A stretch of 64,000 nt of DNA from a virus, in IMG/VR virus record IMGVR_UViG_3300006735_000026, positions 1-64,000 of that record. One strand, given 5' to 3'. This document shows positions 1 to 64,000 of the stretch, one piece after another (position 1 is the stretch's first letter; every line of letters begins with the position of its first letter). A program made the position numbers and the translations under genes. The notes beneath the pieces were generated by a model that had not been told where the DNA came from, searched no databases, and was given only the letters and a program-made list of their open reading frames with translations.

Positions 1-1031
1 ACATGATGTCCCCCAAACATATACCGCATTCCATTTAAGATTTTGTTGCCGAATTCCCCCAGTCTGCGAGAATTAAAGCGTTCAAATAGTGCGGCAGAGA
101 TAACAGGTGTGGGTACACCAAGAGCCACAGCAGCGTGAAGAGTCCAACGACCTTCACCAGAGTCTGATACTCCCCCATCGAACTTGCTAAGTTTAGGATC
201 GTGCCGTAGAACGTCAGCGGTAAGATCAAGTAACCAAGAACCAACCACGCTACCACGACGCCATAACTCAGCCACTTCAACGGTATCAATATCGTAGCAA
301 TAATCTTTCGGATTCTCCATCGGAGCCACCTCAGCATCCCCTTCCTTAATATATTCGGAACCAAGATTACCATGGTGTAAAATATTAAACCCTTCGGCAT
401 ACGCCTGCATGATTCCATATTCGACTCCGTTGTGAACCATTTTTACGAAATGACCTGCGCCAGGACCGCCGCAATGTAACCAACCGTACTCAGCACTGGT
501 TGCCCTAGTGTGTGGGTCTGTGCGGGGTGCAGAGGCAATACCTGGTGCCAGTGCCCTGAAAATGGGGGCACAGACAGATACTGCTCCAGTTGTACCACCA
601 ACCATAAGACAGTATCCACGCTCCAGACCGTAAACTCCACCACTAGTACCACAGTCAATATAGTGGATGCCAAGTTTAGAAAGCCTTTCTGCCCTCCGTC
701 TAGAATCCTTAAAGTTGCTATTGCCATGATCAATAATAATATCCCCGTCGCCAAGTAATGGTAGTAACTCATTGAGTGTGTCCTCTACTAATTCTGCGGG
801 AATAACCAATTGAAAGATGCCAGGAGATTTACCAACTTGACCGTCTTGGTGTTGAACTATTTGAACAAGATTTTCCAGAGAAGTGGCAACTCCACTGACA
901 TAACCCTTTTCATACGCTTCTTCAGCTTTTGCATAGTTCCTCCTGTAACCCCAGACTTCGATGTCTTGCTTCATCATACGACGAGACATACCCTCGCCCA
1001 TACGACCAAGACCAATCATTCCTACTTTCAT
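1..1031 (-). CDS. gnd: 6-phosphogluconate dehydrogenase (decarboxylating), partial
   Basis: The enzyme oxidises 6-phosphogluconate to ribulose 5-phosphate plus CO2 and makes NADPH in the oxidative pentose phosphate pathway (cytoplasm). The frame is open from the ATG at 1031 to the left edge (about 343 residues), so the C-terminus is missing. Visible motifs are an N-terminal NADP-binding loop GLGRMG (residues 7-12), DHGNS near 101, the substrate loop GTSGGVYG near 128, and the family signature GPGAGHFVKMVHNGVEYG near 189-206, with the catalytic Lys in FVKMVHNG. Cyanophages often carry this gene as an auxiliary metabolic gene, and its neighbours PTOX and plastocyanin fit that setting. The inferred role is supplying NADPH and ribose phosphates for phage DNA synthesis. 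Identity is secure; only the full length is unknown. Confidence 0.95.
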   Translation of the reverse strand, partial: MKVGMIGLGRMGEGMSRRMMKQDIEVWGYRRNYAKAEEAYEKGYVSGVATSLENLVQIVQHQDGQVGKSPGIFQLVIPAELVEDTLNELLPLLGDGDIIIDHGNSNFKDSRRRAERLSKLGIHYIDCGTSGGVYGLERGYCLMVGGTTGAVSVCAPIFRALAPGIASAPRTDPHTRATSAEYGWLHCGGPGAGHFVKMVHNGVEYGIMQAYAEGFNILHHGNLGSEYIKEGDAEVAPMENPKDYCYDIDTVEVAELWRRGSVVGSWLLDLTADVLRHDPKLSKFDGGVSDSGEGRWTLHAAVALGVPTPVISAALFERFNSRRLGEFGNKILNGMRYMFGGHH

Positions 1032-1034
1032 AAT

Positions 1035-1208
1035 TCAACACTTAAATTGGATTGCCGATGCTTGTCGGCGTTTTAGTTCATCGGCAATATTGCCGAGTTC
1101 TTTGTAACTCGCGTCACCGCAAATGTAATTGCGCTGACGACGCTCTACAGCTTCAATAATTTTACCGTATTCTCTCTGAGTAAAATCAGGGACGAATTCG
1201 TTAGACAT
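1035..1208 (-). CDS. 57-residue hypothetical protein
   Basis: The ATG at 1208 is preceded by a good ribosome site (GAGGA, about 5 bases away) and the frame ends just before gnd (4-base gap), which suggests co-translation. The protein is charged, probably helical and rich in Arg, Lys and Glu (for example EAVERRQRNY and ADELKRRQ). It has two Cys residues and no recognisable family motif. It is probably a real small cyanophage gene, judged by the ribosome site and tight packing; function unknown. Confidence 0.65.
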   Translation of the reverse strand: MSNEFVPDFTQREYGKIIEAVERRQRNYICGDASYKELGNIADELKRRQASAIQFKC

Positions 1209-1250
1209 AAAATCCTCGTTGTTTAATTTGGGGCTTGCACTTATGTATCT

Positions 1251-1472
1251 CTATGATTGAATAGTAATTTTCAACCAGGGGAAGATAGGTTCTATAACTC
1301 CAATAAGTCGAAGCAAACCTTCAGCAAAAAGTGCAAGCACAATCCAGCCAACACACATTGAAATAATTGAAGCATTACGATTATGCTTTCGTATTGCATC
1401 ATCGATCATCTCCTGTACTTGTTCTTTAGTCACGACGTGACTAGGTTTGATTTCCTCAAATCTATGTGACAC
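1251..1472 (-). CDS. small single-span membrane protein downstream of PTOX
   Basis: This 73-residue protein has a charged, soluble N-terminal half and one strong hydrophobic segment at about residues 36-60, followed by a short amphipathic tail. It starts with GTG at 1472, overlapping the end of the PTOX gene by 11 bases, with GGAG about 8 bases upstream; the coupling supports that unusual start. The family is not recognised. Because it follows a membrane-bound terminal oxidase in the same transcript, a thylakoid or inner-membrane location is a reasonable inference, but nothing in the sequence shows a functional link. Confidence 0.7.
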   Translation of the reverse strand: MSHRFEEIKPSHVVTKEQVQEMIDDAIRKHNRNASIISMCVGWIVLALFAEGLLRLIGVIEPIFPWLKITIQS

Positions 1473-1974
1473 TGATCAACTCCATTGCCCTTGATAGTTC
1501 TTGTGAGTGTTCGATCTCATCATTCATGATATCAAGGATATCTTCATCTGGTCCATTTTGTTCCAGATACTTTGCATATGTTTCTGCCGCATGAATTTCT
1601 ACTTCGTATGACAGATGGTATGCAGACACAGGAGCCACCCAGTAATAAACCACATTGATCCAATAATAGAGGAGTACGAGGTGTCTGGCAAAAGCGCGAT
1701 CAATCCAATAACGATTACCGCCCCTGCTTTCCATGTATTCCAGATGCTCTGTTTCGTTAAGAGTTTGAGCAAAATGTTCCTCCATCAGATAGATGTGTTC
1801 TGGACCCCGCAATCCCATGGACTCCCTCAAGTGTAGAACACTTAAGAACGCGAAGTAGGGTGCCCTAGCAATTTCTTCAAGCACCCAGAAGCGTTGGTAG
1901 TCTCTGCCCTTATACAGGAAGTCAATGATTGCTACCGTGATATTCAGAGTAACTTCATTGATTTTTTTCATCAT
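1462..1974 (-). CDS. ptox: plastid-type plastoquinol terminal oxidase (PTOX, alternative oxidase family)
   Basis: PTOX transfers electrons from plastoquinol to oxygen at a non-haem di-iron centre on the thylakoid membrane. The 170-residue protein shows the di-iron ligand pattern: LEEIARAP (Glu 33/34), an E-x2-H in NETEHLEY (Glu 74, His 77), Glu 124/126 in YEVEIHAAE, and a second E-x2-H in NDEIEHSQE (Glu 153, His 156). The region around 95-120 (LLYYWINVVYYW) is the membrane-facing hydrophobic patch. The protein is much shorter than plant PTOX because it has no transit peptide. The start overlaps the petE stop as ATGA, so the two are probably translated together. The known role in cyanophages is to act as a safety valve that keeps electrons flowing from photosystem II to oxygen when carbon fixation is shut down. 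Confidence 0.93.
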   Translation of the reverse strand: MMKKINEVTLNITVAIIDFLYKGRDYQRFWVLEEIARAPYFAFLSVLHLRESMGLRGPEHIYLMEEHFAQTLNETEHLEYMESRGGNRYWIDRAFARHLVLLYYWINVVYYWVAPVSAYHLSYEVEIHAAETYAKYLEQNGPDEDILDIMNDEIEHSQELSRAMELISVT

Positions 1975-2294
1975 TCAACATGTACTGTACCGATCATGCC
2001 CGCCCCTTTGTGGGGAGCACACCAATAAGTATAGTCGCCTGCATCAGCAAAAACAACATCAAACTCCTCACCTGGTAACATTGCAAGGGATTCATGACCA
2101 AGATCAGGACGACCCTCCACAATCACGTTGTGAGGAGGAAGCATGTTGTTAACAAAATGAACGGATTCACCAGCAGAAATAGTAACCTCTGAGGGTTCAA
2201 AGACTAGGTTTCCGTTAGAACCCATCTGAACATCAACTGCCCATGCTGGCATAGCAAAAAATAGTGCAGCGAATAAGGAAAGAATAATCTTCAT
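1971..2294 (-). CDS. petE: plastocyanin precursor
   Basis: Plastocyanin is a small copper protein of the thylakoid lumen that carries electrons from cytochrome b6f to photosystem I. The 107-residue precursor has a signal peptide (residues 1-19, cut after AWA). The mature domain carries all four type-1 copper ligands: His 55 in LPPHNV, and Cys 92, His 95 and Met 100 in YWCAPHKGAGM. Length and motif match cyanobacterial plastocyanins. The ATG at 2294 follows an AAGG ribosome site. The gene ends inside the PTOX start codon (ATGA), forming a tight two-gene electron-transport unit. It is an auxiliary metabolic gene of host origin and I see nothing broken in it. Confidence 0.96.
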   Translation of the reverse strand: MKIILSLFAALFFAMPAWAVDVQMGSNGNLVFEPSEVTISAGESVHFVNNMLPPHNVIVEGRPDLGHESLAMLPGEEFDVVFADAGDYTYWCAPHKGAGMIGTVHVE

Positions 2295-2345
2295 AGTACC
2301 TTATGTAACTACACTATCTATGACTGGTGTTTGAACGTATTACCT

Positions 2346-2639
2346 TTAACTGTCAGGCATTGCTGACTTCTTTGTCATGGCGTCTAATTGACCATCGACA
2401 TATCCTCTTCGGTAGTCCCAAGTTTGACCACCAATAGATCCTCTCTTAGGATTAATACACTTTGGATAGTCGGGATCTTCTTTACTAATATTGTTACAGA
2501 CTAGTCCAGCAAGGTCCATCTCGTTACCTTTGCTTCCTGTACCAGTCCAGGTATGTTGTCCGTTAAGCCAAACGGCACCACACTTCTCGCACTCTTTCCG
2601 TTCCATGGAAAAAGACGATACTTCTTTGGGATCAGTCAT
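2346..2639 (-). CDS. 97-residue protein with a Cys-x2-Cys knuckle
   Basis: The protein has an N-terminal C-x2-C pair (KECEKCGAVW, around residue 18) and two further Cys residues (LVCNN, PKCINP), a pattern that could bind zinc, although no classic zinc-ribbon spacing is complete. The C-terminal half (GQTWDYRRGYVDGQLDAM) is polar. I recognise the general look of a cyanophage-conserved hypothetical protein but cannot assign a family. A late-type promoter sequence lies about 35 bases upstream of its ATG, suggesting late expression together with petE and PTOX downstream. Confidence 0.75.
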   Translation of the reverse strand: MTDPKEVSSFSMERKECEKCGAVWLNGQHTWTGTGSKGNEMDLAGLVCNNISKEDPDYPKCINPKRGSIGGQTWDYRRGYVDGQLDAMTKKSAMPDS

Positions 2640-2671
2640 ATAATGCAGTATCCTCTGATAGTGGTTTTACC

Positions 2672-2679
2672 TATTTATT
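2672..2679 (-). promoter_or_regulatory. candidate T4-type late promoter (AATAAATA)
   Basis: On the minus strand the site reads AATAAATA, seven of eight bases matching the T4 late consensus TATAAATA. It lies in the 69-base gap between the large structural gene and the 97-residue gene, 33 bases before the latter's ATG. Placement in a non-coding gap supports it; activity is inferred. Confidence 0.45.
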
Positions 2680-2708
2680 GTAACACGTTGATGCAATTTG
2701 TCAAGCAA

Positions 2709-4025
2709 TCAACAATTCCACGCTCTCAATGACTTGGACAGACGATCATCCCCAGTATTATTAGAGGGTTTCTGTCTCTTTCTCATACCCTTCATTCTAG
2801 CGCAGAAGGATTTCCTGCGGGGATTTCCAACCTTCTTGCTTGGTGCTTTAAGGTCTGATCCAGGATTCTCTCTTTCATAAGATTTGCGTCCCTTTTCGTT
2901 GAGTCCCCCTTCTGAGTTCTTTCCTGCTTTTTTGGTCCAGGCTGCCCCTTCATTTGTTACTTCTTCCTTTTTGACGCAGCGGTTGTACGTTTTGCCGAAG
3001 AGTTTCTGGGATCCTTTCTTTTCATAACCTTTCCAGCATTTCTTTGCTTCGTTGGTTACTTCTTCATTCTTTGGGCGGCAATCATTTACCAACTTGCCTC
3101 CCTTCATTTTCATGCCTACTTTTTTATGCGTCTTCCAACATTCTGCTTGGAATTCAGCAAAGGTTTTCATACCTTCAAATTCTTCTTTTTTGCTCTTGTT
3201 ACCCCAGTTTGCAGCACCTACTTTTCGACATTTGACCAATGCCCCGCTGGCATATGCGCTCGGCCAAACAGAATAACGAGATTTAACTTTTTTGTAGCAA
3301 GCGTCCTTCTCACCCTTGCCTTCGATTTGTAATTCTTCTTTTTTCAAACCTAAACGTCCTAAGATAGATTTTTTCTTTTTGGGAGTTGACTTATGACCAT
3401 GACGTTTGGCGTAGTCCATGTAGGACTCACCTGGTCTAAGTTTTTTCGGATCTGATTTTGGTTTAGACGCAGCAGCACGATCTTCGCGAGCACGTTGGTT
3501 CGCACCAGGACCACCCAATTTTCTATCCTTGTCAGGATCGGGATGCCAATAGTCTCCCCTTTCATTGATAGTCTCTTCTGTTTTCACGTTGATTGCCTTA
3601 CCTTTACGATCAGGATTCGGATCTTTAGCATTCTTGCGACGGAATGCTGCATCCTCTTCCTTTTTATTTAGGTTGCGTTTCATTTTACTTGAACCGCACT
3701 TGGGTTTTGTTGTTTGTCCAGGTTGCTTTGCACAGGGTTTTCCTGCATATTTACCACCGAGTTGAACCCAACCAGGCTTGCCATCAGAAGACTTACTCTT
3801 GCTAAACCAGTCACGGAGAGAAGAATCACCAGATTTGTTTTCTTCACCGAAACCCTGTCCTGACTTCCACGTTGGTTTTTTCACTTGTTTTTTCTGTGCG
3901 AGTTTGTTTGCTGTGGCATGCATAACTTCTTTGTCACGCATTCCATAAAGATCTTTAAAGCGACGAGAGTTTTTACTCTTCATCCCCCTAAAGATTCTCT
4001 CTGCTTCCTGGTTAACTAGTGGCAT
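2709..4025 (-). CDS. Lys/Cys-rich virion-type structural protein (438 residues)
   Basis: This is a very basic, low-complexity protein rich in Lys, Arg and Gly, with spaced Cys motifs (GKPCAKQPG, KPKCGSSK, KCWKGY, NRCVKK, SFCARMKGMRK) and a C-terminal Cys. Segments such as KKEEVTNE recur, giving a linker-and-module layout. I chose the ATG at 4025, which lies two bases below the TGA of the upstream gene (4027) and has AAGGA upstream. An in-frame start 18 codons further up would run back into that gene. Similar proteins occur in T4-like cyanophages next to the packaging and neck genes and are generally called structural. No enzyme motif is visible. The high charge could suit DNA or capsid binding, but that is inference. 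Confidence 0.75.
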   Translation of the reverse strand: MPLVNQEAERIFRGMKSKNSRRFKDLYGMRDKEVMHATANKLAQKKQVKKPTWKSGQGFGEENKSGDSSLRDWFSKSKSSDGKPGWVQLGGKYAGKPCAKQPGQTTKPKCGSSKMKRNLNKKEEDAAFRRKNAKDPNPDRKGKAINVKTEETINERGDYWHPDPDKDRKLGGPGANQRAREDRAAASKPKSDPKKLRPGESYMDYAKRHGHKSTPKKKKSILGRLGLKKEELQIEGKGEKDACYKKVKSRYSVWPSAYASGALVKCRKVGAANWGNKSKKEEFEGMKTFAEFQAECWKTHKKVGMKMKGGKLVNDCRPKNEEVTNEAKKCWKGYEKKGSQKLFGKTYNRCVKKEEVTNEGAAWTKKAGKNSEGGLNEKGRKSYERENPGSDLKAPSKKVGNPRRKSFCARMKGMRKRQKPSNNTGDDRLSKSLRAWNC

Positions 4026-4026
4026 A

Positions 4027-4560
4027 TCAACCGATCCTTTGAACTTCCTCAACAACGATTGCATTACCAGTTGCAGCAATACTTACACAACGTTTGACGA
4101 TTGCTTGGGGACCGCTGTAAGCGTAAGTGTAATCAGCAGATGCAGAAGATGAATCGATATCAGTGCTGATTGTGTTTCCTGTTGCAGCAGTGATTTTCTT
4201 GCCAGCGGTGCCAGCAGAAAGGAAGTTGGAATCGATAGCAGGCGAGGTGCTAGCATCTTCTACAGCGATAAAATCTCCAACGGAGAATGGGTGTGTATTA
4301 GAAACTTCACCAAGGTTTGTACCGAGTTGATAGTCTGCCGTACTATCATCCACTGCCTTGACAATTCTTGCTTGTCCAGGTTTGCCACCCTTGAGAATGA
4401 GTGCTTGGTCTTGAATCAAAGTGATTGCAGGACCACCATTAAATGCAACTGTCGCATCACCTGCAGTTGCAACTACGCGATAGAATCCAGTTTGAACAAC
4501 TTGGTATTCTGTAGCATCAGCAGCGATTGCATTGGTGCTTAAAACATTTAAAACTGTCAT
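4027..4560 (-). CDS. beta-rich virion structural protein (177 residues)
   Basis: The protein is Ala/Thr/Ser/Gly-rich and predicted to be all-beta from alternating patterns such as EYQVVQTGFYRVVATAG and DYTYAYSGPQAIVKRCVSI. It has no signal peptide or membrane span. It sits between the small terminase subunit and the Lys-rich structural protein, the usual place for a minor virion protein in this phage group. A late-type promoter lies about 24 bases upstream of the ATG. The exact role (head decoration or tail accessory) cannot be told from the sequence. Confidence 0.75.
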   Translation of the reverse strand: MTVLNVLSTNAIAADATEYQVVQTGFYRVVATAGDATVAFNGGPAITLIQDQALILKGGKPGQARIVKAVDDSTADYQLGTNLGEVSNTHPFSVGDFIAVEDASTSPAIDSNFLSAGTAGKKITAATGNTISTDIDSSSASADYTYAYSGPQAIVKRCVSIAATGNAIVVEEVQRIG

Positions 4561-4566
4561 GTTATT

Positions 4567-4998
4567 TTAATTCGTGTCCTCTTTATTTATCTCCTTTTGT
4601 TGCTTTAACATTTTCTGTAACTCCGCTGTACTGCCAACAAACATCGTGTTATTAACAGTAGACGGTCCAGACTTCTTTTCATCGGCATCCAACTCCTTCA
4701 TTTTCTTTTGTAAGTCAATGAGTTTATCTGCAGTATCTGCTACGTTTTTGATAAGTTGACCTGCAACTTCATAAGCACGAGGATGATCTGACGCTCGTGC
4801 CACGTCAAGTATGCCATCAACTGCCTCCTGTCCTTTCATTACCAAGTTGTGAAGTTGAGCACGAGATACTTCGTAGTCATGCTTCACATCTTCGGTATCA
4901 GATTTTTTCAATACTGGTTTCACTTTTTCCACATGTTTTTGGAGTTCAGAAGGTTCTGTTCCAAAAGCATCATTTAGTCCATCAGAAGGATTACCCAT
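4567..4998 (-). CDS. gp16: terminase small subunit (T4 gp16-like)
   Basis: gp16 is the regulatory small subunit of the DNA packaging motor and stimulates the large subunit gp17. The 143-residue protein is helical, with the family core near residues 40-105: DYEVSRAQLHNLVMKGQEAV, then ILDVARASDHPRAYEVAGQL, then DTADKLIDLQKKM. This resembles T4 gp16, including the HPRAYEVAGQLI stretch. It follows gp15 directly (2-base gap), the T4-like order 13-14-15-16. The large terminase gene is not in the window. Confidence 0.88.
   Translation of the reverse strand: MGNPSDGLNDAFGTEPSELQKHVEKVKPVLKKSDTEDVKHDYEVSRAQLHNLVMKGQEAVDGILDVARASDHPRAYEVAGQLIKNVADTADKLIDLQKKMKELDADEKKSGPSTVNNTMFVGSTAELQKMLKQQKEINKEDTN
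4584..4591 (-). promoter_or_regulatory. candidate T4-type late promoter (GATAAATA)
   Basis: The minus strand reads GATAAATA about 24 bases before the ATG of the 177-residue structural gene. The site lies in the last codons of gp16, so it is coding sequence as well. The match is seven of eight bases to the T4 late consensus. Activity is inferred from the match and distance. Confidence 0.4.
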
Positions 4999-5000
4999 TT

Positions 5001-5786
5001 TTAAATTGCCTCGTCAGCGCCACTTGTAGGATTACGTTTCTTATTGTCTGTAAAGTCTGCGAAGGTCTCGCCAAATCCGAAATCATCATCAGCATCTGCT
5101 GTAATCGGATCTGGTTGAACTGTGTATCTGACTTCTCTTGGTGCCGAAGTTGTATCCGTAGTAGAATACATATCGGTGATAACCTTCTTGATGACCTTGC
5201 TTTCGGTAACAGGACCGTATAGATAAGTTTTTACTGTAAACTGTAAAGTGTAGATGATTGCTCTGCGCTGCTGGAAATCACCCTCATAGTCATCTTCATA
5301 ATCAATACTAGTTAAGACTACAGGAACATCCTTAGACTCGTTCATTGCCGCTAACAATTTAACCGAAAGGTTATAATGCGGTTGGAAGAATGGTAGAATT
5401 TGTTCTAAGATTTGCAAACCATCTTCTTGATTCTTAGAAATGATTGCAAGTTCAAACCCTAGGTTGTAGGGGACGGGCATGAAAACATTACTGTTTTTGT
5501 CCGAATCTTTTGCAATTTTAATTTTCTGAGTAGGTGATACTTTCCTACCAGAATCATATTGAATGCTATTAATCTCAAAAGAAATTCTAGGTAGAGTGAT
5601 CTGAACTCTTTTGTTAGTCGGATCAGGTACTTGGTCTAGACGCGCCAGAAACTTTTGCTTAGGACCATATGCCAGAGGCACTTTCATCACCTCGTCAGAA
5701 CGACGAATTTCAATGTTGTTGAACAAAGTTCCAAACGCAACAACAGTCTTTCTAAAGATTTCGTTATATGAATATGTGCCTAACAT
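5001..5786 (-). CDS. gp15: tail completion / sheath stabiliser protein (T4 gp15-like)
   Basis: gp15 caps the tail tube and sheath and joins the tail to the neck. The 261-residue protein matches the family in length (T4: 272) and in conserved blocks: the N-terminal SYNEIFRKTVVAFGTLFNNI, the YGPKQKFLARLDQ stretch near residue 40, a PVPYNLGFELAIISKNQEDG stretch near 104, and FFQPHYNLSVK near 132. It overlaps gp14 by one base and is two bases from gp16, so the neck genes form one transcript. The acidic C-terminal tail (ADADDDFGFGETF) is unremarkable for cyanophages. Confidence 0.92.
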   Translation of the reverse strand: MLGTYSYNEIFRKTVVAFGTLFNNIEIRRSDEVMKVPLAYGPKQKFLARLDQVPDPTNKRVQITLPRISFEINSIQYDSGRKVSPTQKIKIAKDSDKNSNVFMPVPYNLGFELAIISKNQEDGLQILEQILPFFQPHYNLSVKLLAAMNESKDVPVVLTSIDYEDDYEGDFQQRRAIIYTLQFTVKTYLYGPVTESKVIKKVITDMYSTTDTTSAPREVRYTVQPDPITADADDDFGFGETFADFTDNKKRNPTSGADEAI

Positions 5787-6958
5787 CAGATTGTAGTGTC
5801 AGTAGTTGAACCAATTGAACCAAAGGGGTTGCCTTCGGTAAAGTCGATAATATCGTCGTCCGCTGTTTCAAATGAATAGTTTTGGTCGATGCTATCTGCA
5901 GTGTTGGTATTATTTAGAGTGTTGTAAGACTCAGGACTCCAGAGAGCACCAGAGGTAAGACCTTTCACGGTTTCGGAAGTGTTGAAAGTTCCTGACCTGT
6001 TGATGATTTGAAGTTCTCTTGAACTAGAGTTCCAGGACTTGACTTCTGCTCTACTATCCTTGGGGGAGTAGTCCACTGTGACAGTAGGCGCAGAACTATA
6101 ACCGCTCCCACCAGCGGTGACAGTAATGCCAGTAACGATACCAGCACTAGAAACTGTAGCAGTCGCTGTAGCACCATTTCCACCACCTCCTGTAATTGTG
6201 ACTGTTGGTGGTAAAGCAGACTTGTAGTGCTCACCACCATCTGTAACTGTAATAGCGTTAACTGCATCGCCAGAGATTGTTGCAGTTGCCGTAGCAAGGT
6301 AAAGATCACCAACGATCTCTTCACCAACTGTAAAGTCTCCAGACCCACCTGCATCCATTATTAGTTTGATGCTATTAGCAAACGCTGTTTCAATAGCATC
6401 GATTTCAGCAACACCAGTGTCGATTTCTTCGTCGCTGTACTCGAAGAGTTCGCATTGACATTCCCAAACATATCCTTTTCCTAATTGGTAGAAGGGTCTT
6501 TCTGCTTCTACAAATTTAATTTCAAATAAATGTTTTGTTCTAGGGAAATAGATTAGGTCCCCCTCGTTCGGTCTTCCTTCGACATTAAGGACTTCAAGGT
6601 CATCAACCTTTTCTTTAAACTTCTCACGGGAGAAAATAAACGTTGTCTTGTCTTCGACGCGAACTCCAAATTTGCTAAGTAACTCGCCTTGTCCTTCCCA
6701 TCCTTCAACATTATTGACATAAGCCCTGACGGACCTCGCGCTGTCAAACGTCGAATCAATGTCTTCTCCGAGGATTGTATCACGGTTGACCAACGTGCGA
6801 GGAAGGTAGAAAATATCTTGCCCATATATTTCGATGCTTTCAACAATAAGGTTCTCCATGAACTTCTGCTCTTGGGCAGAACCATTGACATTCAATCTAC
6901 ACGCTGATGAGTAGTCTGACTGTACGCAATCTGATGGAGTTTGGTTTGAATATGCCAT
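5786..6958 (-). CDS. gp14: neck protein (T4 gp14-like) with an inserted GSGY beta module
   Basis: gp14 forms part of the neck between the portal and the tail. The family core is in the first 190 residues: LIVESIEIYGQDIFYLPRTL near 37-57, then VNRDTILGED, the ARSVRAYVNNVEGW region, and KHLFEIKFVEAERPFYQLGK. The protein has 390 residues against about 256 in T4. The extra length includes a glycine-rich block at about residues 206-300 with two repeats ending in GGEHYKSALPPTVTI and GGSGYSSAPTVTV. The same module occurs in gp7, gp8 and several other virion proteins here. It probably forms a beta structure exposed at the neck (inference). The gene overlaps gp15 by one base and is two bases from gp13. 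Confidence 0.9.
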   Translation of the reverse strand: MAYSNQTPSDCVQSDYSSACRLNVNGSAQEQKFMENLIVESIEIYGQDIFYLPRTLVNRDTILGEDIDSTFDSARSVRAYVNNVEGWEGQGELLSKFGVRVEDKTTFIFSREKFKEKVDDLEVLNVEGRPNEGDLIYFPRTKHLFEIKFVEAERPFYQLGKGYVWECQCELFEYSDEEIDTGVAEIDAIETAFANSIKLIMDAGGSGDFTVGEEIVGDLYLATATATISGDAVNAITVTDGGEHYKSALPPTVTITGGGGNGATATATVSSAGIVTGITVTAGGSGYSSAPTVTVDYSPKDSRAEVKSWNSSSRELQIINRSGTFNTSETVKGLTSGALWSPESYNTLNNTNTADSIDQNYSFETADDDIIDFTEGNPFGSIGSTTDTTI

Positions 6959-6959
6959 A

Positions 6960-7766
6960 TTAGCCTACCAGGTCCAGTGGGGGAATTTCATATGTGTCAC
7001 GAACTGATTCTTCAAGATCTTTCTTGAATTGACTTGCGTCCTCAAGAATTTGACGACCGTTAAGAGTTACACCACCAAGCATTTGAATGCCATCATACTT
7101 ACTTAGGTTTCTACCCCATTGCTGTTGGAATAGTGCCTCAACATAATCCTTTAACCAAGCATCGTTATACATGCCAGTAAAAGTATCAGGATCTTGACGC
7201 ATGACAACTTCTACAAGAATAAAATCTCCTGCTGTCAAATCGGACCAATCCATGTCAAGATACAGTCTGCGCTGATGCTCATTGAATCGGACCCTACGAT
7301 TCGCTTGAGAGTTAGTAACAAAGTCCAAAGTCTCAAGATACTGAGAAGTCATGAAATAATGCAGGATATGTCCATGCGTCATTGCATAGATATCATTCAG
7401 AAAAATTTGGTACTTAATATTAAATATGTTTCCAGGAACGATACTAGAAGCACCGATCTGAGTATAAACATGATTAACAGAGAGGACCCCTGGTGGGAGT
7501 GAAACGTATTCATTGCCTTCTGTCCAATCAGTGCCTGAAATAGCACTTCCCGTTTTAGCTGCCGTTTTAATAGCATCGGTTACCTCAATTTTGATGAATG
7601 CTTTGTAACTGCCGTTGTAATGAAACTCCTGATAATAATCAATCGCCTCTTCTACCAGATCATCCAGTTGCTCATCACATACGTTAATATCGATGGCAGG
7701 GAATCCTAAGCGTCTGAGAGCATAGTTTTTTAACTCAGTTTTAGTAGCGGGTCTAGTTGTTGACAT
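6960..7766 (-). CDS. gp13: neck / head completion protein (T4 gp13-like)
   Basis: gp13 binds the portal after DNA packaging and, with gp14, makes the surface to which the tail attaches. The 268-residue protein begins with the family-typical RPATKTELKNYALRRLGFP, followed by INVCDEQLDDLVEEAIDYYQEFHYNG. It also has the conserved middle (YQIFLNDIY, LDFVTNSQANRRVRFNEHQR) and ends in PPLDLVG. T4 gp13 has 309 residues, so the length is close. Position directly before gp14 and the large fibre gene upstream fit the cyanophage late operon. Confidence 0.92.
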   Translation of the reverse strand: MSTTRPATKTELKNYALRRLGFPAIDINVCDEQLDDLVEEAIDYYQEFHYNGSYKAFIKIEVTDAIKTAAKTGSAISGTDWTEGNEYVSLPPGVLSVNHVYTQIGASSIVPGNIFNIKYQIFLNDIYAMTHGHILHYFMTSQYLETLDFVTNSQANRRVRFNEHQRRLYLDMDWSDLTAGDFILVEVVMRQDPDTFTGMYNDAWLKDYVEALFQQQWGRNLSKYDGIQMLGGVTLNGRQILEDASQFKKDLEESVRDTYEIPPLDLVG

Positions 7767-7772
7767 TTGTTA

Positions 7773-10700
7773 TCAAGCGAATGAGGAGATAGTGAGGGTA
7801 GTAACATCATTTGCACTGATGACTTCTCCCTTCTTGAAGAAACCATCTACATTATCAACGGTGATTTGGTTAGTACCAAGAGCAGTAACAACACCTGTAG
7901 TGCCACTGGTTGCACCTGTGACAGTTGCACCGACTTCCATCGTTGTGATATCAGTCAGATTCAGTGTTGCATTAGTAGCGACAGTCGCGATATCAACTGT
8001 GCCACCTGTTGCAGGATTGCTACCATCAGCACCAGTTGCCTGAACAATGGTGATTGTTTCAGCAGCAACATATCCAGTGCCACCATCATTGATAGTGACG
8101 TTGGTGATTGCACCAGCAACTGCTGTGATATCAACAGTCAGAGATGCAGATCCAGAACCACCTGTTGTTGCCAGAGCAGTTCCTGTGACATAATTAGAAC
8201 CACCTGCGAGAGACGCCAAGTTCAGTGACAATACCTTACCAGCATTGGGGTTAGTAATAGTCACAGTATCAGAGATCAGATAATCAGAACCACCAGCGTT
8301 AACTGCAGCGGCAGTAATTACACCACCGACGACAGTAGTATCAACTGTCAAGGAAGAACCTGTGCCACCAGCGGTAGCAACATTAGTTCCTGCAGTGAAT
8401 CCACCGCCACCACCGTTAGCAACACCAAGGGTAACAACAGCACCAGGTGTAGGATCACCTGACAGGTTCAGAACCAAAGTGGTAGATGTTGCCAGGTTGT
8501 TGAGCATTGCCCTCAGTTGCTCAAACGCATTATCGAGTTTAGTTTGAACTCTTGCTTCAGTGTAATATTGATTAGTTCCTTCAGAAAGATCTGATGTGGA
8601 TTTGTTGGAAAGATCTAAGTTTGCACCAGTTGCAGCGGCAACACGAGCGTTAGCGCGAGCATCTGTATAGTAAAGATTAGTTCCTTCAGCAAGATTAGTA
8701 GTAGATTTAGTTGCAAGACTCGTATCGAAACGTGCCTGAGTATAGAAGACGTTAGTAGAACCTTCAGTTACATTGTCAGTATTGATATCTGCTTGGGTAA
8801 CAGAAAGAGCACCCGAACCATCGTGAGTAATACCAGTTCCGTATGTAAAGTGCGTGCGTGTGCGTGCAGCAGTAGTAAAGAGATTCGTTGAACCTTCAGT
8901 TACGTTATCGGTGTTGATATCTGCCTGAGTGACACTAAGAGCACCACCAGCACTCAGTTCTACACCTGTGCCGTATGTGAAGTGTGTGCGGGTCCTAGCA
9001 GCGGTTGTAAAGAGGTTTGTCGAACCTTCGGTTACATTATCAGTATTAACGTCTGATTGCGTTACAGAGAGCGTATAGGTGCCTGCAGTGTCATCATATA
9101 CCTTGGTGATACCAGTGCTTGCAACAAACAGTGCATCAATTCTGTCATCAACGCGCTCATTAGTGAAGTAAAGGTTAGTAGAACCTTCAGTGATGTCATC
9201 AGTATCATGGTTAGAAACATCAGATACTTGACCAGTGACATTACCAACCAGTGCTGCAGTGATTGTACCAGCAGCAAAGTTACCAGATGCATCACGAAGA
9301 ACAAGGTTGTTTGCCGAGTTGCTTGCTGTAGAAGCAACGTTAATTGTTGGATTACCAGAAACACCATCAGCATTCGTCAGTGTAATACCAGAGGATGCTG
9401 TGACAGCAAGTGTGCGCTGAGCATATGTGTTAGCAGCAGTTCTAGAAACGAAACCAGTGCCAGACATTGCAGCAAGTGCAGTGATGTCATCATCAACATA
9501 TGTTGTATTGATGGTTACATCAGCAGATCCGTTAAAGGATACAGTGCCAGAAACAACACCAGCAACTGCGATATTTCTTGCAGTCTCCAGAGTGGTTGCT
9601 GTAGAAGCATTACCAGTCAAAGCAGCAGTGATAGTTCCTGCAGCAAAGTCACCGTTAGAGTCACGGTTAACAACTGTAGATCCAGTGTTTGCACTTGCAG
9701 TTGTCATGCTGTCCAGAAGGTCAGCGTTCAGGTTGTTGATCTTGTCTGTTGTAGGAATAACCAGAGCAGGACCAGAAGAAACTTGAGATGTGATCTGACC
9801 ATCTACAGTCAGGGTGCCATCAATGTTGGCATTGGCATCAACATCAAGAGATGTGCCAGCGCCAGTAACATGAACAGAACCAGCACGAAGAGCACCGTCT
9901 GTACCAGAAAGAACTTCAGAGTTGTTAGTTGCACTTGTTAAGAATGCGAATTCTTGGGAGGATCTGTCGAATCCAAAGAAGCCAATTTTAGCAGAGCCGT
10001 CATAGTAACGGAATTCAACACCGCGATCCTTAGCATCATTTGACGCGGGTGCTGTGTCACCACCCACAGTAATAATAGGGTCATCGATAGTTGTGACCGT
10101 AGAATTGACAGTAGTTGTCGTTCCATTGATAGTAAGGTTTCCAGTAACAGTAAGATTAGACTCAGCAGTTACATCACCACCGATGTCTAGGGTGCCACGA
10201 ATATCAGTATTACCATTGTCGGTATCAACTGTAAATTTATCAGCAGCAGATCCATTTTGGATAGCAAATTCTTTATTATCTGCAGTGATAGTCACATTGT
10301 CGTGAGTTACCAAAGCACCAGAGATGTCTGCACTGCTATTAAGATCCAGAGCACCTGTCAGTTCAGTAGCACCATAGATTCTTGCAGCACCACCAACAGC
10401 GAGGTTCTTACCAACACCAGCACCACCAGTCAGACGGAATGCACCATCAGCAGCATAAGAACCAGTCAGGGTTTGCTGTGAGTTTGCAGTCAGAGTTGTG
10501 ACACCAGATACACCGAATGTATCGTTGATCTGTGTAGCATCACCAACAGTTAATGTGCCGATGATGTTTGTATTACCGTTATCAGTATCAACCTCAAACT
10601 TAGCAACAGCAGATCCATTTCTGACAGAGAAGAGTTCGTTTGCAGCATCAACAATCAGAGAATCGTTGATAGTTGTCTGACCCTGAACAACCAGAGTACC

Positions 10701-13700
10701 GTCAGTTGCGATGTTACCTGATGCAGAAGCAACGGTCATCTTGTCCGTGCTACCACTTCTAACAGCGAAGTTAGCATCAACATCAACAGTGTTGTTGAAT
10801 TCTGTTGCGCCAGTAACTGTAAGTTGAGCACCGAAGGTTACATTATCATCAACATTCAAGGTAGAGTTCAACTCAGTATGACCATCAACGGTCAATGTGC
10901 CTTCAATGTTTGTATTACCAGTTACATTATCGACAAAGAACTTATCGGTTGTGCCGTTTCTAACAGCGAAGTCTGCATCAACATCGACAGTACCGTTGAA
11001 CTCAGAGTTGCCAGCAACGTCAAGTGTGCCTTGAATATCGGTATTACCAGATGCACCAAGGACAGAGAACTTAACAGTATCGCCAGAGTTTCTTTTACCA
11101 ACAAACAGACCTTCACCAGATCCTGTACCACCAACATGTAAGGTAGTGTTAACACCAGCACCACCAAAGACTCTCAGGTTAGAAGTGTTGGAGTTTGAGA
11201 ATGATGGTGTGTATGTTGCAACAGAACCTGCCCTCATCTTATATCGGATGGACAGGTAGTTTCTTAGACCGTAGTTCTCAGTTGCGTCTTCTTGCTGGTT
11301 AAAGTCACCATTCAGGAAGATGTCACCGTTGAACAATACATCCTTATCAAAGTATCCACCACCATCTACTCTTAATGCACCATAATCACTATTTTGAATA
11401 GTGTGGGGAGCACCAGATAAGATATCGGGTTCATCTACAGATTCAAGATGAACCAGACCAGAAATATTTGCGTTATTATTAAGATCAAGAGCACCAGTAA
11501 GAGTTGTGCCTTGAGTTACTGCGAGAGTACCAGCAACGGATGTATTACCAGAAGCAGCAACAACGTTGAACTTGTTAGTATTAACGTTAAGGTTGCCAGT
11601 AATATCAGTTACACCACCGATACTTGCATTACCAGTTGTTGATTGGAACTCAATCTTCGTAGTTCCAGAACCATTATTAAGTTGTAAAGTCTTAGAAGCA
11701 CCTTGCAGTACCACACTGTCATCGAAACGAGATGTGCTAGTAACACGCAGTGTGCTATCAACATCCAGAAGACCACCGATATTGACTGCACCAGTGATAC
11801 CTGCACCACCAGCAACAACCAAATCACCAGTTGTGTTGGAAGAAGATGCAGTGCCAGTAGTTAACTTAAGGTTACCAGCAGTAATACCAGAAGCAGTACC
11901 AGAAAAGACTTCGGAAGAATTTGTAGCAGCATGAAGGAAACTATAACCACCTTCATGACCAGCCAGATCAGTATAGTTAGTATCCCAACCATAGAAACCT
12001 AAACGTGCTTGAGAATCATAATATCTAAACTCAACACCACGATCCTTGCTATCATCAGAAGCAGGAGCAGTATCACCACCAAGAGTGATGATAGGATCGT
12101 CTAATGTAGTAATTGTCGAATTGACTGTTGTGGTTGTACCATCAACTTGAAGATTACCACGAATTGTTACCAGACCACTAACATCTCTATCGTCGTTAGG
12201 GTCAATGAAAATATTACCAGTACCACCCAGATAGTTTGCCTGAATTCTCAGATCTTCTACATGTACCTTACCACCTGCATCAGTTGTATCAATATCAACA
12301 ACATTTTCTGCACTAATCGTGACTGTGCTGGTTCCAGAACCAGAGTTAGTCGATTGAATAGTAAGATTTCTAGCATCTGAAGAGTTTTGTGTCAGAGAGA
12401 GGGTGAGGTTACCATCTCCAGACTTATCCAATGCTTGAGCAACAGCGCCATCAAAAGTGATGTCAGGATCAGAGAAGTACGAGCGTACATTGATATCAAC
12501 TTCGCCAGCTCCGCTGTCCCCTGTATTATTAGCGCCAAACAGTAAATTACCGCTCGTGTCATTAACTTTAAGATAGTTAAGACGATTGAATCCTCTGTAT
12601 CCAGTGGTTGCAGTAAGTTCTTGATCAAGTTCAAAGTGCTCAACAGCACTACCATCAGCAAATGAAACACGGTTATTCTGTAATTGAAGATTATCTACAC
12701 CTGCAGCAGCAATAGTTACATGACCGCCTGCGGATACATCGAAATCCTCCTGTGCAAAACTAGCCAGTCCCTTCTGTTCCGTTGTTTCAGCCGCGAGGTA
12801 GCGCCATCCTCCATTATCACCACTGGAATGAGTAGGAGCACCAGCACCAGCAGCAATGTCTTCATATGCTTGATATACTTTGGATGCATTCTTGATAATA
12901 TCATATCTAGAATAAGTCGTACCTGCTGCATAATCTAGGGCAGTTGTTCCTTCAACTGCTGTAGCAATAGGTACAGTTGTGGCAGATGTTAAACGACCAT
13001 AGGCATCAACACTGAATTTTGTTGCATTAACAGTCTGACTACCAGCAACAGATGTCAGGGATTCAGTATTATAATCACCTGCTGAAACAGTTGTTGTAAT
13101 CAGATCAATGGTTGGGTTACCAGAAACACCAGAACCATCGTTAACAGAAATTCTACCAGCGTTACCAGTGATTGTTCTGGTTTGCATATTACCACCAGAA
13201 GCCCTGGCAAGCATACCAGTAGTGGTAAGACCTGCAATTGCTGCCAGGTCAAGGTCATAAGGTTGAGCAGATTGTCCCTCTACAGTTCCATCCAGACCAT
13301 ATGCAGCAAGGGTTGTCGGAGTTTCTGCATTACTAATTCTACCTTTTGCATCAACAGTGACCTTTGTATAGGTGCCAGTTGCAGATGCAGTACCATCATA
13401 GTGTGGAAGCGTAGCAATTAAATCTAGAGCAGCATTAATTGTGATGTTGGTGGAACCATCAAAAATAGCAGAACCTGTAAGGTCATCACCTAAAGTGATC
13501 TGTCTAGAAGATGCAAGACGAGCAGCGGTTGAAGCATTACCAATTAAGGTTGCTGTAATCGTACCTGCAGAAAAATTACCATCAGCATCTCTTTGTACTA
13601 GAGTATTTGCCGTATTGGATACAGATTCAACTGGTCGTTCATATCGAAGAGTGTTCCATGCGGATACACCGTCACCAATTTTGAACCGACCCGTGTCAAG

Positions 13701-13790
13701 TTCAATCCCTAATTCGCCCTGTGCCAGGGTTGGGTTAGAGTTTGCCCATTCTTGAGCGCCACCACGCCTTAATTGAATTCTATTTGCCAT
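7773..13790 (-). CDS. giant repetitive tail-fibre-like protein (2005 residues)
   Basis: This is probably a fibre that contacts the host surface. Residues 1-50 (NRIQLRRGGAQEWANSNPTL, then AQGELGIELDTGRFKIGDG) match the N-terminal domain seen in many phage fibres and in the Bordetella phage Mtd protein. The body consists of beta repeats of about 40 residues with GNTNIxGTLxVxG signatures. It includes two long similar blocks near 553-630 and 1227-1303 (TTTTVNST, DDPIIT, GGDTAPAS, DRGVEFRYYD). Residues about 1530-1750 hold tandem TEGSTNLFTTAARTRTHFTY repeats and the C-terminus has GSGY-like modules. A late promoter and a terminator lie just upstream, so it begins its own transcript leading into gp13-16. 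No peptidase or chaperone domain is visible at the end. Confidence 0.85.
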   Translation of the reverse strand: MANRIQLRRGGAQEWANSNPTLAQGELGIELDTGRFKIGDGVSAWNTLRYERPVESVSNTANTLVQRDADGNFSAGTITATLIGNASTAARLASSRQITLGDDLTGSAIFDGSTNITINAALDLIATLPHYDGTASATGTYTKVTVDAKGRISNAETPTTLAAYGLDGTVEGQSAQPYDLDLAAIAGLTTTGMLARASGGNMQTRTITGNAGRISVNDGSGVSGNPTIDLITTTVSAGDYNTESLTSVAGSQTVNATKFSVDAYGRLTSATTVPIATAVEGTTALDYAAGTTYSRYDIIKNASKVYQAYEDIAAGAGAPTHSSGDNGGWRYLAAETTEQKGLASFAQEDFDVSAGGHVTIAAAGVDNLQLQNNRVSFADGSAVEHFELDQELTATTGYRGFNRLNYLKVNDTSGNLLFGANNTGDSGAGEVDINVRSYFSDPDITFDGAVAQALDKSGDGNLTLSLTQNSSDARNLTIQSTNSGSGTSTVTISAENVVDIDTTDAGGKVHVEDLRIQANYLGGTGNIFIDPNDDRDVSGLVTIRGNLQVDGTTTTVNSTITTLDDPIITLGGDTAPASDDSKDRGVEFRYYDSQARLGFYGWDTNYTDLAGHEGGYSFLHAATNSSEVFSGTASGITAGNLKLTTGTASSSNTTGDLVVAGGAGITGAVNIGGLLDVDSTLRVTSTSRFDDSVVLQGASKTLQLNNGSGTTKIEFQSTTGNASIGGVTDITGNLNVNTNKFNVVAASGNTSVAGTLAVTQGTTLTGALDLNNNANISGLVHLESVDEPDILSGAPHTIQNSDYGALRVDGGGYFDKDVLFNGDIFLNGDFNQQEDATENYGLRNYLSIRYKMRAGSVATYTPSFSNSNTSNLRVFGGAGVNTTLHVGGTGSGEGLFVGKRNSGDTVKFSVLGASGNTDIQGTLDVAGNSEFNGTVDVDADFAVRNGTTDKFFVDNVTGNTNIEGTLTVDGHTELNSTLNVDDNVTFGAQLTVTGATEFNNTVDVDANFAVRSGSTDKMTVASASGNIATDGTLVVQGQTTINDSLIVDAANELFSVRNGSAVAKFEVDTDNGNTNIIGTLTVGDATQINDTFGVSGVTTLTANSQQTLTGSYAADGAFRLTGGAGVGKNLAVGGAARIYGATELTGALDLNSSADISGALVTHDNVTITADNKEFAIQNGSAADKFTVDTDNGNTDIRGTLDIGGDVTAESNLTVTGNLTINGTTTTVNSTVTTIDDPIITVGGDTAPASNDAKDRGVEFRYYDGSAKIGFFGFDRSSQEFAFLTSATNNSEVLSGTDGALRAGSVHVTGAGTSLDVDANANIDGTLTVDGQITSQVSSGPALVIPTTDKINNLNADLLDSMTTASANTGSTVVNRDSNGDFAAGTITAALTGNASTATTLETARNIAVAGVVSGTVSFNGSADVTINTTYVDDDITALAAMSGTGFVSRTAANTYAQRTLAVTASSGITLTNADGVSGNPTINVASTASNSANNLVLRDASGNFAAGTITAALVGNVTGQVSDVSNHDTDDITEGSTNLYFTNERVDDRIDALFVASTGITKVYDDTAGTYTLSVTQSDVNTDNVTEGSTNLFTTAARTRTHFTYGTGVELSAGGALSVTQADINTDNVTEGSTNLFTTAARTRTHFTYGTGITHDGSGALSVTQADINTDNVTEGSTNVFYTQARFDTSLATKSTTNLAEGTNLYYTDARANARVAAATGANLDLSNKSTSDLSEGTNQYYTEARVQTKLDNAFEQLRAMLNNLATSTTLVLNLSGDPTPGAVVTLGVANGGGGGFTAGTNVATAGGTGSSLTVDTTVVGGVITAAAVNAGGSDYLISDTVTITNPNAGKVLSLNLASLAGGSNYVTGTALATTGGSGSASLTVDITAVAGAITNVTINDGGTGYVAAETITIVQATGADGSNPATGGTVDIATVATNATLNLTDITTMEVGATVTGATSGTTGVVTALGTNQITVDNVDGFFKKGEVISANDVTTLTISSFA
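8545..9200 (-). repeat. tandem coding repeats in the fibre gene
   Basis: This stretch encodes successive copies of (T/S)EGSTNLxxTxAR and shorter (S/A)EGTNxYYTxAR units. The best-conserved copies repeat at about 129 bases (43 codons), for example the copies near 8755-8880 and 8880-9010. They are similar in DNA as well as protein. Such repeats can expand or contract by recombination. Confidence 0.7.
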
Positions 13791-13827
13791 TTTTTACGAC
13801 AACTCTACAGAGATAATGCTTCCAAGT

Positions 13828-13835
13828 TATTTATG
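13828..13835 (-). promoter_or_regulatory. T4-type late promoter (CATAAATA)
   Basis: On the minus strand the site reads CATAAATA, followed by A. It lies in the 78-base gap between the fibre gene and the 76-residue gene, 38 bases before the fibre ATG and just after a terminator hairpin. The combination of gap position, terminator and match makes it one of the best late promoters in the window. Confidence 0.6.
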
Positions 13836-13840
13836 CTAGT

Positions 13841-13867
13841 AAAAAAGGGGAACAATGTCCCCCTTTG
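13841..13867 (-). terminator. rho-independent terminator
   Basis: The minus strand forms an AAAGGGG/CCCCTTT stem with a short ACATTG-type loop, followed by a run of T, immediately after the stop of the 76-residue gene at 13869. It would end transcripts coming from the DUF4815-type gene and its two small followers before the fibre promoter. Confidence 0.7.
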
Positions 13868-13868
13868 A

Positions 13869-14099
13869 TTATTCAGCGGTTACTTCATCAACCTCATCTT
13901 CATCAGGGGGATGGGAAGCGGTTTCTTCCGCCTGAGGATTGTAATATTCTAGAGCTTCGATTGCACCCTGAAGTTTAAGTGCAACGTTCTCATTCTCTTT
14001 GATTTTAGTAGCGAGTTGTTGATTTTCATCAATCAATGCCTTGAATCGCTCCTTGAACTGTCGGAGCATTTCAGTTTGAGAAACTTGTTCAATTGACAT
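13869..14099 (-). CDS. 76-residue coiled-coil protein
   Basis: The protein is predicted to be one long helix. The heptad-like stretch from about residue 9 to 50 (MLRQFKERFKALIDENQQLA and onward) could form a coiled coil. It ends in a very acidic tail (PPDEDEVDEVTAE). There is no known domain. It lies between the small gene at 14106 (6-base gap) and a terminator, at the end of the transcript carrying the DUF4815-type protein. It could be a small chaperone or oligomerisation partner for the fibre proteins; that is inference from position only. Confidence 0.75.
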   Translation of the reverse strand: MSIEQVSQTEMLRQFKERFKALIDENQQLATKIKENENVALKLQGAIEALEYYNPQAEETASHPPDEDEVDEVTAE

Positions 14100-14105
14100 A
14101 ATAAA

Positions 14106-14336
14106 CTATTTTTGATTTTGGACTAACGTTAGTAAGAGTGCTTTGATGTCACTCATTTCAGATTTTAACTGAGAAACCTCTTTTTGTAAAGCTTGTTTAT
14201 CAGTCTTTTCTTGCTGGCGTCTATTGTAAGATGCCATATATTTATCGTAGTCGGACTGGTTACCATTCACGATAGCATTAGAGGAGGGATCTCTAAACCA
14301 TCCCTCCTTACCTTCTACAGGAATTAATTCATCCAT
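14106..14336 (-). CDS. 76-residue coiled-coil protein
   Basis: The N-terminal half (GKEGWFRDPSSNAIVNGNQSDYDKYMASYNRR) has the pattern of a short conserved phage motif. The C-terminal half (KQALQKEVSQLKSEMSDIKALL) is a clear coiled coil. It starts two bases after the stop of the 2446-residue gene and precedes another coiled-coil gene. This pair of small proteins is common beside large cyanophage structural genes, but no function is established that I can name. Confidence 0.78.
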   Translation of the reverse strand: MDELIPVEGKEGWFRDPSSNAIVNGNQSDYDKYMASYNRRQQEKTDKQALQKEVSQLKSEMSDIKALLLTLVQNQK

Positions 14337-14338
14337 AA

Positions 14339-17300
14339 TTATGTTGCAAGAGCAATAGCACGAAGATCAGCGATAAGAGGAATTCTTGCTTGGTTTGAAG
14401 ATCTTAACACAATCTTGATTTGGAATGCGTTGAAGTTCAAACCACTTACCTCATAGTAATAATCCTTCCACAGAACTTCTTCTGATGGAGAAGAATCGTA
14501 CTGCAATGGCAGCGGCATCAGTGTCCAACCAACTGAATCAACATCCTCATTAGTACCAGAATTAAAGATTCTATAATAGATTCTGACTTCTGATTCGGGA
14601 GGACGGGACATCTGGAAATCAACTCTCAGAGATCTAGATTCTCTGATCAGTCTTGCAAGACGTGTGATGTAAACCGCATCGTTCTGATCACCGAAAGGCA
14701 GCGTTGATACATCTTGAGATGTGTCAATTTGTGATTGCTGACCATAAGCATCAGGACCACCAGGCCATTGATTGATTCTATTCGTTGTTGTGATTAACGA
14801 ACATCTGTCAAGATCGACAACAGGTGAAAGAGTTGATTTCTCTGTAGAGAGATCAATCTGCATATTGAATGACTTCTGACCACTCAGTTTTGCCAGTTCA
14901 TTAACCTCAGAACAAATCATTCTGGGATTATCAAAGAGGTTGATATCATTCAATGTGACGGGTGCGTATGTTCCGTCATTAACGAATGATGCCTGATCAA
15001 CAGAAGAACTTCCGTTGCCAATTGATGTTGCGCTAGTAGTATTTACCCTAGCAGTAATATCGGTTTCTGGGAGATCCATAACCGAGATAGAAGGTGTCAG
15101 AGTCTCAAACTGAACGTTCTGCGTTGCGAATACAGCGTTACCACCACTTCTAATGCCGTTGTTAGCAACACCAGTGATATGTAACATGTAAGTATCCAAC
15201 CAAGGGCAGGAAACACTTGTGTGTGTTTTGTTGATATCAATCAGAGGAATACCATCCAGGTTGTAGCACTTGACTAATGCACCAGATGCATGAGTTGCTT
15301 CTGTGGTGCTGTTTGCACCTCTACCAGAAGTCGCTACAGTAATGGTCTTACCATCAGCAGAGATAGCAGAATATTGAATCAATTCTGTACCAATCTGAAT
15401 GTATCCAGGGTTGGTGTTACTAATAGCAGCACCGTTAACAACTTTGTGGAAGAGTGCTGCATTAGCAACGGTGATTGATGTAGCACCAGTTGAAAGAGCA
15501 CTAGTAAGTGTAGTATCCGAAATCTCAGACACAACACCTTCGACCTTCACATTATTAGATCTGTTGTGCATGCCATGGTTTCTATGGAATACCAGAACTT
15601 CTGTTTGATCACTATCGAATGTAGGTGCTGCAGTCAGATATGCTCCGAAAGAATCGCCACTTTCTACAGAAGATGTGACGGTTGCAGACCAACCACCAGG
15701 TTCGCTCAAACTTTCAGTATCTGTAAATGCACCAGTGATATAGTGGAGAACAAGGTTTGCTGAACCATCCCAAGTCTTAACAATACCAATTGCATTAGAT
15801 GTTGCACCAGTAACGATGTCACCAACTTCCAATGTTCCAGAAGCACTACCTACAACCATAGTTGCAATTGCTTCAGAAGATCTTACCAGATAGGTATTAG
15901 CAGTTCCTTGTAACCAAGAACCAGACGTATCTGTGACAGTAATTGTGTCGGATACACTACCAGAAGTAGTTGTGGAAACTACAGTTGCTTGAGCAGCACT
16001 GGTTTGTTGCAGGAGACGAGCACCTTGACTAAATGTGTATTGAGTCGCAGCGGCACCAAGAGACAGAACCAACTTAGGTTTGATAGTAAGAATAGGATTC
16101 TCAATCAATCTATGAACACCATTGTTACCCTTACCCTGAGGAGTATTTTGCAGAGAAACAGTACCAGTGGTAGATGTGAAGTTTGCACGATAGATTGTGA
16201 ACTTCAGGTCTTCATATTGATCAGCAGTCCAGGTAGATGCGTTCTGTGATTTGAACAGAACACCAGCATAAGGTTGTTCTGAGATCGTTCTAGTTCCAGT
16301 TACATCAACGTCACCCATTCTGGAGATCCAGACTTTATATTCATTAGAGTCAGACAGGAGAACAAAGCAATATTCAACTGAAGACTTGATATAAACAGGT
16401 GCTTTGAATGTGAATCTAGTAGGAACTGCAGCACTTTCAGAAATCTCAATGTTGTCAGGAGTGATCGTGACATCAGAGAAAGGAAGAATAGTCTTTGTAG
16501 GATAACCATTTTCCATGGTTCTGATCTGCATGGAGATAGGAATGTTCGTATCCTTAGTATTGAAGAAGATATCAACACCAGTCAAGAACATACCACCCTC
16601 TTCCTCAACAATAAAGGATTGTGCGAGAGGGTCATACCAACCAATCTGACGTGTTTCAGTTCTGGTTGTTTGTACAACTCTGTCTTCTGTAACTGTGTCT
16701 CTAACAATCTCAGCGTTTCTAACTGCCAAGATGTTCTCACGAACAGTTTGAAGAGTACCAGTTGCAGAATAAGTTGCGTCTGCAGATGAATCAACTGCAC
16801 CAGGTGCCTTGCTATTCTCTTCAGATGTTGTAAATCTGAATGCACGAGTACCAGTTGCCCAACGAGGATTAGCATCATTCTTCGGAGAAGGAATGAACAG
16901 ACAACCTTGAATGTTACCAACGTTATCAGTCAGAAGACGACGATCTTTAACAACTGCAACTGCACCAGAGGTTTGACCAACCAACAGTTCGCCAACCTGA
17001 ACATTACCAAAGTAATCAGGAGATACAGTTTCAGAGATTGCAGTAATATCGTGATTCAGGTATTCAGTCTGAGAAGAATATGATGTGGGAAGAACTTCTG
17101 TACCCTTACCATAAGGATTAGTCTTATATCCATCATCAGGAGCAACAACTTTCAGTTGGCAACCAGATGTACCACCGATAACAGTTTCTCCTACAACGAA
17201 AGGAGTTTCATTTGTTCTGGAGTCGGTTGTAGAGTTCTTGATAATTTCAATAACTTTAGGTGTGATGTAATTAGTAACACTAACACCATCAAAGAATGCA

Positions 17301-20300
17301 TAGAATCTAGTACGGGGTTTCATACGATCAACGTTGAAACCAATGTTACGAGAACGAATCCAGGGGATTGCACTACGAGAAAGAACCTGATCTCCTAAAG
17401 ATCTACGCTCAATCTTGGGAACAACTCTAGTACGGATACCTTGACGTGCCTGGTTGTTAACAACACGAACAGTACGACGTTCGTGGAGATAGAACAGACC
17501 TTGACGACGCTGACCGTGACCAAGAGCACCCAACTGACGACCAACACCAAACGTACCAGATGCAGATCTAGTTCGTGATGAAGAAGTTACTGTTTCACCA
17601 GTCCAGTTAGTTTGCCATGAACCCCACTGAATAGGTGCAAAACCATTTTGATCAACCTGAAGATCTTGAGAAACAGATGAGAAGTCACCTTCAACATTCT
17701 CAACACGAGCAGGAAGACGTTCGATATCAATCCAGTCATCCGATGCAGGTGTCAGGTCAATACGACCGATGAATGTAAAGACGTTGAATGGGTTAACATT
17801 CTCAGTTCTAGATGCATAAGGTTGAACTACAACAGCAGTGTCATCATACGGAAGCATGACAACGTTACCATTAGTCTTTACGACATTGACAGAAGAGGTT
17901 GCGTTGAATTGAAGACCGACGTTTGTTGTGTAGTGTTGTGGTCTTAATTGACCTTCTCTAAAGTCGAGAGAACACTTATAGTCTTGGTTCAGAACATCAC
18001 CAGTGGTGTGATCAGTAAAGTCATCTACAACATAACCATTCTTCAGACGGTCGAAACCATTTTCATCATAGGTCTTAGTATTGTCTGCTTGAGACTCAAG
18101 CATAGACAACGAAGTGTAGTATTCAACGTGAGTTAGTCTCTGCTCCAGATCGCCAATATCCTTCATGGTATAGCGACGTAGATTTTCTGTAGTAATCAGA
18201 ACATCTCTTTCAGGATCAAATACATATGGTTTGTACTCGATTGTTGCCAGAAGCATCGAGTTTTGTACATGCGGGGGTGGAATCAGAGCATATCCAGAAA
18301 CACCCTTAGAAACTCTCAGTTTGCCATCATGGGAGAGATACAGTTTGTCAATTCTAGGCAGATACCAAGAGTAGTCTGCACGGAACGAAGAATTGACCTG
18401 CATGATATCAAAGATGGTAGAACCTGCTGATCCACCAGTTGTATCAAATACTCTCGAAACAAAGTCGAAAGTAGTACAGTTAACATAGAAAGGAGCACCA
18501 ATCGTACCAGAACCATTTCTCAGTTCTTTAACAGCAGGACGGAAGTCGATTTGGTCTCGGATAAACTTAATAGAACCATCGAGTTTGTAGAGAGGAATCT
18601 CTTTAAAGTCGATACCACTATAAGATTCTGCAGAGAAGTAATCTCCAGAAGTTGCATGAGACAGGTAGTCAAAGATTACGAGCAGTCTTCTGGTAGGAGG
18701 AACAGTAGAAGGAAGTCTAGTTAGTCTAGAAACGTCATAGAAGTTTGTTCTTTGACCTGCTTCTAATGTAAATTGATCTGTGATAACCTTAGAACCTGCA
18801 AAGATTGATTCTGTAGAGTCATCAATAATACCAGTGATTGCTTCGTTTGAAGCATTGAAACCATTGATAGTTTCACCCTGAATAAACGGAATTTCATTCA
18901 GAGAAACATAATACAGTTTCAAATCAGCGTTAGAGAAAGAAATAACTCTACCTCTTGCACCAGAGGTTCTACCAACCATCAGTGTGCCAGCGGCAAAGAA
19001 TGTAGATTCGGTAAGAACGACATAAGGTGCAGATGCATCATTGTCATCATATGATTCATAGATTGCATGAACCCTATAGACATCATTAACACCGAATGAA
19101 ATCTCTTCGTCTTGTACTCTAGTACCATACAAAGAACTGAATGACAAACCTGTTGGTTGTTCAATAAGATCTTCAAAGGTTTTATAAACTTTGAGTGCCT
19201 GCATCTTAGATGCGGTCTTAAGTTTCTTAGCAACAGTGTTCTTAGAAACTAGTGCTGTCAGGGTAACAGTTGCAACGCTACCTAAACCAGCAATTGTGAA
19301 TGATTGATTGTTTGCACCGAAGGATGCAGTAAGAACACCGCCATCAACCTGTGCATCAATATCAATGTTTTCGCCATTAGCGAATGTACCAGAACCACCG
19401 TTAGCAATAACAGTCAGAACGTAGTTGTCAGAAGATAAAGCAGCGAATGCTTCAGTTTCTGGTACAGTGAATGTAATAGAACCAGTAGTTACAGTTTTAG
19501 ATGCAAAGTTTCTGTAAACGAAGAATGATTCATCGTCCAGAGACTTCATTACATCTTCAGGAAGGTCAAACGAAAGTTCGCCATTCTGATAATCTTTCTG
19601 GAAGATGAAAGGACGCATCCTAACCATCTCACCATATTCACCATCGGTAACAGTACCAACCATCAGAGATTGATCTAATGCTGCAGTCTGACTGGTGTAG
19701 TCAAAGATGACAGCGTTATTAGCGACCGAACCTTTTTTATTGACTGTAGTTGTTCCAATAGCAGTAGGATCAACCCTCTTAACACGCAGGGTATTAGCAC
19801 CTTCAAAAGTAGATAATGTAGGTGTTACAACATCACCAGGTCTGAGGTCTTTCTCAAATCTAGTACGGAAACCTGTTAATTCGTCATCTGCTGCTTGATC
19901 AACATCAATAGTTGATGATTCAATTGGTCTAGAATCATTAAGAATCCAGTTTGCACCAAATCTAATAGCAGAAGAACCATCTTCACCAAAACAAGATCTG
20001 GTGTCACTTAACTGATAAGTCCATGCTGCTTCTAATGTACCAACATCTCTACCATTGATTTGAAGAATCTCACCATTAGAGAATACTCCATTTACTTGCT
20101 CAATATAAACATAGTGTGTATTATTGCCAGTATCTGCAATATATCCTGCAGCACCAGATGTCTTACCTACAATTCTAGTACCTACTGTATATGGTGTTAC
20201 AGCATTTGCAATGTTCAGAACAGTGAACATCTGAACGTCATAGATCCAAAGATCATATACACCACCAGTGACAGCAGGATTGATGCCAAACGGTGAAGTT

Positions 20301-21679
20301 GCAGCAAGAGCGGTAGAAGACTTCTGTAACTGTACAGTTCTACATCTACCAATTCTATTAGCACCAGACTTTACAGCATTGGTTACGTTTGGTGCCCAGT
20401 CATCATACAGATCCAAGATCTGATATGCATCTGTTACACCATCACCAGAGATTTCTGGCCAACCATATACGTCATAAATTTTGACGAAGTTACCAAGGTT
20501 GAAGTTGATAATAGCATTCTGTCTGCTCTCAAAATCCCTAGGTTTGTCTGCATCAACATACTGAGGTGTGATAAATTCGGTTCTATAACCTCTAACATAT
20601 GCCTTACCAGGAGAAACCTCAAGAGAAAGTTTTCCTTCTTGTGCCAGGTTACCATCAGCAGATGTTTCGCCAGCATTGTAAACACCAGCATTGAATCCAT
20701 CATTCAAATGCTCACGAGCAGTGACATCGAATGTGTCGATAACATAGTCACCAGATTCTTCAAAAGTTCTACGAGCAAGAGACTTCTCAAGTTCGCTATA
20801 CTCAGTTCTCTCAACAAAGTTTTCAATTCTGCTATTATTAATTCTAAGCAGTTCGATGAAGTCTTTATCCGCTTCATCACTAATCAGTCTCTTAACAAAC
20901 TGAGTGTTAATTCTAAATCTATGACCACCAGGAGCAGAATAGTTTGATGTTCCTGCAGCGTTGTCATTCAGAGATTCATCATCTTCAGGAGTAACAATAG
21001 ACTCCAGAACCTCCAGACCAACTCTGTAAGAAGGATTACTACCATACTGATCCAAGATCAGATATGAGGACGGTACATTTACAAAGTGTCCTCTAATATA
21101 ATAGACACCATCACTGATATATGCAGTAGAACCAACCGCAGTTGCATTAACAGGAAGCAACTGTGCGAAAGGAGTACCGATCTCAATAAGGGTAGATCCA
21201 AATGTAATTTCTTTATCCGCAATCAACTGTTCGTTGATTTGGAATGTATTTAATTGTGACTCAGAAGTGGTATCACCAGAGTCAATATATTTCACATACA
21301 GTGTGATATAACCACGCTCTGAAGTAGAAGCAGAGATACTATAAAGAACCTTTGCCTTAACACCTGTTGATAGACCCTCAATAATGGCACCTTCTAATTG
21401 AGCTCTATACGTTTCGACATCGCTACCAAGGAAAGACTCTTGCAGTAAGATTGCTTGCACACCCAAGTCATAACCCACCTGACCAGGGATAACCATCGCA
21501 CCATCTTTGAACAAGTGCGTACCAACTGATTCTACCTGATTCTGCAGAATACTCTGCATCGTGGTAAGTTCCCTTGCCTGAATTGGAAATCCAGGTCTAA
21601 ACAATACTCGATAAAAGTTCTTGTCCTTATCGAAGTCGTCGTAATAAGGTGTGACGTTTAAATTGGTATTTTGTGCCAT
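14339..21679 (-). CDS. DUF4815-type virion structural protein (2446 residues)
   Basis: The N-terminus has the signature of the DUF4815 phage family: NLNVTPYYDDFDKDKNFYRV and LFRPGFPIQARELTTMQ (residues 7-42). Further family-like blocks follow: PRTRFYAFFDG near 1452-1462, YDPLAQSFIVEEEGGMFLTG near 1680-1700, and a C-terminal domain with RIYYRIFN. The middle is beta-rich with many small Gly/Thr repeats (VGxTSGAxGxV types). Length is well above the roughly 1000 residues I associate with the family, so extra modules have been added. The protein is probably a baseplate or tail-surface component. It overlaps gp8 by one base (stop/start) and is followed by two coiled-coil mini-genes. Confidence 0.85.
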   Translation of the reverse strand: MAQNTNLNVTPYYDDFDKDKNFYRVLFRPGFPIQARELTTMQSILQNQVESVGTHLFKDGAMVIPGQVGYDLGVQAILLQESFLGSDVETYRAQLEGAIIEGLSTGVKAKVLYSISASTSERGYITLYVKYIDSGDTTSESQLNTFQINEQLIADKEITFGSTLIEIGTPFAQLLPVNATAVGSTAYISDGVYYIRGHFVNVPSSYLILDQYGSNPSYRVGLEVLESIVTPEDDESLNDNAAGTSNYSAPGGHRFRINTQFVKRLISDEADKDFIELLRINNSRIENFVERTEYSELEKSLARRTFEESGDYVIDTFDVTAREHLNDGFNAGVYNAGETSADGNLAQEGKLSLEVSPGKAYVRGYRTEFITPQYVDADKPRDFESRQNAIINFNLGNFVKIYDVYGWPEISGDGVTDAYQILDLYDDWAPNVTNAVKSGANRIGRCRTVQLQKSSTALAATSPFGINPAVTGGVYDLWIYDVQMFTVLNIANAVTPYTVGTRIVGKTSGAAGYIADTGNNTHYVYIEQVNGVFSNGEILQINGRDVGTLEAAWTYQLSDTRSCFGEDGSSAIRFGANWILNDSRPIESSTIDVDQAADDELTGFRTRFEKDLRPGDVVTPTLSTFEGANTLRVKRVDPTAIGTTTVNKKGSVANNAVIFDYTSQTAALDQSLMVGTVTDGEYGEMVRMRPFIFQKDYQNGELSFDLPEDVMKSLDDESFFVYRNFASKTVTTGSITFTVPETEAFAALSSDNYVLTVIANGGSGTFANGENIDIDAQVDGGVLTASFGANNQSFTIAGLGSVATVTLTALVSKNTVAKKLKTASKMQALKVYKTFEDLIEQPTGLSFSSLYGTRVQDEEISFGVNDVYRVHAIYESYDDNDASAPYVVLTESTFFAAGTLMVGRTSGARGRVISFSNADLKLYYVSLNEIPFIQGETINGFNASNEAITGIIDDSTESIFAGSKVITDQFTLEAGQRTNFYDVSRLTRLPSTVPPTRRLLVIFDYLSHATSGDYFSAESYSGIDFKEIPLYKLDGSIKFIRDQIDFRPAVKELRNGSGTIGAPFYVNCTTFDFVSRVFDTTGGSAGSTIFDIMQVNSSFRADYSWYLPRIDKLYLSHDGKLRVSKGVSGYALIPPPHVQNSMLLATIEYKPYVFDPERDVLITTENLRRYTMKDIGDLEQRLTHVEYYTSLSMLESQADNTKTYDENGFDRLKNGYVVDDFTDHTTGDVLNQDYKCSLDFREGQLRPQHYTTNVGLQFNATSSVNVVKTNGNVVMLPYDDTAVVVQPYASRTENVNPFNVFTFIGRIDLTPASDDWIDIERLPARVENVEGDFSSVSQDLQVDQNGFAPIQWGSWQTNWTGETVTSSSRTRSASGTFGVGRQLGALGHGQRRQGLFYLHERRTVRVVNNQARQGIRTRVVPKIERRSLGDQVLSRSAIPWIRSRNIGFNVDRMKPRTRFYAFFDGVSVTNYITPKVIEIIKNSTTDSRTNETPFVVGETVIGGTSGCQLKVVAPDDGYKTNPYGKGTEVLPTSYSSQTEYLNHDITAISETVSPDYFGNVQVGELLVGQTSGAVAVVKDRRLLTDNVGNIQGCLFIPSPKNDANPRWATGTRAFRFTTSEENSKAPGAVDSSADATYSATGTLQTVRENILAVRNAEIVRDTVTEDRVVQTTRTETRQIGWYDPLAQSFIVEEEGGMFLTGVDIFFNTKDTNIPISMQIRTMENGYPTKTILPFSDVTITPDNIEISESAAVPTRFTFKAPVYIKSSVEYCFVLLSDSNEYKVWISRMGDVDVTGTRTISEQPYAGVLFKSQNASTWTADQYEDLKFTIYRANFTSTTGTVSLQNTPQGKGNNGVHRLIENPILTIKPKLVLSLGAAATQYTFSQGARLLQQTSAAQATVVSTTTSGSVSDTITVTDTSGSWLQGTANTYLVRSSEAIATMVVGSASGTLEVGDIVTGATSNAIGIVKTWDGSANLVLHYITGAFTDTESLSEPGGWSATVTSSVESGDSFGAYLTAAPTFDSDQTEVLVFHRNHGMHNRSNNVKVEGVVSEISDTTLTSALSTGATSITVANAALFHKVVNGAAISNTNPGYIQIGTELIQYSAISADGKTITVATSGRGANSTTEATHASGALVKCYNLDGIPLIDINKTHTSVSCPWLDTYMLHITGVANNGIRSGGNAVFATQNVQFETLTPSISVMDLPETDITARVNTTSATSIGNGSSSVDQASFVNDGTYAPVTLNDINLFDNPRMICSEVNELAKLSGQKSFNMQIDLSTEKSTLSPVVDLDRCSLITTTNRINQWPGGPDAYGQQSQIDTSQDVSTLPFGDQNDAVYITRLARLIRESRSLRVDFQMSRPPESEVRIYYRIFNSGTNEDVDSVGWTLMPLPLQYDSSPSEEVLWKDYYYEVSGLNFNAFQIKIVLRSSNQARIPLIADLRAIALAT

Positions 21680-23211
21680 TAGAATTCGATGACGATTTTA
21701 ATATCTTCTACCTGGTCGTTTGCGCGACTGATTGATCTTCTATTATCTATATAAACAACGTCACCGCTGTTTGACTCAATCTCGGGTTTTGCATAACCGC
21801 TATTGAATCTCATACCCAAGTCATACTCGGTATTGTTGATAGTTCTAGAAGAAGAATTAGGAACCGCTGGGAAGTTAACATCAGGCTGACCAGCAGCACC
21901 AGATGTTGCACCATTAATAACATTGGAACCGTCAAATTCATTTTGAGTACCAGTTACCTCAGGGAAAATACCATCGGTAGCGTTTTGGTAATACTTCAAG
22001 ACTTTGGTGGTGGGGTTCCACGAGATAACTCTCGCACGAGCAGTAACGTTCGTACCACCAACAACTCTAGTTTGAGTGATAATTTCATCAGGAACATAGT
22101 TACCTTGGAACGTTGGCGAGAAGATAACTGCTTTAGTAGCAGAAACCGTCAAGTCAGAAATCAATTCTGCCGTACCAAATTTTAGAGGATTTGTGATAAG
22201 ACCAATACGACGATAGTCGTTATCAATCGGGAAGTCACCTGCACCCTCATCATAAGAGAGTTTAGCGTTGATCATGACACGGAAAGCGCCAATCTCTGTA
22301 ACAGCATCTGCACCATGACCACCTGGGGGTGGGATGATGACATCAACTTGACCACCAGCACCAGTACCAATACCAGTAATGCTATCTACACTGATTTTAC
22401 CAAAGGTATAACCAGTACCACCAGAAGTAACAGTAGCAGAAATAATCTTACCACCATCAACAACGATGGAAACACGACCACCAGTACCGTCGCCATTGAT
22501 AGCAACGTTATCGTATGTGCCGTTATTATAACCAGAACCTGCTGAGTTAATTACAACAGTGTCAATCTCACCAGCGACTGCATTTGTTTTTACCGCGTCG
22601 TTTGTGAAGACGGGCATATAATCGTTGGAGAAAAACTTGAGGACGGAAGCGACAGGGATGGTGTACATGTATTTCCAACGATATCCATCACCAGTGGTAA
22701 TAATGCTAGTGGAAGTGCCAGTAGGCTCAACTGTAGAAGGTTTACCATTAGGATCAGAAGGGGATGTACCGTTATAAATGCACTTATAGACCTGATATTG
22801 TGAATTCACAACATAGAAATCAGAGTCATATAATTTAGTAGCACCAGAGGCAGCAGTCTTTGAAGGGGAGTAATCATGACGATACATGTCATAAGTAAAA
22901 CCCAGACCACCAGTAGTTTCTTCAGGGGAAACCCAGTCAATACGACGAACAACCTGAACGGTATCCGCAGCAAGAACTCTCTTCAAAGAGATCATGTCAT
23001 CATAGGAATCGGAGAATTCTCCGAATGAATCAACTGCCTGAGGTGGCGAGTTTTCATTATCCCAAGATTGAGGTCTTCCAATGAAAAGATATAATCGATC
23101 ACGATTAGCACCTGCCGCAGAATCACTCTGAGTTGCGTCAGGACCTTCCAGTGCTTTGATGAACTTTTTCGCTGAAAAAATTCTAAATTGATCAGTAAGT
23201 AGTGCTGCCAT
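21679..23211 (-). CDS. gp8: baseplate wedge protein (T4 gp8-like)
   Basis: gp8 is a wedge subunit of the hexagonal baseplate. The family signature is in the first 200 residues: RLYLFIGRPQSWDNENSPPQ, a region with RIDWVSPEE, the YKCIYNGTSPSDPNGKPSTV segment, and the highly typical TTGDGYRWKYMYTIP. The protein has 510 residues against 334 in T4. Part of the extra length is a GSGY-type module at about residues 215-275 (GSGYNNGTYDNVAINGDGTG, GGTGYTFGKISVDSI), as in gp14 and gp7. A late promoter with a strong AGGAGG-like site lies upstream. Confidence 0.9.
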   Translation of the reverse strand: MAALLTDQFRIFSAKKFIKALEGPDATQSDSAAGANRDRLYLFIGRPQSWDNENSPPQAVDSFGEFSDSYDDMISLKRVLAADTVQVVRRIDWVSPEETTGGLGFTYDMYRHDYSPSKTAASGATKLYDSDFYVVNSQYQVYKCIYNGTSPSDPNGKPSTVEPTGTSTSIITTGDGYRWKYMYTIPVASVLKFFSNDYMPVFTNDAVKTNAVAGEIDTVVINSAGSGYNNGTYDNVAINGDGTGGRVSIVVDGGKIISATVTSGGTGYTFGKISVDSITGIGTGAGGQVDVIIPPPGGHGADAVTEIGAFRVMINAKLSYDEGAGDFPIDNDYRRIGLITNPLKFGTAELISDLTVSATKAVIFSPTFQGNYVPDEIITQTRVVGGTNVTARARVISWNPTTKVLKYYQNATDGIFPEVTGTQNEFDGSNVINGATSGAAGQPDVNFPAVPNSSSRTINNTEYDLGMRFNSGYAKPEIESNSGDVVYIDNRRSISRANDQVEDIKIVIEF

Positions 23212-23239
23212 TTCGTGTAGGTACTGTTGTCCTCCTGTT

Positions 23240-23247
23240 TATTTATG
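23240..23247 (-). promoter_or_regulatory. T4-type late promoter (CATAAATA) before gp8
   Basis: The minus strand reads CATAAATA in the 40-base gap before gp8, followed about 4 bases later by AGGAGGAC. The site lies 29 bases upstream of the ATG. Seven of eight bases match the T4 late consensus. Confidence 0.6.
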
Positions 23248-23251
23248 TGGG

Positions 23252-26200
23252 TTACGAACGAACAATTGTCGCATATTCAATTCGTTTAATTCTATATGAT
23301 GCTCCACCGTTACCATTCAGTTTCTCCCCACCAAGAATTGCATATGCTGCTGCATTTGCTCCAGTGCTATCACCGCCTGCATTGGTAAAGGTAACGGTTG
23401 GGTGTAGGTTGTAAGTACCATCAACGGTTTGTTTGATACCATAACCACCATTGGAAATAGTGATTGATGAAACCTGGTCACCCGCAGTTGTCATGTTTAC
23501 AGTTCCTGTTGCTTGAATGTCTCCGACATTCTCAACTGTAACTGTTGGTGTTCCTGTATAGTTTGTACCAGCGTTTTGGATGAAGAAATCTACAACCGTG
23601 CCGTCTTGAGAGAATTCGTACAAGTATCCAGCAATACCAATATTAATGTTGCCAGTATTAAATGGAATAACGTTTTGAACCTGAAGTATAGCATTTGTAG
23701 TATCCCAAGATACCACCGTAGCTTGAACACCCGAAACATCGCCAGTGACAACTTCATTCACGCTATAATTCTGACCATTGCCAAAATTACCATCTAAGTA
23801 GATATTTAGAACAGCAGTGTGCTCAACACCTTCGCTCAGACCACCTGCTGTTGCGATACTTGCATATTTGAATGGAATGCTTGCATCTTTGATCTGATCA
23901 CCAACTTGGAACAGAGTCGTGTTCTGACCACCCTGCGTTTCTTCAATACCATAAAGTGAATTAAATATCCCACCATCCAAACTAATCTGATTCTCATAAT
24001 CAGTTCCAGTATTTACCAGATCAGCAATACCATCACCCGCTCCACTATTCTCATCATCATCTTCAAACTTTCTATCCTGCAATGTGGAAACAGGTTCTGT
24101 AAGAAGAGCGATTGAATCACCTACAGACTGAAGGACCACATGAGGTTGGAATCCAGAGGGAGCACTGGATGCTACACCAGCGTCAAATTGAACAATAGCA
24201 TCTTCGGTAGAAGGAATACCACCATCGATGAATGCTAGTTCATCAACCTCAAATACGACCAAGAGTTCTCTGGTTGTTGGGTTGAAATCATAAACCTTTG
24301 CAACTTTGTTATTTGCATTCTCAACCTTTCTAATAACCCTGTCACCAACACTGAAATTATAAGTTTGTCCAGCATCGAGAATAACTCTCTGATCATAATT
24401 GAAGTTGATACCTCTAGTCAGACCAGTAAATTTACCCGCCGCTTTGGAGGTGTATGAAATAGTCTCAGCATTCAGGATGAAGTTACCAGAACCAGGATAT
24501 GCATCTGTAGAATCAACGTAGATTGTCGAGTCTGATGCAGAAACATTCTTGGTCAATCCAGTCAAATAGATATTTGAAGAATTGAATGCCTGACGAGCAC
24601 GAGTCTTTCTCTTCAGATTTACTAATTTAGTAAAGATGATATTTGGTTGTGACGTATATCCTTTACCAGGATCTGTGACGTTAACACCAGTAATTTCACC
24701 CTGACTGATTATTGCTTCACCTTTAGCACCGATACCGCCACCACCAGTGAATAGAACAAAGGGAGGTTCTTGATAGAATTCACCAGGATTTACAATACTT
24801 ACACTGGTAACTCTACCTGTAGTATCTACTTCTGCCGCACCTTGAGCACCTTGTCCAGTTCCACCACCTTCAAAGATAAGAGTAGGTGGAGTTGCATACT
24901 GTCTTCCTGAATTTAATAGTGATAGACCAGTAATTGTCTGAACAATAGGACTACCTGTTGCACCAGATCCTTCACCACCAAGAATTCTTGCTTTTGCAGG
25001 ACCAAAGAATCCATCACCCTTTTTGGTCATCTTGATGTATGAAACCTGACCAGGAGCATCAGGATTCAGAACAACTTCGCCCTCAGCACCTGAAGGGAAT
25101 TGATCTACTATTGCAGGGACAGTATCTCCCTCAAAGAGAGGAGCACTGTAGAATTTAGGACCAATAGCATATGGATATACAGGATTACCACTACCATCTT
25201 CAGTCATGAAGTAGGCATATGTTCCGTTCGGATACTCAGGAGTTGGACCAAACTTACCGTTGTATTCATCCAAGGTTCCTACACTGGCATCATAGATATA
25301 ATCTTCTGTAAGATCACCAAGAAGATATGCATCTTGCACACTTCTAAGTCCTCTATCTGCATTTGCGTATGAGAACGTGTATAACGCTCTAGGTGCATCC
25401 ACACGAACTGTAATTCTTAACTCTCTTGTAGTTGCATTTGCAAACTGTGAAAGATATGAGGTGTAAGTTACTTCACTACCATCAATGAAATATTGTACGC
25501 CATCACCATACACATAACTTGTAACACCAATATTAGAAGGATCTCCTGTTGAGTGCCAGGAGTTATCCGTTGTTGATAGCAGGAATGTATCAGCATCCAT
25601 GCTTGCATCATTACATTGGAAGACGTAAGTCTTACCTCTTTCCAAATTCAAGAAAGCAGGGCGAGATCCATCAAATTGATATTGACCATTTGACAGTGTT
25701 ACAGCATATGTAACTGTTCCTGTTGTGCTGACACCAATAGTTACTCTGGCACCAGGAAGTTCATTAGTGGTTCTCAATCTGTAAGAAGAAACTTCTCTTG
25801 CAACAGCACCACTAGAATTATATCCATAAGGACCATAGATGGGATATCCATCAAAGGACATACCCAGAACTTTTGAGTGTCCATCTACATGACGAGATTT
25901 ATCAATCGTATTGGGGTTGTTGGTATCTGATTGATAGAAATTTGTGGTGTAGTAATTGTTAACAGGTGGTGTATTATCGACTGCAGAACTGAGACTGATA
26001 TAACCTTCATCACCCTCATATCCAGACATATATCTGTGATAAGCACAATGATAATAAATGCGAGAAGTTTCATCCCCATTCATTATAAACAACATCTGAT
26101 ACGGACTTTCATAATCAGCAGCAGGTGCTGTAGATAATCCAGTGCTGTTGTAATACAGAGCACCACCGTTTAATGTACCATCTTGAGTTGTACTTAAACG

Positions 26201-27394
26201 TAGTGGGTGTCCTATACCCTGTTGATTAGAAGAATCTGTCTGATTCCAAATAATCAGTTGATTACTCTTAACTTGAATATTTTCAGGTGCCAGATAATAT
26301 TGACCAGGAACAAAGGGACCGAACTCTGCAGCATCTGGTCCAAAATCAATATAATATACGTTCAAAGATCGGGGATCATCGGAAATTGTAAATGTAAATC
26401 CGTTTGATCCTAAACATCTATCACCATTAGAGAAAGACGCACCAGTAGATACATTTCTGAGATAGATTCGAGTAATATTATTGAGATTGTCTCTAGAGAT
26501 CTTAGCAATCTCACCTCTAGCGTTACCACCAACCTCATCAACAATACGACCAATTTCAACAGAACCCAATGTCTCATCAACATTAGAAACTGTGAGCATG
26601 ATATTACCATACTCAACTTTTACATTCCAAGTAAATTGCTTGAGATCACCCCAATTAAATACACCATTATCTAATGCAAATTCATCAATTACCTTATTTG
26701 ATTGATAATACCTAACATTGGATTCTGTTACTGAATCGTATGTGTCAGTATTCTTAATATAATCATATTTTACAGTATCAATAGAGAATCCTGCAGGTGA
26801 TCCACCATCGGTGCCCCATTCTGGAGTATGAAGTAAACCACCATTAGATAAGATACCAATTACTTTATCTTTCTGTTCTTCACGAGCGGCAGGATTAGGT
26901 ACATCTTTACCGCCACGATATATAAATGTTTGATCAAATGTTCTATCTACAAGCGAACCACCTCCAGGTGCTGCTTCTGCCTGAGTCCAAGTGGGTTTAG
27001 GATGATTGTCAGATTGAATTCTTAATCTGTCAGTATCAGTGCTAAAAGAACCGCTGGTCGGAGAGTTTGGATGTGATTGCCAAATTCTATTGACGTTAAA
27101 TGATGTCAGAACATTAGGAGTCTCTTGTTCTGGAATAATTTGTAGTCTTAATGGGTCATATCCACGACCCCTTTCAAGAACGCGAACATGAATAATTTTA
27201 CCCGAATCTTCATCGATAATCGGATACAGCAATGCTTCCTGATCAGGTGTGCCACACCCATCAATAGTTAGTCTTGGCGGATCCGAGGGACTATACCCAC
27301 TACCGCCATCTTTTACTCTTACTGCGCGAACACCGAAAATCTCGTCAAAGATTGGTTCGATGACGGCACCAGATCCAGGAACAGTTCTTGCCAT
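23252..27394 (-). CDS. virion protein with cupredoxin-like and YHYH domains (1380 residues)
   Basis: Domains in order: GSGY-type modules at about 25-95; a cupredoxin-like domain at about 355-470 with all four type-1 copper ligands in place (His 396 in GHPLRL; Cys 450, His 453 and Met 456 in YYHCAYHRYM); a YHYH domain starting at about 506 (HSKVLGMSFDGYPIYGPYGY) and resuming near 701-755 (LDEYNGKFGPTPEYPNG). Between the two YHYH halves lies a second, degenerate cupredoxin-like block near 575-675 with no copper ligands. More GSGY modules follow to the C-terminus. It sits between gp8 and the 409-residue cupredoxin-like protein, so it is probably a baseplate-associated surface protein. The copper site is inferred from motif spacing, not shown. 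Confidence 0.85.
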   Translation of the reverse strand: MARTVPGSGAVIEPIFDEIFGVRAVRVKDGGSGYSPSDPPRLTIDGCGTPDQEALLYPIIDEDSGKIIHVRVLERGRGYDPLRLQIIPEQETPNVLTSFNVNRIWQSHPNSPTSGSFSTDTDRLRIQSDNHPKPTWTQAEAAPGGGSLVDRTFDQTFIYRGGKDVPNPAAREEQKDKVIGILSNGGLLHTPEWGTDGGSPAGFSIDTVKYDYIKNTDTYDSVTESNVRYYQSNKVIDEFALDNGVFNWGDLKQFTWNVKVEYGNIMLTVSNVDETLGSVEIGRIVDEVGGNARGEIAKISRDNLNNITRIYLRNVSTGASFSNGDRCLGSNGFTFTISDDPRSLNVYYIDFGPDAAEFGPFVPGQYYLAPENIQVKSNQLIIWNQTDSSNQQGIGHPLRLSTTQDGTLNGGALYYNSTGLSTAPAADYESPYQMLFIMNGDETSRIYYHCAYHRYMSGYEGDEGYISLSSAVDNTPPVNNYYTTNFYQSDTNNPNTIDKSRHVDGHSKVLGMSFDGYPIYGPYGYNSSGAVAREVSSYRLRTTNELPGARVTIGVSTTGTVTYAVTLSNGQYQFDGSRPAFLNLERGKTYVFQCNDASMDADTFLLSTTDNSWHSTGDPSNIGVTSYVYGDGVQYFIDGSEVTYTSYLSQFANATTRELRITVRVDAPRALYTFSYANADRGLRSVQDAYLLGDLTEDYIYDASVGTLDEYNGKFGPTPEYPNGTYAYFMTEDGSGNPVYPYAIGPKFYSAPLFEGDTVPAIVDQFPSGAEGEVVLNPDAPGQVSYIKMTKKGDGFFGPAKARILGGEGSGATGSPIVQTITGLSLLNSGRQYATPPTLIFEGGGTGQGAQGAAEVDTTGRVTSVSIVNPGEFYQEPPFVLFTGGGGIGAKGEAIISQGEITGVNVTDPGKGYTSQPNIIFTKLVNLKRKTRARQAFNSSNIYLTGLTKNVSASDSTIYVDSTDAYPGSGNFILNAETISYTSKAAGKFTGLTRGINFNYDQRVILDAGQTYNFSVGDRVIRKVENANNKVAKVYDFNPTTRELLVVFEVDELAFIDGGIPSTEDAIVQFDAGVASSAPSGFQPHVVLQSVGDSIALLTEPVSTLQDRKFEDDDENSGAGDGIADLVNTGTDYENQISLDGGIFNSLYGIEETQGGQNTTLFQVGDQIKDASIPFKYASIATAGGLSEGVEHTAVLNIYLDGNFGNGQNYSVNEVVTGDVSGVQATVVSWDTTNAILQVQNVIPFNTGNINIGIAGYLYEFSQDGTVVDFFIQNAGTNYTGTPTVTVENVGDIQATGTVNMTTAGDQVSSITISNGGYGIKQTVDGTYNLHPTVTFTNAGGDSTGANAAAYAILGGEKLNGNGGASYRIKRIEYATIVRS

Positions 27395-27397
27395 TTA

Positions 27398-28627
27398 TCA
27401 ATTTACAACGTTGATAGTACCATTCATCAGAGAATGAATAGTGCATTGATAATAAAGTGTGTTGGGAGCGTCCATGGGAACAGTCCAGTAGAGAACACTA
27501 GTTCCGCTACCAGTTTGACCAGTGGTATATGCGCTTCCGCTCAAACCTTGTGTGCTTTGAATTCTGAAGGGGTGTTGCCCACCATTAACAGAGTTATCAA
27601 ATGCATAAGTAAACCCTCTATGTACATAGACTGTAGGGTCATCTTGTGTGGTTGGGAATCCAGGACCACTGAATGTGAAGTGATTGGCACCATTAGCACC
27701 AATTTCCCACCAAGTAATAGGACTTCTAACAACTGTCCATTGAGTTCCGTTATAGAACAACGAATCACCCTGTACAATACCAGTTACATCCGTGTCTGTC
27801 AGAGCAGCAAGGGTTGTAGGAATAGTACCATCAAAATTAATTGTTAAAACATCACCTGTTACTGAGGTTGCGATGTTTGTACCACCAGAAATCGTGAGAC
27901 TATCTGTAACGGAATTTGCTGTAGTGCTACCAGTATCACCAGAGAATGTAGCAAACAGATTTTGATCTGCTCCACCGCCTCCACCGCCTGTTTGATCAGC
28001 AGGAACCCAATTGCTACCGTTCCAAGCAAGAACTTGATCGGCAGTTGGTGCTGATGTTGTAGTATCTACATCACTCAGAAGATTAATACTAGAATATTCT
28101 GTAAGAAGTTTTACTCTAGTATCGCCAACACCACCAGCGGTGATATTCATATTCACATAAGGATTATCATCACCATCAACAGTGAAGTAATAACCCGTAT
28201 AGGATGCTGCTGCTGGTGCGTTACCAAGAGCAGAATATTCATTTTTGTACTGAACTTTTGTAGGGAAGTCAATAACACCAGTTGAACCGTTAAAGGTATT
28301 AACGATACTTCCGTTACTAACAGTAAAGTTTCCAGTTCCGTTGGGAGTAATGGCAATATTCCCGTTGGCAGAAGATACAATATTGTTACCGTTAACATCC
28401 AGGTTAGCAGTAAGGTTTGTATAGTCAGAAGGTAAGAACGTCGTTCCGTTATACCTTAAGACTTGCCCTACAGCAGGATTGGTAACACTAACTGTTAAGT
28501 TAGTGCCGTTCCCTAATGCAGCATATACTTCATTGAAGTTGTCATTGATCTTGTCACCACCGACTCGTAGGGTATCACCTGTGTTATCATTAGCGGAGGT
28601 TCCAAGACCGAGTGTTTGTTTAGCCAT
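27398..28627 (-). CDS. short fibre-like virion protein with C-terminal cupredoxin-like domain (409 residues)
   Basis: The N-terminus (GTSANDNTGDTLRVGGDKIN, then DNFNEVYAALGNG) is typical of phage fibre attachment segments. The middle is Ser/Thr/Gly-rich beta repeat (NGNIAITPNGTGNFTV) with a Gly6 linker near residue 217. The last 100 residues look like a cupredoxin: VYVHRGFTYAF, His 352 in GGQHPFRI, then Cys 395, His 398 and Met 401 in YYQCTIHSLM. The C-x2-H-x2-M spacing is that of amicyanin rather than plastocyanin (C-x2-H-x4-M). The gene has its own late promoter at the end of the giant gene and is four bases from the 1380-residue gene. Confidence 0.85.
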   Translation of the reverse strand: MAKQTLGLGTSANDNTGDTLRVGGDKINDNFNEVYAALGNGTNLTVSVTNPAVGQVLRYNGTTFLPSDYTNLTANLDVNGNNIVSSANGNIAITPNGTGNFTVSNGSIVNTFNGSTGVIDFPTKVQYKNEYSALGNAPAAASYTGYYFTVDGDDNPYVNMNITAGGVGDTRVKLLTEYSSINLLSDVDTTTSAPTADQVLAWNGSNWVPADQTGGGGGGADQNLFATFSGDTGSTTANSVTDSLTISGGTNIATSVTGDVLTINFDGTIPTTLAALTDTDVTGIVQGDSLFYNGTQWTVVRSPITWWEIGANGANHFTFSGPGFPTTQDDPTVYVHRGFTYAFDNSVNGGQHPFRIQSTQGLSGSAYTTGQTGSGTSVLYWTVPMDAPNTLYYQCTIHSLMNGTINVVN

Positions 28628-28647
28628 TACTCGTAGGAATTTTTAGT

Positions 28648-28655
28648 TATTTATA
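28648..28655 (-). promoter_or_regulatory. perfect T4 late promoter (TATAAATA) containing the stop codon of gp7
   Basis: The minus strand reads TATAAATA, an exact match to the T4 late consensus, 21 bases before the ATG at 28627. The TAA within it is the stop codon of the 6181-codon gp7 gene. It is the best late promoter in the window. Confidence 0.7.
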
Positions 28656-31600
28656 GGATCTCTGGATCGATAACCTCTTCACCGTATAGGGAAAGATCTG
28701 GTGCAGTCCAATCATCAGGAACAGATGTTTCAACGATGACTTCTGGATTCTGATAACCAGAACCAGCATTGCTCATCTCAACACCCGCAACACCTACCAG
28801 TGCGCGTACTTGACCATCGAATCCAGAAATAGAGTCAAGTCTTACAGTAGGTCTAGATGTGTAGTTGGAACCGCCAGCGGTAACCTGTACCCTGTCAATG
28901 AATCCACTTGTCAGGTTCGCGGACGCTTGTCCGTCTTGCCCGAAGACAGATCCCAGATAATCGAATGTAATCAGGGAGTTTGAAGATTCAATCAGAGCAA
29001 CTTCTCTTGGTGATGTCTCACCTTGAATCTCGATAAAGTCACCAGATTCAATTGGCGGAACAACAGTTGCTGCTTCAACGTCTGCTTCAGAACCAACGTA
29101 GGAGAATGCGACGAATGTCGATCCAACACGAGGAATTTCTGAGAAGATAATTCTAGAACCAACAATTTCAAAACCAACACCAGGTTCCTGCAGAACACCA
29201 TTGATAGAAACAATAATGTTATTTTCAGGTCTAATGACGCTCGATTGAACACCATCAGTCAGTGTCAGTGAATAGAATACATCATTACGCTTGAGGTTGA
29301 AGGACTGACGTAAGGAGTCAAACTCAAACGAAATATCATCTAACTGTCTCAACTTACCAACATAGAATCCAGTGAAGGATGCGCCAGGATCAGGTGCTTC
29401 AGTGAATTGAATTTCATCAGAGAATGCTGTGAATGCATTCGTTGCACCAGGAGGTTGCAGAACACCATTGATAAAGATGAGCAAGTGACCAGCAGGATCA
29501 GGAAGATACTGTGTGCCATTGTCAGTGGTAAGTTTGAAGTTGGTTTGAGTGCCATCAAATCCTTTGAAAGCACGTTTTGTTCTTGCCTTCAGTTCAACCT
29601 TAGAAAGAACCGCTGCACGATATCCGTCAAGACCCTTGATAGAATCTTTAACATCAAATGTTCCACGAATATCACTCAGGTAGATTCTTCTGTTAAGACC
29701 AACTGGGCGAATATCCTGTACAAGAGCGGCAGCAGCGCCAGCAGTTGTAACCTTAGTGCTGATCGATGCATAACCAACAGGGAAACTGTTACCAACACCG
29801 TAATCACCAATCAGATCACCATTACTGAATGAACCAACAACTTCAGTGATGTAGATATAGTTGTTACCAAGATCAACTTCAGTAATAATACCGTAGTTGG
29901 AAGTATCTTGATTACCGTTAACAACCTTGTAAATTCTGTTGCCCACAGTGAATACATTCAATCCACTGACGATAGCAACTCCAAGTCTGATGTATCCTTC
30001 AGATGCGATTCTTTGACCCACCTGAACATCGAGACCAGCATACTTAGAAACATCCAGGTATTCTCTAGAGGACTCAGGATAGACAACCGAAGTCTTCTCG
30101 AAGGAACCGAGTAGCGACGGGGTATCTACTGTCAGAGTACCACCAGCATTGCTGGTTACTGCAGCTTGTGTCTTGAGGAATCCAGTAGGTGTAGCAGAAT
30201 TGCCACTTGTATATCCCTTGAATGGAATATCATTAGCGAAGTCACCTTTCAGATCAATTACATGCAATCTATCCTCTTCTGCACTGATTTGTGCAGTTGT
30301 GGAGTTTGTTGCACCGACGAGGGTATCTGTAACTGCCCAAGGACCAGCGGTAACACGAACATCAAGATACTTGTAGTTTGCATCTTCATGGAATCCATAA
30401 ACAACGCCAGTAACAGAAGGAGCACCTTGCTTGGTAACTACCTCACCCATAATGAATGGACCATCGGTGATAGTACCATCAATTCTAAATCTCTTATAAA
30501 CTTGAACAACCTTCGCTTCATTGACGGTAATACCTTCCAATTCAGCGTAAGAGTCACTGTTGAGACCGTAGATATAATCAGAACCTTGCAGACCACCAGC
30601 AATTCCGACAGGAATGTCTCTAACTCCATATGTCTTAGCGACCAAGGAAATGCCATTGACCTGAATAAGAGTTGTGTAGTAACTATCAGTTGTTAATTGC
30701 TCACGAATGATATTCAATCCATAACGAATAGATCTTTGAATAGTTGCCTTGGTGTAGTCACCTGCCTTAGTTGCATCATAGTAACTATAGAATCCAGCAC
30801 TGGTAGAAGGAGAAGTCAAAGTACCGTCGAGTGCTTGACCCATGAACCCTTCTAAGAGATTGATTGCATAGTTCTTAATGTTGTATTCAGTATCAGCGTA
30901 GAAGATTTCTCCACTGACTGCAGTGTATGGATCCAGAGCACCCTTATTGAGTTTTGCACCCCAGAGGTATGCACCAACGCTTCCATCACCAGTCCAGTTG
31001 TTTGCACCAGTAGCAGAGTTAACAATAACAGATGATCTGAGTGTAGAGAAACCAAATCCGAACGTTGTTGTGATATATGCTCTATACCAACCATCACCAT
31101 AAGGAACAGCACCAAATGCATCGCCTGTGATACCCCCTTGAGGAATAAACAGAGATCCTGTGGTTCCAGCGTTGAGATTGAGATCGAAGAAGATGTTCTG
31201 TTCAGAAGCAGCTCCAGGATCAAGGGTCAATTGGAATCTTACAGATTGAGATCCAGCAGTCTTGAAGAATACTGAATATGTGAATGTCTGAGTAGCATCG
31301 ATTCCAGCAGAACCTGTGTCAAAGGTTTCATTAGAAGTGTCAAACTTAACTGTGCCTGAGTCAAACGTTTCAAATGCAGTCAGACTGTAGTCTCTGAAAG
31401 TATCATGAACACCGCCATTTGAGTTTGCTGCGAAGAATTTCTCTGCAGTAACTGTAGCGTCAGGAGCAGCAATGCTGTTATTTGTAATCAGGAGTGAATC
31501 AACACCACCAAGATCATTCACCTGCCAGTTAGCAGCAAATGCCTCAGGATTAGTGAAGAGATTGATACCAGAAATTTGACCTGCGATGTTAGAAGTGATT

Positions 31601-34600
31601 GTTCTTGCCTTAGCAAGGATCTTAACGTTTGCAGGAGAAGTGTACCAATCGTAAGCAGAACTTACACCGCTAGTTGCGATAGTTCCTGTTGCACTAGAAG
31701 GTGCAGACAGAGTATCTGCTGCTGCCCATGCAGTGCCAGTAAATGCACCGACGTAGAGGATTTCATCTTCAGCATCCCAGTCGAGAACAGTTGCAGTTCC
31801 ACCACCGCTAGATGTAACCGTCTCACCAACTACAAAAGCACCAGTAGAAGCACTCAGAGTAATTGTATAAGCAGATACACTAACATCAACATCAGTAGTG
31901 ATCAAGTCATGTACGATATCATCAACTAAACCTTCAACAAAGGTGTCATAAGTCCATGCACCAACACCGAACTGTGCGATTGCTTGTGTGGAAATCTCTT
32001 CTTTGTAGTAGTTCTTGTTATACAGAAGATTCTTAGCAGCACTTCTTGCTTCATCCTTACCAGGTGCAAGGATAGCAACAGAGGTATCGACAAGATCTCT
32101 GATTCTGTAGATAACGTTGTTGATTGCTGTTGGGGTCAGGACATCACGGTATGCAGTCTGTGATGTGAATTGTGCTGCATACTGATCACCAGTTACAGCA
32201 GCGAATTGATCATACAGGAGATTTTGTACTGCTCTCTCAGCAAATGTCTTGAGTAATTCAATAGAGTAAATGGTAGCAAGTAACTCATTCTCAATGTGAT
32301 TGATAGTGAGGTTTGCATTCAGATACAATTCAATTGCTTGAATAGTGCTATTAGTACCACCAGTTTGAAGATCGGAGATAATGCTCAAGAGGATCAGTTT
32401 AAGATCTCTTTGGCAAGTTGCAGCACCATTAGAACCAGGATATGTCAATGCGCTGTAGTTAACACCATTCAGATCGTATGTAAATTCTTGAGTAGTGAGT
32501 CCAGTGATTTCTTCAGCAATATAATTTCTGTTGAAATAGATTCTATCAGCAGCAATTTCAAAGTCCTCATCAGTAGGAGCGATAATATCATTGATTGTTG
32601 TAATCAGCGTGTCAATAGCGGATTGTACGTTTGCACAGTTGCCACCATCTTGAGTGATACCCCAATCGCCAACAATGATTGCATCGGTATTAGTTTCATC
32701 GAGATCACCAGTAATCGCTTGCTTAGCATAATAACCTAAACGGTCATGTGCGTAGATTGACTGGAATGCCTGCAGTCTGATGTGTTGCAGTTCTCCATTA
32801 GCACCAACATAGAAGTTACCAGCAGTAATTGTATTTCTGTTACCACCATTTTCAATGTCATTAGCGATAGCATCGAGGATTTGTCCCAGGTCAGTCTTAC
32901 AACGGAGAGTACCATCGGTACTGCCACCATTCTGGTTTCTAGGCATATCCTGAGCGAGATCAGGATATCTTGCGATCATGTCTGCCGCTGCCTTATCGAC
33001 GATTGGTGTGCGGTTTGCACGGATCAAACCAGCAGCATCTCTGAATCTATACTGAGCATCACCATCAATTTGATTAGAATAAACCAGATCATTTACAGTA
33101 TCTTGATAACTGACTGTGAAGTCTGTTTCCAAGAATGCATCAACTGTTCCACCTTGGAATTCATATGCAGGTTCAACTTTGGTTACGCTTGCGAGGTGAT
33201 CGACAGGAGAACTCAGATTTGCGTTCTCAAGAGTATCAGTGATGATATCCATCAGGTTACCAACTGTGCTCCAGACATCAGCACAATCACCAGTGGTGTA
33301 ATCAAGAACCGTAACGGCATTTGCAGTTGCAGAAACAAATGTGTGTGCGTACTGCTGACCGACAGGTGAAGCACCAATATTAACAGTGATCGTAGTTCCA
33401 GTAACTGCTTTTACAGGGAGAACTGCATTGTATGCAGGATCAGGAGATCCATCACCAGCAATTGCACGAGGATATGCAGTTTGACGATCATTATTGTCTT
33501 GAGCACAAGTGAATGTGAGACTTTCTGTAGCAATACCAATTCTTGAAGCAGTTGTCAGAGAGTGAGATCCGATTGTAAGGACCAAATCACCTGATGCTGC
33601 ATCATAGGTTGTTGGTGCAGTGACATTGAACTGTGTGAAGGAACTTGTGGAAGAATCAGTGATTGTAGTATCAGTCTTCTGAGTCAGTCCATGAGAACCA
33701 GTAACAGTCCAAAGAGTATTTGTAATAATGTATTGTGCAATTTCTTTTGCTTTATCAAATGCCCAAACAGTTTCTACTTGCTCACCATCAACGTGATTGA
33801 TTGTGATAGGAGTTGTAGTTCTATTGACATACAGTGCTGCTGTATCCCAAATGTGACTATTACCACCATTGCGAAGGTCTTCAACCAACTCTTCAATAAC
33901 ATCTACAATATCATCTTCACAATTTACATTTCCGCCAGGAATTGCTAATGAAGGATATTGCTGAGTCAGTAAGTAAACAGTTTCCTTTGCAATGAAATCT
34001 TTGTTTGCAAGTAAGAGGTTTGCAGCATCATAATATCTCTGAGTCTTACCAGCGAATCCAGCAGGAGCGCCTGTAACTCTAGAAGTTGCAAGGATTGCAT
34101 CGTTATTGAATTCTTCACCCTTAGTGAATCCTTCAGAACCAGACCAATCATCAACATAGGTTTGACCTTCTGTACCATCAAAGTGAAGAAGTAACTTAGT
34201 ATTTGAATCACCTTGGAAGATGCCTGCTGGTGCAGTGAATGTACCAGTGTAACGAGCATTAGTAGAAACACGGAACTCATCGACATAACCAGGGAATACT
34301 GAAGCAGCGTTATAAGTAGCACCAATTCTAATTGGTTTGGTTGATCCATAGTTAGAAGCATCAGAGTAATCACTACCCTCTTGTGTTCCATTGAGGAACA
34401 TCTTAGTTGTACTACCGCTTCTGCTGATAGCAACGTGATACCAAGTTCCAGCAACTAAGTTTGTTGTACCAGTGATTGTAACACTACCATTGTTGTAGTA
34501 TTTCAGGTTTGCACCGTCGAGATACAGATATGGTGACAGTTCAGTTGCTGTTGTTCTGAAGTCAAAGAGTGTTTTACTTCCTGCAGCAACAGAGAGAGGT

Positions 34601-37600
34601 TTGATCCAAAGTTCAACTGTAAATGCACCTGTTCCGAAACCGAATTCGGTAGAGGTAGCGTAACTAATATACTCATCAACGGGGACTGCTCCAACATTAA
34701 CAGTGACTGTTGTAGAAGTAGTTGCGGTGATAGTAAGTGCCTGACCAGATGCAGGGTCAGTAGCACGAGGATATGTTTTATTGGAAGTGTTATTATCTTG
34801 ATCACAAGTAAATGTAATGCCATTGTCTGCAATGGTTACTTTATTACTAGTAGTCAGAGAGTGAGTTCCAATGTTAAGAACTAAGAGTCCTGAGAGAGCA
34901 TCATAAGTTGTTCCTGCTTGAGCAGTAAATGTTCCACTTGCACCAACAGATGCAGTGATTGCATTAGTGACACCACTAACAAAAGTATGAGGAGCAACGC
35001 CAGGAGAAAGTGCTAAACATGCAGTTCCATATCTCTCATTGTAAGTATTGAGACCTGCGCCAGCAGTAAAGGTTGCTGAATGATAATCTGCACCAGTAGA
35101 TTGAGTTCTACCAATCTTACCAAGATACAGGGTTCTTCTTGCTTGGTTGTAACCAATAACTTCTGCTTTAGTATCAGTGGTTCTGATTATCTGACCAGCA
35201 CCAAAGAATCCACTACCAACACTATCTTTGAATGTTAGTTTTCTAGTCTTACCAGGTTCATTTGCAAAGAAGTCAGCACTAGAAGTACCATATTCTAATT
35301 TGTAGTTACGAATAAATTCGTCTTGCTGAAGAGCACCAGATGCATTGTCGTAAGGGATTACGAAGTTATTGATAAGTTCGTTTGATGGGAAACGAATATC
35401 AAATGCAGTGGAGTTATCAGTGAAATCAACAATACTTACAGTTGATTTAGAAATATCATCTAAGACGATATTTGGATAAGTTTGTGATGTAATTCTGTTG
35501 AACAGCAGACCGAAGAAGGATGAACCTTCAGAGATGTTAACCTGTCCGATAAACTCTTGAGTTACAGGATCTTGATATGTCGCTGTAGATGTAATCTGAG
35601 CAACAACACCAGAAGATGCGCCGATGATAACATCGTTGAGTTCGATATCATAAAGACCAGGTGTCGATTGATATGTACCAGCAGTCTTGCTAAGAGTTAA
35701 GTCATCGGTGACAGAAATTTGTGTTCCGTAGATCGGAATATCTTCCTGTTGTGCTACTGGTTGAGTACCATCTTCACCCCTGGTTACACCAAGTGTTGTG
35801 GAATCAGATCCATCAGTAATAGTATTGACAGTAAAGATTTCAGATCCGAACTGATACTTTTGACCTTGGACAAATGTGCCAGCAGGAACAGGTGCATCTG
35901 CACCAGACGCAGTAGTTACAACTTCAAAGGTAGTAGTTGCAGCACCAATAGTGTAACGAAGATCGGCAAGAGGTGTTTCCTGACCTCTTTGCAGGTTGAT
36001 CTGTTCAACTTTAGCAGTATCACCTTGGAGATTAGTAACTGTCTCACCAAAAGCGAACAATCCAATGTTAGTGATTGGAGTATTAGTTGCCAAGTTAGCA
36101 GAGAATCCAGTTGCACCAACTGTGCAAAGTTCTCCGATAATGAACGTACCTTCAGTTACATAACCCTCAATGACATCACCAACAACCTTAGTTACAGTCA
36201 ATCTTGCTGTAGAAGATACACCGATCAGAGTATTACCTGTGTAAGGGAAGATACCACTTTGATTGGTGAATGTGAAACTTACCGTACTAATTTGATTTAC
36301 GGTAACATTTACATACTTGACGCTTGCAGGGGGTTGAGGTGGTTCGCTGAATACAATGGAATCTCCTTGAATTTCAAACGAAGTGTTTGGAGTTTGTGCA
36401 ACACCATTCAGAACAATCATCAACTGATTAGCGTTAGCAACAACGTTGCTACCAGAAACAGTCAGAGGGAATGCAATTCTTTCGCCATCAAACAGATTTG
36501 AAATATCATCAATACGCTGTACGACAGAAGTCAAGATGTTCTCTGAAGAGGTAAGTCTCTTCTGACGGAACAGAACTTCAGTATTATTGAACTCTGAATA
36601 CAGAGGTTCAACCAGCGAGAAGTTTTGAATGTTTGGAACGATTGATTCTCTTGCAAGTTCAACCGACTTAGTTAACTCAAAATCAGTAATCTTGTTAGGA
36701 ATTGAACCATACTCATTCAGATTCAACTCACCAAATACTTTGAACGAAGCGGGATGGACGTTCTTGATTAAGATATCCTTCCAATCGTCAATAGAGACAG
36801 AAGACTTAACAGCGTAAGAGAAGTCCTGATAGTAGTAAGAGTCTTGAATCTTTTGAATGATCTCAGAAGGCTTACCAACGTCATCAATAAATTGACCTGT
36901 AGTCTTGGTAATAGAACCAATCTCCAGAACACCTTTTGCGATCTTAAGATCACTAATGATACCAGAGGACTTAGAAATTACACCAGTTACTCTTTGATTT
37001 GCAGAGAAATCACCAGTGTAATCAACAATCTTAAGAATTCTAGGACCAACCTGCCAACCAGAGTTAGTAGAAACATAACCAGTCGCAGTTGCAGTCTCAA
37101 ATGTATCACCTTGATAAACCAACTCACCTTCAAGGAAAGTAGAAGTGATAACGTTTGCAGTTGCTGCAGCACCGAAAGATTCAGTCAGCAATGATTGTCT
37201 GCCAACACCAGCGTTAGCAAAGGTAATTGCATCACCAAGTTCGGCGTTAGCAGAAGTGATTGCAAGTTTTAACTGATCATCTTCCAGAGAGTTTGCACTA
37301 CCTGTGATTGCAAAGTAAGTTGTAGTAGAATTCAATCTACCCAAAGCACCTGCTGCCAGAGGGAAGTCAGCACCGTCACCAGTATCAGTTACTGTAAGAG
37401 TGACTTCAGATCCATTGACAATACCATGAGGGAATGCAAACTGCAGAAGACCCAAGTCAAGGTTAACAACATAGTTGAAAGAAGACTTCAGTGCAACTGC
37501 GGGTTCGGAAGAATAACCTGAACCAGGATCCTTTACAAGGATTTGATCAATACGACCATTTCTAATTGTTGCCTCAGCAATAGCACCAATACCACCGCCA

Positions 37601-40600
37601 CCTGTGATAACAACAGCAGGTGCCTGTGAGTAACCAGAACCAGGATTGGTAACAGTGATACTGTCAAGAATACTAGTAGATGTTAATTGTGCGTTGATCG
37701 GGAATGTGATCTCAGGACGCAGTGTATAGTCATGAGGATAATCATAACCAAAGTTGTTGTTCTTAAGTTTCTTAATCTTACCAACTTTATCACCTTTGGT
37801 GAAGATAGAAGCACCTGTACCGAAAGGAGGAATAACAACCTCCAACTCAGCACCAGATCCAGTCAAACCAGCACCCAAGATACCATCAATTGCTTCAATA
37901 TCAATCGTTGCTGTTGTATATCCTTTACCAGGAGAAGTAACAACAACTTCTTGAACTTGACCAGGGATCAGAACACCTTCAGAATCAGTGCCATCAGCAA
38001 CTAGGATAGAGACTAAACCGCCCTCACCATCTCCACCGATTGGAACGCCATTATACACACCAGGAGCGTATTCAGTACCAGGTTCGTTGATATCAACTCT
38101 TTCAATTTTACGAGAAGACTGAATGCCTGTTACGATAGGAAGTCTGGAGTAGAAACCACCAGCATTGACAATTCTGATGGAATCGATAGGACCAACTGCC
38201 TTTGTGGAAGAGGTGCTATAAGAAGATTGTGAAACTGTTGCGACACCTTCAGGTTCGTTGGGAAGTAAGAACTTAAAGACGTTATCGCCAGTAGTAATTG
38301 TACCACCAGAAGTATCTGTGACAGTAAAGGTTCCCAGATAGGGAGAATCAACAATATCAAGATAACTACCAGCAGCGATAGGAGACTCACTACCAGTTCT
38401 GGAAGGATCGAAGTAATATGAGATATTAGTTACAATATCACGATCAACTTTCAGTTTTACAGTAGGAGTGGGTTGTCCTTCACCAGTCAAACCAGGTGTT
38501 CCAATTCTCTCAATAGAGTTGAAGGAATATTCCAGTTTGAACAGATTATCTTTGGAGAACGACAGGTTTGCACCAGCCATAGAAGAGTGACTGAGATCAA
38601 ACAGATACTGGTGACCATAGTACATCTTCAAGACAGGAGACTTGACGAAGATGCTTACACCACCTGCTGATGTTGCAGGAGCAGTGATTGCTGCTGCGCT
38701 TAACTTGTATGTAAATTCCTTAGAACTTACTACGCGATCAACAGTGAATGATCCATCATATTCATCATATGTGACACCACCAGATTCTTGAGATGGGTTA
38801 CCATCAACATTAATATTCTCACCTGCTGTCAGATAATGCTTGTCAGCAGTAATTACATAAACTTCATCAGTATTAGCAACTGCAGTACATTGCAGAGTCT
38901 TGCTTAGAGTAGAAACTAAGGTGATCTTCAGAACACCAGTAAGGTTCGTAATCTGAGCAGTAGTAAATGCTGCATTGAATGAAATATCAGATGCTGTGAT
39001 GTTAACAACAGATCCAACGATGAAAGATGATGATCCAGAAACCTCTTCAATCTTAACACTGTAGAAATCAGTATTGAAAGGTTTAAACGTAGCGAAAGAA
39101 TCAAGATTCTGACCGCCACCTGCATTATATGTTCCGTCTAAATTATACTTGTCAAGATCAATATCGAATGTGCCAGGTGTAGTATTGTCAATCTTCTCAA
39201 AGATGTAATCTGTAATATCATTGATATCTTGAGGTACAGGACCAGTGATACCGTAAGTGCTTTGCTCTGCAAATTGCTCAGTAACCAGATTACCAGTATT
39301 CAGATCATCAGACCAAGCATTGTTATTGACAGCAACCAATACTTTATTATTGACTTTATCAACGCTTAAGATATATCCACTATTGACAAAAGTTCCTGCA
39401 GCATTGTTTAAACGCAGTTTTGCACCAACAGTGAAATTGAATGCTTGGTTGATAGTAAGTTCCTGAACATTGTCGATCTTGACAGTGTTAGTAACTTTCA
39501 TGTAATAACGGTTTCTGACAACTGCAGTTACCTTCAGTTTTTGAGATCCAGGTGAAGGTACTGTAGAAGTTCTAGAACTCCACTCATCAACAGCATATGT
39601 CAATGTCTCAGTGTCTTGTGCTAACGTAATTGTTGCATCGTCAAAGTCTAAAGTTTGCAGTCCAACATCACCCAGAGCAAGTCCGATATTAGTTACGGTA
39701 AGAGTTGATCCTGTGACAGGAGTGATAGCAGATCTACCAAAACCAATTCCAGTATTAGTTTGGACACCCTTATCACCAAGTCTTGCTGCATCGGAGTTTT
39801 TATCAGTTTTGATACCCCAACCGATGTAGTCAATGTAGTCATAACGATTCAGGTTAGTTGTAAACCAAGCGGTATCAACCCAACTGAACGCAAGACCGTA
39901 TGCACCAGAAGCAGGAAGTGCCGAGACATCGCTAGGAACTGTAGGAGTAACTGCTCTGTTTCTAAGTCTAATGTTGTCGAAGTATCCTTGGAACTGTTCG
40001 TTCTTACGGAACTGTCCAAGAGTTGTGCTTCTACCAGGAATATTACCGAAGAACAGATCTTTGTTTCCAAGACTGGTGCTTGCAATAGTACCAGTGAATA
40101 CCTGAATACCATTGATGTATCCAGTGAAACTATTACCAGATTTCTGAACTGCAACAAATTGCCAGGTATTATCGGCAAACATAGTTGTCGATACTGACTG
40201 TAGTGCGCTACCTGCAGAATTAAGAGCAGTTGTGTTATTTGTAACAACTAATTCCAGTTTGCCACTAGAAAGATCATAGTACAACCAGAGACCACCAGTA
40301 GAAACGGTAGCATCGCCAATCGCCATCAATGTGACTTGAGTTTGACTATGAGTATTGTACTCAGAACCATTCTTATAGACCATGAATTCACAGGTCCAGT
40401 CATCATTCAACTTAGTTCCAAGTTGTGCCGCAGGAATCTTGATATTTGCATTTTCCCATACAGAAGGAGATGCAGTTTGATATGCAGGCATGTATGCCGC
40501 ATTTGCAAGATACTGAATTGCACCATTGGTTCCAGTATATGTGGCAGTGTAGTGAGAACAACTATCACCAGTTTCACCAGATTCAAAAGCGAAGATGAAT

Positions 40601-43600
40601 TCATTTCGGTTCCAGGAAGTTTGACCGAATGTATAAACATCACCTGAGTTATCAACCGCTAAAGCATGTGCTGAAATACCTTCAATATTATTCTTATTAA
40701 ATTCATTATTGGTATGAGTCTTTAACTTACCATCATAACCAATTTTGACAGTATCTACAGTTTTGTATGTTGTAGTATTATCAGTTCTGCTGAATGCTAC
40801 GTTCAGGTCACCGAAAATGTCAATGACACACTTTTTAGCAACTTCAACAGTCTGACCACTAGGAGCAACATATCTGTAGTTCCAAAGAAGATCTCCAGTT
40901 GTATCGAATTTACCAACCCAGAAACTATCTTTAGTAGTATTGTCAGACTTGAGTCTCAGTGTTGCAGAAACATAGCACTCTTTAAACTCATCACTGACCA
41001 AACTTACATCGAGGAAGGAATATAAAGAACTATTGACTTCCTTAATCCATTCAACAGTAATTGCACTGGTTCCGATAAGTGCTTTACCGAAAGATACTCT
41101 AATATCATCATTACCAGAAGCATCTGCAGTTTCTAAGACAAAGTAAACTGCATCGTCAAGAACAATCAGGTCGCGAAGTTTTTCTGACTTAGAAGAAGTC
41201 GAAATTTTTCTCTTTGCAGCAAAATTACCAGTTGAATCAATAGATGCGATGAATGCATCATATGGATTTGCTGAGTTGGTATTTGTAAAACCACCAATAA
41301 TATAACGAGTATCAGAATATCTCTTGATTGCAGTTACATGGTCTGCACGAGTAGAACCAGAGATACCAGCATAACCTTTTTGGAAATTCAGAGTTGCACT
41401 AAGTCCATCAGCAGCCTGAGTGTATTTTGCAAGAATGATATCAGGATTATATGCAGCAAGAATTGGAGCATTGGGTTTGTTTTCACCAACTACCCAAATG
41501 TTATTGCCACTAACATCAATATTATTGAATTCTGTATAAGTTTCACCTGTTTGACTTTCTAAAGTCTTCTCCCATTCTTTTACTCCAAGAGCAGAGAACT
41601 TAGAAACAAATGCAACTTCATTGCTATTGGCATCTAAAGTTTTACCACAAACAAAGAGTTCTTTATCATCATTTACGACAATATCATTAACTTTTACATA
41701 ATTTTGATTTGCAATAGTAGATACATAATAATCTGCTTTTTTGAATACCTGAGGATGACTTAAGATAACTCTAGGGTTCTTAGTATATCCAGAACCAGAA
41801 TTAACAATGTTAACTGTTTCAATCGATCCAACAGATGTAACTACTGCTTTCAATTCTGCCGATTCTCCATCACCATCAATAATAATGGTAGGAGGAATCT
41901 CCTCATCGTATCCAGATCCACTCTGTTCAATTACGAGTTCTTCAATACCTTTTAACTGACGAACAACAAACTGCTTGTTTGTGTTGTCCATTACAGGATT
42001 GTAATTCACATAAACCGTATCGCCAGCAGCAATGTTATGTGGAACTTGTGTTTGAACAACACCATAGTTCTTATCACTTACTGTTTCAAAACCATAAGAT
42101 GTGATTGTCTCACCAGTAATTCTAGAAACACGAGCAGATACGCCAATGCCCTCAGTATCAGTATTGTCAAATGTTAGAATGTCATTTACCTGATAACTCT
42201 TACCAGGGTTTTCAACAATGAATCCTGTTACAGCAGCATCTTCAAACTTGGTAATAGTTTCAACTTCAATATCAACCTTAGAATCGAATCTTACTGAAGG
42301 GAAGTAATCGAAGAGTTGTAAAGGAGATTCTTCAAACAGTTGATCGGGATCAGCAGTCTCTGCTGCATCGATAATACCGTCTCTGTTCTCGTCTTCTACG
42401 TCAAACAGGAGAATGTCACCACCCTCAGTGGTTAGGGCGTTTGTAGAGGCATTTGGTGCCCTCTCAACGTCAATATCAACGTTCTCATAGGGATCTCTGT
42501 AGCGGACAACACCTGTAGGAATATTTTGCTGTACAGCATCTTTATTCAGGTTCCAAGAATCAACAACTGAGTTGAAATCTGGACCCATGACATATGGGAA
42601 CAATGCATTACCTAACTCGGTAGTGTCAATAGTGACAAAATAGCAATACCTACCTTCTGGGAAGTCTGGTGTCTTACAGAAACGACCATTATACTGATCC
42701 AGATCACCTAAACCAAAGACATACTCATAGTCTTCAATAAACTTACCTGCTGGTTCATCAGTCAGTAAAGGTCCAGCAGTTCTAACAGGATACGGATTTG
42801 TATCTGCATTATAAACAATATTTGTCTTCAGACGGTATGAAGTATCAAGTCTAGTGATTTCAGATGATTGATCTGTAGGATCGGTGTATCCATAAGGACC
42901 ATAGATGGGGTTACCGTCAAACGACCAACCAATAATAGGAGAGTGTGTTAACTGATCTTCTTGCTCTCTGATATCACCATTAGTATTTTCAAATAAGTTA
43001 TCACCCAGAATATATCTCAGTCTCTGAGGATTGGAAAGGTGTGCATACTCACCACCATACTGATTATTGAATCCAGCAAATACAGCACCCTGAGCAGAGT
43101 CAAATGTGGTGGTTTGCTCTAAGTTGTATGTCCATTGGAATACATTAGAACTAAATGTCGCATTGTTACCAACAGATGTCAAGTTAATCAGAGTTGTACC
43201 CTGAACGTAGTTGATACCTCTGTTCAGAATTTCAATACTAGTCACCCTACCAGCATTTTCACCATCAGTATCGATAGTTGCACGAGCAAGGGCACCGAAA
43301 CCATCACCTTGAATTGTGATTTCAGGAGCAGTTGTATATCCGCTACCTGCAGAGATGATAGCGATAGAAATAATTCTTCCGTTACTAACGATTGCTTGAG
43401 CAACAGCGCCAGAACCAGAACTCAAAGAAATAGTGGGTTTGGAGGTATAAGATGCACCACCCTCATCAACAGAGATAGATCTAATAGGACCACGAACAGA
43501 TGCGGTTGCAGTTGCACCAGTACCACCGCCACCAACGATAGTGATTGACGGTTGTGAGGTGTATCCTGTACCACCAGAATTCATAAGAATCCTAGAGACA

Positions 43601-46600
43601 ACACCCTTAGTGATAATAGCAGTTGCAGCAGCGCCAGAACCGCCTCCACCGACGATAGAGACCAGAGGGGATGAAGTATATCCAGATCCACCTGCATCGA
43701 CGTTAATGGACGTAATAGAACCATCAACTACAACACTGGCCGCGGCACCCGCTCCACCACCACCAGAAACGGTGATTGTAGGAGGAGATGCTGCATCATA
43801 ATCAGAACCAGCATTAGTAATATCGATTGAAGTTACAGGTCCAAATGTTTTAGTCAAACTAGACTTGTAAGACCAAATAGATACGCCATTGACCCATGTA
43901 CCAATAGGACCAGGAACAATAGTGTTCTTAGTCGAAATTGTTTGAGGAACCAGAGGGAATCTGTTTAATTTACGCTGGTTACCAGGTAACAACGCAGATC
44001 CAGGGAAAGGACCAACTGCATAGTTGGGAATACCAGTAGATGCAACATAGACAGAGTTGTCGTTAAAGAACGAGTTCTGTACGTTAGTTGTGTAAGGTCC
44101 AATAGAATTAAGAACCGCAGCATTATCAGACTTACCTTTGTTCAAGTCAACTGATACTAAGATATTACCCTGAGGAATAACGGTAGCAGGAGCAGGAAGT
44201 TGATATTGGAATACAGTTTCACTGTCTCTAGAGGTAACAAAGAAAGATCCGTTGTAAATGATTGGGTTTGCACCATAAACGGTAACCTGATCACCAACCA
44301 GCAGACCATGTGGATTGGAGCAGGTAATCGTTGCAAAACGATTGTCGATACCACCGAAAGTTACATCAGTGACTTCAATCAGTTTTTTGACGTTGTACAA
44401 CCAGGTTCTAAGTTCTGGTTTAGTAGATGTACCACCAAGTTTAGATACGGTGAGTTTATCACCAGCAAGATAGTAAGATCCAGTGTCAGTAAGAGTCGTT
44501 TGTTGTGCATCGACAATACCAACAACATTCAGAACTACTTCCTGTGCAGTTCCTTTATTGATGAAAACAGTAAAGTTAGATGATACAGGTGTAGCAGAAT
44601 CCCAGTCCTCAACAACACCATTTACAGAACGAGTACATTCGATGAACTGGTTAAGAGACTTTTCCTTATATTGAACTACTTCTGATCCACTGATTACAAA
44701 TTCACCGTTTCTTTCTGGCCAACCAATGGTAGAGTCAACTGTAATGACGTTATCTTCTGTTCCGAGAGGTTCTGCAAGTTTTGTCTTATAAGGAACTGTG
44801 AATGAACCCGTAATGGTTTCTTCAGACAGAACAAGTTCAAAGATCTCAACTTCAGAAGTTTTGATAGAAATATAGTTTTCAACTAGAGCACTTGCATCTC
44901 TGATGTTAGGATCTGCAATATCCGCTTCTTGAGTCAGCAGACCATCTTTAATATTTGTAGGATCACCACTTACTAATGTGGCACGAAGAATCGTATCAAT
45001 AGACCAAGTTGCAGAAGATGGTTTAATGATTTGATCTTTGGGGTATGAAATGCTGATCTGTTCTCCGTAGAGAAGTTTGAACAGATATGCAACACTAAAA
45101 GAAGTACCCTTAGCAGAATAAAAATCTTTTACAGACTTAATTGCTGTACGAACATCAATCTTCTTGTAATCCAGTTCAGGAACATCAGGAAGGAACTGTT
45201 CGGTATATTTGTCTAAAAGTCTCTTGATAAAGAGAGCATCAAGACACTTGACATTATCATCAATGGCAGCAGGCATTGCCATTGTGTTATTTGAGAAAAT
45301 AGCATTACCACTTTCTGTGTATGCGGTTATGCCACTTGCCGCTCTGGCACAACCAACAAATTGTGCTTTGGTATATCCAGAACCTGCTTTATTAATAGAG
45401 AATCCAGTAATTTCGTTTAGACCAATCTCAACAGATGCTTCTGCTTGAGGGGGTGACTGGATAACGACTTGTGGTGGATTAGCAGCACTATATCCACTAC
45501 CAAAGTTGTTAACATTGATATCAGTGATTCTACCGTTGAAGATAGATGCTGTTGCAGTTGCACCAGTACCACCGTTAGTTCTGTTATCAACAATATAAAC
45601 TGAGGGGACATCTTCATATCCACTGCCACCACTCAGGAGTTCAATGCCAATAACACGTCCATCACCATCAACTTGAGTTTGGAGAACTTGAGCACCAGTA
45701 GGATCAACTACAGCAATTCTAGGAGTAGTTGTATAACCCTGACCAGCATTCAATACATTAATACTAGTAATTACACCATTGGTAAGAACTGCTTGAAGAT
45801 TTGCTCTGATAGGGTTAGTTCCTATCGGTTCATCAACATAAATCTCGGGTGCCGTAGTATATCCCTGACCACCATCAACAATAGGGATAGTTCCAGTAAT
45901 AGCACCATTAGAAATGGTTGGAGTGCCAAGAACAGCACCACCAGGTTGCTTAAACGTTACTCTAGGAGTAAAAGTATATCCACTACCAGAACTGACGATA
46001 TCAACAGCGGTGATACTACCATTGGTAACAGTTGCCTTCAGTTCAGCAATTTTAGATCCAGCAACAGTAGGATTCTGAATAACTACGGTTGGTGGGTTAG
46101 TATCGCTATATCCTCTACCACCATCGAGAAGAGTAGATGATTTGATACCATTTACAAGAGCAGTAGCATTTGCACCAGTACCACTATTGATAGCACTGAT
46201 ATTAACTTTAGGTGGATATTGGAATCTATAGTTACTTCCATTTTCATTGATAGAAATAGAAGTTAACTCTCCAGTATTATTGATACGAGCATAACCAATT
46301 GCTCCAGAACCAAATGAGGGGATTGGTGCCTCAATAGAATACAGAGATAAAAATCTTCCGTTTAGTGGTGCTTCATTAAAGATGAAAATATCACCATCTA
46401 AGAAGTAATCAACTTTAGGAATTAAAAGTTTGTTATCATAAACAGCAATTACATATTCATCAACAATAGGTTCATATTTTGCGCCATTTCTAGTCAGTTT
46501 GAACTGAGTCTTACCCTCACCAAAAGAGTTTGAAATATTATCAGTACCAACGATAGTATTTTCAATAAAACCACTCAGGTGGGTAATATAAGTCGCTGAA

Positions 46601-47196
46601 TTATCGTCAGATGCAATTCTGGTTCTAGGTGCAGTTGTGAAGACAATATTCGTTCCACTAATCGTATAATCCGTGCCAGGAATCAAAACCTCGCCATAAA
46701 CACTAACAATGAGGTGTTGAGGACTAGGAGGTCCAATTGGATTGGATTGAGATGTTAAAGGGAAAGAACGAGTAGTGCCATCAAACAGATCGATGATCTG
46801 AGCAAGAGTTGTCCACTTAAGTTTTACCTGTTCATAAGAGATACCAGGAGTCAGAGCAATGTTTGGAGAAGCAGTTGTGCTCTCGTAGTAAATTACTTCG
46901 TCGCCAATTAAGATCGAACCATTCGCATCTAAAAATTGATCAACAGACTCAACAACAATATTATCACTAGACGCCGAGATTGCTTCTACAACCTTAGTTG
47001 AACCATCAAGAATTCCAATATCCAGTTTGTCAATATCCAGATATTGTAGGAAGTTATTGACGATATTCTGACCAAGACCTGTCTTTTCCTGAGACCTGTA
47101 ATAATATTCTATGAATTTATTGAACAGGGGATATTCAGACCCAATAAAGTCGGGAGTCTGACTCGCAATAGACTGAGAAACCTTATTAATATTCAT
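28651..47196 (-). CDS. gp7: giant gp7-type baseplate wedge protein (6181 residues)
   Basis: gp7 starts baseplate wedge assembly in T4 (1032 residues there). The family match is near residues 685-710: IKSVKDFYSAKGTSFSVAYL and FKLLYGEQISI, closely resembling the T4 FYSTKG...FLFKVLYNEE region. The gene's place next to gp6 also fits. Other parts: about 24 GSGY modules, many at 300-640, 1100-1330 and 2990-3260; a YHYH domain near 1417-1540; a propeller-like region near 1830-2210; a LamG-like domain near 2211-2420; a second near 4180-4344 (GAFTVELWIKP, TWYHVAISRSG, GYVDEFRVS); helical modules with C-x2-D near 4420, 4765 and 4926; and INGVLQPPG-type beta units at both ends. No frameshift or stop interrupts it. 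Functions beyond wedge assembly are inferred. Confidence 0.85.
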   Translation of the reverse strand: MNINKVSQSIASQTPDFIGSEYPLFNKFIEYYYRSQEKTGLGQNIVNNFLQYLDIDKLDIGILDGSTKVVEAISASSDNIVVESVDQFLDANGSILIGDEVIYYESTTASPNIALTPGISYEQVKLKWTTLAQIIDLFDGTTRSFPLTSQSNPIGPPSPQHLIVSVYGEVLIPGTDYTISGTNIVFTTAPRTRIASDDNSATYITHLSGFIENTIVGTDNISNSFGEGKTQFKLTRNGAKYEPIVDEYVIAVYDNKLLIPKVDYFLDGDIFIFNEAPLNGRFLSLYSIEAPIPSFGSGAIGYARINNTGELTSISINENGSNYRFQYPPKVNISAINSGTGANATALVNGIKSSTLLDGGRGYSDTNPPTVVIQNPTVAGSKIAELKATVTNGSITAVDIVSSGSGYTFTPRVTFKQPGGAVLGTPTISNGAITGTIPIVDGGQGYTTAPEIYVDEPIGTNPIRANLQAVLTNGVITSINVLNAGQGYTTTPRIAVVDPTGAQVLQTQVDGDGRVIGIELLSGGSGYEDVPSVYIVDNRTNGGTGATATASIFNGRITDINVNNFGSGYSAANPPQVVIQSPPQAEASVEIGLNEITGFSINKAGSGYTKAQFVGCARAASGITAYTESGNAIFSNNTMAMPAAIDDNVKCLDALFIKRLLDKYTEQFLPDVPELDYKKIDVRTAIKSVKDFYSAKGTSFSVAYLFKLLYGEQISISYPKDQIIKPSSATWSIDTILRATLVSGDPTNIKDGLLTQEADIADPNIRDASALVENYISIKTSEVEIFELVLSEETITGSFTVPYKTKLAEPLGTEDNVITVDSTIGWPERNGEFVISGSEVVQYKEKSLNQFIECTRSVNGVVEDWDSATPVSSNFTVFINKGTAQEVVLNVVGIVDAQQTTLTDTGSYYLAGDKLTVSKLGGTSTKPELRTWLYNVKKLIEVTDVTFGGIDNRFATITCSNPHGLLVGDQVTVYGANPIIYNGSFFVTSRDSETVFQYQLPAPATVIPQGNILVSVDLNKGKSDNAAVLNSIGPYTTNVQNSFFNDNSVYVASTGIPNYAVGPFPGSALLPGNQRKLNRFPLVPQTISTKNTIVPGPIGTWVNGVSIWSYKSSLTKTFGPVTSIDITNAGSDYDAASPPTITVSGGGGAGAAASVVVDGSITSINVDAGGSGYTSSPLVSIVGGGGSGAAATAIITKGVVSRILMNSGGTGYTSQPSITIVGGGGTGATATASVRGPIRSISVDEGGASYTSKPTISLSSGSGAVAQAIVSNGRIISIAIISAGSGYTTAPEITIQGDGFGALARATIDTDGENAGRVTSIEILNRGINYVQGTTLINLTSVGNNATFSSNVFQWTYNLEQTTTFDSAQGAVFAGFNNQYGGEYAHLSNPQRLRYILGDNLFENTNGDIREQEDQLTHSPIIGWSFDGNPIYGPYGYTDPTDQSSEITRLDTSYRLKTNIVYNADTNPYPVRTAGPLLTDEPAGKFIEDYEYVFGLGDLDQYNGRFCKTPDFPEGRYCYFVTIDTTELGNALFPYVMGPDFNSVVDSWNLNKDAVQQNIPTGVVRYRDPYENVDIDVERAPNASTNALTTEGGDILLFDVEDENRDGIIDAAETADPDQLFEESPLQLFDYFPSVRFDSKVDIEVETITKFEDAAVTGFIVENPGKSYQVNDILTFDNTDTEGIGVSARVSRITGETITSYGFETVSDKNYGVVQTQVPHNIAAGDTVYVNYNPVMDNTNKQFVVRQLKGIEELVIEQSGSGYDEEIPPTIIIDGDGESAELKAVVTSVGSIETVNIVNSGSGYTKNPRVILSHPQVFKKADYYVSTIANQNYVKVNDIVVNDDKELFVCGKTLDANSNEVAFVSKFSALGVKEWEKTLESQTGETYTEFNNIDVSGNNIWVVGENKPNAPILAAYNPDIILAKYTQAADGLSATLNFQKGYAGISGSTRADHVTAIKRYSDTRYIIGGFTNTNSANPYDAFIASIDSTGNFAAKRKISTSSKSEKLRDLIVLDDAVYFVLETADASGNDDIRVSFGKALIGTSAITVEWIKEVNSSLYSFLDVSLVSDEFKECYVSATLRLKSDNTTKDSFWVGKFDTTGDLLWNYRYVAPSGQTVEVAKKCVIDIFGDLNVAFSRTDNTTTYKTVDTVKIGYDGKLKTHTNNEFNKNNIEGISAHALAVDNSGDVYTFGQTSWNRNEFIFAFESGETGDSCSHYTATYTGTNGAIQYLANAAYMPAYQTASPSVWENANIKIPAAQLGTKLNDDWTCEFMVYKNGSEYNTHSQTQVTLMAIGDATVSTGGLWLYYDLSSGKLELVVTNNTTALNSAGSALQSVSTTMFADNTWQFVAVQKSGNSFTGYINGIQVFTGTIASTSLGNKDLFFGNIPGRSTTLGQFRKNEQFQGYFDNIRLRNRAVTPTVPSDVSALPASGAYGLAFSWVDTAWFTTNLNRYDYIDYIGWGIKTDKNSDAARLGDKGVQTNTGIGFGRSAITPVTGSTLTVTNIGLALGDVGLQTLDFDDATITLAQDTETLTYAVDEWSSRTSTVPSPGSQKLKVTAVVRNRYYMKVTNTVKIDNVQELTINQAFNFTVGAKLRLNNAAGTFVNSGYILSVDKVNNKVLVAVNNNAWSDDLNTGNLVTEQFAEQSTYGITGPVPQDINDITDYIFEKIDNTTPGTFDIDLDKYNLDGTYNAGGGQNLDSFATFKPFNTDFYSVKIEEVSGSSSFIVGSVVNITASDISFNAAFTTAQITNLTGVLKITLVSTLSKTLQCTAVANTDEVYVITADKHYLTAGENINVDGNPSQESGGVTYDEYDGSFTVDRVVSSKEFTYKLSAAAITAPATSAGGVSIFVKSPVLKMYYGHQYLFDLSHSSMAGANLSFSKDNLFKLEYSFNSIERIGTPGLTGEGQPTPTVKLKVDRDIVTNISYYFDPSRTGSESPIAAGSYLDIVDSPYLGTFTVTDTSGGTITTGDNVFKFLLPNEPEGVATVSQSSYSTSSTKAVGPIDSIRIVNAGGFYSRLPIVTGIQSSRKIERVDINEPGTEYAPGVYNGVPIGGDGEGGLVSILVADGTDSEGVLIPGQVQEVVVTSPGKGYTTATIDIEAIDGILGAGLTGSGAELEVVIPPFGTGASIFTKGDKVGKIKKLKNNNFGYDYPHDYTLRPEITFPINAQLTSTSILDSITVTNPGSGYSQAPAVVITGGGGIGAIAEATIRNGRIDQILVKDPGSGYSSEPAVALKSSFNYVVNLDLGLLQFAFPHGIVNGSEVTLTVTDTGDGADFPLAAGALGRLNSTTTYFAITGSANSLEDDQLKLAITSANAELGDAITFANAGVGRQSLLTESFGAAATANVITSTFLEGELVYQGDTFETATATGYVSTNSGWQVGPRILKIVDYTGDFSANQRVTGVISKSSGIISDLKIAKGVLEIGSITKTTGQFIDDVGKPSEIIQKIQDSYYYQDFSYAVKSSVSIDDWKDILIKNVHPASFKVFGELNLNEYGSIPNKITDFELTKSVELARESIVPNIQNFSLVEPLYSEFNNTEVLFRQKRLTSSENILTSVVQRIDDISNLFDGERIAFPLTVSGSNVVANANQLMIVLNGVAQTPNTSFEIQGDSIVFSEPPQPPASVKYVNVTVNQISTVSFTFTNQSGIFPYTGNTLIGVSSTARLTVTKVVGDVIEGYVTEGTFIIGELCTVGATGFSANLATNTPITNIGLFAFGETVTNLQGDTAKVEQINLQRGQETPLADLRYTIGAATTTFEVVTTASGADAPVPAGTFVQGQKYQFGSEIFTVNTITDGSDSTTLGVTRGEDGTQPVAQQEDIPIYGTQISVTDDLTLSKTAGTYQSTPGLYDIELNDVIIGASSGVVAQITSTATYQDPVTQEFIGQVNISEGSSFFGLLFNRITSQTYPNIVLDDISKSTVSIVDFTDNSTAFDIRFPSNELINNFVIPYDNASGALQQDEFIRNYKLEYGTSSADFFANEPGKTRKLTFKDSVGSGFFGAGQIIRTTDTKAEVIGYNQARRTLYLGKIGRTQSTGADYHSATFTAGAGLNTYNERYGTACLALSPGVAPHTFVSGVTNAITASVGASGTFTAQAGTTYDALSGLLVLNIGTHSLTTSNKVTIADNGITFTCDQDNNTSNKTYPRATDPASGQALTITATTSTTVTVNVGAVPVDEYISYATSTEFGFGTGAFTVELWIKPLSVAAGSKTLFDFRTTATELSPYLYLDGANLKYYNNGSVTITGTTNLVAGTWYHVAISRSGSTTKMFLNGTQEGSDYSDASNYGSTKPIRIGATYNAASVFPGYVDEFRVSTNARYTGTFTAPAGIFQGDSNTKLLLHFDGTEGQTYVDDWSGSEGFTKGEEFNNDAILATSRVTGAPAGFAGKTQRYYDAANLLLANKDFIAKETVYLLTQQYPSLAIPGGNVNCEDDIVDVIEELVEDLRNGGNSHIWDTAALYVNRTTTPITINHVDGEQVETVWAFDKAKEIAQYIITNTLWTVTGSHGLTQKTDTTITDSSTSSFTQFNVTAPTTYDAASGDLVLTIGSHSLTTASRIGIATESLTFTCAQDNNDRQTAYPRAIAGDGSPDPAYNAVLPVKAVTGTTITVNIGASPVGQQYAHTFVSATANAVTVLDYTTGDCADVWSTVGNLMDIITDTLENANLSSPVDHLASVTKVEPAYEFQGGTVDAFLETDFTVSYQDTVNDLVYSNQIDGDAQYRFRDAAGLIRANRTPIVDKAAADMIARYPDLAQDMPRNQNGGSTDGTLRCKTDLGQILDAIANDIENGGNRNTITAGNFYVGANGELQHIRLQAFQSIYAHDRLGYYAKQAITGDLDETNTDAIIVGDWGITQDGGNCANVQSAIDTLITTINDIIAPTDEDFEIAADRIYFNRNYIAEEITGLTTQEFTYDLNGVNYSALTYPGSNGAATCQRDLKLILLSIISDLQTGGTNSTIQAIELYLNANLTINHIENELLATIYSIELLKTFAERAVQNLLYDQFAAVTGDQYAAQFTSQTAYRDVLTPTAINNVIYRIRDLVDTSVAILAPGKDEARSAAKNLLYNKNYYKEEISTQAIAQFGVGAWTYDTFVEGLVDDIVHDLITTDVDVSVSAYTITLSASTGAFVVGETVTSSGGGTATVLDWDAEDEILYVGAFTGTAWAAADTLSAPSSATGTIATSGVSSAYDWYTSPANVKILAKARTITSNIAGQISGINLFTNPEAFAANWQVNDLGGVDSLLITNNSIAAPDATVTAEKFFAANSNGGVHDTFRDYSLTAFETFDSGTVKFDTSNETFDTGSAGIDATQTFTYSVFFKTAGSQSVRFQLTLDPGAASEQNIFFDLNLNAGTTGSLFIPQGGITGDAFGAVPYGDGWYRAYITTTFGFGFSTLRSSVIVNSATGANNWTGDGSVGAYLWGAKLNKGALDPYTAVSGEIFYADTEYNIKNYAINLLEGFMGQALDGTLTSPSTSAGFYSYYDATKAGDYTKATIQRSIRYGLNIIREQLTTDSYYTTLIQVNGISLVAKTYGVRDIPVGIAGGLQGSDYIYGLNSDSYAELEGITVNEAKVVQVYKRFRIDGTITDGPFIMGEVVTKQGAPSVTGVVYGFHEDANYKYLDVRVTAGPWAVTDTLVGATNSTTAQISAEEDRLHVIDLKGDFANDIPFKGYTSGNSATPTGFLKTQAAVTSNAGGTLTVDTPSLLGSFEKTSVVYPESSREYLDVSKYAGLDVQVGQRIASEGYIRLGVAIVSGLNVFTVGNRIYKVVNGNQDTSNYGIITEVDLGNNYIYITEVVGSFSNGDLIGDYGVGNSFPVGYASISTKVTTAGAAAALVQDIRPVGLNRRIYLSDIRGTFDVKDSIKGLDGYRAAVLSKVELKARTKRAFKGFDGTQTNFKLTTDNGTQYLPDPAGHLLIFINGVLQPPGATNAFTAFSDEIQFTEAPDPGASFTGFYVGKLRQLDDISFEFDSLRQSFNLKRNDVFYSLTLTDGVQSSVIRPENNIIVSINGVLQEPGVGFEIVGSRIIFSEIPRVGSTFVAFSYVGSEADVEAATVVPPIESGDFIEIQGETSPREVALIESSNSLITFDYLGSVFGQDGQASANLTSGFIDRVQVTAGGSNYTSRPTVRLDSISGFDGQVRALVGVAGVEMSNAGSGYQNPEVIVETSVPDDWTAPDLSLYGEEVIDPEIL

Positions 47197-47204
47197 CTCT
47201 TAAT

Positions 47205-49238
47205 TTAGAAGCAACTTGTGTTACTAATAGAACCGTTGTTGTCGATGTCGGGAATGTCAATCGTTGTTGGTGTTTGATTGAATTCCGTTGGCGTCAAACT
47301 ATTTAGAGGGATTGTGGGGGGTGATGTCGTGCCCACAGGAACAACTGTAATCGTTGGAGTAATAATATTAATGACTGTTCCAGGAGTGGAAGCAGGAATC
47401 GTTGTTGTGTTAGCAGGAACAAATACAACAGGAATTTGGATATCAACAGGAATCTGTGTCGGATCCGAAACGTTACCAATTCCAGTCGTAGGATCTGTAG
47501 TGGTGATTGCGCTAGCGGGAGGAATGTTGGTGCCTGAACCAATTACATTGATAGGACCAAAACAGACTTGACCAGTATCATAATTGACTGTACCAGCAGT
47601 ATCGTTGGTATAGATCTTTCTAGTACCAGTATTGTAGAAAGTTCTCAGGTTACCAAAACCATCATCTTCAAATTGCTGATCAACACCAGGTCTGTCCGCA
47701 GTTCTGAACGTACCAGAGAGAAGAATAGGTTCTTTCTTACAAGTAGTTCCGTCACTACCATCCTGACTAGGAGCACTGTTGTATAAATCAGATCCAGTGG
47801 AAATACAGTAAGTATTTGTCTGGTTAGGAGTTGGTTTTAGATATTTTAAAATAGTAGTTTGTAGAGAAACGTCGTTAACACACTTATTGGAGAGTGTGAC
47901 TGCTTTCTCAAAGTCAGTTGCTCTAAATGTAGAGTTGAAATTATTAATTTGGGTTTGTGTTGCCCAGTCTTGAATACCTAGGTTGATATCACTCTGAATT
48001 TCTGCTGGGTTAGATCCGCAACCAGGATCGTAAGAAACAAACAGTTTCAGGTTGATATAGATGTCATCTGGATCTGTAATCACAGGATCGATAGATGCCA
48101 TCGCATATTTTCTTAAATCCGCTTGAATATCTTTCTTCGTAGCGTCATTTAGCAGAGATCCCGTCTTTGTTTTGATAACAACGAAGACTTTTCCGTAGAC
48201 AGGGGGATTTAAGGCATCTCCACCGTATGCAACTACGGAACTTGCGTTAGAATATAGATTTCTAGTGATAATTGCGTAGTCTTGCGCGGTAACTGCTCTA
48301 TATTGCGCGGAATAATATCTAGGAGCGTTATATTTGATCGATTCTACGGTTTCTGCAGCATCACCCTGTTGAGATTTCTCTTTTACAGTAATTTCAATCG
48401 ACGCTGCTTGATATACAATGTTATTGTTATCGATCATACGACCGATAAAGTTAAATCTGGAAACTTCGTTCGCTTCAGCACCAGAAGTGACAAGATATTC
48501 TAATTCTACTACCTCACCATCGGTAGGAGCACGACCAACACTATTATCACCGAACTTAATTTCATAACGCATGTCCTCACCTTCATTGAGGAAGTATGCT
48601 CGTGTTGTCGGAGTCAAGTTGGTAATAGTATCGACTCTATTATAAAGATCAAACTCTGTAGAAGACTCATTGGGTCTCACTTTCACTACAAGAGTTGAAA
48701 TATCAGCATCTTCAGAAGGAACCTTATAAACCTGAGGTGCAAAGGTGTTAACAACGTATGAGAAGGTAACAATAGAACCTTCACGGATAGTTACTGCATC
48801 AAAAACTGCAATTCCTGTTGTAGGACTAACACTAACAGTTATATCCTGAAGAATATTCCAAATATAAGCACCACCACTACATACCGTGCCTTTTTTCAGT
48901 ACAACAGAAGACGGATATGCGCCATTTGTCTGTACAGTCTGCAATGTAAATGCTAAACACGCCTTAGATGACGAAATTGACCTAGGAACGTAATTTAACA
49001 GTTTTGCAATATTAACAACATTATCCCGAACAGTCGCAGAAGGCAGAAATGCCTCATTCATTGACATGTTAGCGTTAAACGCAGAATAATATGTATTATA
49101 CGCTAAGGTGTCAATTAAATACGACAGCGCAGATCCATTAAAGTCATAATCCGTAAATTCGGGTCGTGTCCTTAAATAAGATTTGATTGATGATTTGATA
49201 TCATCAAAATCTAATGCTGTTAAATTGTTTGGTTGCAT
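47205..49238 (-). CDS. gp6: baseplate wedge protein (T4 gp6-like)
   Basis: gp6 is a core ring-forming wedge subunit. The N-terminus is typical: LTALDFDDIKSSIKSYLRTR, FTDYDFNGSALSYLIDTLAY, NTYYSAFNANMSMNEAFLPS and ATVRDNVVNIAKLLNYVPRS (residues 7-95). The YYSAQYRAVTAQDY block near 320 is another hallmark. Length (677) is close to T4 (660). The last 110 residues form a Pro/Thr/Ile-rich extension (for example PVVFVPANTTTIPAS) that is not expected in T4 gp6. The start overlaps the gp25 stop by one base. Confidence 0.93.
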   Translation of the reverse strand: MQPNNLTALDFDDIKSSIKSYLRTRPEFTDYDFNGSALSYLIDTLAYNTYYSAFNANMSMNEAFLPSATVRDNVVNIAKLLNYVPRSISSSKACLAFTLQTVQTNGAYPSSVVLKKGTVCSGGAYIWNILQDITVSVSPTTGIAVFDAVTIREGSIVTFSYVVNTFAPQVYKVPSEDADISTLVVKVRPNESSTEFDLYNRVDTITNLTPTTRAYFLNEGEDMRYEIKFGDNSVGRAPTDGEVVELEYLVTSGAEANEVSRFNFIGRMIDNNNIVYQAASIEITVKEKSQQGDAAETVESIKYNAPRYYSAQYRAVTAQDYAIITRNLYSNASSVVAYGGDALNPPVYGKVFVVIKTKTGSLLNDATKKDIQADLRKYAMASIDPVITDPDDIYINLKLFVSYDPGCGSNPAEIQSDINLGIQDWATQTQINNFNSTFRATDFEKAVTLSNKCVNDVSLQTTILKYLKPTPNQTNTYCISTGSDLYNSAPSQDGSDGTTCKKEPILLSGTFRTADRPGVDQQFEDDGFGNLRTFYNTGTRKIYTNDTAGTVNYDTGQVCFGPINVIGSGTNIPPASAITTTDPTTGIGNVSDPTQIPVDIQIPVVFVPANTTTIPASTPGTVINIITPTITVVPVGTTSPPTIPLNSLTPTEFNQTPTTIDIPDIDNNGSISNTSCF

Positions 49239-49657
49239 TACTCAGGTCTCTGTAAAACAAAATTGATTGTTTCGACAATTGGTAACCCGACTACTTTGTA
49301 TTCAATGGTAATATTGATTTTATTACCTTCATAAACAGGCGTCACTAAAACATTTTCAAGTTGTACTCTAGGTTCATATTGTTTAATGGTATTTATGATC
49401 TCTTCTGTAAGAGCATCAGCAGTAAATGGATCTAAAGGTTCAAATAACAAGGAGTTAACTTTAGATCCAAAATTGGGTTCAAAGGGTCTTTCTCCAGGTG
49501 TTGTCAAAATCAGGTTTTTTATTGCCTGTTTGATAGCACCTTCATTCTTTACGACTGATATATCGTCAGTAAAGGGATTTCTGGAGAAATTAACTGCCAT
49601 ATCCACGAATTTTCGTGATATCGCTAGATCCTTACCCCCAATTTTCTTTAACGCCAT
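49238..49657 (-). CDS. gp25: baseplate wedge protein (T4 gp25-like)
   Basis: gp25 is the small lysozyme-fold wedge protein conserved in all contractile injection systems. The 139-residue protein has the core NEGAIKQAIKNLILTTPGER followed by PFEPNFGSKVNSLLFEP (near residues 38-75) and the conserved EPR triplet in YEPRVQLENV near 94. Length matches T4 (132). It overlaps both the mini-gene upstream (10 bases) and gp6 downstream (1 base), so it is translationally coupled. Confidence 0.94.
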   Translation of the reverse strand: MALKKIGGKDLAISRKFVDMAVNFSRNPFTDDISVVKNEGAIKQAIKNLILTTPGERPFEPNFGSKVNSLLFEPLDPFTADALTEEIINTIKQYEPRVQLENVLVTPVYEGNKINITIEYKVVGLPIVETINFVLQRPE

Positions 49658-49806
49658 TTTCTGAAGTTCTCAGTCTCTTGTGTTTGTCGATTATCCTTGT
49701 ACAACTTGAGGTAACGATCAGATTTTGGGTCTGTGATTAGTACAATTGTACCAAAATCATCTTTCATCATCTCAGGATTGTGGTCAGGAACGTGATTTAA
49801 CCCCAT
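49648..49806 (-). CDS. 52-residue protein overlapping gp25
   Basis: The ATG at 49806 has a strong AGGAGG site five bases upstream and a late-type promoter about 55 bases upstream. The frame runs ten bases into gp25. The sequence (for example DDFGTIVLITDPKSDRYLKL) is polar with no membrane span or known motif. The ribosome site and placement in a gap that is otherwise empty make it a likely real gene. A role in baseplate assembly is inferred only from position. Confidence 0.7.
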   Translation of the reverse strand: MGLNHVPDHNPEMMKDDFGTIVLITDPKSDRYLKLYKDNRQTQETENFRKWR

Positions 49807-49858
49807 GTGCCTCCTTTTATGTAAAAATCAGAACTTATAAAGGGGTTCCATCCCTTTT

Positions 49859-49866
49859 TATTTATC
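49859..49866 (-). promoter_or_regulatory. T4-type late promoter (GATAAATA) overlapping a stop codon
   Basis: The minus strand reads GATAAATA. Its TAA is the stop codon of the 48-residue basic protein at 49862-50008. It lies about 53 bases before the 52-residue gene that leads gp25 and gp6. A weak AAAGGG/CCCTTT hairpin follows immediately downstream. Confidence 0.55.
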
Positions 49867-50008
49867 GACCTTGACCACGATAACGCTTCTTGGCGTTATT
49901 TCGACTTGTCGAACCATACTTTGTGTGTTGACCAGACCCCTGACGAGTTTTCTTAGGAGTCGATTCGATCATATTTGCGCCAGAAAGCGACTTTTTAACT
50001 TTTGCCAT
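49862..50008 (-). CDS. 48-residue highly basic protein
   Basis: The protein is Lys/Arg/Gly/Ser-rich (MAKVKKSLSGANMIESTPKK at the start, NNAKKRYRGQGR at the end) with no acidic patch, and is likely disordered. It starts two bases after the PAAR gene's stop. The basic charge suggests nucleic-acid or virion binding, but this is inference. Small basic proteins at this position are familiar in T4-like cyanophages. Confidence 0.75.
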   Translation of the reverse strand: MAKVKKSLSGANMIESTPKKTRQGSGQHTKYGSTSRNNAKKRYRGQGR

Positions 50009-50010
50009 AA

Positions 50011-50565
50011 TTAAGCTCCAATAAAAACGTTAGGACTTGCACCTGTGATAACAGATAGACACGGAAACGCTGGCGTACCATCACCTAAGGGGTCTCCAAA
50101 GCGTGTTGCAAAGACACCACCGATAAAGACAGTCTTACTAGTCGCTAATGCCTTCCTAGCATGACCTTTAGCGGTCTCTCTACCACCCTCTACACCAACT
50201 GTACACCACCAAGCAGGTGTATTGCGTACAGTAAGGCATTTCGTACCAACAGATGTTGTAGTAAACTGTGTAGGTGTAGGATGTGGAATTAAAAGATCTT
50301 GATCTACAATAGGAACTTTCTTATTGATGAAAACCCTTGCGGCAACTGCTTTTGCGACACCCAATGGTTGTTGTGGTGTAGGTGGCCAAATAGCAACTGC
50401 ATTAACTGCAGGTAAGGGCGAAGCAACGATTGTAGGACTAAGGGAAGGATGAGGACAGTTGGGAAGAGTACCGCCACCCAAACCAGGATGGTGAGATGCA
50501 CCAGCACCAGTACCATGCCCAGAGCATGATCCCATGAAGATGCCTGCCATTAGTCCTTTTGCCAT
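50011..50565 (-). CDS. PAAR-type membrane-puncturing spike tip
   Basis: PAAR proteins form the sharp cone at the tip of the central spike (gp5.4 in T4). The 184-residue protein has the characteristic Gly/Pro/His pattern: GHGTGAGASHHPGLGGGTLP near the start, VFIGGVFATRFGDPLG near 150 and the ending SPNVFIGA. Several His and Cys residues (CSGHG, NCPHP) could bind the metal ion seen in PAAR tips. It is longer than minimal PAAR proteins (about 95 residues), with a central insertion of about 80 residues. Confidence 0.8.
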   Translation of the reverse strand: MAKGLMAGIFMGSCSGHGTGAGASHHPGLGGGTLPNCPHPSLSPTIVASPLPAVNAVAIWPPTPQQPLGVAKAVAARVFINKKVPIVDQDLLIPHPTPTQFTTTSVGTKCLTVRNTPAWWCTVGVEGGRETAKGHARKALATSKTVFIGGVFATRFGDPLGDGTPAFPCLSVITGASPNVFIGA

Positions 50566-50571
50566 GATCTT

Positions 50572-53358
50572 TTATTTTGAGAAAGGATTTCCGTATGCAT
50601 CAACTGCCATACTAACAGTCGCTGCTGCTCTTGTCAAGTCATGGAAGATGGTCATATCACCTGTAGCAGTCCATTTTTGTGCTCCAGGTCCAAGAAGAGG
50701 TGACATCGAATACGAGTAAGTATATGTTTCGGTGATCTCAGAACCAGCTTCCCCTGTTTCTGGGTCAGGTGGATTAAATGTACCAGTGCCCACTTCTTCA
50801 GAATACCCAGGAGATAGAGCAGGAGGAGGACATGTAATATGAGCACATCCAATATCTTGAGGAGTACAAGATAACGAAACTGTGATACCAGTTTGTTTTG
50901 CAGGATCTGCACGATATTGACGCATAATATATTTAGTGAATTTCGACGCGGTAGGCAAATTGGTAAAACTCCCCACACAGGTCTCAATTTTAGTTTCTTG
51001 AGTCGATTTAAACTCAGGAATCTGTTTCTGTGTTATAGAATCAATGTCATCAGAGATCTGTTCAAGAGATCTTGCTTGCTCTTCAAAGAACACTTGCTTG
51101 AATTCATCATCAACTGGTGTCCTTTGTAGGTAATCCAAGGGGTAAGAACTATCCATAATCGCCTTCAAAGGTGCAGTTGCGTCAGAACTATACAAACTCT
51201 GCGGCAATTGATCGATTCTTTCCCTATCAGGGTCCATCTTTATGCTAAATGCTGGTTCTGCATTCTCAAGTTCGGTCTCAGCAGGAACATATTTGTAAGA
51301 ATCTTCAATACTTTGCAGGTCTTCAGCGGTAATTTCCACTGGATTGGGTCCTGTTCCCGATGATGGCGGTAAAGATTTCAACATACCTTGAAATTCCTCT
51401 ACCAAATTCGCTCTATACCCATCATTTTTCTGAATAATGGTAGTAATTTCATCAATATTGTTAACAACTACAGAAACTGGCACGTTTGGATCGTAACCAC
51501 TTCCGCCTTTTGTGATAATTACGGAAGATACACTGCCTCCAACGAAGGTTGCTTCGACTTTTGCGTCATTATTGTCATCTTGTGGTGTTTTTGGAGACGG
51601 ACTGATCTCTAAAATAGGTGCAACTTGAAGATTTACGAACCCAGAACCAGGTCTTGCCGCTGCTGCGACTCTAATTGTTGCATTTTTAGGTGTTCCTGCG
51701 GGTTTTACACTACCAGGAATGGTAAGTTCGTCACCAGCAAGGTATCCAGACCCAGGATTTACAATAATTACGTCAGCAATTCGTCCATCATCACCAACTT
51801 CGATGTTAACAACGCATCCAGATCCTGTTCCACCAGTCAATGTAACGTTATCTGCAGAACTATATCCGTCTTTTCGACTACCTTTGATACTATTGATGTC
51901 TAATTGAACAACTTCTCCGTTAAATGAGAGATCTGTTACCGCTCCATTAGTAATTGTAACGAATGCAATGGGTTGAACAATGCTATTAAACGCATCTGGT
52001 GCATTTCTATTGATGTCTGCCGTAAGGAATTGTAGTGATTTGTTCAAAAATTCATATAAACCAATCAATATTGCGCGATCTTTAATACCATAACCTGCTA
52101 CTACAGTAATAGCATGATTACGATCTGATGTATATTGTGTATCTTTAGTAAAATCTAGTCCATCACCGTCCAGATATGCAACATGATACTGGAAATTATC
52201 TTCGTCAGTGTGGAAAGCGCGGGTAATCTTATGTCCATTGATAGTATCATCAACTCTAAGGATATCAAAACCCTCTGTAGCAGTCACATTATCAACAGGA
52301 CCAACAGCAGTCACCTTCAGATTCATCGTAAAGGTGCTCTGAGAGTTGTCTGGGTGAGTGTGTAGCAAGGTCATTTGGAATACATCATTCACTGCATACC
52401 CTGTTCCTTGATTCAAGAACTCAGTGATGACCCATCTAGTGCCACTGAAGATAGTAGTGTTACCAGTATCATCAAAGATAGGTTCTACTCTTGCTTTTAC
52501 AATAAAATTATCTTTAGTCGCACCACTAGTGAAATCATAGATCTCAAATTCACTCATATTCTCATCACCCTGTTGCCAAGGGTTCTGTGGTGAGATGTAT
52601 TCTATAAATGTTCCCCCTTGAGCACTACCGTTCCAGGCATCTGAATAGGTGACACCATCATAACTCAATGAAAAATCTGTTACACCATTAGGAAGAATGG
52701 TAGATAACTGATCATATGAGAATACAATCTTATTGGAGTTAGTACCAATACCAAATAATGTGGGGTGAGGGCAATCAGGATCGCCTGTAAGGTCTTCCTC
52801 TGCTGTATAACTTATACTCGTCTCTGCAGGTGTAGATGTAAACGAAGGACATGGATGACATATCTGACGACTTCCGCCGTCCCCTCCAGTGCGATCCTCT
52901 GTTTCAATGTAATAACAAGGAATACCTACAATACCTGAATTGACTGAGGTATCATACAAGTAGGAGAACCAAGTGTCTGAGAAATTATAATCAAATGATA
53001 ACTGAGTAGGAAACCAATCTGTATATAATGTGGAGACCGCGCCGTCGTCCCTCCCTCCAGTGTCACAAGGATCTGGTATAGAGAGTTTTCCACAGTTTGC
53101 TGCAGATGTTCCAGTACCAGACCCTGTGGATCCTGCGGTAGCGGCGATTACGTTCGCCTGGATAAAAGGGTACATGACTGCATCATCTTCCCTCCCAGGT
53201 ACATTGTAATTACCCTGTCTAATTGCATTCTGTGGATATTCCTTTACACTAAAAGTTACACCCCCAGAAGACGGAGTGTAAAACTTGCAATGGTCTGGGT
53301 TGGGTCCAACTCCGCTGCATTCTGCAAATCCGTACCCACCTTTAGTTTTGCATCCCAT
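50572..53358 (-). CDS. Cys-rich virion structural protein (928 residues)
   Basis: The gene lies between a PAAR spike gene and small ORFs, seven bases from the former, so a spike- or baseplate-linked role is plausible. The N-terminal third is Cys-rich (MGCKTKGGYGFAECSG, NPDHCKF, QICHPCPS, DPDCPHP). Residues about 500-660 carry three GSGY-type modules (PGSGYLAGDELTI, GGSGYDPNVPVSVVV). A helical stretch near 690-800 (FEEQARSLEQISDDIDSITQ) could form a coiled coil. The C-terminus (YSYSMSPLLGPG, FHDLTRAAATVSM) is unlike anything I recognise. No enzymatic motif is seen. It may be a replacement or partner of T4 hub proteins, which is not provable here. Confidence 0.8.
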   Translation of the reverse strand: MGCKTKGGYGFAECSGVGPNPDHCKFYTPSSGGVTFSVKEYPQNAIRQGNYNVPGREDDAVMYPFIQANVIAATAGSTGSGTGTSAANCGKLSIPDPCDTGGRDDGAVSTLYTDWFPTQLSFDYNFSDTWFSYLYDTSVNSGIVGIPCYYIETEDRTGGDGGSRQICHPCPSFTSTPAETSISYTAEEDLTGDPDCPHPTLFGIGTNSNKIVFSYDQLSTILPNGVTDFSLSYDGVTYSDAWNGSAQGGTFIEYISPQNPWQQGDENMSEFEIYDFTSGATKDNFIVKARVEPIFDDTGNTTIFSGTRWVITEFLNQGTGYAVNDVFQMTLLHTHPDNSQSTFTMNLKVTAVGPVDNVTATEGFDILRVDDTINGHKITRAFHTDEDNFQYHVAYLDGDGLDFTKDTQYTSDRNHAITVVAGYGIKDRAILIGLYEFLNKSLQFLTADINRNAPDAFNSIVQPIAFVTITNGAVTDLSFNGEVVQLDINSIKGSRKDGYSSADNVTLTGGTGSGCVVNIEVGDDGRIADVIIVNPGSGYLAGDELTIPGSVKPAGTPKNATIRVAAAARPGSGFVNLQVAPILEISPSPKTPQDDNNDAKVEATFVGGSVSSVIITKGGSGYDPNVPVSVVVNNIDEITTIIQKNDGYRANLVEEFQGMLKSLPPSSGTGPNPVEITAEDLQSIEDSYKYVPAETELENAEPAFSIKMDPDRERIDQLPQSLYSSDATAPLKAIMDSSYPLDYLQRTPVDDEFKQVFFEEQARSLEQISDDIDSITQKQIPEFKSTQETKIETCVGSFTNLPTASKFTKYIMRQYRADPAKQTGITVSLSCTPQDIGCAHITCPPPALSPGYSEEVGTGTFNPPDPETGEAGSEITETYTYSYSMSPLLGPGAQKWTATGDMTIFHDLTRAAATVSMAVDAYGNPFSK

Positions 53359-53587
53359 TCTCTAGTTCTCCAATCCTCCGATAGATCTCTTTTAAATTGC
53401 CAGGTAAATTAAGATAGTCCTCATACCCCTCTGGTTTGTAATAAGTCTTGTCTGGGGTAGGTAACTCATTGACATATGATTCCAACGCTTCTAGGCGCTT
53501 GTGGATGGCAATCAGGCACTCATTGACTGCTACCAGGGAATCACCAATACTGACTTCTACTTGATCAGTTTCTTGTTCATTGTTCAT
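53342..53587 (-). CDS. 81-residue coiled-coil protein
   Basis: The N-terminal half contains a helix with heptad character (SLVAVNECLIAIHKRLEALE); the rest includes YYKPEGYEDYLNLPG and a second helix. It overlaps the 928-residue gene by 17 bases downstream and the AbrB-like gene by 11 bases upstream, so the three are translationally linked. No family recognised. Confidence 0.75.
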   Translation of the reverse strand: MNNEQETDQVEVSIGDSLVAVNECLIAIHKRLEALESYVNELPTPDKTYYKPEGYEDYLNLPGNLKEIYRRIGELENGMQN

Positions 53588-53747
53588 CTGCTTTCCTCAA
53601 AATAAACCCGAGTCCATCCTCGGTCATGTCATAATCTAGGTTTGTACCGATATCCCATCCCATTGCTTCACATACATCATAAGGAATTGTAAGGATGAGA
53701 TCTCCGTAGTCGTCTTCCTCTAAGGTAGTTGTGAATCTGTGGGACAT
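53577..53747 (-). CDS. 56-residue AbrB/MazE-like swapped-hairpin protein
   Basis: The sequence has the layout of an AbrB/SpoVT-type DNA-binding hairpin: a strand with GDLILTIP, a turn with CEAMGWDIGTNLDY, and a closing strand GLGFILRK. In that family the pattern is a leading strand, then a Leu-Gly-x-Gly-Asp-like turn, and a basic end. The ATG at 53747 is four bases below the stop of the next upstream gene. If correct it could be a small phage transcription regulator. The assignment rests on a short pattern and is tentative; the gene itself is well supported by tight overlaps on both sides. Confidence 0.65.
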   Translation of the reverse strand: MSHRFTTTLEEDDYGDLILTIPYDVCEAMGWDIGTNLDYDMTEDGLGFILRKADEQ

Positions 53748-53751
53748 ACTT

Positions 53752-53970
53752 CTATAGGCGATTTCTGATCTGGGGGTTATCTGTGGGGTTCTTCGTTTTC
53801 CACTCCACCCATAGTGTATATAGATCTTCTACAACTTGAGATGCATACGACGATGCATAATAGTCAGCACAGGCATACATCCGAGGATCTAGGAATGACT
53901 CATGGGCGATTAACTGTTCGATTGCCCATACTCTTGTGTCTTGTCTTTCTACACGGGTCTTGGAATCCAT
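53752..53970 (-). CDS. 72-residue hypothetical protein
   Basis: The protein is helical and rich in Tyr and Trp (ACADYYASSYASQVVEDLYT, then LWVEWKTKNP). There is no signal peptide or membrane span. It is the first gene after the strong promoter at 54163-54192 and has a leader of about 185 bases containing a 12-base direct repeat. Function unknown. Confidence 0.7.
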   Translation of the reverse strand: MDSKTRVERQDTRVWAIEQLIAHESFLDPRMYACADYYASSYASQVVEDLYTLWVEWKTKNPTDNPQIRNRL

Positions 53971-54069
53971 TTTTTACCTGAGAAATTTTTTTAATTCTGA
54001 TGTAAATGATTATTGGAATAATATATCATTCGCTCTGGGGAACCTTTGTAGGTTAGGGTAGTGGCCGAT

Positions 54070-54114
54070 TTTAACATTTAGGGGGCATAAAAACCTGCCA
54101 TATTTAACATTTAG
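54070..54114. repeat. 12-base direct repeat in a leader region
   Basis: The + strand sequence TTTAACATTTAG occurs at 54070-54081 and 54103-54114, 33 bases apart, in the 193-base gap between 53970 and 54164. The first copy runs into a TTAGGGGGC motif that recurs twice more to the right. This could be an operator pair or chance. Confidence 0.6.
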
Positions 54115-54162
54115 TAGCGGGCCAGTTAGTTACATCGAAGAACCCCAAATACTGTCATTGTC

Positions 54163-54192
54163 ATTATACCTTACTTACCTGTGAGTTGTCAA
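54163..54192 (-). promoter_or_regulatory. sigma-70-type promoter (TTGACA-18-TATAAT)
   Basis: On the minus strand both hexamers are perfect, TTGACA and TATAAT, with an 18-base spacer. The site overlaps the last codons of the gene at 54164-54367 and points to the 72-residue gene at 53970. The start of transcription would be near 54156. It probably works early with the host polymerase. Confidence 0.75.
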
Positions 54193-54367
54193 CTACCTCC
54201 CAGAACCATCCGATAGATTTGACATAATCAAAGGGAGACATTCTGTCAGTCTTCGGATACTGCTCAGAACGTTCAATCCGTAACCCGTCGATGTACCTCT
54301 CAAGATCATAAATGCTCTCAAAAGTTCCTCTCAGGTTTTGTTGATTGTCGTAGATTGTGTAATGCAT
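54164..54367 (-). CDS. 67-residue hypothetical protein
   Basis: I chose the ATG at 54367 (MHYTIYDNQQNLRGTF...); a TTG three codons upstream is possible but weaker. The protein is soluble, with a helical middle (SIYDLERYIDGLRIER) and an aromatic end (GWFWEVVDNS). The sigma-70 promoter at 54412-54440 would start its transcript about 40 bases upstream. No family recognised. Confidence 0.7.
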   Translation of the reverse strand: MHYTIYDNQQNLRGTFESIYDLERYIDGLRIERSEQYPKTDRMSPFDYVKSIGWFWEVVDNSQVSKV

Positions 54368-54411
54368 AAGTCTCAAAGATACTAAGAGTGTTTCTGAACC
54401 CTTACAGTGTT

Positions 54412-54440
54412 ATTATAGGGCAAAGTGAGAAATAAGTCAA
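54412..54440 (-). promoter_or_regulatory. strong sigma-70-type promoter (TTGACT-17-TATAAT)
   Basis: The minus strand has TTGACT, a 17-base spacer and TATAAT, eleven of twelve consensus bases at ideal spacing, in a gene-free stretch (54368-54597). It drives the 67-residue gene. The rest of that gap holds a TTAGGGGGC copy and AT-rich sequence near 54540-54600; I see no gene there. Confidence 0.8.
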
Positions 54441-54597
54441 GAGGGTTTCTGACATTTATCCGAGTATTCTCACAGACCTTGACATCTGTTAGGGGGCGTG
54501 CTAAGAGTACAACAGGAGGAGACATTTAGAGAGATAAAACACACAAATAGGTTTTTTTCCACATTTCCACAATTTCCGCATTATCTGTGGAAAAGTA

Positions 54598-54750
54598 TTA
54601 ATCAGTGTCTGTGCGGTTGTTGTTCCTTTGTTTGATAAGAAAATCTCTCCAGTTATTCCACAGGATAGAAGTTATCTCTCTAGTTGTCTGTTTGATGTAA
54701 TCGAGTTGTTGACTCAATGTCGGACCAGAATTGTCGGAAGATGAGGACAT
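54598..54750 (-). CDS. possible 50-residue protein overlapping its neighbour
   Basis: An ATG frame from 54750 ends at 54598, overlapping the end of the gene at 54680-54919 by 71 bases in another frame. The part outside the overlap reads like coding sequence (LDYIKQTTREITSILWNNWR, then DFLIKQRNN). It lacks a clear ribosome site. It would be the last gene of the small cluster that begins near 55910. Tentative. Confidence 0.4.
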   Translation of the reverse strand: MSSSSDNSGPTLSQQLDYIKQTTREITSILWNNWRDFLIKQRNNNRTDTD

Positions 54751-54919
54751 TAACTTGTGTGGTGGGACGTTTGCTTAGTTTAGCGATATTAGGGGGCAAA
54801 GGTGTTTCAGCAATGCAGTACGTTATGTAACTATGATCGATGAAAGTAACGAAACCTTTTTGACCCTTAAAGACGATTGTTTCCCCTAGGGTAAAATCAT
54901 CAACGCTTTTCTTTTTCAT
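54680..54919 (-). CDS. 79-residue hypothetical protein
   Basis: The N-terminus VDDFTLGETIVFKGQKGFVT looks like a small SH3-like or KOW-type beta fold (a strand-turn-strand with FKGQKGFV), followed by HSYITYCIAE and a polar end. This type of short protein is familiar in T4-like cyanophages but has no assigned function that I know. It overlaps the upstream coiled-coil gene by 20 bases. Confidence 0.75.
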   Translation of the reverse strand: MKKKSVDDFTLGETIVFKGQKGFVTFIDHSYITYCIAETPLPPNIAKLSKRPTTQVNVLIFRQFWSDIESTTRLHQTDN

Positions 54920-55151
54920 ATGCTAACCTCTCTTTACGTTGTTGATAGTTAGGGAATTGAGAAAGAATGTCGTTGAGTTGTTTTTGCAATTCATTTTTGA
55001 TAGTAATGAGGGACGAATCGTATAGGGATAAATTATCAGTTCGTTTCAGTGATTGTGCTAGTTGATCGATACTGTCGATGGCAATTTCTAGTTGCTCAAC
55101 GTGCTTATCTATTTCCACCAATTCGCTCCATTCGTATAAGACGTGATGCAT
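54900..55151 (-). CDS. 83-residue coiled-coil protein
   Basis: Almost the whole protein is helical, with hydrophobic residues at heptad-like spacing (VEQLEIAIDSIDQLAQSLKR; LQKQLNDILSQF) and a Lys/Glu-rich tail (QRKERLAYEKEKR). It overlaps the genes on both sides (1 base at 55151, 20 bases at 54900-54919). No family recognised. Confidence 0.72.
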   Translation of the reverse strand: MHHVLYEWSELVEIDKHVEQLEIAIDSIDQLAQSLKRTDNLSLYDSSLITIKNELQKQLNDILSQFPNYQQRKERLAYEKEKR

Positions 55152-55288
55152 TACTTTGTGCAGTAACTTACATCTATTTTACACAATTTTTCCATTCGTG
55201 CATCTTGGAGTTTTGAAACGCTGTTAATAGCAGTGAGACCTAGGTTAACAGCGACTAGGATAATAATGGCGCTAAGTGCAAGTCTCAT
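55151..55288 (-). CDS. 45-residue membrane peptide
   Basis: An N-terminal hydrophobic segment (residues 3-20, LALSAIIILVAVNLGLTA) is followed by a short polar tail with two Cys residues (EKLCKIDVSYCTK). It could be a signal-anchored inner-membrane peptide or a secreted product. The ATG overlaps the stop of the next upstream gene as TAATG. The first base of the following gene's ATG coincides with this stop, showing extreme packing. Confidence 0.65.
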   Translation of the reverse strand: MRLALSAIIILVAVNLGLTAINSVSKLQDARMEKLCKIDVSYCTK

Positions 55289-55425
55289 TAGAAAGTCACC
55301 TGAATTTGATTAACTTCGGGGCGCATCAGATTTGAAGCGTCTTGGAGTGCATCAGCACCGAATCTTCTAAAATCTGGGTTATACCAGAGACAGACTCCAG
55401 TGATAGCGATTAGAATAAATTTCAT
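55288..55425 (-). CDS. 45-residue membrane-anchored peptide, paralogue of 55952-56131
   Basis: I start it at the ATG 55425 (MKFILIAITGVCLW...) because its paralogue at 55952-56131 begins the same way (MKLLLIAIIAVMAW...). An in-frame ATG at 55479 would add 18 polar residues. Pattern: a short hydrophobic helix, then (S/N)P-(E/D)-x-R, ADxLxxAxxxxRPE. It probably sits in the inner or thylakoid membrane with a small exposed tail. Function unknown. Confidence 0.65.
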   Translation of the reverse strand: MKFILIAITGVCLWYNPDFRRFGADALQDASNLMRPEVNQIQVTF

Positions 55426-55475
55426 GTGAAAAGAGAGAAGATTAGAAGGGGTTCTAGATTTACTTAGGAAACGAA

Positions 55476-55823
55476 TCATGCGAAGACATAACCGTTATCG
55501 AATTCTTCAGTAACGAATACTTTATCAACGCCATTCTGTCCAGCAAACTTACGAACGAACCACTTATAATTTTTCTGGAATACACCTTCACCAGCGATGC
55601 AGAATTCATCACAAAGTGCATTCAAACGTGATTTAGTTGTATTAGACTGCCAACCACCATCAAAGATAGTCATGTCGTTATCAGTAACTTCAGCGATTTT
55701 GTTACCGTGAAGACGTACAATAGAAGTGCCAGTTTCTTCGTTGAAGTGAACTGTAGTGTTGCCATTGCTCCAGTTGATGTTTTTCTGGATTGCGGCGTTC
55801 ATTTGTGCTTCGATTTTACGCAT
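55476..55823 (-). CDS. 115-residue hypothetical protein
   Basis: The protein is soluble and alpha/beta in appearance: a helical start (MRKIEAQMNAAIQKNINW), then strands around TTVHFNEETGTSIVRLHG, then a region with KSRLNALCDEFCIAGEGVFQ and a C-terminal VTEEFDNGYVFA. I cannot name a family. The sigma-70-type promoter at 55882-55910 lies about 60 bases upstream. It is well isolated from other frames and looks like genuine phage coding sequence. Confidence 0.8.
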   Translation of the reverse strand: MRKIEAQMNAAIQKNINWSNGNTTVHFNEETGTSIVRLHGNKIAEVTDNDMTIFDGGWQSNTTKSRLNALCDEFCIAGEGVFQKNYKWFVRKFAGQNGVDKVFVTEEFDNGYVFA

Positions 55824-55881
55824 GATGAGAGAAGAAGAATGTTTGTGGTGGGGTTGGTTTCCTGCCCCCCCTATGTCCTTA

Positions 55882-55910
55882 ATTATAGACGCTAGCGGGG
55901 CACTTGTGAA
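55882..55910 (-). promoter_or_regulatory. sigma-70-type promoter (TTCACA-17-TATAAT)
   Basis: The minus strand has TTCACA (five of six), a 17-base spacer and a perfect TATAAT. It lies in the gap after the 59-residue membrane gene and before the 115-residue gene, just downstream of one of the repeated TGTGACAGTCGG modules. Transcription would start near 55875. Confidence 0.7.
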
Positions 55911-55951
55911 GGGGTTTTCTGGATTTTGGGTCCAGTTTGCCGACTGTCACA

Positions 55952-56131
55952 TCAGCGGCGAACGCTCCAACCATTCTCACGAGCGGAGCGGTGGAAAGAT
56001 CCAAGGATGCCGCGCTCACGCTCGGGGCGGATAGTCTCAGCGGCAGACTCTAGAACGTCAGCGGTGGTGCTACGGATTTCAGGGGACTGCCATGCCATGA
56101 CTGCGATGATTGCGATCAGGAGGAGTTTCAT
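55952..56131 (-). CDS. 59-residue membrane-anchored peptide, paralogue of 55288-55425
   Basis: The ATG at 56131 follows AAGGAA (11 bases upstream). A hydrophobic helix (residues 2-14) is followed by SPEIRSTTADVLESAAETIR and an Arg-rich end (RERGILGSFHRSARENG). The pattern NP/SP-x-x-R...AD-x-L-x-x-A...RPE is shared with the 45-residue gene at 55288-55425, indicating duplication. Its promoter (56157-56184) is 25 bases upstream. Function unknown; the membrane anchor is the only visible feature. Confidence 0.7.
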   Translation of the reverse strand: MKLLLIAIIAVMAWQSPEIRSTTADVLESAAETIRPERERGILGSFHRSARENGWSVRR

Positions 56132-56156
56132 GGGTCTGTGTTTCCTTGTTGTCTGT

Positions 56157-56184
56157 ATTGTAGCGGTTTTGGATGGGTTGCCAA
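56157..56184 (-). promoter_or_regulatory. sigma-70-type promoter (TTGGCA-16-TACAAT)
   Basis: The minus strand has TTGGCA and TACAAT (each five of six) 16 bases apart. The -35 box overlaps the 3' side of a small GGGTT/AACCC hairpin that follows a TGTGACAGTCGG module. It drives the 59-residue membrane peptide. Confidence 0.6.
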
Positions 56185-56220
56185 CGGGAAACCCTGATTT
56201 TGGGTACAGTTCCCCGACTG

Positions 56221-56400
56221 TCACATACCATTCATGAATTCATGCAATTCAGCATAATATTGTTCTTCAGTGTCAAATTTGCGACCATGAATAACACACG
56301 GGAAAGAGTGTTTTTGAAACATAGTGGAGCAGACTTGAACGTCTTGCTTATCATAACCCATTTCGATCAGGGTATTAACGTAGGGATTAGAAGTAGTCAT
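56221..56400 (-). CDS. 59-residue hypothetical protein
   Basis: The soluble protein begins TTSNPYVNTLIEMGYDKQDV and has two Cys residues and a His-rich middle (CSTMFQKHSFPCVIHGR). Its stop codon TGA lies inside a TGTGACAGTCGG element that recurs downstream of other genes in the region. The ribosome site is weak. No family recognised; the codon pattern and fit between neighbours support it. Confidence 0.65.
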   Translation of the reverse strand: MTTSNPYVNTLIEMGYDKQDVQVCSTMFQKHSFPCVIHGRKFDTEEQYYAELHEFMNGM

Positions 56401-56439
56401 TTGAAAGTGTAGTTAAAAAAAGTTCGGTTAGTGTTAGTC

Positions 56440-56646
56440 TCAGACAGACTCATAAACATCATTGATGAGGTCCCAATCTGCTGCATCATAGTATGCATCA
56501 AAAAACTGATTCCAGAGACCGTCATCATCACAAATGGAGTCAATTCCTGTCATCTCAGTAACCCAATCATAAGCAGAATCGAGGTCAGCGCGAGTATCAG
56601 CGATGAACGCGGAAAGTTGCTGAAGGGCGTCGGAGAATGTGATCAT
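56440..56646 (-). CDS. 68-residue acidic hypothetical protein
   Basis: The protein is very acidic and rich in Asp, Ala and Trp (FIADTRADLDSAYDWVTEMT; FFDAYYDAADWDLINDVYES). I chose the ATG at 56646 rather than 56667. The leader ACAAAGCAA..GACATGA is nearly the same as that of the gene at 57471-57635, and the candidate -10 box at 56674-56679 would otherwise leave no leader. Acidic small proteins in phages can be DNA mimics or inhibitors, but that is only a possibility here. Confidence 0.7.
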   Translation of the reverse strand: MITFSDALQQLSAFIADTRADLDSAYDWVTEMTGIDSICDDDGLWNQFFDAYYDAADWDLINDVYESV

Positions 56647-56742
56647 GTCGGTTGCTTTGTTTTCCATACCAGTAGTATGGCAAATTTTCGGGCAGATTGC
56701 TAGGGGTCTTGTGCCACTAGTCGAACTGGTTTTTTCCTATTG

Positions 56743-56934
56743 TCAAATGGCGTAGTTTTTGATAAAAGTAAACTCAGTGTCAGAATCTTGCGGGTCTTTA
56801 CCATCAATCAACCACTCTTCACATATGGCAATTGCATCACCGTGGCGCTCTTCATTCATTGCCTTTTGCATCACATCAAACAACGTATCTGCCATGTTAT
56901 CGATACATGTTTCGCGTTCAAAATTCATGTCCAT
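56743..56934 (-). CDS. 63-residue hypothetical protein
   Basis: The start is set at the ATG 56934 (MDMNFERETCID...), five bases below the stop of the upstream gene at 56939. The longer in-frame version lacks an ATG. The protein is helical and acidic (NMADTLFDVMQKAMNEERHG; CEEWLIDGKDPQDSDTEF). Its stop is followed by another intergenic module containing GACTAGTGGCACA. No family recognised. Confidence 0.65.
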   Translation of the reverse strand: MDMNFERETCIDNMADTLFDVMQKAMNEERHGDAIAICEEWLIDGKDPQDSDTEFTFIKNYAI

Positions 56935-56938
56935 GGTG

Positions 56939-57127
56939 TTAGTCAGAAAGGGGAGATTTGTAGCGACGGGCAACAGGAGCGCCCGTGATTACGTCTTGAA
57001 TGTAATTAGACGTTTTGAATTCTTCACGAGGTTGCATCAACTGTTGGATGATAGATTCCTCGTCTTCATTGTTCCAAAAGTCCTGCCAATCAGCAGGGGA
57101 GTTTGTTACATCGGAAATGTTGCTCAT
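56939..57127 (-). CDS. 62-residue hypothetical protein
   Basis: The acidic N-terminal half (DWQDFWNNEDEESIIQQL) is followed by a more basic C-terminal part (NYIQDVITGAPVARRYKSPL). The ATG overlaps the upstream gene's stop as ATGA. No membrane span or motif. Probably part of an early transcript of small host-takeover genes (inference from position). Confidence 0.65.
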   Translation of the reverse strand: MSNISDVTNSPADWQDFWNNEDEESIIQQLMQPREEFKTSNYIQDVITGAPVARRYKSPLSD

Positions 57128-57273
57128 GGTTCTTTAGTGGGGAAATTAGCGCAGACAGCATCACATAGTGTTTTGATTAATCCATCACAATCACCATCGA
57201 TTCTAGATGAGATGATGCAATCAATGTCCTCCATTAGTTGCTCTCTTGCTGTTAGTAATTCGAGTTGAGTCAT
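57124..57273 (-). CDS. 49-residue hypothetical protein
   Basis: The frame runs from the ATG at 57273 to a TGA overlapping the next gene's ATG (ATGA). The protein is acidic with four Cys residues (IDCII, GDCDG, TLCDAVCANF), and the helix QLELLTAREQLMEDIDCI opens it. It fills the only gap between 57127 and 57280. No family recognised. Confidence 0.65.
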   Translation of the reverse strand: MTQLELLTAREQLMEDIDCIISSRIDGDCDGLIKTLCDAVCANFPTKEP

Positions 57274-57279
57274 GATTAA

Positions 57280-57471
57280 TTAGTCAATCAGTTTGATGTC
57301 AATTTTAGACCAGTAAGGTAACTCTTTCATCACCCATTGTTCTAGTTTGTTGTTTTGTGCTTTGATTCCCTTTTGTGTTGTTGGACGTGTGGGCATTGTG
57401 CGTTGAAACTCTATTACTTTGAAATCACAAGTTTCAACCCGAATGTTGTAAGTAGCGGTCGTAGTTTTCAT
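57280..57471 (-). CDS. 63-residue hypothetical protein
   Basis: The pattern starts with a beta strand pair (TTTATYNIRVETCDFKVIEF), followed by a basic linker (RTMPTRPTTQKGIKAQNNK) and a C-terminal amphipathic end (LEQWVMKELPYWSKIDIKLI). It overlaps its upstream neighbour by one base. Function unknown. Confidence 0.68.
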   Translation of the reverse strand: MKTTTATYNIRVETCDFKVIEFQRTMPTRPTTQKGIKAQNNKLEQWVMKELPYWSKIDIKLID

Positions 57472-57635
57472 CAGTAGTGAGATTCAGAGGTGTCAAGTTT
57501 GTCAGACCATTTTGCAATGGCATCATAACATTTTTTGTAATCTACAAAATCAGGACCAAACTCATGCAGAAAGTGAAAAGAATAGTTGATGCGATTTTCT
57601 GGGATTGAGAGATGTTTTTCGACTGCTTTGTTCAT
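57471..57635 (-). CDS. 54-residue hypothetical protein
   Basis: The ATG at 57635 has AAAGGAC directly before it and a promoter 25 bases upstream, so the longer in-frame version from 57686 is rejected. The protein is soluble: EKHLSIPENRINYSFHFLHE, then DFVDYKKCYDAIAKWSDKL. It is the first gene of a four-gene overlapping run (57635 down to 56743). Confidence 0.7.
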   Translation of the reverse strand: MNKAVEKHLSIPENRINYSFHFLHEFGPDFVDYKKCYDAIAKWSDKLDTSESHY

Positions 57636-57659
57636 GTCCTTTGCTTTGTTTGATAACCT

Positions 57660-57688
57660 AGTATTGCATGCCTGAGAGGGGATCACAA
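57660..57688 (-). promoter_or_regulatory. sigma-70-type promoter (TTGTGA-17-AATACT)
   Basis: The minus strand has TTGTGA and AATACT with a 17-base spacer; each hexamer matches four or five consensus bases. It follows a module reading TGTGACAGTTGCC...GGGGCACAC. It would drive the run of small genes from 57635 to 56743. Confidence 0.55.
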
Positions 57689-57722
57689 GCGCCTGTGTGC
57701 CCCTTTGGCAACTGTCACAGGG

Positions 57723-57890
57723 TCAAAATACGTTGGTCCATCTAATATGCTGATTTTTAGTGATTCTTCCCTCTGCCAACATATTATCGCAAACTGTTGC
57801 AAATACCTGGAACTTTTCTTCACGATTGAGAGCACTACCCTTTGCACAGGTTGTGATAACTTTCAGAAGTTGTGCTTTTGTTTTAATCAT
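57723..57890 (-). CDS. 55-residue hypothetical protein
   Basis: The helical, basic protein (TKAQLLKVITTCAKGSALNR; EEKFQVFATVCDNMLAEGRI) has a C-terminal WTNVF. It overlaps the upstream 42-residue gene as ATGA. The opening TKAQLLKxIxxC resembles YTKAQVLEQFRYNW in the gene at 58027-58221, so the two may be distant relatives. Function unknown. Confidence 0.68.
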   Translation of the reverse strand: MIKTKAQLLKVITTCAKGSALNREEKFQVFATVCDNMLAEGRITKNQHIRWTNVF

Positions 57891-58015
57891 TGTGCGAGAT
57901 TCCAGAAGCGTTGTGATGCGATTGTTGCCTGTTGTTCAACAGGTAAATCAGGATATTCTTCCTGAACTTGTTCAAAAAGAGATTCCATAATCTCTTCGTT
58001 TGTGTTACATGACAT
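57887..58015 (-). CDS. 42-residue hypothetical protein
   Basis: The acidic helical peptide (CNTNEEIMESLFEQVQEEYP; LPVEQQATIASQRFWNLAQ) ends in an ATGA overlap with the next gene. The short length makes it less certain, but the coupling and the lack of any competing frame support it. Confidence 0.6.
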   Translation of the reverse strand: MSCNTNEEIMESLFEQVQEEYPDLPVEQQATIASQRFWNLAQ

Positions 58016-58026
58016 AAGTTTTTCTA

Positions 58027-58221
58027 TCAAAATGGGTTTGTCCAGTTGTTGTACTGATTCATGCTGATTTCATTACACTTGCAAAGCATATCTGTGAAGT
58101 TGTTCCAATCCTCACGCTTAGCGATTGTATCATTTTTGAGTGAAGGATTTTGCATTGTTGCAACTTTCCAGTTGTAACGGAATTGCTCTAGAACTTGTGC
58201 TTTTGTGTAGTGGCGGCGCAT
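58027..58221 (-). CDS. 64-residue hypothetical protein
   Basis: The ATG at 58221 follows AAGGAAA about 8 bases upstream. The protein is basic and helical with Trp residues and a Cys pair (RRHYTKAQVLEQFRYNWKVA; DMLCKCNEISMNQYNNW). It is the first gene of a three-gene run reading leftward to 57723. Family not recognised. Confidence 0.7.
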   Translation of the reverse strand: MRRHYTKAQVLEQFRYNWKVATMQNPSLKNDTIAKREDWNNFTDMLCKCNEISMNQYNNWTNPF

Positions 58222-58271
58222 GGTGGTTTTCCTTGATTGCTATAAACATAGTATGACACGGAATCAGACCC

Positions 58272-58322
58272 AATGGGGCGATCAGTGTGCACTTGTTCAA
58301 CTGGTCATCGCCTCGCCCCATT
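58272..58322. repeat. 10-base inverted repeat downstream of 58297-58470
   Basis: AATGGGGCGA at 58272-58281 and its exact complement at 58313-58322 flank a loop of 31 bases that includes the stop codon of the gene at 58297. No T run follows on the minus strand, so it is not a standard terminator. It may be an RNA structure or an operator. A candidate -10 sequence CATACT lies at 58250-58255 without a good -35. Confidence 0.55.
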
Positions 58323-58470
58323 CTTGATCATTTTCCTCTAAATCAAATTCAAACAAATAGTGATCCAAATTTATGTTCAATTCTTTACACCTACGCTGCA
58401 CCTGTTTGTATATCTTTTTAGACTCAAATTCTACTACATGATGTGTAGTTTCGATGAGTTGTTTTGTCAT
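58297..58470 (-). CDS. 57-residue hypothetical protein
   Basis: The soluble protein has a basic middle (ESKKIYKQVQRRCKELNINL) and an acidic C-terminus (FEFDLEENDQEWGEAM). Its 3' end forms one arm of a 10-base inverted repeat. No motif recognised. The ATG at 58470 is 25 bases after the neighbouring stop, with no strong ribosome site. Confidence 0.6.
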   Translation of the reverse strand: MTKQLIETTHHVVEFESKKIYKQVQRRCKELNINLDHYLFEFDLEENDQEWGEAMTS

Positions 58471-58495
58471 GATAATGATGCGAATGGTGTGTAAA

Positions 58496-58735
58496 TCAGT
58501 TAGTGTAGTATGTTCCCAATGCCTTAGACATTGTGATTAATTGTTCTTGAATAGTGTTAATCTCTTGCTGTAAGTTCTCTTCTTCTCCATACAGACTCAT
58601 GAAATCAACTTCACTCCAATCCTGCGTATCTACCTTGTTATCTGTAAACATAGGCGTGTAATATAACGTGCCCTCACTGTCAATGCTGTAAGCACATCCG
58701 TGCTGTTCTGATGTAAGAATGACTGTGTTTTCCAT
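58496..58735 (-). CDS. 79-residue hypothetical protein
   Basis: The N-terminal half is beta-like (NTVILTSEQHGCAYSIDSEG; TLYYTPMFTD), suggesting a small beta hairpin fold. The C-terminal half is a coiled coil (EEENLQQEINTIQEQLITMS). It is a familiar type of cyanophage small protein but has no assigned function. There is no clear promoter in the 33-base gap upstream, so it is probably read through from 59508. Confidence 0.72.
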   Translation of the reverse strand: MENTVILTSEQHGCAYSIDSEGTLYYTPMFTDNKVDTQDWSEVDFMSLYGEEENLQQEINTIQEQLITMSKALGTYYTN

Positions 58736-58768
58736 GATGTTTGTGTTAGATAAGATGATGAGTAAGGA

Positions 58769-59209
58769 TTAGCGCATGTACAGATAACCACCCGCCCAGT
58801 CACATCGCTTGAGACATTCTTCACGGGAGTTGTCATCAACTAGATTGTATCTTACATGCTTAGCAGGTGCTTTCCATGATGCAGGTTTATATACATCACC
58901 AGTGGTTTTATCTACAAAAGCATGCACTGAACGTGATGTCCCCATTCTATGCACAATTTTGATATACTTACGACCGACTTCAGTAAAGAACTCGTGATCA
59001 ACTCCTTTTGAATCAATCTCTAGAATTCTCTTCTTATGGTATTCAGGCGACTCACCTAAATCGATTGCCTGATTGTGATAACGAAGTTCATTGAACTTCA
59101 CGTCATCATAGAGAGCACCACAAAGGGTGATTGCATGGTTTTGGATGTCTGCGATCATTTGATCTTTTTGGGGTTTGGTTTTACAGTAGTCGGAGAATGA
59201 TTGTTTCAT
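58769..59209 (-). CDS. 146-residue hypothetical protein
   Basis: The start is placed at ATG 59209, two bases from the previous stop. The longer in-frame version would overlap the preceding gene with low-quality sequence. The protein is soluble and alpha/beta: an N-terminal helix (QMIADIQNHAITLCGALYDD), then YHKKRILEIDSKGVDHEFFT, a strand-rich part with GRKYIKIVHRMGTSRSVHAF, and DKTTGDVYKPASWKAPAKHV typical of a conserved phage domain. I have seen this pattern in cyanophages but know no function. It is co-transcribed with the gene at 59211. Confidence 0.78.
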   Translation of the reverse strand: MKQSFSDYCKTKPQKDQMIADIQNHAITLCGALYDDVKFNELRYHNQAIDLGESPEYHKKRILEIDSKGVDHEFFTEVGRKYIKIVHRMGTSRSVHAFVDKTTGDVYKPASWKAPAKHVRYNLVDDNSREECLKRCDWAGGYLYMR

Positions 59210-59210
59210 A

Positions 59211-59477
59211 TCAGCATGCCATGGGCATATACTCGGAGCGATCCATTTTTTCGGTGTTGAAGTCAGTAACCTCAGCACCGTTGGCAATACGCTCAGCAAC
59301 CTCATTTTTGAAGGTTGTGAATGTGATAGTGCTGTAGGATTTCTGACCATTAGCACGGAAAGTAACACGCTTGTTAAAACGTTTGATCACAACTTTCATG
59401 CCTTTGACTTCATCTGCCTCAGCAATAAATGCCTCAGGGAAGAAATCAACGATGGTGGCGGAGTTGGTGAGTTGCAT
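59211..59477 (-). CDS. 88-residue hypothetical protein
   Basis: The ATG at 59477 comes 26 bases below the -10 box of its promoter, with AAGGAAA upstream. The protein is alpha/beta: PEAFIAEADEVKGMKVVIKR, then FNKRVTFRANGQKSYSTITF, then a helix with NEVAERIANGAE. It ends in MPMAC. No family recognised. It heads the transcript that includes the 146-residue gene. Confidence 0.72.
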   Translation of the reverse strand: MQLTNSATIVDFFPEAFIAEADEVKGMKVVIKRFNKRVTFRANGQKSYSTITFTTFKNEVAERIANGAEVTDFNTEKMDRSEYMPMAC

Positions 59478-59502
59478 TTGGATCGATTTCCTTGACTCTT
59501 TT

Positions 59503-59530
59503 AATATACACGAAAAAGCACCGCTGTGGG
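59503..59530 (-). promoter_or_regulatory. promoter with -35 in a terminator loop (CCCACA-16-TATATT)
   Basis: The -10 TATATT at 59503-59508 matches five of six consensus bases. The hexamer 16 bases upstream, CCCACA, matches only the last three bases of TTGACA. It is exactly the loop of the terminator at 59512-59538, as in the stronger example at 63463. Confidence 0.45.
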
Positions 59531-59538
59531 GCGGTGCT
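59512..59538 (-). terminator. rho-independent terminator after the methyltransferase cassette
   Basis: On the minus strand AGCACCGC/GCGGTGCT forms a perfect 8-base-pair stem with a 6-base loop, followed by TTTTTC. It lies 19 bases after the stop of the ParB-like gene and closes the four-gene cassette. Confidence 0.85.
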
Positions 59539-59556
59539 GTGCCACTAGTCTGACCG

Positions 59557-60822
59557 TCACACATATATGAGATTGTTACGAGTCATTTCATTAGGGTAAA
59601 GTGGCAATCTAGCGTGACGAATGTTAACACCTTTGTCAGTGTCTAACATGTTACCTAGACCTGCAATATCTCTGATCATTTCATAGAACTCACTTTTGAT
59701 AACATTATCTTTTGCTTTGATACTTTCCTCAGTGAAGGAGTTAGCAACCTCAGGAGAAATAACATGAATCACCATGAAACCTTTGTCAGGATATTGTTGC
59801 ACCATCTTGGCAAGTTTCAAGACAGTGTGAAGCATAACAGATCCTTTGTCGATATACACGAAACAGATCTGATCTGTCTCGGGGTTTCTGTAAATGCCCT
59901 CAGACGTTTTGGCACCGTCCATGATCACCCACCCAGGACGATTGCGGGTAACCCACTCACTAACCTCAGAAGCGTAGTAACGTTTAATGTCGGAGTGATA
60001 TTCATGCTCTTCACTAGCATTGAAGATGCGAAGAACAGCATTGATTTGTGTGCCATCCACGTCGTAATCTTGCCTGAGTTTATCCTCTAGAATCTGATCA
60101 ATGCTCTTCCCAGTGTATCCCTCTTCTTTAGTTGCTTCTACTAAGTTATGCAAATCAGACTCAGGATCGATAACAGTTTTAACCAGTGCATTAGAAATAT
60201 CTGCATTAGTTCTGGGTTGCACTACATTAGTATCACGATTGCAGAAAGCATTACCAAACTCCCAGATCTCTCCTAGATTCATGTCAAGAACCCATGCAAA
60301 GATAACATCCTCACCGAGACCTGTAATTGCTTTGAAACGATGATTACCATCGAGCAGACCGTAGATAACCTTGACACCAGTCAATTCATCAATATATTGA
60401 TACTCTTCGGGCAGCACGATCAGCATCATTTGATCTTTTGTTGCTTCCCATTCTTTAGCAGCGATTACCTTTTGAAACTTTGCAATAGTATCAGCATTAG
60501 TAGTCACATCCTTACGGATCTGCAATCCATTTGGATAAGTAACCTCGCCAGTCTTTCTATTAGAAAGAGGTACGCAAGGAGGGTGAATCTGACGGATGTC
60601 GATTGCTTGAAGTTGCTTTTTAAGCATCCTTCCATATGCACGACGTTGCCTGCGGTTAAGTGCAGCATTCAGACGATAATAACCACCCTGAGGTAGTTCC
60701 GCCATGCTACGATGGTGAGCAAGATTCTCACTATTGAAGAAAAGATTCTCGTTGAGATTTTCCTCTGTGATAATATCAGTGTTTTCAGTCAAAAACTTTT
60801 CGTCCAATGCTGTGTATGTCAT
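59557..60822 (-). CDS. ParB/sulfiredoxin-fold protein (421 residues)
   Basis: Residues 152-167 (VIYGLLDGNHRFKAIT) carry the ParB/Srx nucleotide-binding motif (G-x-HR; here GNHR). It is preceded by a strand (QMMLIVLPEEYQYID) as expected for the N-terminal ParB nuclease-like domain, which uses CTP or ATP in characterised members. The rest is helical and unassigned. The ATG overlaps the methyltransferase stop as ATGA, and a strong terminator follows. ParB-like proteins in phages have been linked to DNA binding, nicking or modification of host proteins; which applies is unknown. Co-transcription with helicase, nuclease-like and methyltransferase genes suggests DNA processing. Confidence 0.75.
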   Translation of the reverse strand: MTYTALDEKFLTENTDIITEENLNENLFFNSENLAHHRSMAELPQGGYYRLNAALNRRQRRAYGRMLKKQLQAIDIRQIHPPCVPLSNRKTGEVTYPNGLQIRKDVTTNADTIAKFQKVIAAKEWEATKDQMMLIVLPEEYQYIDELTGVKVIYGLLDGNHRFKAITGLGEDVIFAWVLDMNLGEIWEFGNAFCNRDTNVVQPRTNADISNALVKTVIDPESDLHNLVEATKEEGYTGKSIDQILEDKLRQDYDVDGTQINAVLRIFNASEEHEYHSDIKRYYASEVSEWVTRNRPGWVIMDGAKTSEGIYRNPETDQICFVYIDKGSVMLHTVLKLAKMVQQYPDKGFMVIHVISPEVANSFTEESIKAKDNVIKSEFYEMIRDIAGLGNMLDTDKGVNIRHARLPLYPNEMTRNNLIYV

Positions 60823-61592
60823 AGATTTGTAATATCGATAGGGATTGATTGTATTCTGTCTTGAGAGATTCTAACATATTCCGCGTCAGTGTCAATGCCA
60901 ATAAACTTTCTGTTAAGTTTTACCGCAGCGACACCAGTAGAACCAGAACCCATGCAATTATCTAGTACAGTTTCACCCTCATTTGAGTAAGTTTTGATCA
61001 ACCACTCCATCAAAGGCACGGGTTTTTGCGTAGGATGCACTTGCTGTTGTGCGCTAAAATCTCTAGAGATGTTAACAATCGACTTAGGATAGCGTGTTCC
61101 TTTGTTCTCAAAGGATTTACGCGGTTTCATACCATAACCATGGTCATTCTTGCGACCCACATAACCCTCAGGATTCTTACTAGTTCGTGCGTATGGTTCT
61201 CCTTTTTCCATCTGTGGATTATATGTTCCGCCTGCTTCTTTGTAGAAGATCAGTATATTTTCATGCGTCTTCATTGGTCGCTTCTTTGCTAGTCCAGGAC
61301 TGCCACATTTGTTCTTATTCCACACCAACTCATAGCGAAACCAATCTAACTTAGAGCAGATCAATTGTGCAGAGAATGGTTGTGATCCAAACAGGATAAT
61401 CACTCCCTTAGGTTTCAGTATTCTATCGTATTGTGCCCACATTCTATCAAAATCTAATATTTCATCCCACTTGATGCTAGTGGTGCCATAGGGTGGGTCA
61501 CAACAGATAAGATCGATGGAATTATCCTCAATGTTATCCATCAAGGAAAGGCAGTCGCCTGTGTGTAACTCAAAGGAACTCATAACCCTCAT
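60819..61592 (-). CDS. DNA N4-cytosine/N6-adenine methyltransferase (beta-type motif order)
   Basis: The enzyme transfers a methyl group from S-adenosylmethionine to an amino group in a DNA base. Motif IV DPPYG is at residues 32-36. The SAM-binding motif I lies near the C-terminus (MGSGSTGVAA, 214-223), followed by FIGIDTDAEY. HPTQKP at 186-191 is typical of the N6_N4_Mtase family, and the order IV...I marks the beta class. The target base and site cannot be read from the sequence. A start three codons later (MSSFEL) is equally possible. It overlaps the nuclease-like gene by 23 bases and the ParB-like gene by 4 bases. Confidence 0.9.
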   Translation of the reverse strand: MRVMSSFELHTGDCLSLMDNIEDNSIDLICCDPPYGTTSIKWDEILDFDRMWAQYDRILKPKGVIILFGSQPFSAQLICSKLDWFRYELVWNKNKCGSPGLAKKRPMKTHENILIFYKEAGGTYNPQMEKGEPYARTSKNPEGYVGRKNDHGYGMKPRKSFENKGTRYPKSIVNISRDFSAQQQVHPTQKPVPLMEWLIKTYSNEGETVLDNCMGSGSTGVAAVKLNRKFIGIDTDAEYVRISQDRIQSIPIDITNL

Positions 61593-62175
61593 GCTGTGTT
61601 AGTTTTTTCTTTACTGATTCTTTATAACATCCTACCAGAAATTCGTATGCTTGTCTATGATCACGTTTGACACTGACAGTGTTATCACTCCACTTAATTT
61701 GGAAGGGTAAGTTATTACCATTTGGAGTAAGTTTGTTCAGAGTCTTGAGAGATGTTAGATGAACTTCATTATTGTTTTTGTTAATTGACAGGATATAATA
61801 GTCGCGTCCATTATCATCGTACCGAGCACTTTCTAATGCTTTTTGAAACTGTTGCCACCTTCTACCTTTCTTGACTACATCATCCTCACTCAACTTAGTC
61901 AGTGCCCAGAGAATAGCAGATTTAGAGGAGAAGTTATCAGCAGCACCATAACTAGAGGATTTAATGTTAAATGGATACCCGAAGATCTTCACATCCCACC
62001 ACCATCGTGCGGGAGGTTCTTCGATATTTTCCTCACCATATTTATCGATGAGGAGTTTAATCAACGTAGTTTCATCAGCGATACTGTTAACACGTCCATC
62101 CTCATGATCTTCAGCGATGTCAATTTTGATTTGATTGAGGTACTTTAGAACCTCTAGTAATTTTTCGGGAAACAT
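61570..62175 (-). CDS. PD-(D/E)XK-type restriction endonuclease-like protein (201 residues)
   Basis: Residues 54-93 have the active-site layout of several type II restriction enzymes: PPARWWWDVKIFGYPFNIKS with Asp 61 and N-I-K (70-72), followed by GAADNFSSKSAILWALT. An upstream acidic helix (EDGRVNSIADETTLIKLL, Glu 35) resembles the N-terminal catalytic helix of such enzymes. The middle acidic position of the (D/E)XK motif is Asn, a variation known in some families. The gene lies between a helicase and a DNA methyltransferase and overlaps the latter by 23 bases, which is typical of a restriction-modification pair. Assignment is by pattern only; the alternative is a non-restrictive nuclease or an inactive relative. 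Confidence 0.6.
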   Translation of the reverse strand: MFPEKLLEVLKYLNQIKIDIAEDHEDGRVNSIADETTLIKLLIDKYGEENIEEPPARWWWDVKIFGYPFNIKSSSYGAADNFSSKSAILWALTKLSEDDVVKKGRRWQQFQKALESARYDDNGRDYYILSINKNNNEVHLTSLKTLNKLTPNGNNLPFQIKWSDNTVSVKRDHRQAYEFLVGCYKESVKKKLTQHEGYEFL

Positions 62176-62201
62176 GATTGAATTAAAGAGAGACTTACGG
62201 A

Positions 62202-63440
62202 TCAGCAGTATGCAAGAGGAGGAATACCCTCCATGAAGATCTGATTGACCACATTTTGCAGACGCTGAGCAATAGCGTTGCCCATTTTGTAACCTGTTGG
62301 CATAGTTACAATGCCCTCACATTTCTTGTAAAGGTGAAACGCACCAGCAGGGATGCGACCTTCAGCAACAGCAGCGCGGTCATCTTTATGCACACGGATA
62401 ACACGACCGATTGTCTGTGCCATCTCAACGATGGGCAGATTACGGAGGAGGATAGTGTGAGTCAGACCAGGAACATTGATGCCCTCAGAGAGAATCGAAT
62501 AGTGGAAGATCACGAACTTTTTAGTGTCATCAGCACCCCAAGTCTGGAGGGTCTGGAAGAACTCTTCACGACCAACTTTTTTGTCATTGATGATAGCACC
62601 AAACTTGCTGGTGATATGCATCACGTCGTAACCCTTGCGATAGAAGTAATCAAGGATGTCAGTCTGTCCGAGCATGTTACCCAGAACTTTGCTGGATGGT
62701 GCTGCAACCAGAACTTTTGGTTTCTGGAATACATCAAGTTGCTCAAACATATCCTTGAGGTTGTCAGCATCTACCTCGTGTGCGTTGTACTTGTTACGGG
62801 TGCGATTGGTCTCGAAAGGAACAACACGAGGGGGAACGATTGCACCTGCTTCGATAAGTTCCTGAGCAGGAACATTGCAGAGCACACCACCCCAAACATC
62901 AGTATTGTTCATGCCACGAGCAACACTCACACCACGACCAGTTTTAGGAGTTGCGGTGAAATAGTAGCGGCGCTTAGCATACTGAGCAGTAGCAAAGACG
63001 CTAGTGAAAAAGTGCTTACCGCACCCATTGTGTGCTTCATCGAAATAGATAGTGTCAATATTGATGCCACTCTCTACAACACGGTGCAGAGAATGGTAGG
63101 TAGTAAAGATGATGCAGGACTCACTAGCAGCACGAGCAGTGTTAGCGAACAGAGCAATTTTGTCTGCTTTAGTTGTGCTGAAGTGATGAGTTTCACCACT
63201 GTGAGCGTGGCAAACATGTGTCCAAGTAGCAGACACAAACTCCATGAACTCTTCACACAATTGATTAGCGAGAAGAATACGAGGAGCAACAACAACTGTG
63301 GTGCTACCTTGTGCAGCACGAGCGAGCGTGTCTGCGATCATGATATAAGTCTTGCCACCACCAGTAGGCACAATAATTTGACCTGCATTGTTGCTTTGCA
63401 TAGCATCAAATGCACGTTGCTGATGGGGGCGAAGGTTCAT
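62202..63440 (-). CDS. superfamily 2 DNA helicase (ResIII/UvsW-like, 412 residues)
   Basis: The protein contains the full SF2 set: a Q-like start (LRPHQQRAF), Walker A PTGGGKT at 25-31, DEAH at 134-137, motif III FTATP near 161, motif V LSEGINVPGL near 317-326 and motif VI QTIGRVIR at 342-349. It is an ATP-dependent DNA translocase or unwinding enzyme. Size and motif style resemble the helicase part of type I/III restriction enzymes and T4 UvsW. It is the first gene after the promoter at 63463-63491. Similar helicases are common in cyanophages on their own, so the neighbourhood rather than the helicase is unusual. Confidence 0.9.
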   Translation of the reverse strand: MNLRPHQQRAFDAMQSNNAGQIIVPTGGGKTYIMIADTLARAAQGSTTVVVAPRILLANQLCEEFMEFVSATWTHVCHAHSGETHHFSTTKADKIALFANTARAASESCIIFTTYHSLHRVVESGINIDTIYFDEAHNGCGKHFFTSVFATAQYAKRRYYFTATPKTGRGVSVARGMNNTDVWGGVLCNVPAQELIEAGAIVPPRVVPFETNRTRNKYNAHEVDADNLKDMFEQLDVFQKPKVLVAAPSSKVLGNMLGQTDILDYFYRKGYDVMHITSKFGAIINDKKVGREEFFQTLQTWGADDTKKFVIFHYSILSEGINVPGLTHTILLRNLPIVEMAQTIGRVIRVHKDDRAAVAEGRIPAGAFHLYKKCEGIVTMPTGYKMGNAIAQRLQNVVNQIFMEGIPPLAYC

Positions 63441-63462
63441 GCGATCTCTTGACTATGAATAT

Positions 63463-63491
63463 AGTATGACATGAAAAAGGACCCCTGTCAA
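63463..63491 (-). promoter_or_regulatory. promoter whose -35 box is the terminator loop (TTGACA-17-CATACT)
   Basis: The minus strand has a perfect TTGACA at 63486-63491, a 17-base spacer and CATACT (four of six) at 63463-63468. The TTGACA is exactly the six-base loop of the upstream terminator hairpin. It drives the helicase cassette, whose ATG is 23 bases further. Confidence 0.65.
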
Positions 63492-63498
63492 GGAGTCC
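63474..63498 (-). terminator. rho-independent terminator with TTGACA loop
   Basis: The minus-strand RNA forms GGACUCC/GGGGUCC (seven pairs including one G-U) around a UUGACA loop, followed by UUUUUC. The G-U pair means the hairpin is weaker on the opposite strand, fitting leftward transcription. It ends the small-gene transcript that stops at 63506. Confidence 0.75.
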
Positions 63499-63505
63499 GT
63501 GCCAG

Positions 63506-63661
63506 TTATGCAGGTGTCACATCCCACTCATCGGTGGGAACCATTGTTTTAATCACATGCTCAACATTTTCGATACCGTAAACAATAACCTCCTGATTAG
63601 AAGTGAATCCATTTACTTTTTTTTGACGACGCCATGATACACGCCAGCGATCATTCGGCAT
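63506..63661 (-). CDS. 51-residue hypothetical protein
   Basis: The basic N-terminus (PNDRWRVSWRRQKKVNGFTS) is followed by strands and a helix (QEVIVYGIENVEHVIKTM), which looks like a small alpha/beta fold. The ATG at 63661 overlaps the end of the upstream gene by 11 bases. A terminator follows its stop. Function unknown. Confidence 0.7.
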   Translation of the reverse strand: MPNDRWRVSWRRQKKVNGFTSNQEVIVYGIENVEHVIKTMVPTDEWDVTPA

Positions 63662-63782
63662 AAGTCAGTTCATTAATCACTTCATTTTCACTGCCAAGGA
63701 TAGCAGCAACCCAGTCATCTTCAGGTGCTTGAACGATGTCATTATCGTCCCAAGAGATGTCAAAGTTCTCATCAAAGTTCAT
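63651..63782 (-). CDS. 43-residue acidic hypothetical protein
   Basis: The peptide is strongly acidic (MNFDENFDISWDDNDIVQAP; EDDWVAAILGSENEVINELT). The ATG at 63782 has AGGAGG in the preceding gene (about 8 bases upstream), an excellent ribosome site. It overlaps both neighbours by 11 bases. Function unknown. Confidence 0.7.
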   Translation of the reverse strand: MNFDENFDISWDDNDIVQAPEDDWVAAILGSENEVINELTYAE

Positions 63783-63942
63783 AACCAAATCCTCCTTTTT
63801 GAGCAATGATAGTAGAGCGGTGCCAATCTTTCAATTGACGAAGTTTTTTCTTTAGGCGATGCATTTCTTCCTCAGTATAGAGGAAAGGATCTTCATTGCC
63901 TTTTTTGATTGCATATTTCAGCAACTTGATGTCTTTCTTCAT
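63772..63942 (-). CDS. 56-residue basic hypothetical protein
   Basis: The protein is Lys-rich and helical (MKKDIKLLKYAIKKGNEDPF; EEEMHRLKKKLRQLKDWHRS). Its last codons contain the ribosome site for the next gene. The ATG overlaps the stop of the gene running off the right edge as ATGA. It could bind nucleic acid, judged by charge only. Confidence 0.7.
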   Translation of the reverse strand: MKKDIKLLKYAIKKGNEDPFLYTEEEMHRLKKKLRQLKDWHRSTIIAQKGGFGYEL

Positions 63943-64000
63943 CGATATAAATCGGTTAGATGTAGTTTTTCTACGATTGCCTCAATCTCTGACATCTTTT
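63939..64000 (-). CDS. partial small gene at the right edge
   Basis: The frame is open from the right edge to a TGA at 63939 and ends EAIVEKLHLTDLYR. An internal ATG at 63995 could be the start of an 18-residue peptide, but the frame continues off the edge, so it is more likely the end of a larger gene. Confidence 0.5.
   Translation of the reverse strand, partial: KMSEIEAIVEKLHLTDLYR

Follow-up and report, generated by a model that had tools for sequence, protein, structure and literature searches.

The window analysed here is a stretch of 64,000 nucleotides of viral DNA (positions 1 to 64,000 of the IMG/VR record IMGVR_UViG_3300006735_000026, a viral contig of 73,532 bases), which encodes a gp9-type and a gp10-like baseplate protein next to each other (Table 1). 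The gp9-type protein is the cyanophage gp9 baseplate wedge/tail fibre connector: phrog_677 covers it end to end (E 2e-192), the T4_gp9_10_N profile (PF07880) matches residues 3-69 with 36.2 bits against a cut-off of 25, and among PDB entries, T4 gp10 and gp9 match its N-terminus. A full-length phrog_677 match together with the T4 gp9/10 N-terminal domain is the combination that characterizes the gp9 baseplate connector of Kyanovirus, and both are present. Similarity of T4 and its close relatives to the window gp9 is limited to approximately residues 1-43, and the C-terminal part of the protein is therefore not T4 gp9; the two proteins have in common the N-terminal ~70 residues and the genomic role, whereas the C-terminal domain of the window protein is a predicted cupredoxin. 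Just upstream of gp9 lies a 6181 amino acid ORF (28651-47196, minus strand), the product of which contains numerous repeats and appears to be a giant protein of the baseplate.

Table 1. Features of the gp9/gp10-like region, with positions given in the window
Feature	Position	Strand	Basis
gp9-type baseplate wedge/tail fibre connector protein, 409 aa	27398..28627	-	phrog_677, PF07880, PDB N-terminal match
Residues 1-70, baseplate-attachment segment resembling T4 gp9/gp10	28418..28627	-	
C-terminal predicted cupredoxin domain, residues 306-409 (~104 residues)	27401..27712	-	AlphaFold2 model, structural matches, PDB profile matches
His352, predicted equatorial copper ligand (GQHPFRI)	27572..27574	-	aligns with ligand His of plastocyanin 2plt; invariant in A1
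Cys395, predicted thiolate copper ligand	27443..27445	-	conserved; plastocyanin alignment
His398, predicted equatorial copper ligand	27434..27436	-	conserved; plastocyanin alignment
Met401, predicted axial copper ligand	27425..27427	-	Met to Gln is the sole single-ligand change
gp10-like subunit of the baseplate wedge (phrog_708; 1380 aa), next gene downstream of gp9	23252..27394	-	
Second cupredoxin-like site, gp10-like residues 372-458	26021..26281	-	HMM domain E 4e-4
Third, degenerate cupredoxin-like copy, gp10-like residues ~554-677	25364..25735	-	HMM domain E 1.3e-3
YHYH domain (PF14240), gp10-like, best stretch residues 674-733	25196..25375	-	63 bits vs cut-off 25

The C-terminal domain was modelled with AlphaFold2 from an alignment of 54 sequences drawn from the window and the fetched loci, giving a pLDDT of 96.6 and a pTM of 0.88, compared with a pLDDT of only 35 for a single-sequence model of the entire gp9. 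The best structural matches of the model (VIA-align) are to the N-terminal cupredoxin of the Hyphomicrobium nitrite reductase (6tfo, 6tfd and 2dv6; Z ~10, rmsd 2.2-2.3 over 89-91 aligned residues), with rusticyanins at Z 8.3-9.4 and two-domain laccases and one multicopper oxidase among the other listed matches. Rusticyanin and Hyphomicrobium NirK are thus the closest solved folds (Z 8-10 over ~90 residues), but they share 21-22% identity with the gp9 domain and are soluble proteins or enzyme domains, and the ligand loop of rusticyanin is longer. A Foldseek search again retrieved cupredoxins, with Ig-like folds further down the list, as expected because the domain is a beta sandwich, and in BFVD the same domain was found in other cyanophage tail proteins. 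The model accordingly has the Greek-key beta-barrel of a cupredoxin, and the fold match and the sequence alignments together predict that the four putative ligands are brought together at one site.

Profile comparisons relate the domain to several copper proteins. Profile A4 matched plastocyanin 2plt in the PDB (E 2.7e-5), with His, Cys, His and Met all aligned with the gp9 ligands, as well as amicyanin (E 7e-5), rusticyanin (E 1e-3) and others; profile A1 matched amicyanin with E 4e-5. The His ... Cys-x(n)-His-x(n)-Met/Gln set thus lies at equivalent positions in the plastocyanin alignment, which is in register, whereas the alignment with amicyanin shifts the first His by two residues. The gp9 domain scores under the gathering cut-offs of PF00127 (Copper-bind) and PF13473 (Cupredoxin_1), and the window gp9 gene reaches none of the curated cupredoxin cut-offs; L185, a relative with a fused subtilase domain, passes both the Copper-bind and the Cupredoxin_1 cut-offs.

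The window also encodes a plastocyanin (1971-2294; PF00127), which the gp9 domain matches with an hhalign E of 1.4e-4. The two differ in that the plastocyanin has a C-x2-H-x4-M loop and the gp9 domain a C-x2-H-x2-M loop, and in that the latter is below the Pfam cut-off, has no signal peptide and is fused into a structural protein. Fusion of the phage's own plastocyanin gene was considered as the origin of the gp9 domain and set aside, given that the similarity is only distant and the domain is common in other phages.

The original prediction, made from the sequence, had described an amicyanin-type copper site in a cupredoxin layout at the C-terminus of a virion protein. Most of this description holds: His352, Cys395, His398 and Met401 were placed exactly, the spacing in CTIHSLM does differ from that of the window plastocyanin (CAPHKGAGM), the AlphaFold2 model and the PDB profile matches to copper proteins agree with the layout, the ligands would, from the predicted cupredoxin fold, not lie apart, and phrog_677, PF07880 and the N-terminal PDB match identify the presumed virion protein as a baseplate protein. 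The term amicyanin-type has to be confined to the loop spacing. The gp9 domain resembles amicyanin in the cupredoxin fold, the C-x2-H-x2-M loop and the profile similarity (E 4e-5 to 7e-5), but scores 12.5 bits against the 110.2 bits of the amicyanin equivalog TIGR02657, has Pro in place of Asn after the first His and is part of a phage baseplate protein, where nothing points to methylamine dehydrogenase. By predicted fold and ligands, the domain is a cupredoxin; by the TIGR02657 score, it is not an amicyanin.

In classical blue-copper proteins, the first His ligand is followed by Asn. Asn or Ser at this position is usual rather than universal in the cupredoxin superfamily and is not a defining trait; in the domain family studied here, neither is the rule, as Pro directly follows the first His in 258 of 269 domains. 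The second sphere of the thiolate is therefore predicted to be unlike that of classical blue-copper proteins.

Two simpler accounts of the motif were tried and rejected. A disulphide within the gp9 chain is excluded because C395 is the only Cys among its 409 residues; the aligned columns likewise hold a single Cys in 239 of the 269 domains with the complete His-Cys-His-Met set (HCHM). As for chance occurrence, apart from gp9 and the gp10-like protein, the long ORFs of the window contain two other C-x2-H-x2-M strings, both of which fail the domain profile. The motif in gp9 is, judging from the homologous domain family with its invariant ligands and from the high-confidence cupredoxin model, not a chance string.

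A tblastn search with the C-terminal 106 residues retrieved 343 phage records, nearly all from cyanophages. Most of the matching proteins carry the annotation baseplate wedge tail fibre connector, with tail fibres, tail spikes and hypothetical proteins also represented, and among the phages matched are an Actinomycetia phage and the podovirus P-GSP1. The domain is hence not peculiar to the window phage but is a recurrent module of tail proteins of cyanophages and other, mostly marine, phages.

In an alignment of 16 diverse domains with 29-70% identity to the window domain (A1), eight columns are invariant (P25, G32, F37, H46, Y87, C89, H92 and M95), and these include all four ligands; the hypergeometric chance of four named columns falling among the top eight of ~101 is near 2e-5. 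Because of its diversity, A1 was divided into A2 and A3 for the pattern scans. The peptide patterns with which A2 was run against viral contigs contained no ligand residue, and 76 of the 78 distinct domains at the loci found in this way have HCHM; the A3 patterns contained ligands, so that the A3 counts are not independent evidence. Over all loci, HCHM is present in 269 of 291 distinct domains. The original prediction depended on the four ligands being retained in homologues, and free replacement is not what these counts show.

The exceptions are informative. Most of the domains that lack HCHM are truncated in the alignment or have lost at least two ligands (KSDP, LAVA, TSS-, YCY-), and the sole change of a single ligand among the 291 domains is that of the axial Met to Gln, found twice: CTNHSKQ in L239 (residues 1810-1927 of a long ORF) and CHSHTGQ in L255 (residues 151-257). 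Blue-copper proteins of the stellacyanin type naturally have Gln as the axial ligand. As read from the sequences, the ligands are substituted in the manner of a type-1 copper site and not in that of a motif with a purely structural role.

The neighbouring gp10-like protein bears on the question whether the fold could serve without metal. Its second cupredoxin-like site has predicted ligands H396, C450, H453 and M456 (GHPLR ... CAYHRYM), which are conserved in homologues, and the baseplate may thus hold two kinds of copper site, in gp9 and in the gp10-like protein. In the third copy, all four ligands are lost, and a direct listing found no C-x2-H-x2-M in 25 of 26 homologous stretches; ligand loss is in this way mostly joint. 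A tandem of cupredoxins at another locus (L132) likewise combines a copy without ligands (3647-3970, KSDP) with an intact one (4001-4303). In L071, an additional intact copy is found where the third copy of the gp10-like protein lies. The occurrence of intact beside emptied copies suggests that the cupredoxin fold can be kept without copper. One could argue from the emptied copies that the gp9 domain, too, is an Ig-like structural module that binds no metal in vivo, the more so as the cytoplasm of cyanobacteria is expected to contain very little free copper. However, the ligands are among the most conserved positions of the gp9 domain and change singly only from axial Met to Gln, whereas drift of one ligand at a time would be expected if the metal were irrelevant, so that the observed pattern speaks against a metal-free module and we consider that reading distinctly unlikely. 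Conversely, if the fold can persist without copper, strict retention of the ligands elsewhere needs a metal-dependent reason. Given the conservation and the model, we find it likely that the gp9 domain binds copper, and only somewhat less likely that the site is a true type-1 site.

The gp10-like protein also contains a YHYH domain, and a review of jumbo phages, in which cupredoxins do not appear, lists YHYH as a predicted zinc-dependent tail hydrolase (PMC7824862). In the Actinomycetia phage DSL-LC01 from lake water, a protein of ~456 amino acids (L086:3041-4411) combines YHYH with a cupredoxin domain, in what amounts to a shortened form of the gp10-like arrangement of cyanophages. Two further phage proteins (L185:863-3937 and L085:2267-4321) consist of a subtilase (Peptidase_S8) with one or two C-terminal cupredoxin domains.

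Outside phage records, the domain was found at 18 loci in bacterial genome records (Flavobacteriia, PS1 clade, Neomarinimicrobiota and others), where HCHM is present in all 23 counted domains. By their N-terminal sequences, several of the proteins resemble lipoproteins, and some contain CHRD or Lipoprotein_15 repeats; at least two of the bacterial records (L260 and L274) are phage-like instead, the latter with collagen repeats and a Peptidase_S74 domain. The secreted cupredoxin lipoproteins of Flavobacteriia and others (L264, L267 and L275) belong to the same subfamily, with HCHM in a C-terminal domain, but, unlike the phage baseplate gp9, are cellular and probable lipoproteins. In a Bdellovibrionales metagenome-assembled genome, such a probable lipoprotein of ~145 amino acids (L275:3800-4246) is almost the cupredoxin domain alone.

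Published mass spectrometry places a relative of the window gp9 in the virion. In the S-SZBM1 virion proteome, the baseplate wedge protein S-SZBM1_206 (498 aa) was detected with 9 peptides and 24.9% coverage (PMC9146016). It corresponds to PP650_gp070, a match by lengths and gene order across two numbering schemes: PP650_gp070 is equal in length, and its neighbours equal S-SZBM1_204, _205 and _207 (511, 615 and 532 aa). PP650_gp070 carries the cupredoxin domain with CTIHSGM. The published virion evidence accordingly concerns the S-SZBM1 relative, not the window phage itself (PMC9146016). Because S-SZBM1 is reported to be without long tail fibres (PMC9146016), a role solely as a socket for these fibres is unlikely for the domain. 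In the S-CREM2 proteome, ORFs 120-127 are without a cupredoxin domain, so that this second proteome lends no support.

The explanation we favour, and regard overall as quite likely, is that gp9 ends in a predicted cupredoxin with a complete type-1 site and serves as a copper-holding, exposed module of the baseplate. H352, C395 and H398 as equatorial ligands, with M401 as the axial ligand, would make up a complete type-1 (blue) copper site. The N-terminus would anchor gp9 in the baseplate wedge, with the copper domain at the opposite end of the chain; in T4 gp9, the long tail fibre is held by a domain at that end. Gp9 could be assembled in the apo form in the host cytoplasm, which is low in copper, and take up the metal at lysis or later. 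The metal-stiffened module would then be exposed at the baseplate rim, where it might attach fibres, contact the host surface or both. In T4, gp9 is a trimer that occurs in six sets; if the same applied here, a virion would have up to 18 copper sites, and more with the gp10-like protein. The specific role as a copper-stiffened binding module is tentative, and we put it somewhat short of even.

Other uses of the same site can be envisaged. The host-facing position of the site and its conservation in many, mostly marine, phages would also fit copper piracy or copper-guided docking, in which a host copper-uptake or surface protein would recognize the copper-loaded baseplate, by analogy with the iron-binding HxH motifs proposed for the tail fibres of marine phages (PMC11705849). 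In that Ferrojan horse proposal, a transition metal is likewise assigned to a tail component, but the metal is octahedral iron bound by HxH repeats, as opposed to a predicted His2-Cys-Met copper site within one gp9 domain (PMC11705849). For copper, however, no host receptor is known, and the domain occurs in phages of very different hosts (the Actinomycetia phage and the podovirus P-GSP1), which makes a single copper receptor improbable; we hold docking of this kind to be unlikely.

In cellular proteins, type-1 sites act as redox centres, and the strict ligand set, together with the axial Gln variants, would keep the site redox-competent. A blue-copper centre that responds to the redox state or to changes driven by light in the vicinity of the photosynthetic host, and so contributes to baseplate triggering, is nevertheless very improbable in our view: the baseplate genes of the window give no evidence of a redox partner or of a second redox cofactor, and a phage with a non-photosynthetic host has the domain as well. 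We are likewise doubtful of, and rate as fairly unlikely, the broader notion that most marine cyanomyoviruses carry tens of such centres, the copper state of which (loaded or empty, oxidized or reduced) would control attachment or baseplate triggering.

No report linking cupredoxins with phage tails or with cyanophage structural proteins was found in the open-access literature surveyed, which takes in neither preprints nor most subscription journals and does not establish priority. The nearest published idea is that of iron on tail fibres (PMC11705849). The sequence and model evidence indicates that the infection machinery of the viruses of marine cyanobacteria probably carries copper. The gp9 and gp10-like proteins, labelled so far by analogy with T4 only, thereby gain a concrete, if predicted, chemical feature. 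If copper is indeed bound, marine viruses of a very abundant group would have a redox metal at the end of the particle that contacts the host, with a bearing on cyanophage adsorption, virion stability and the speciation of copper in seawater.
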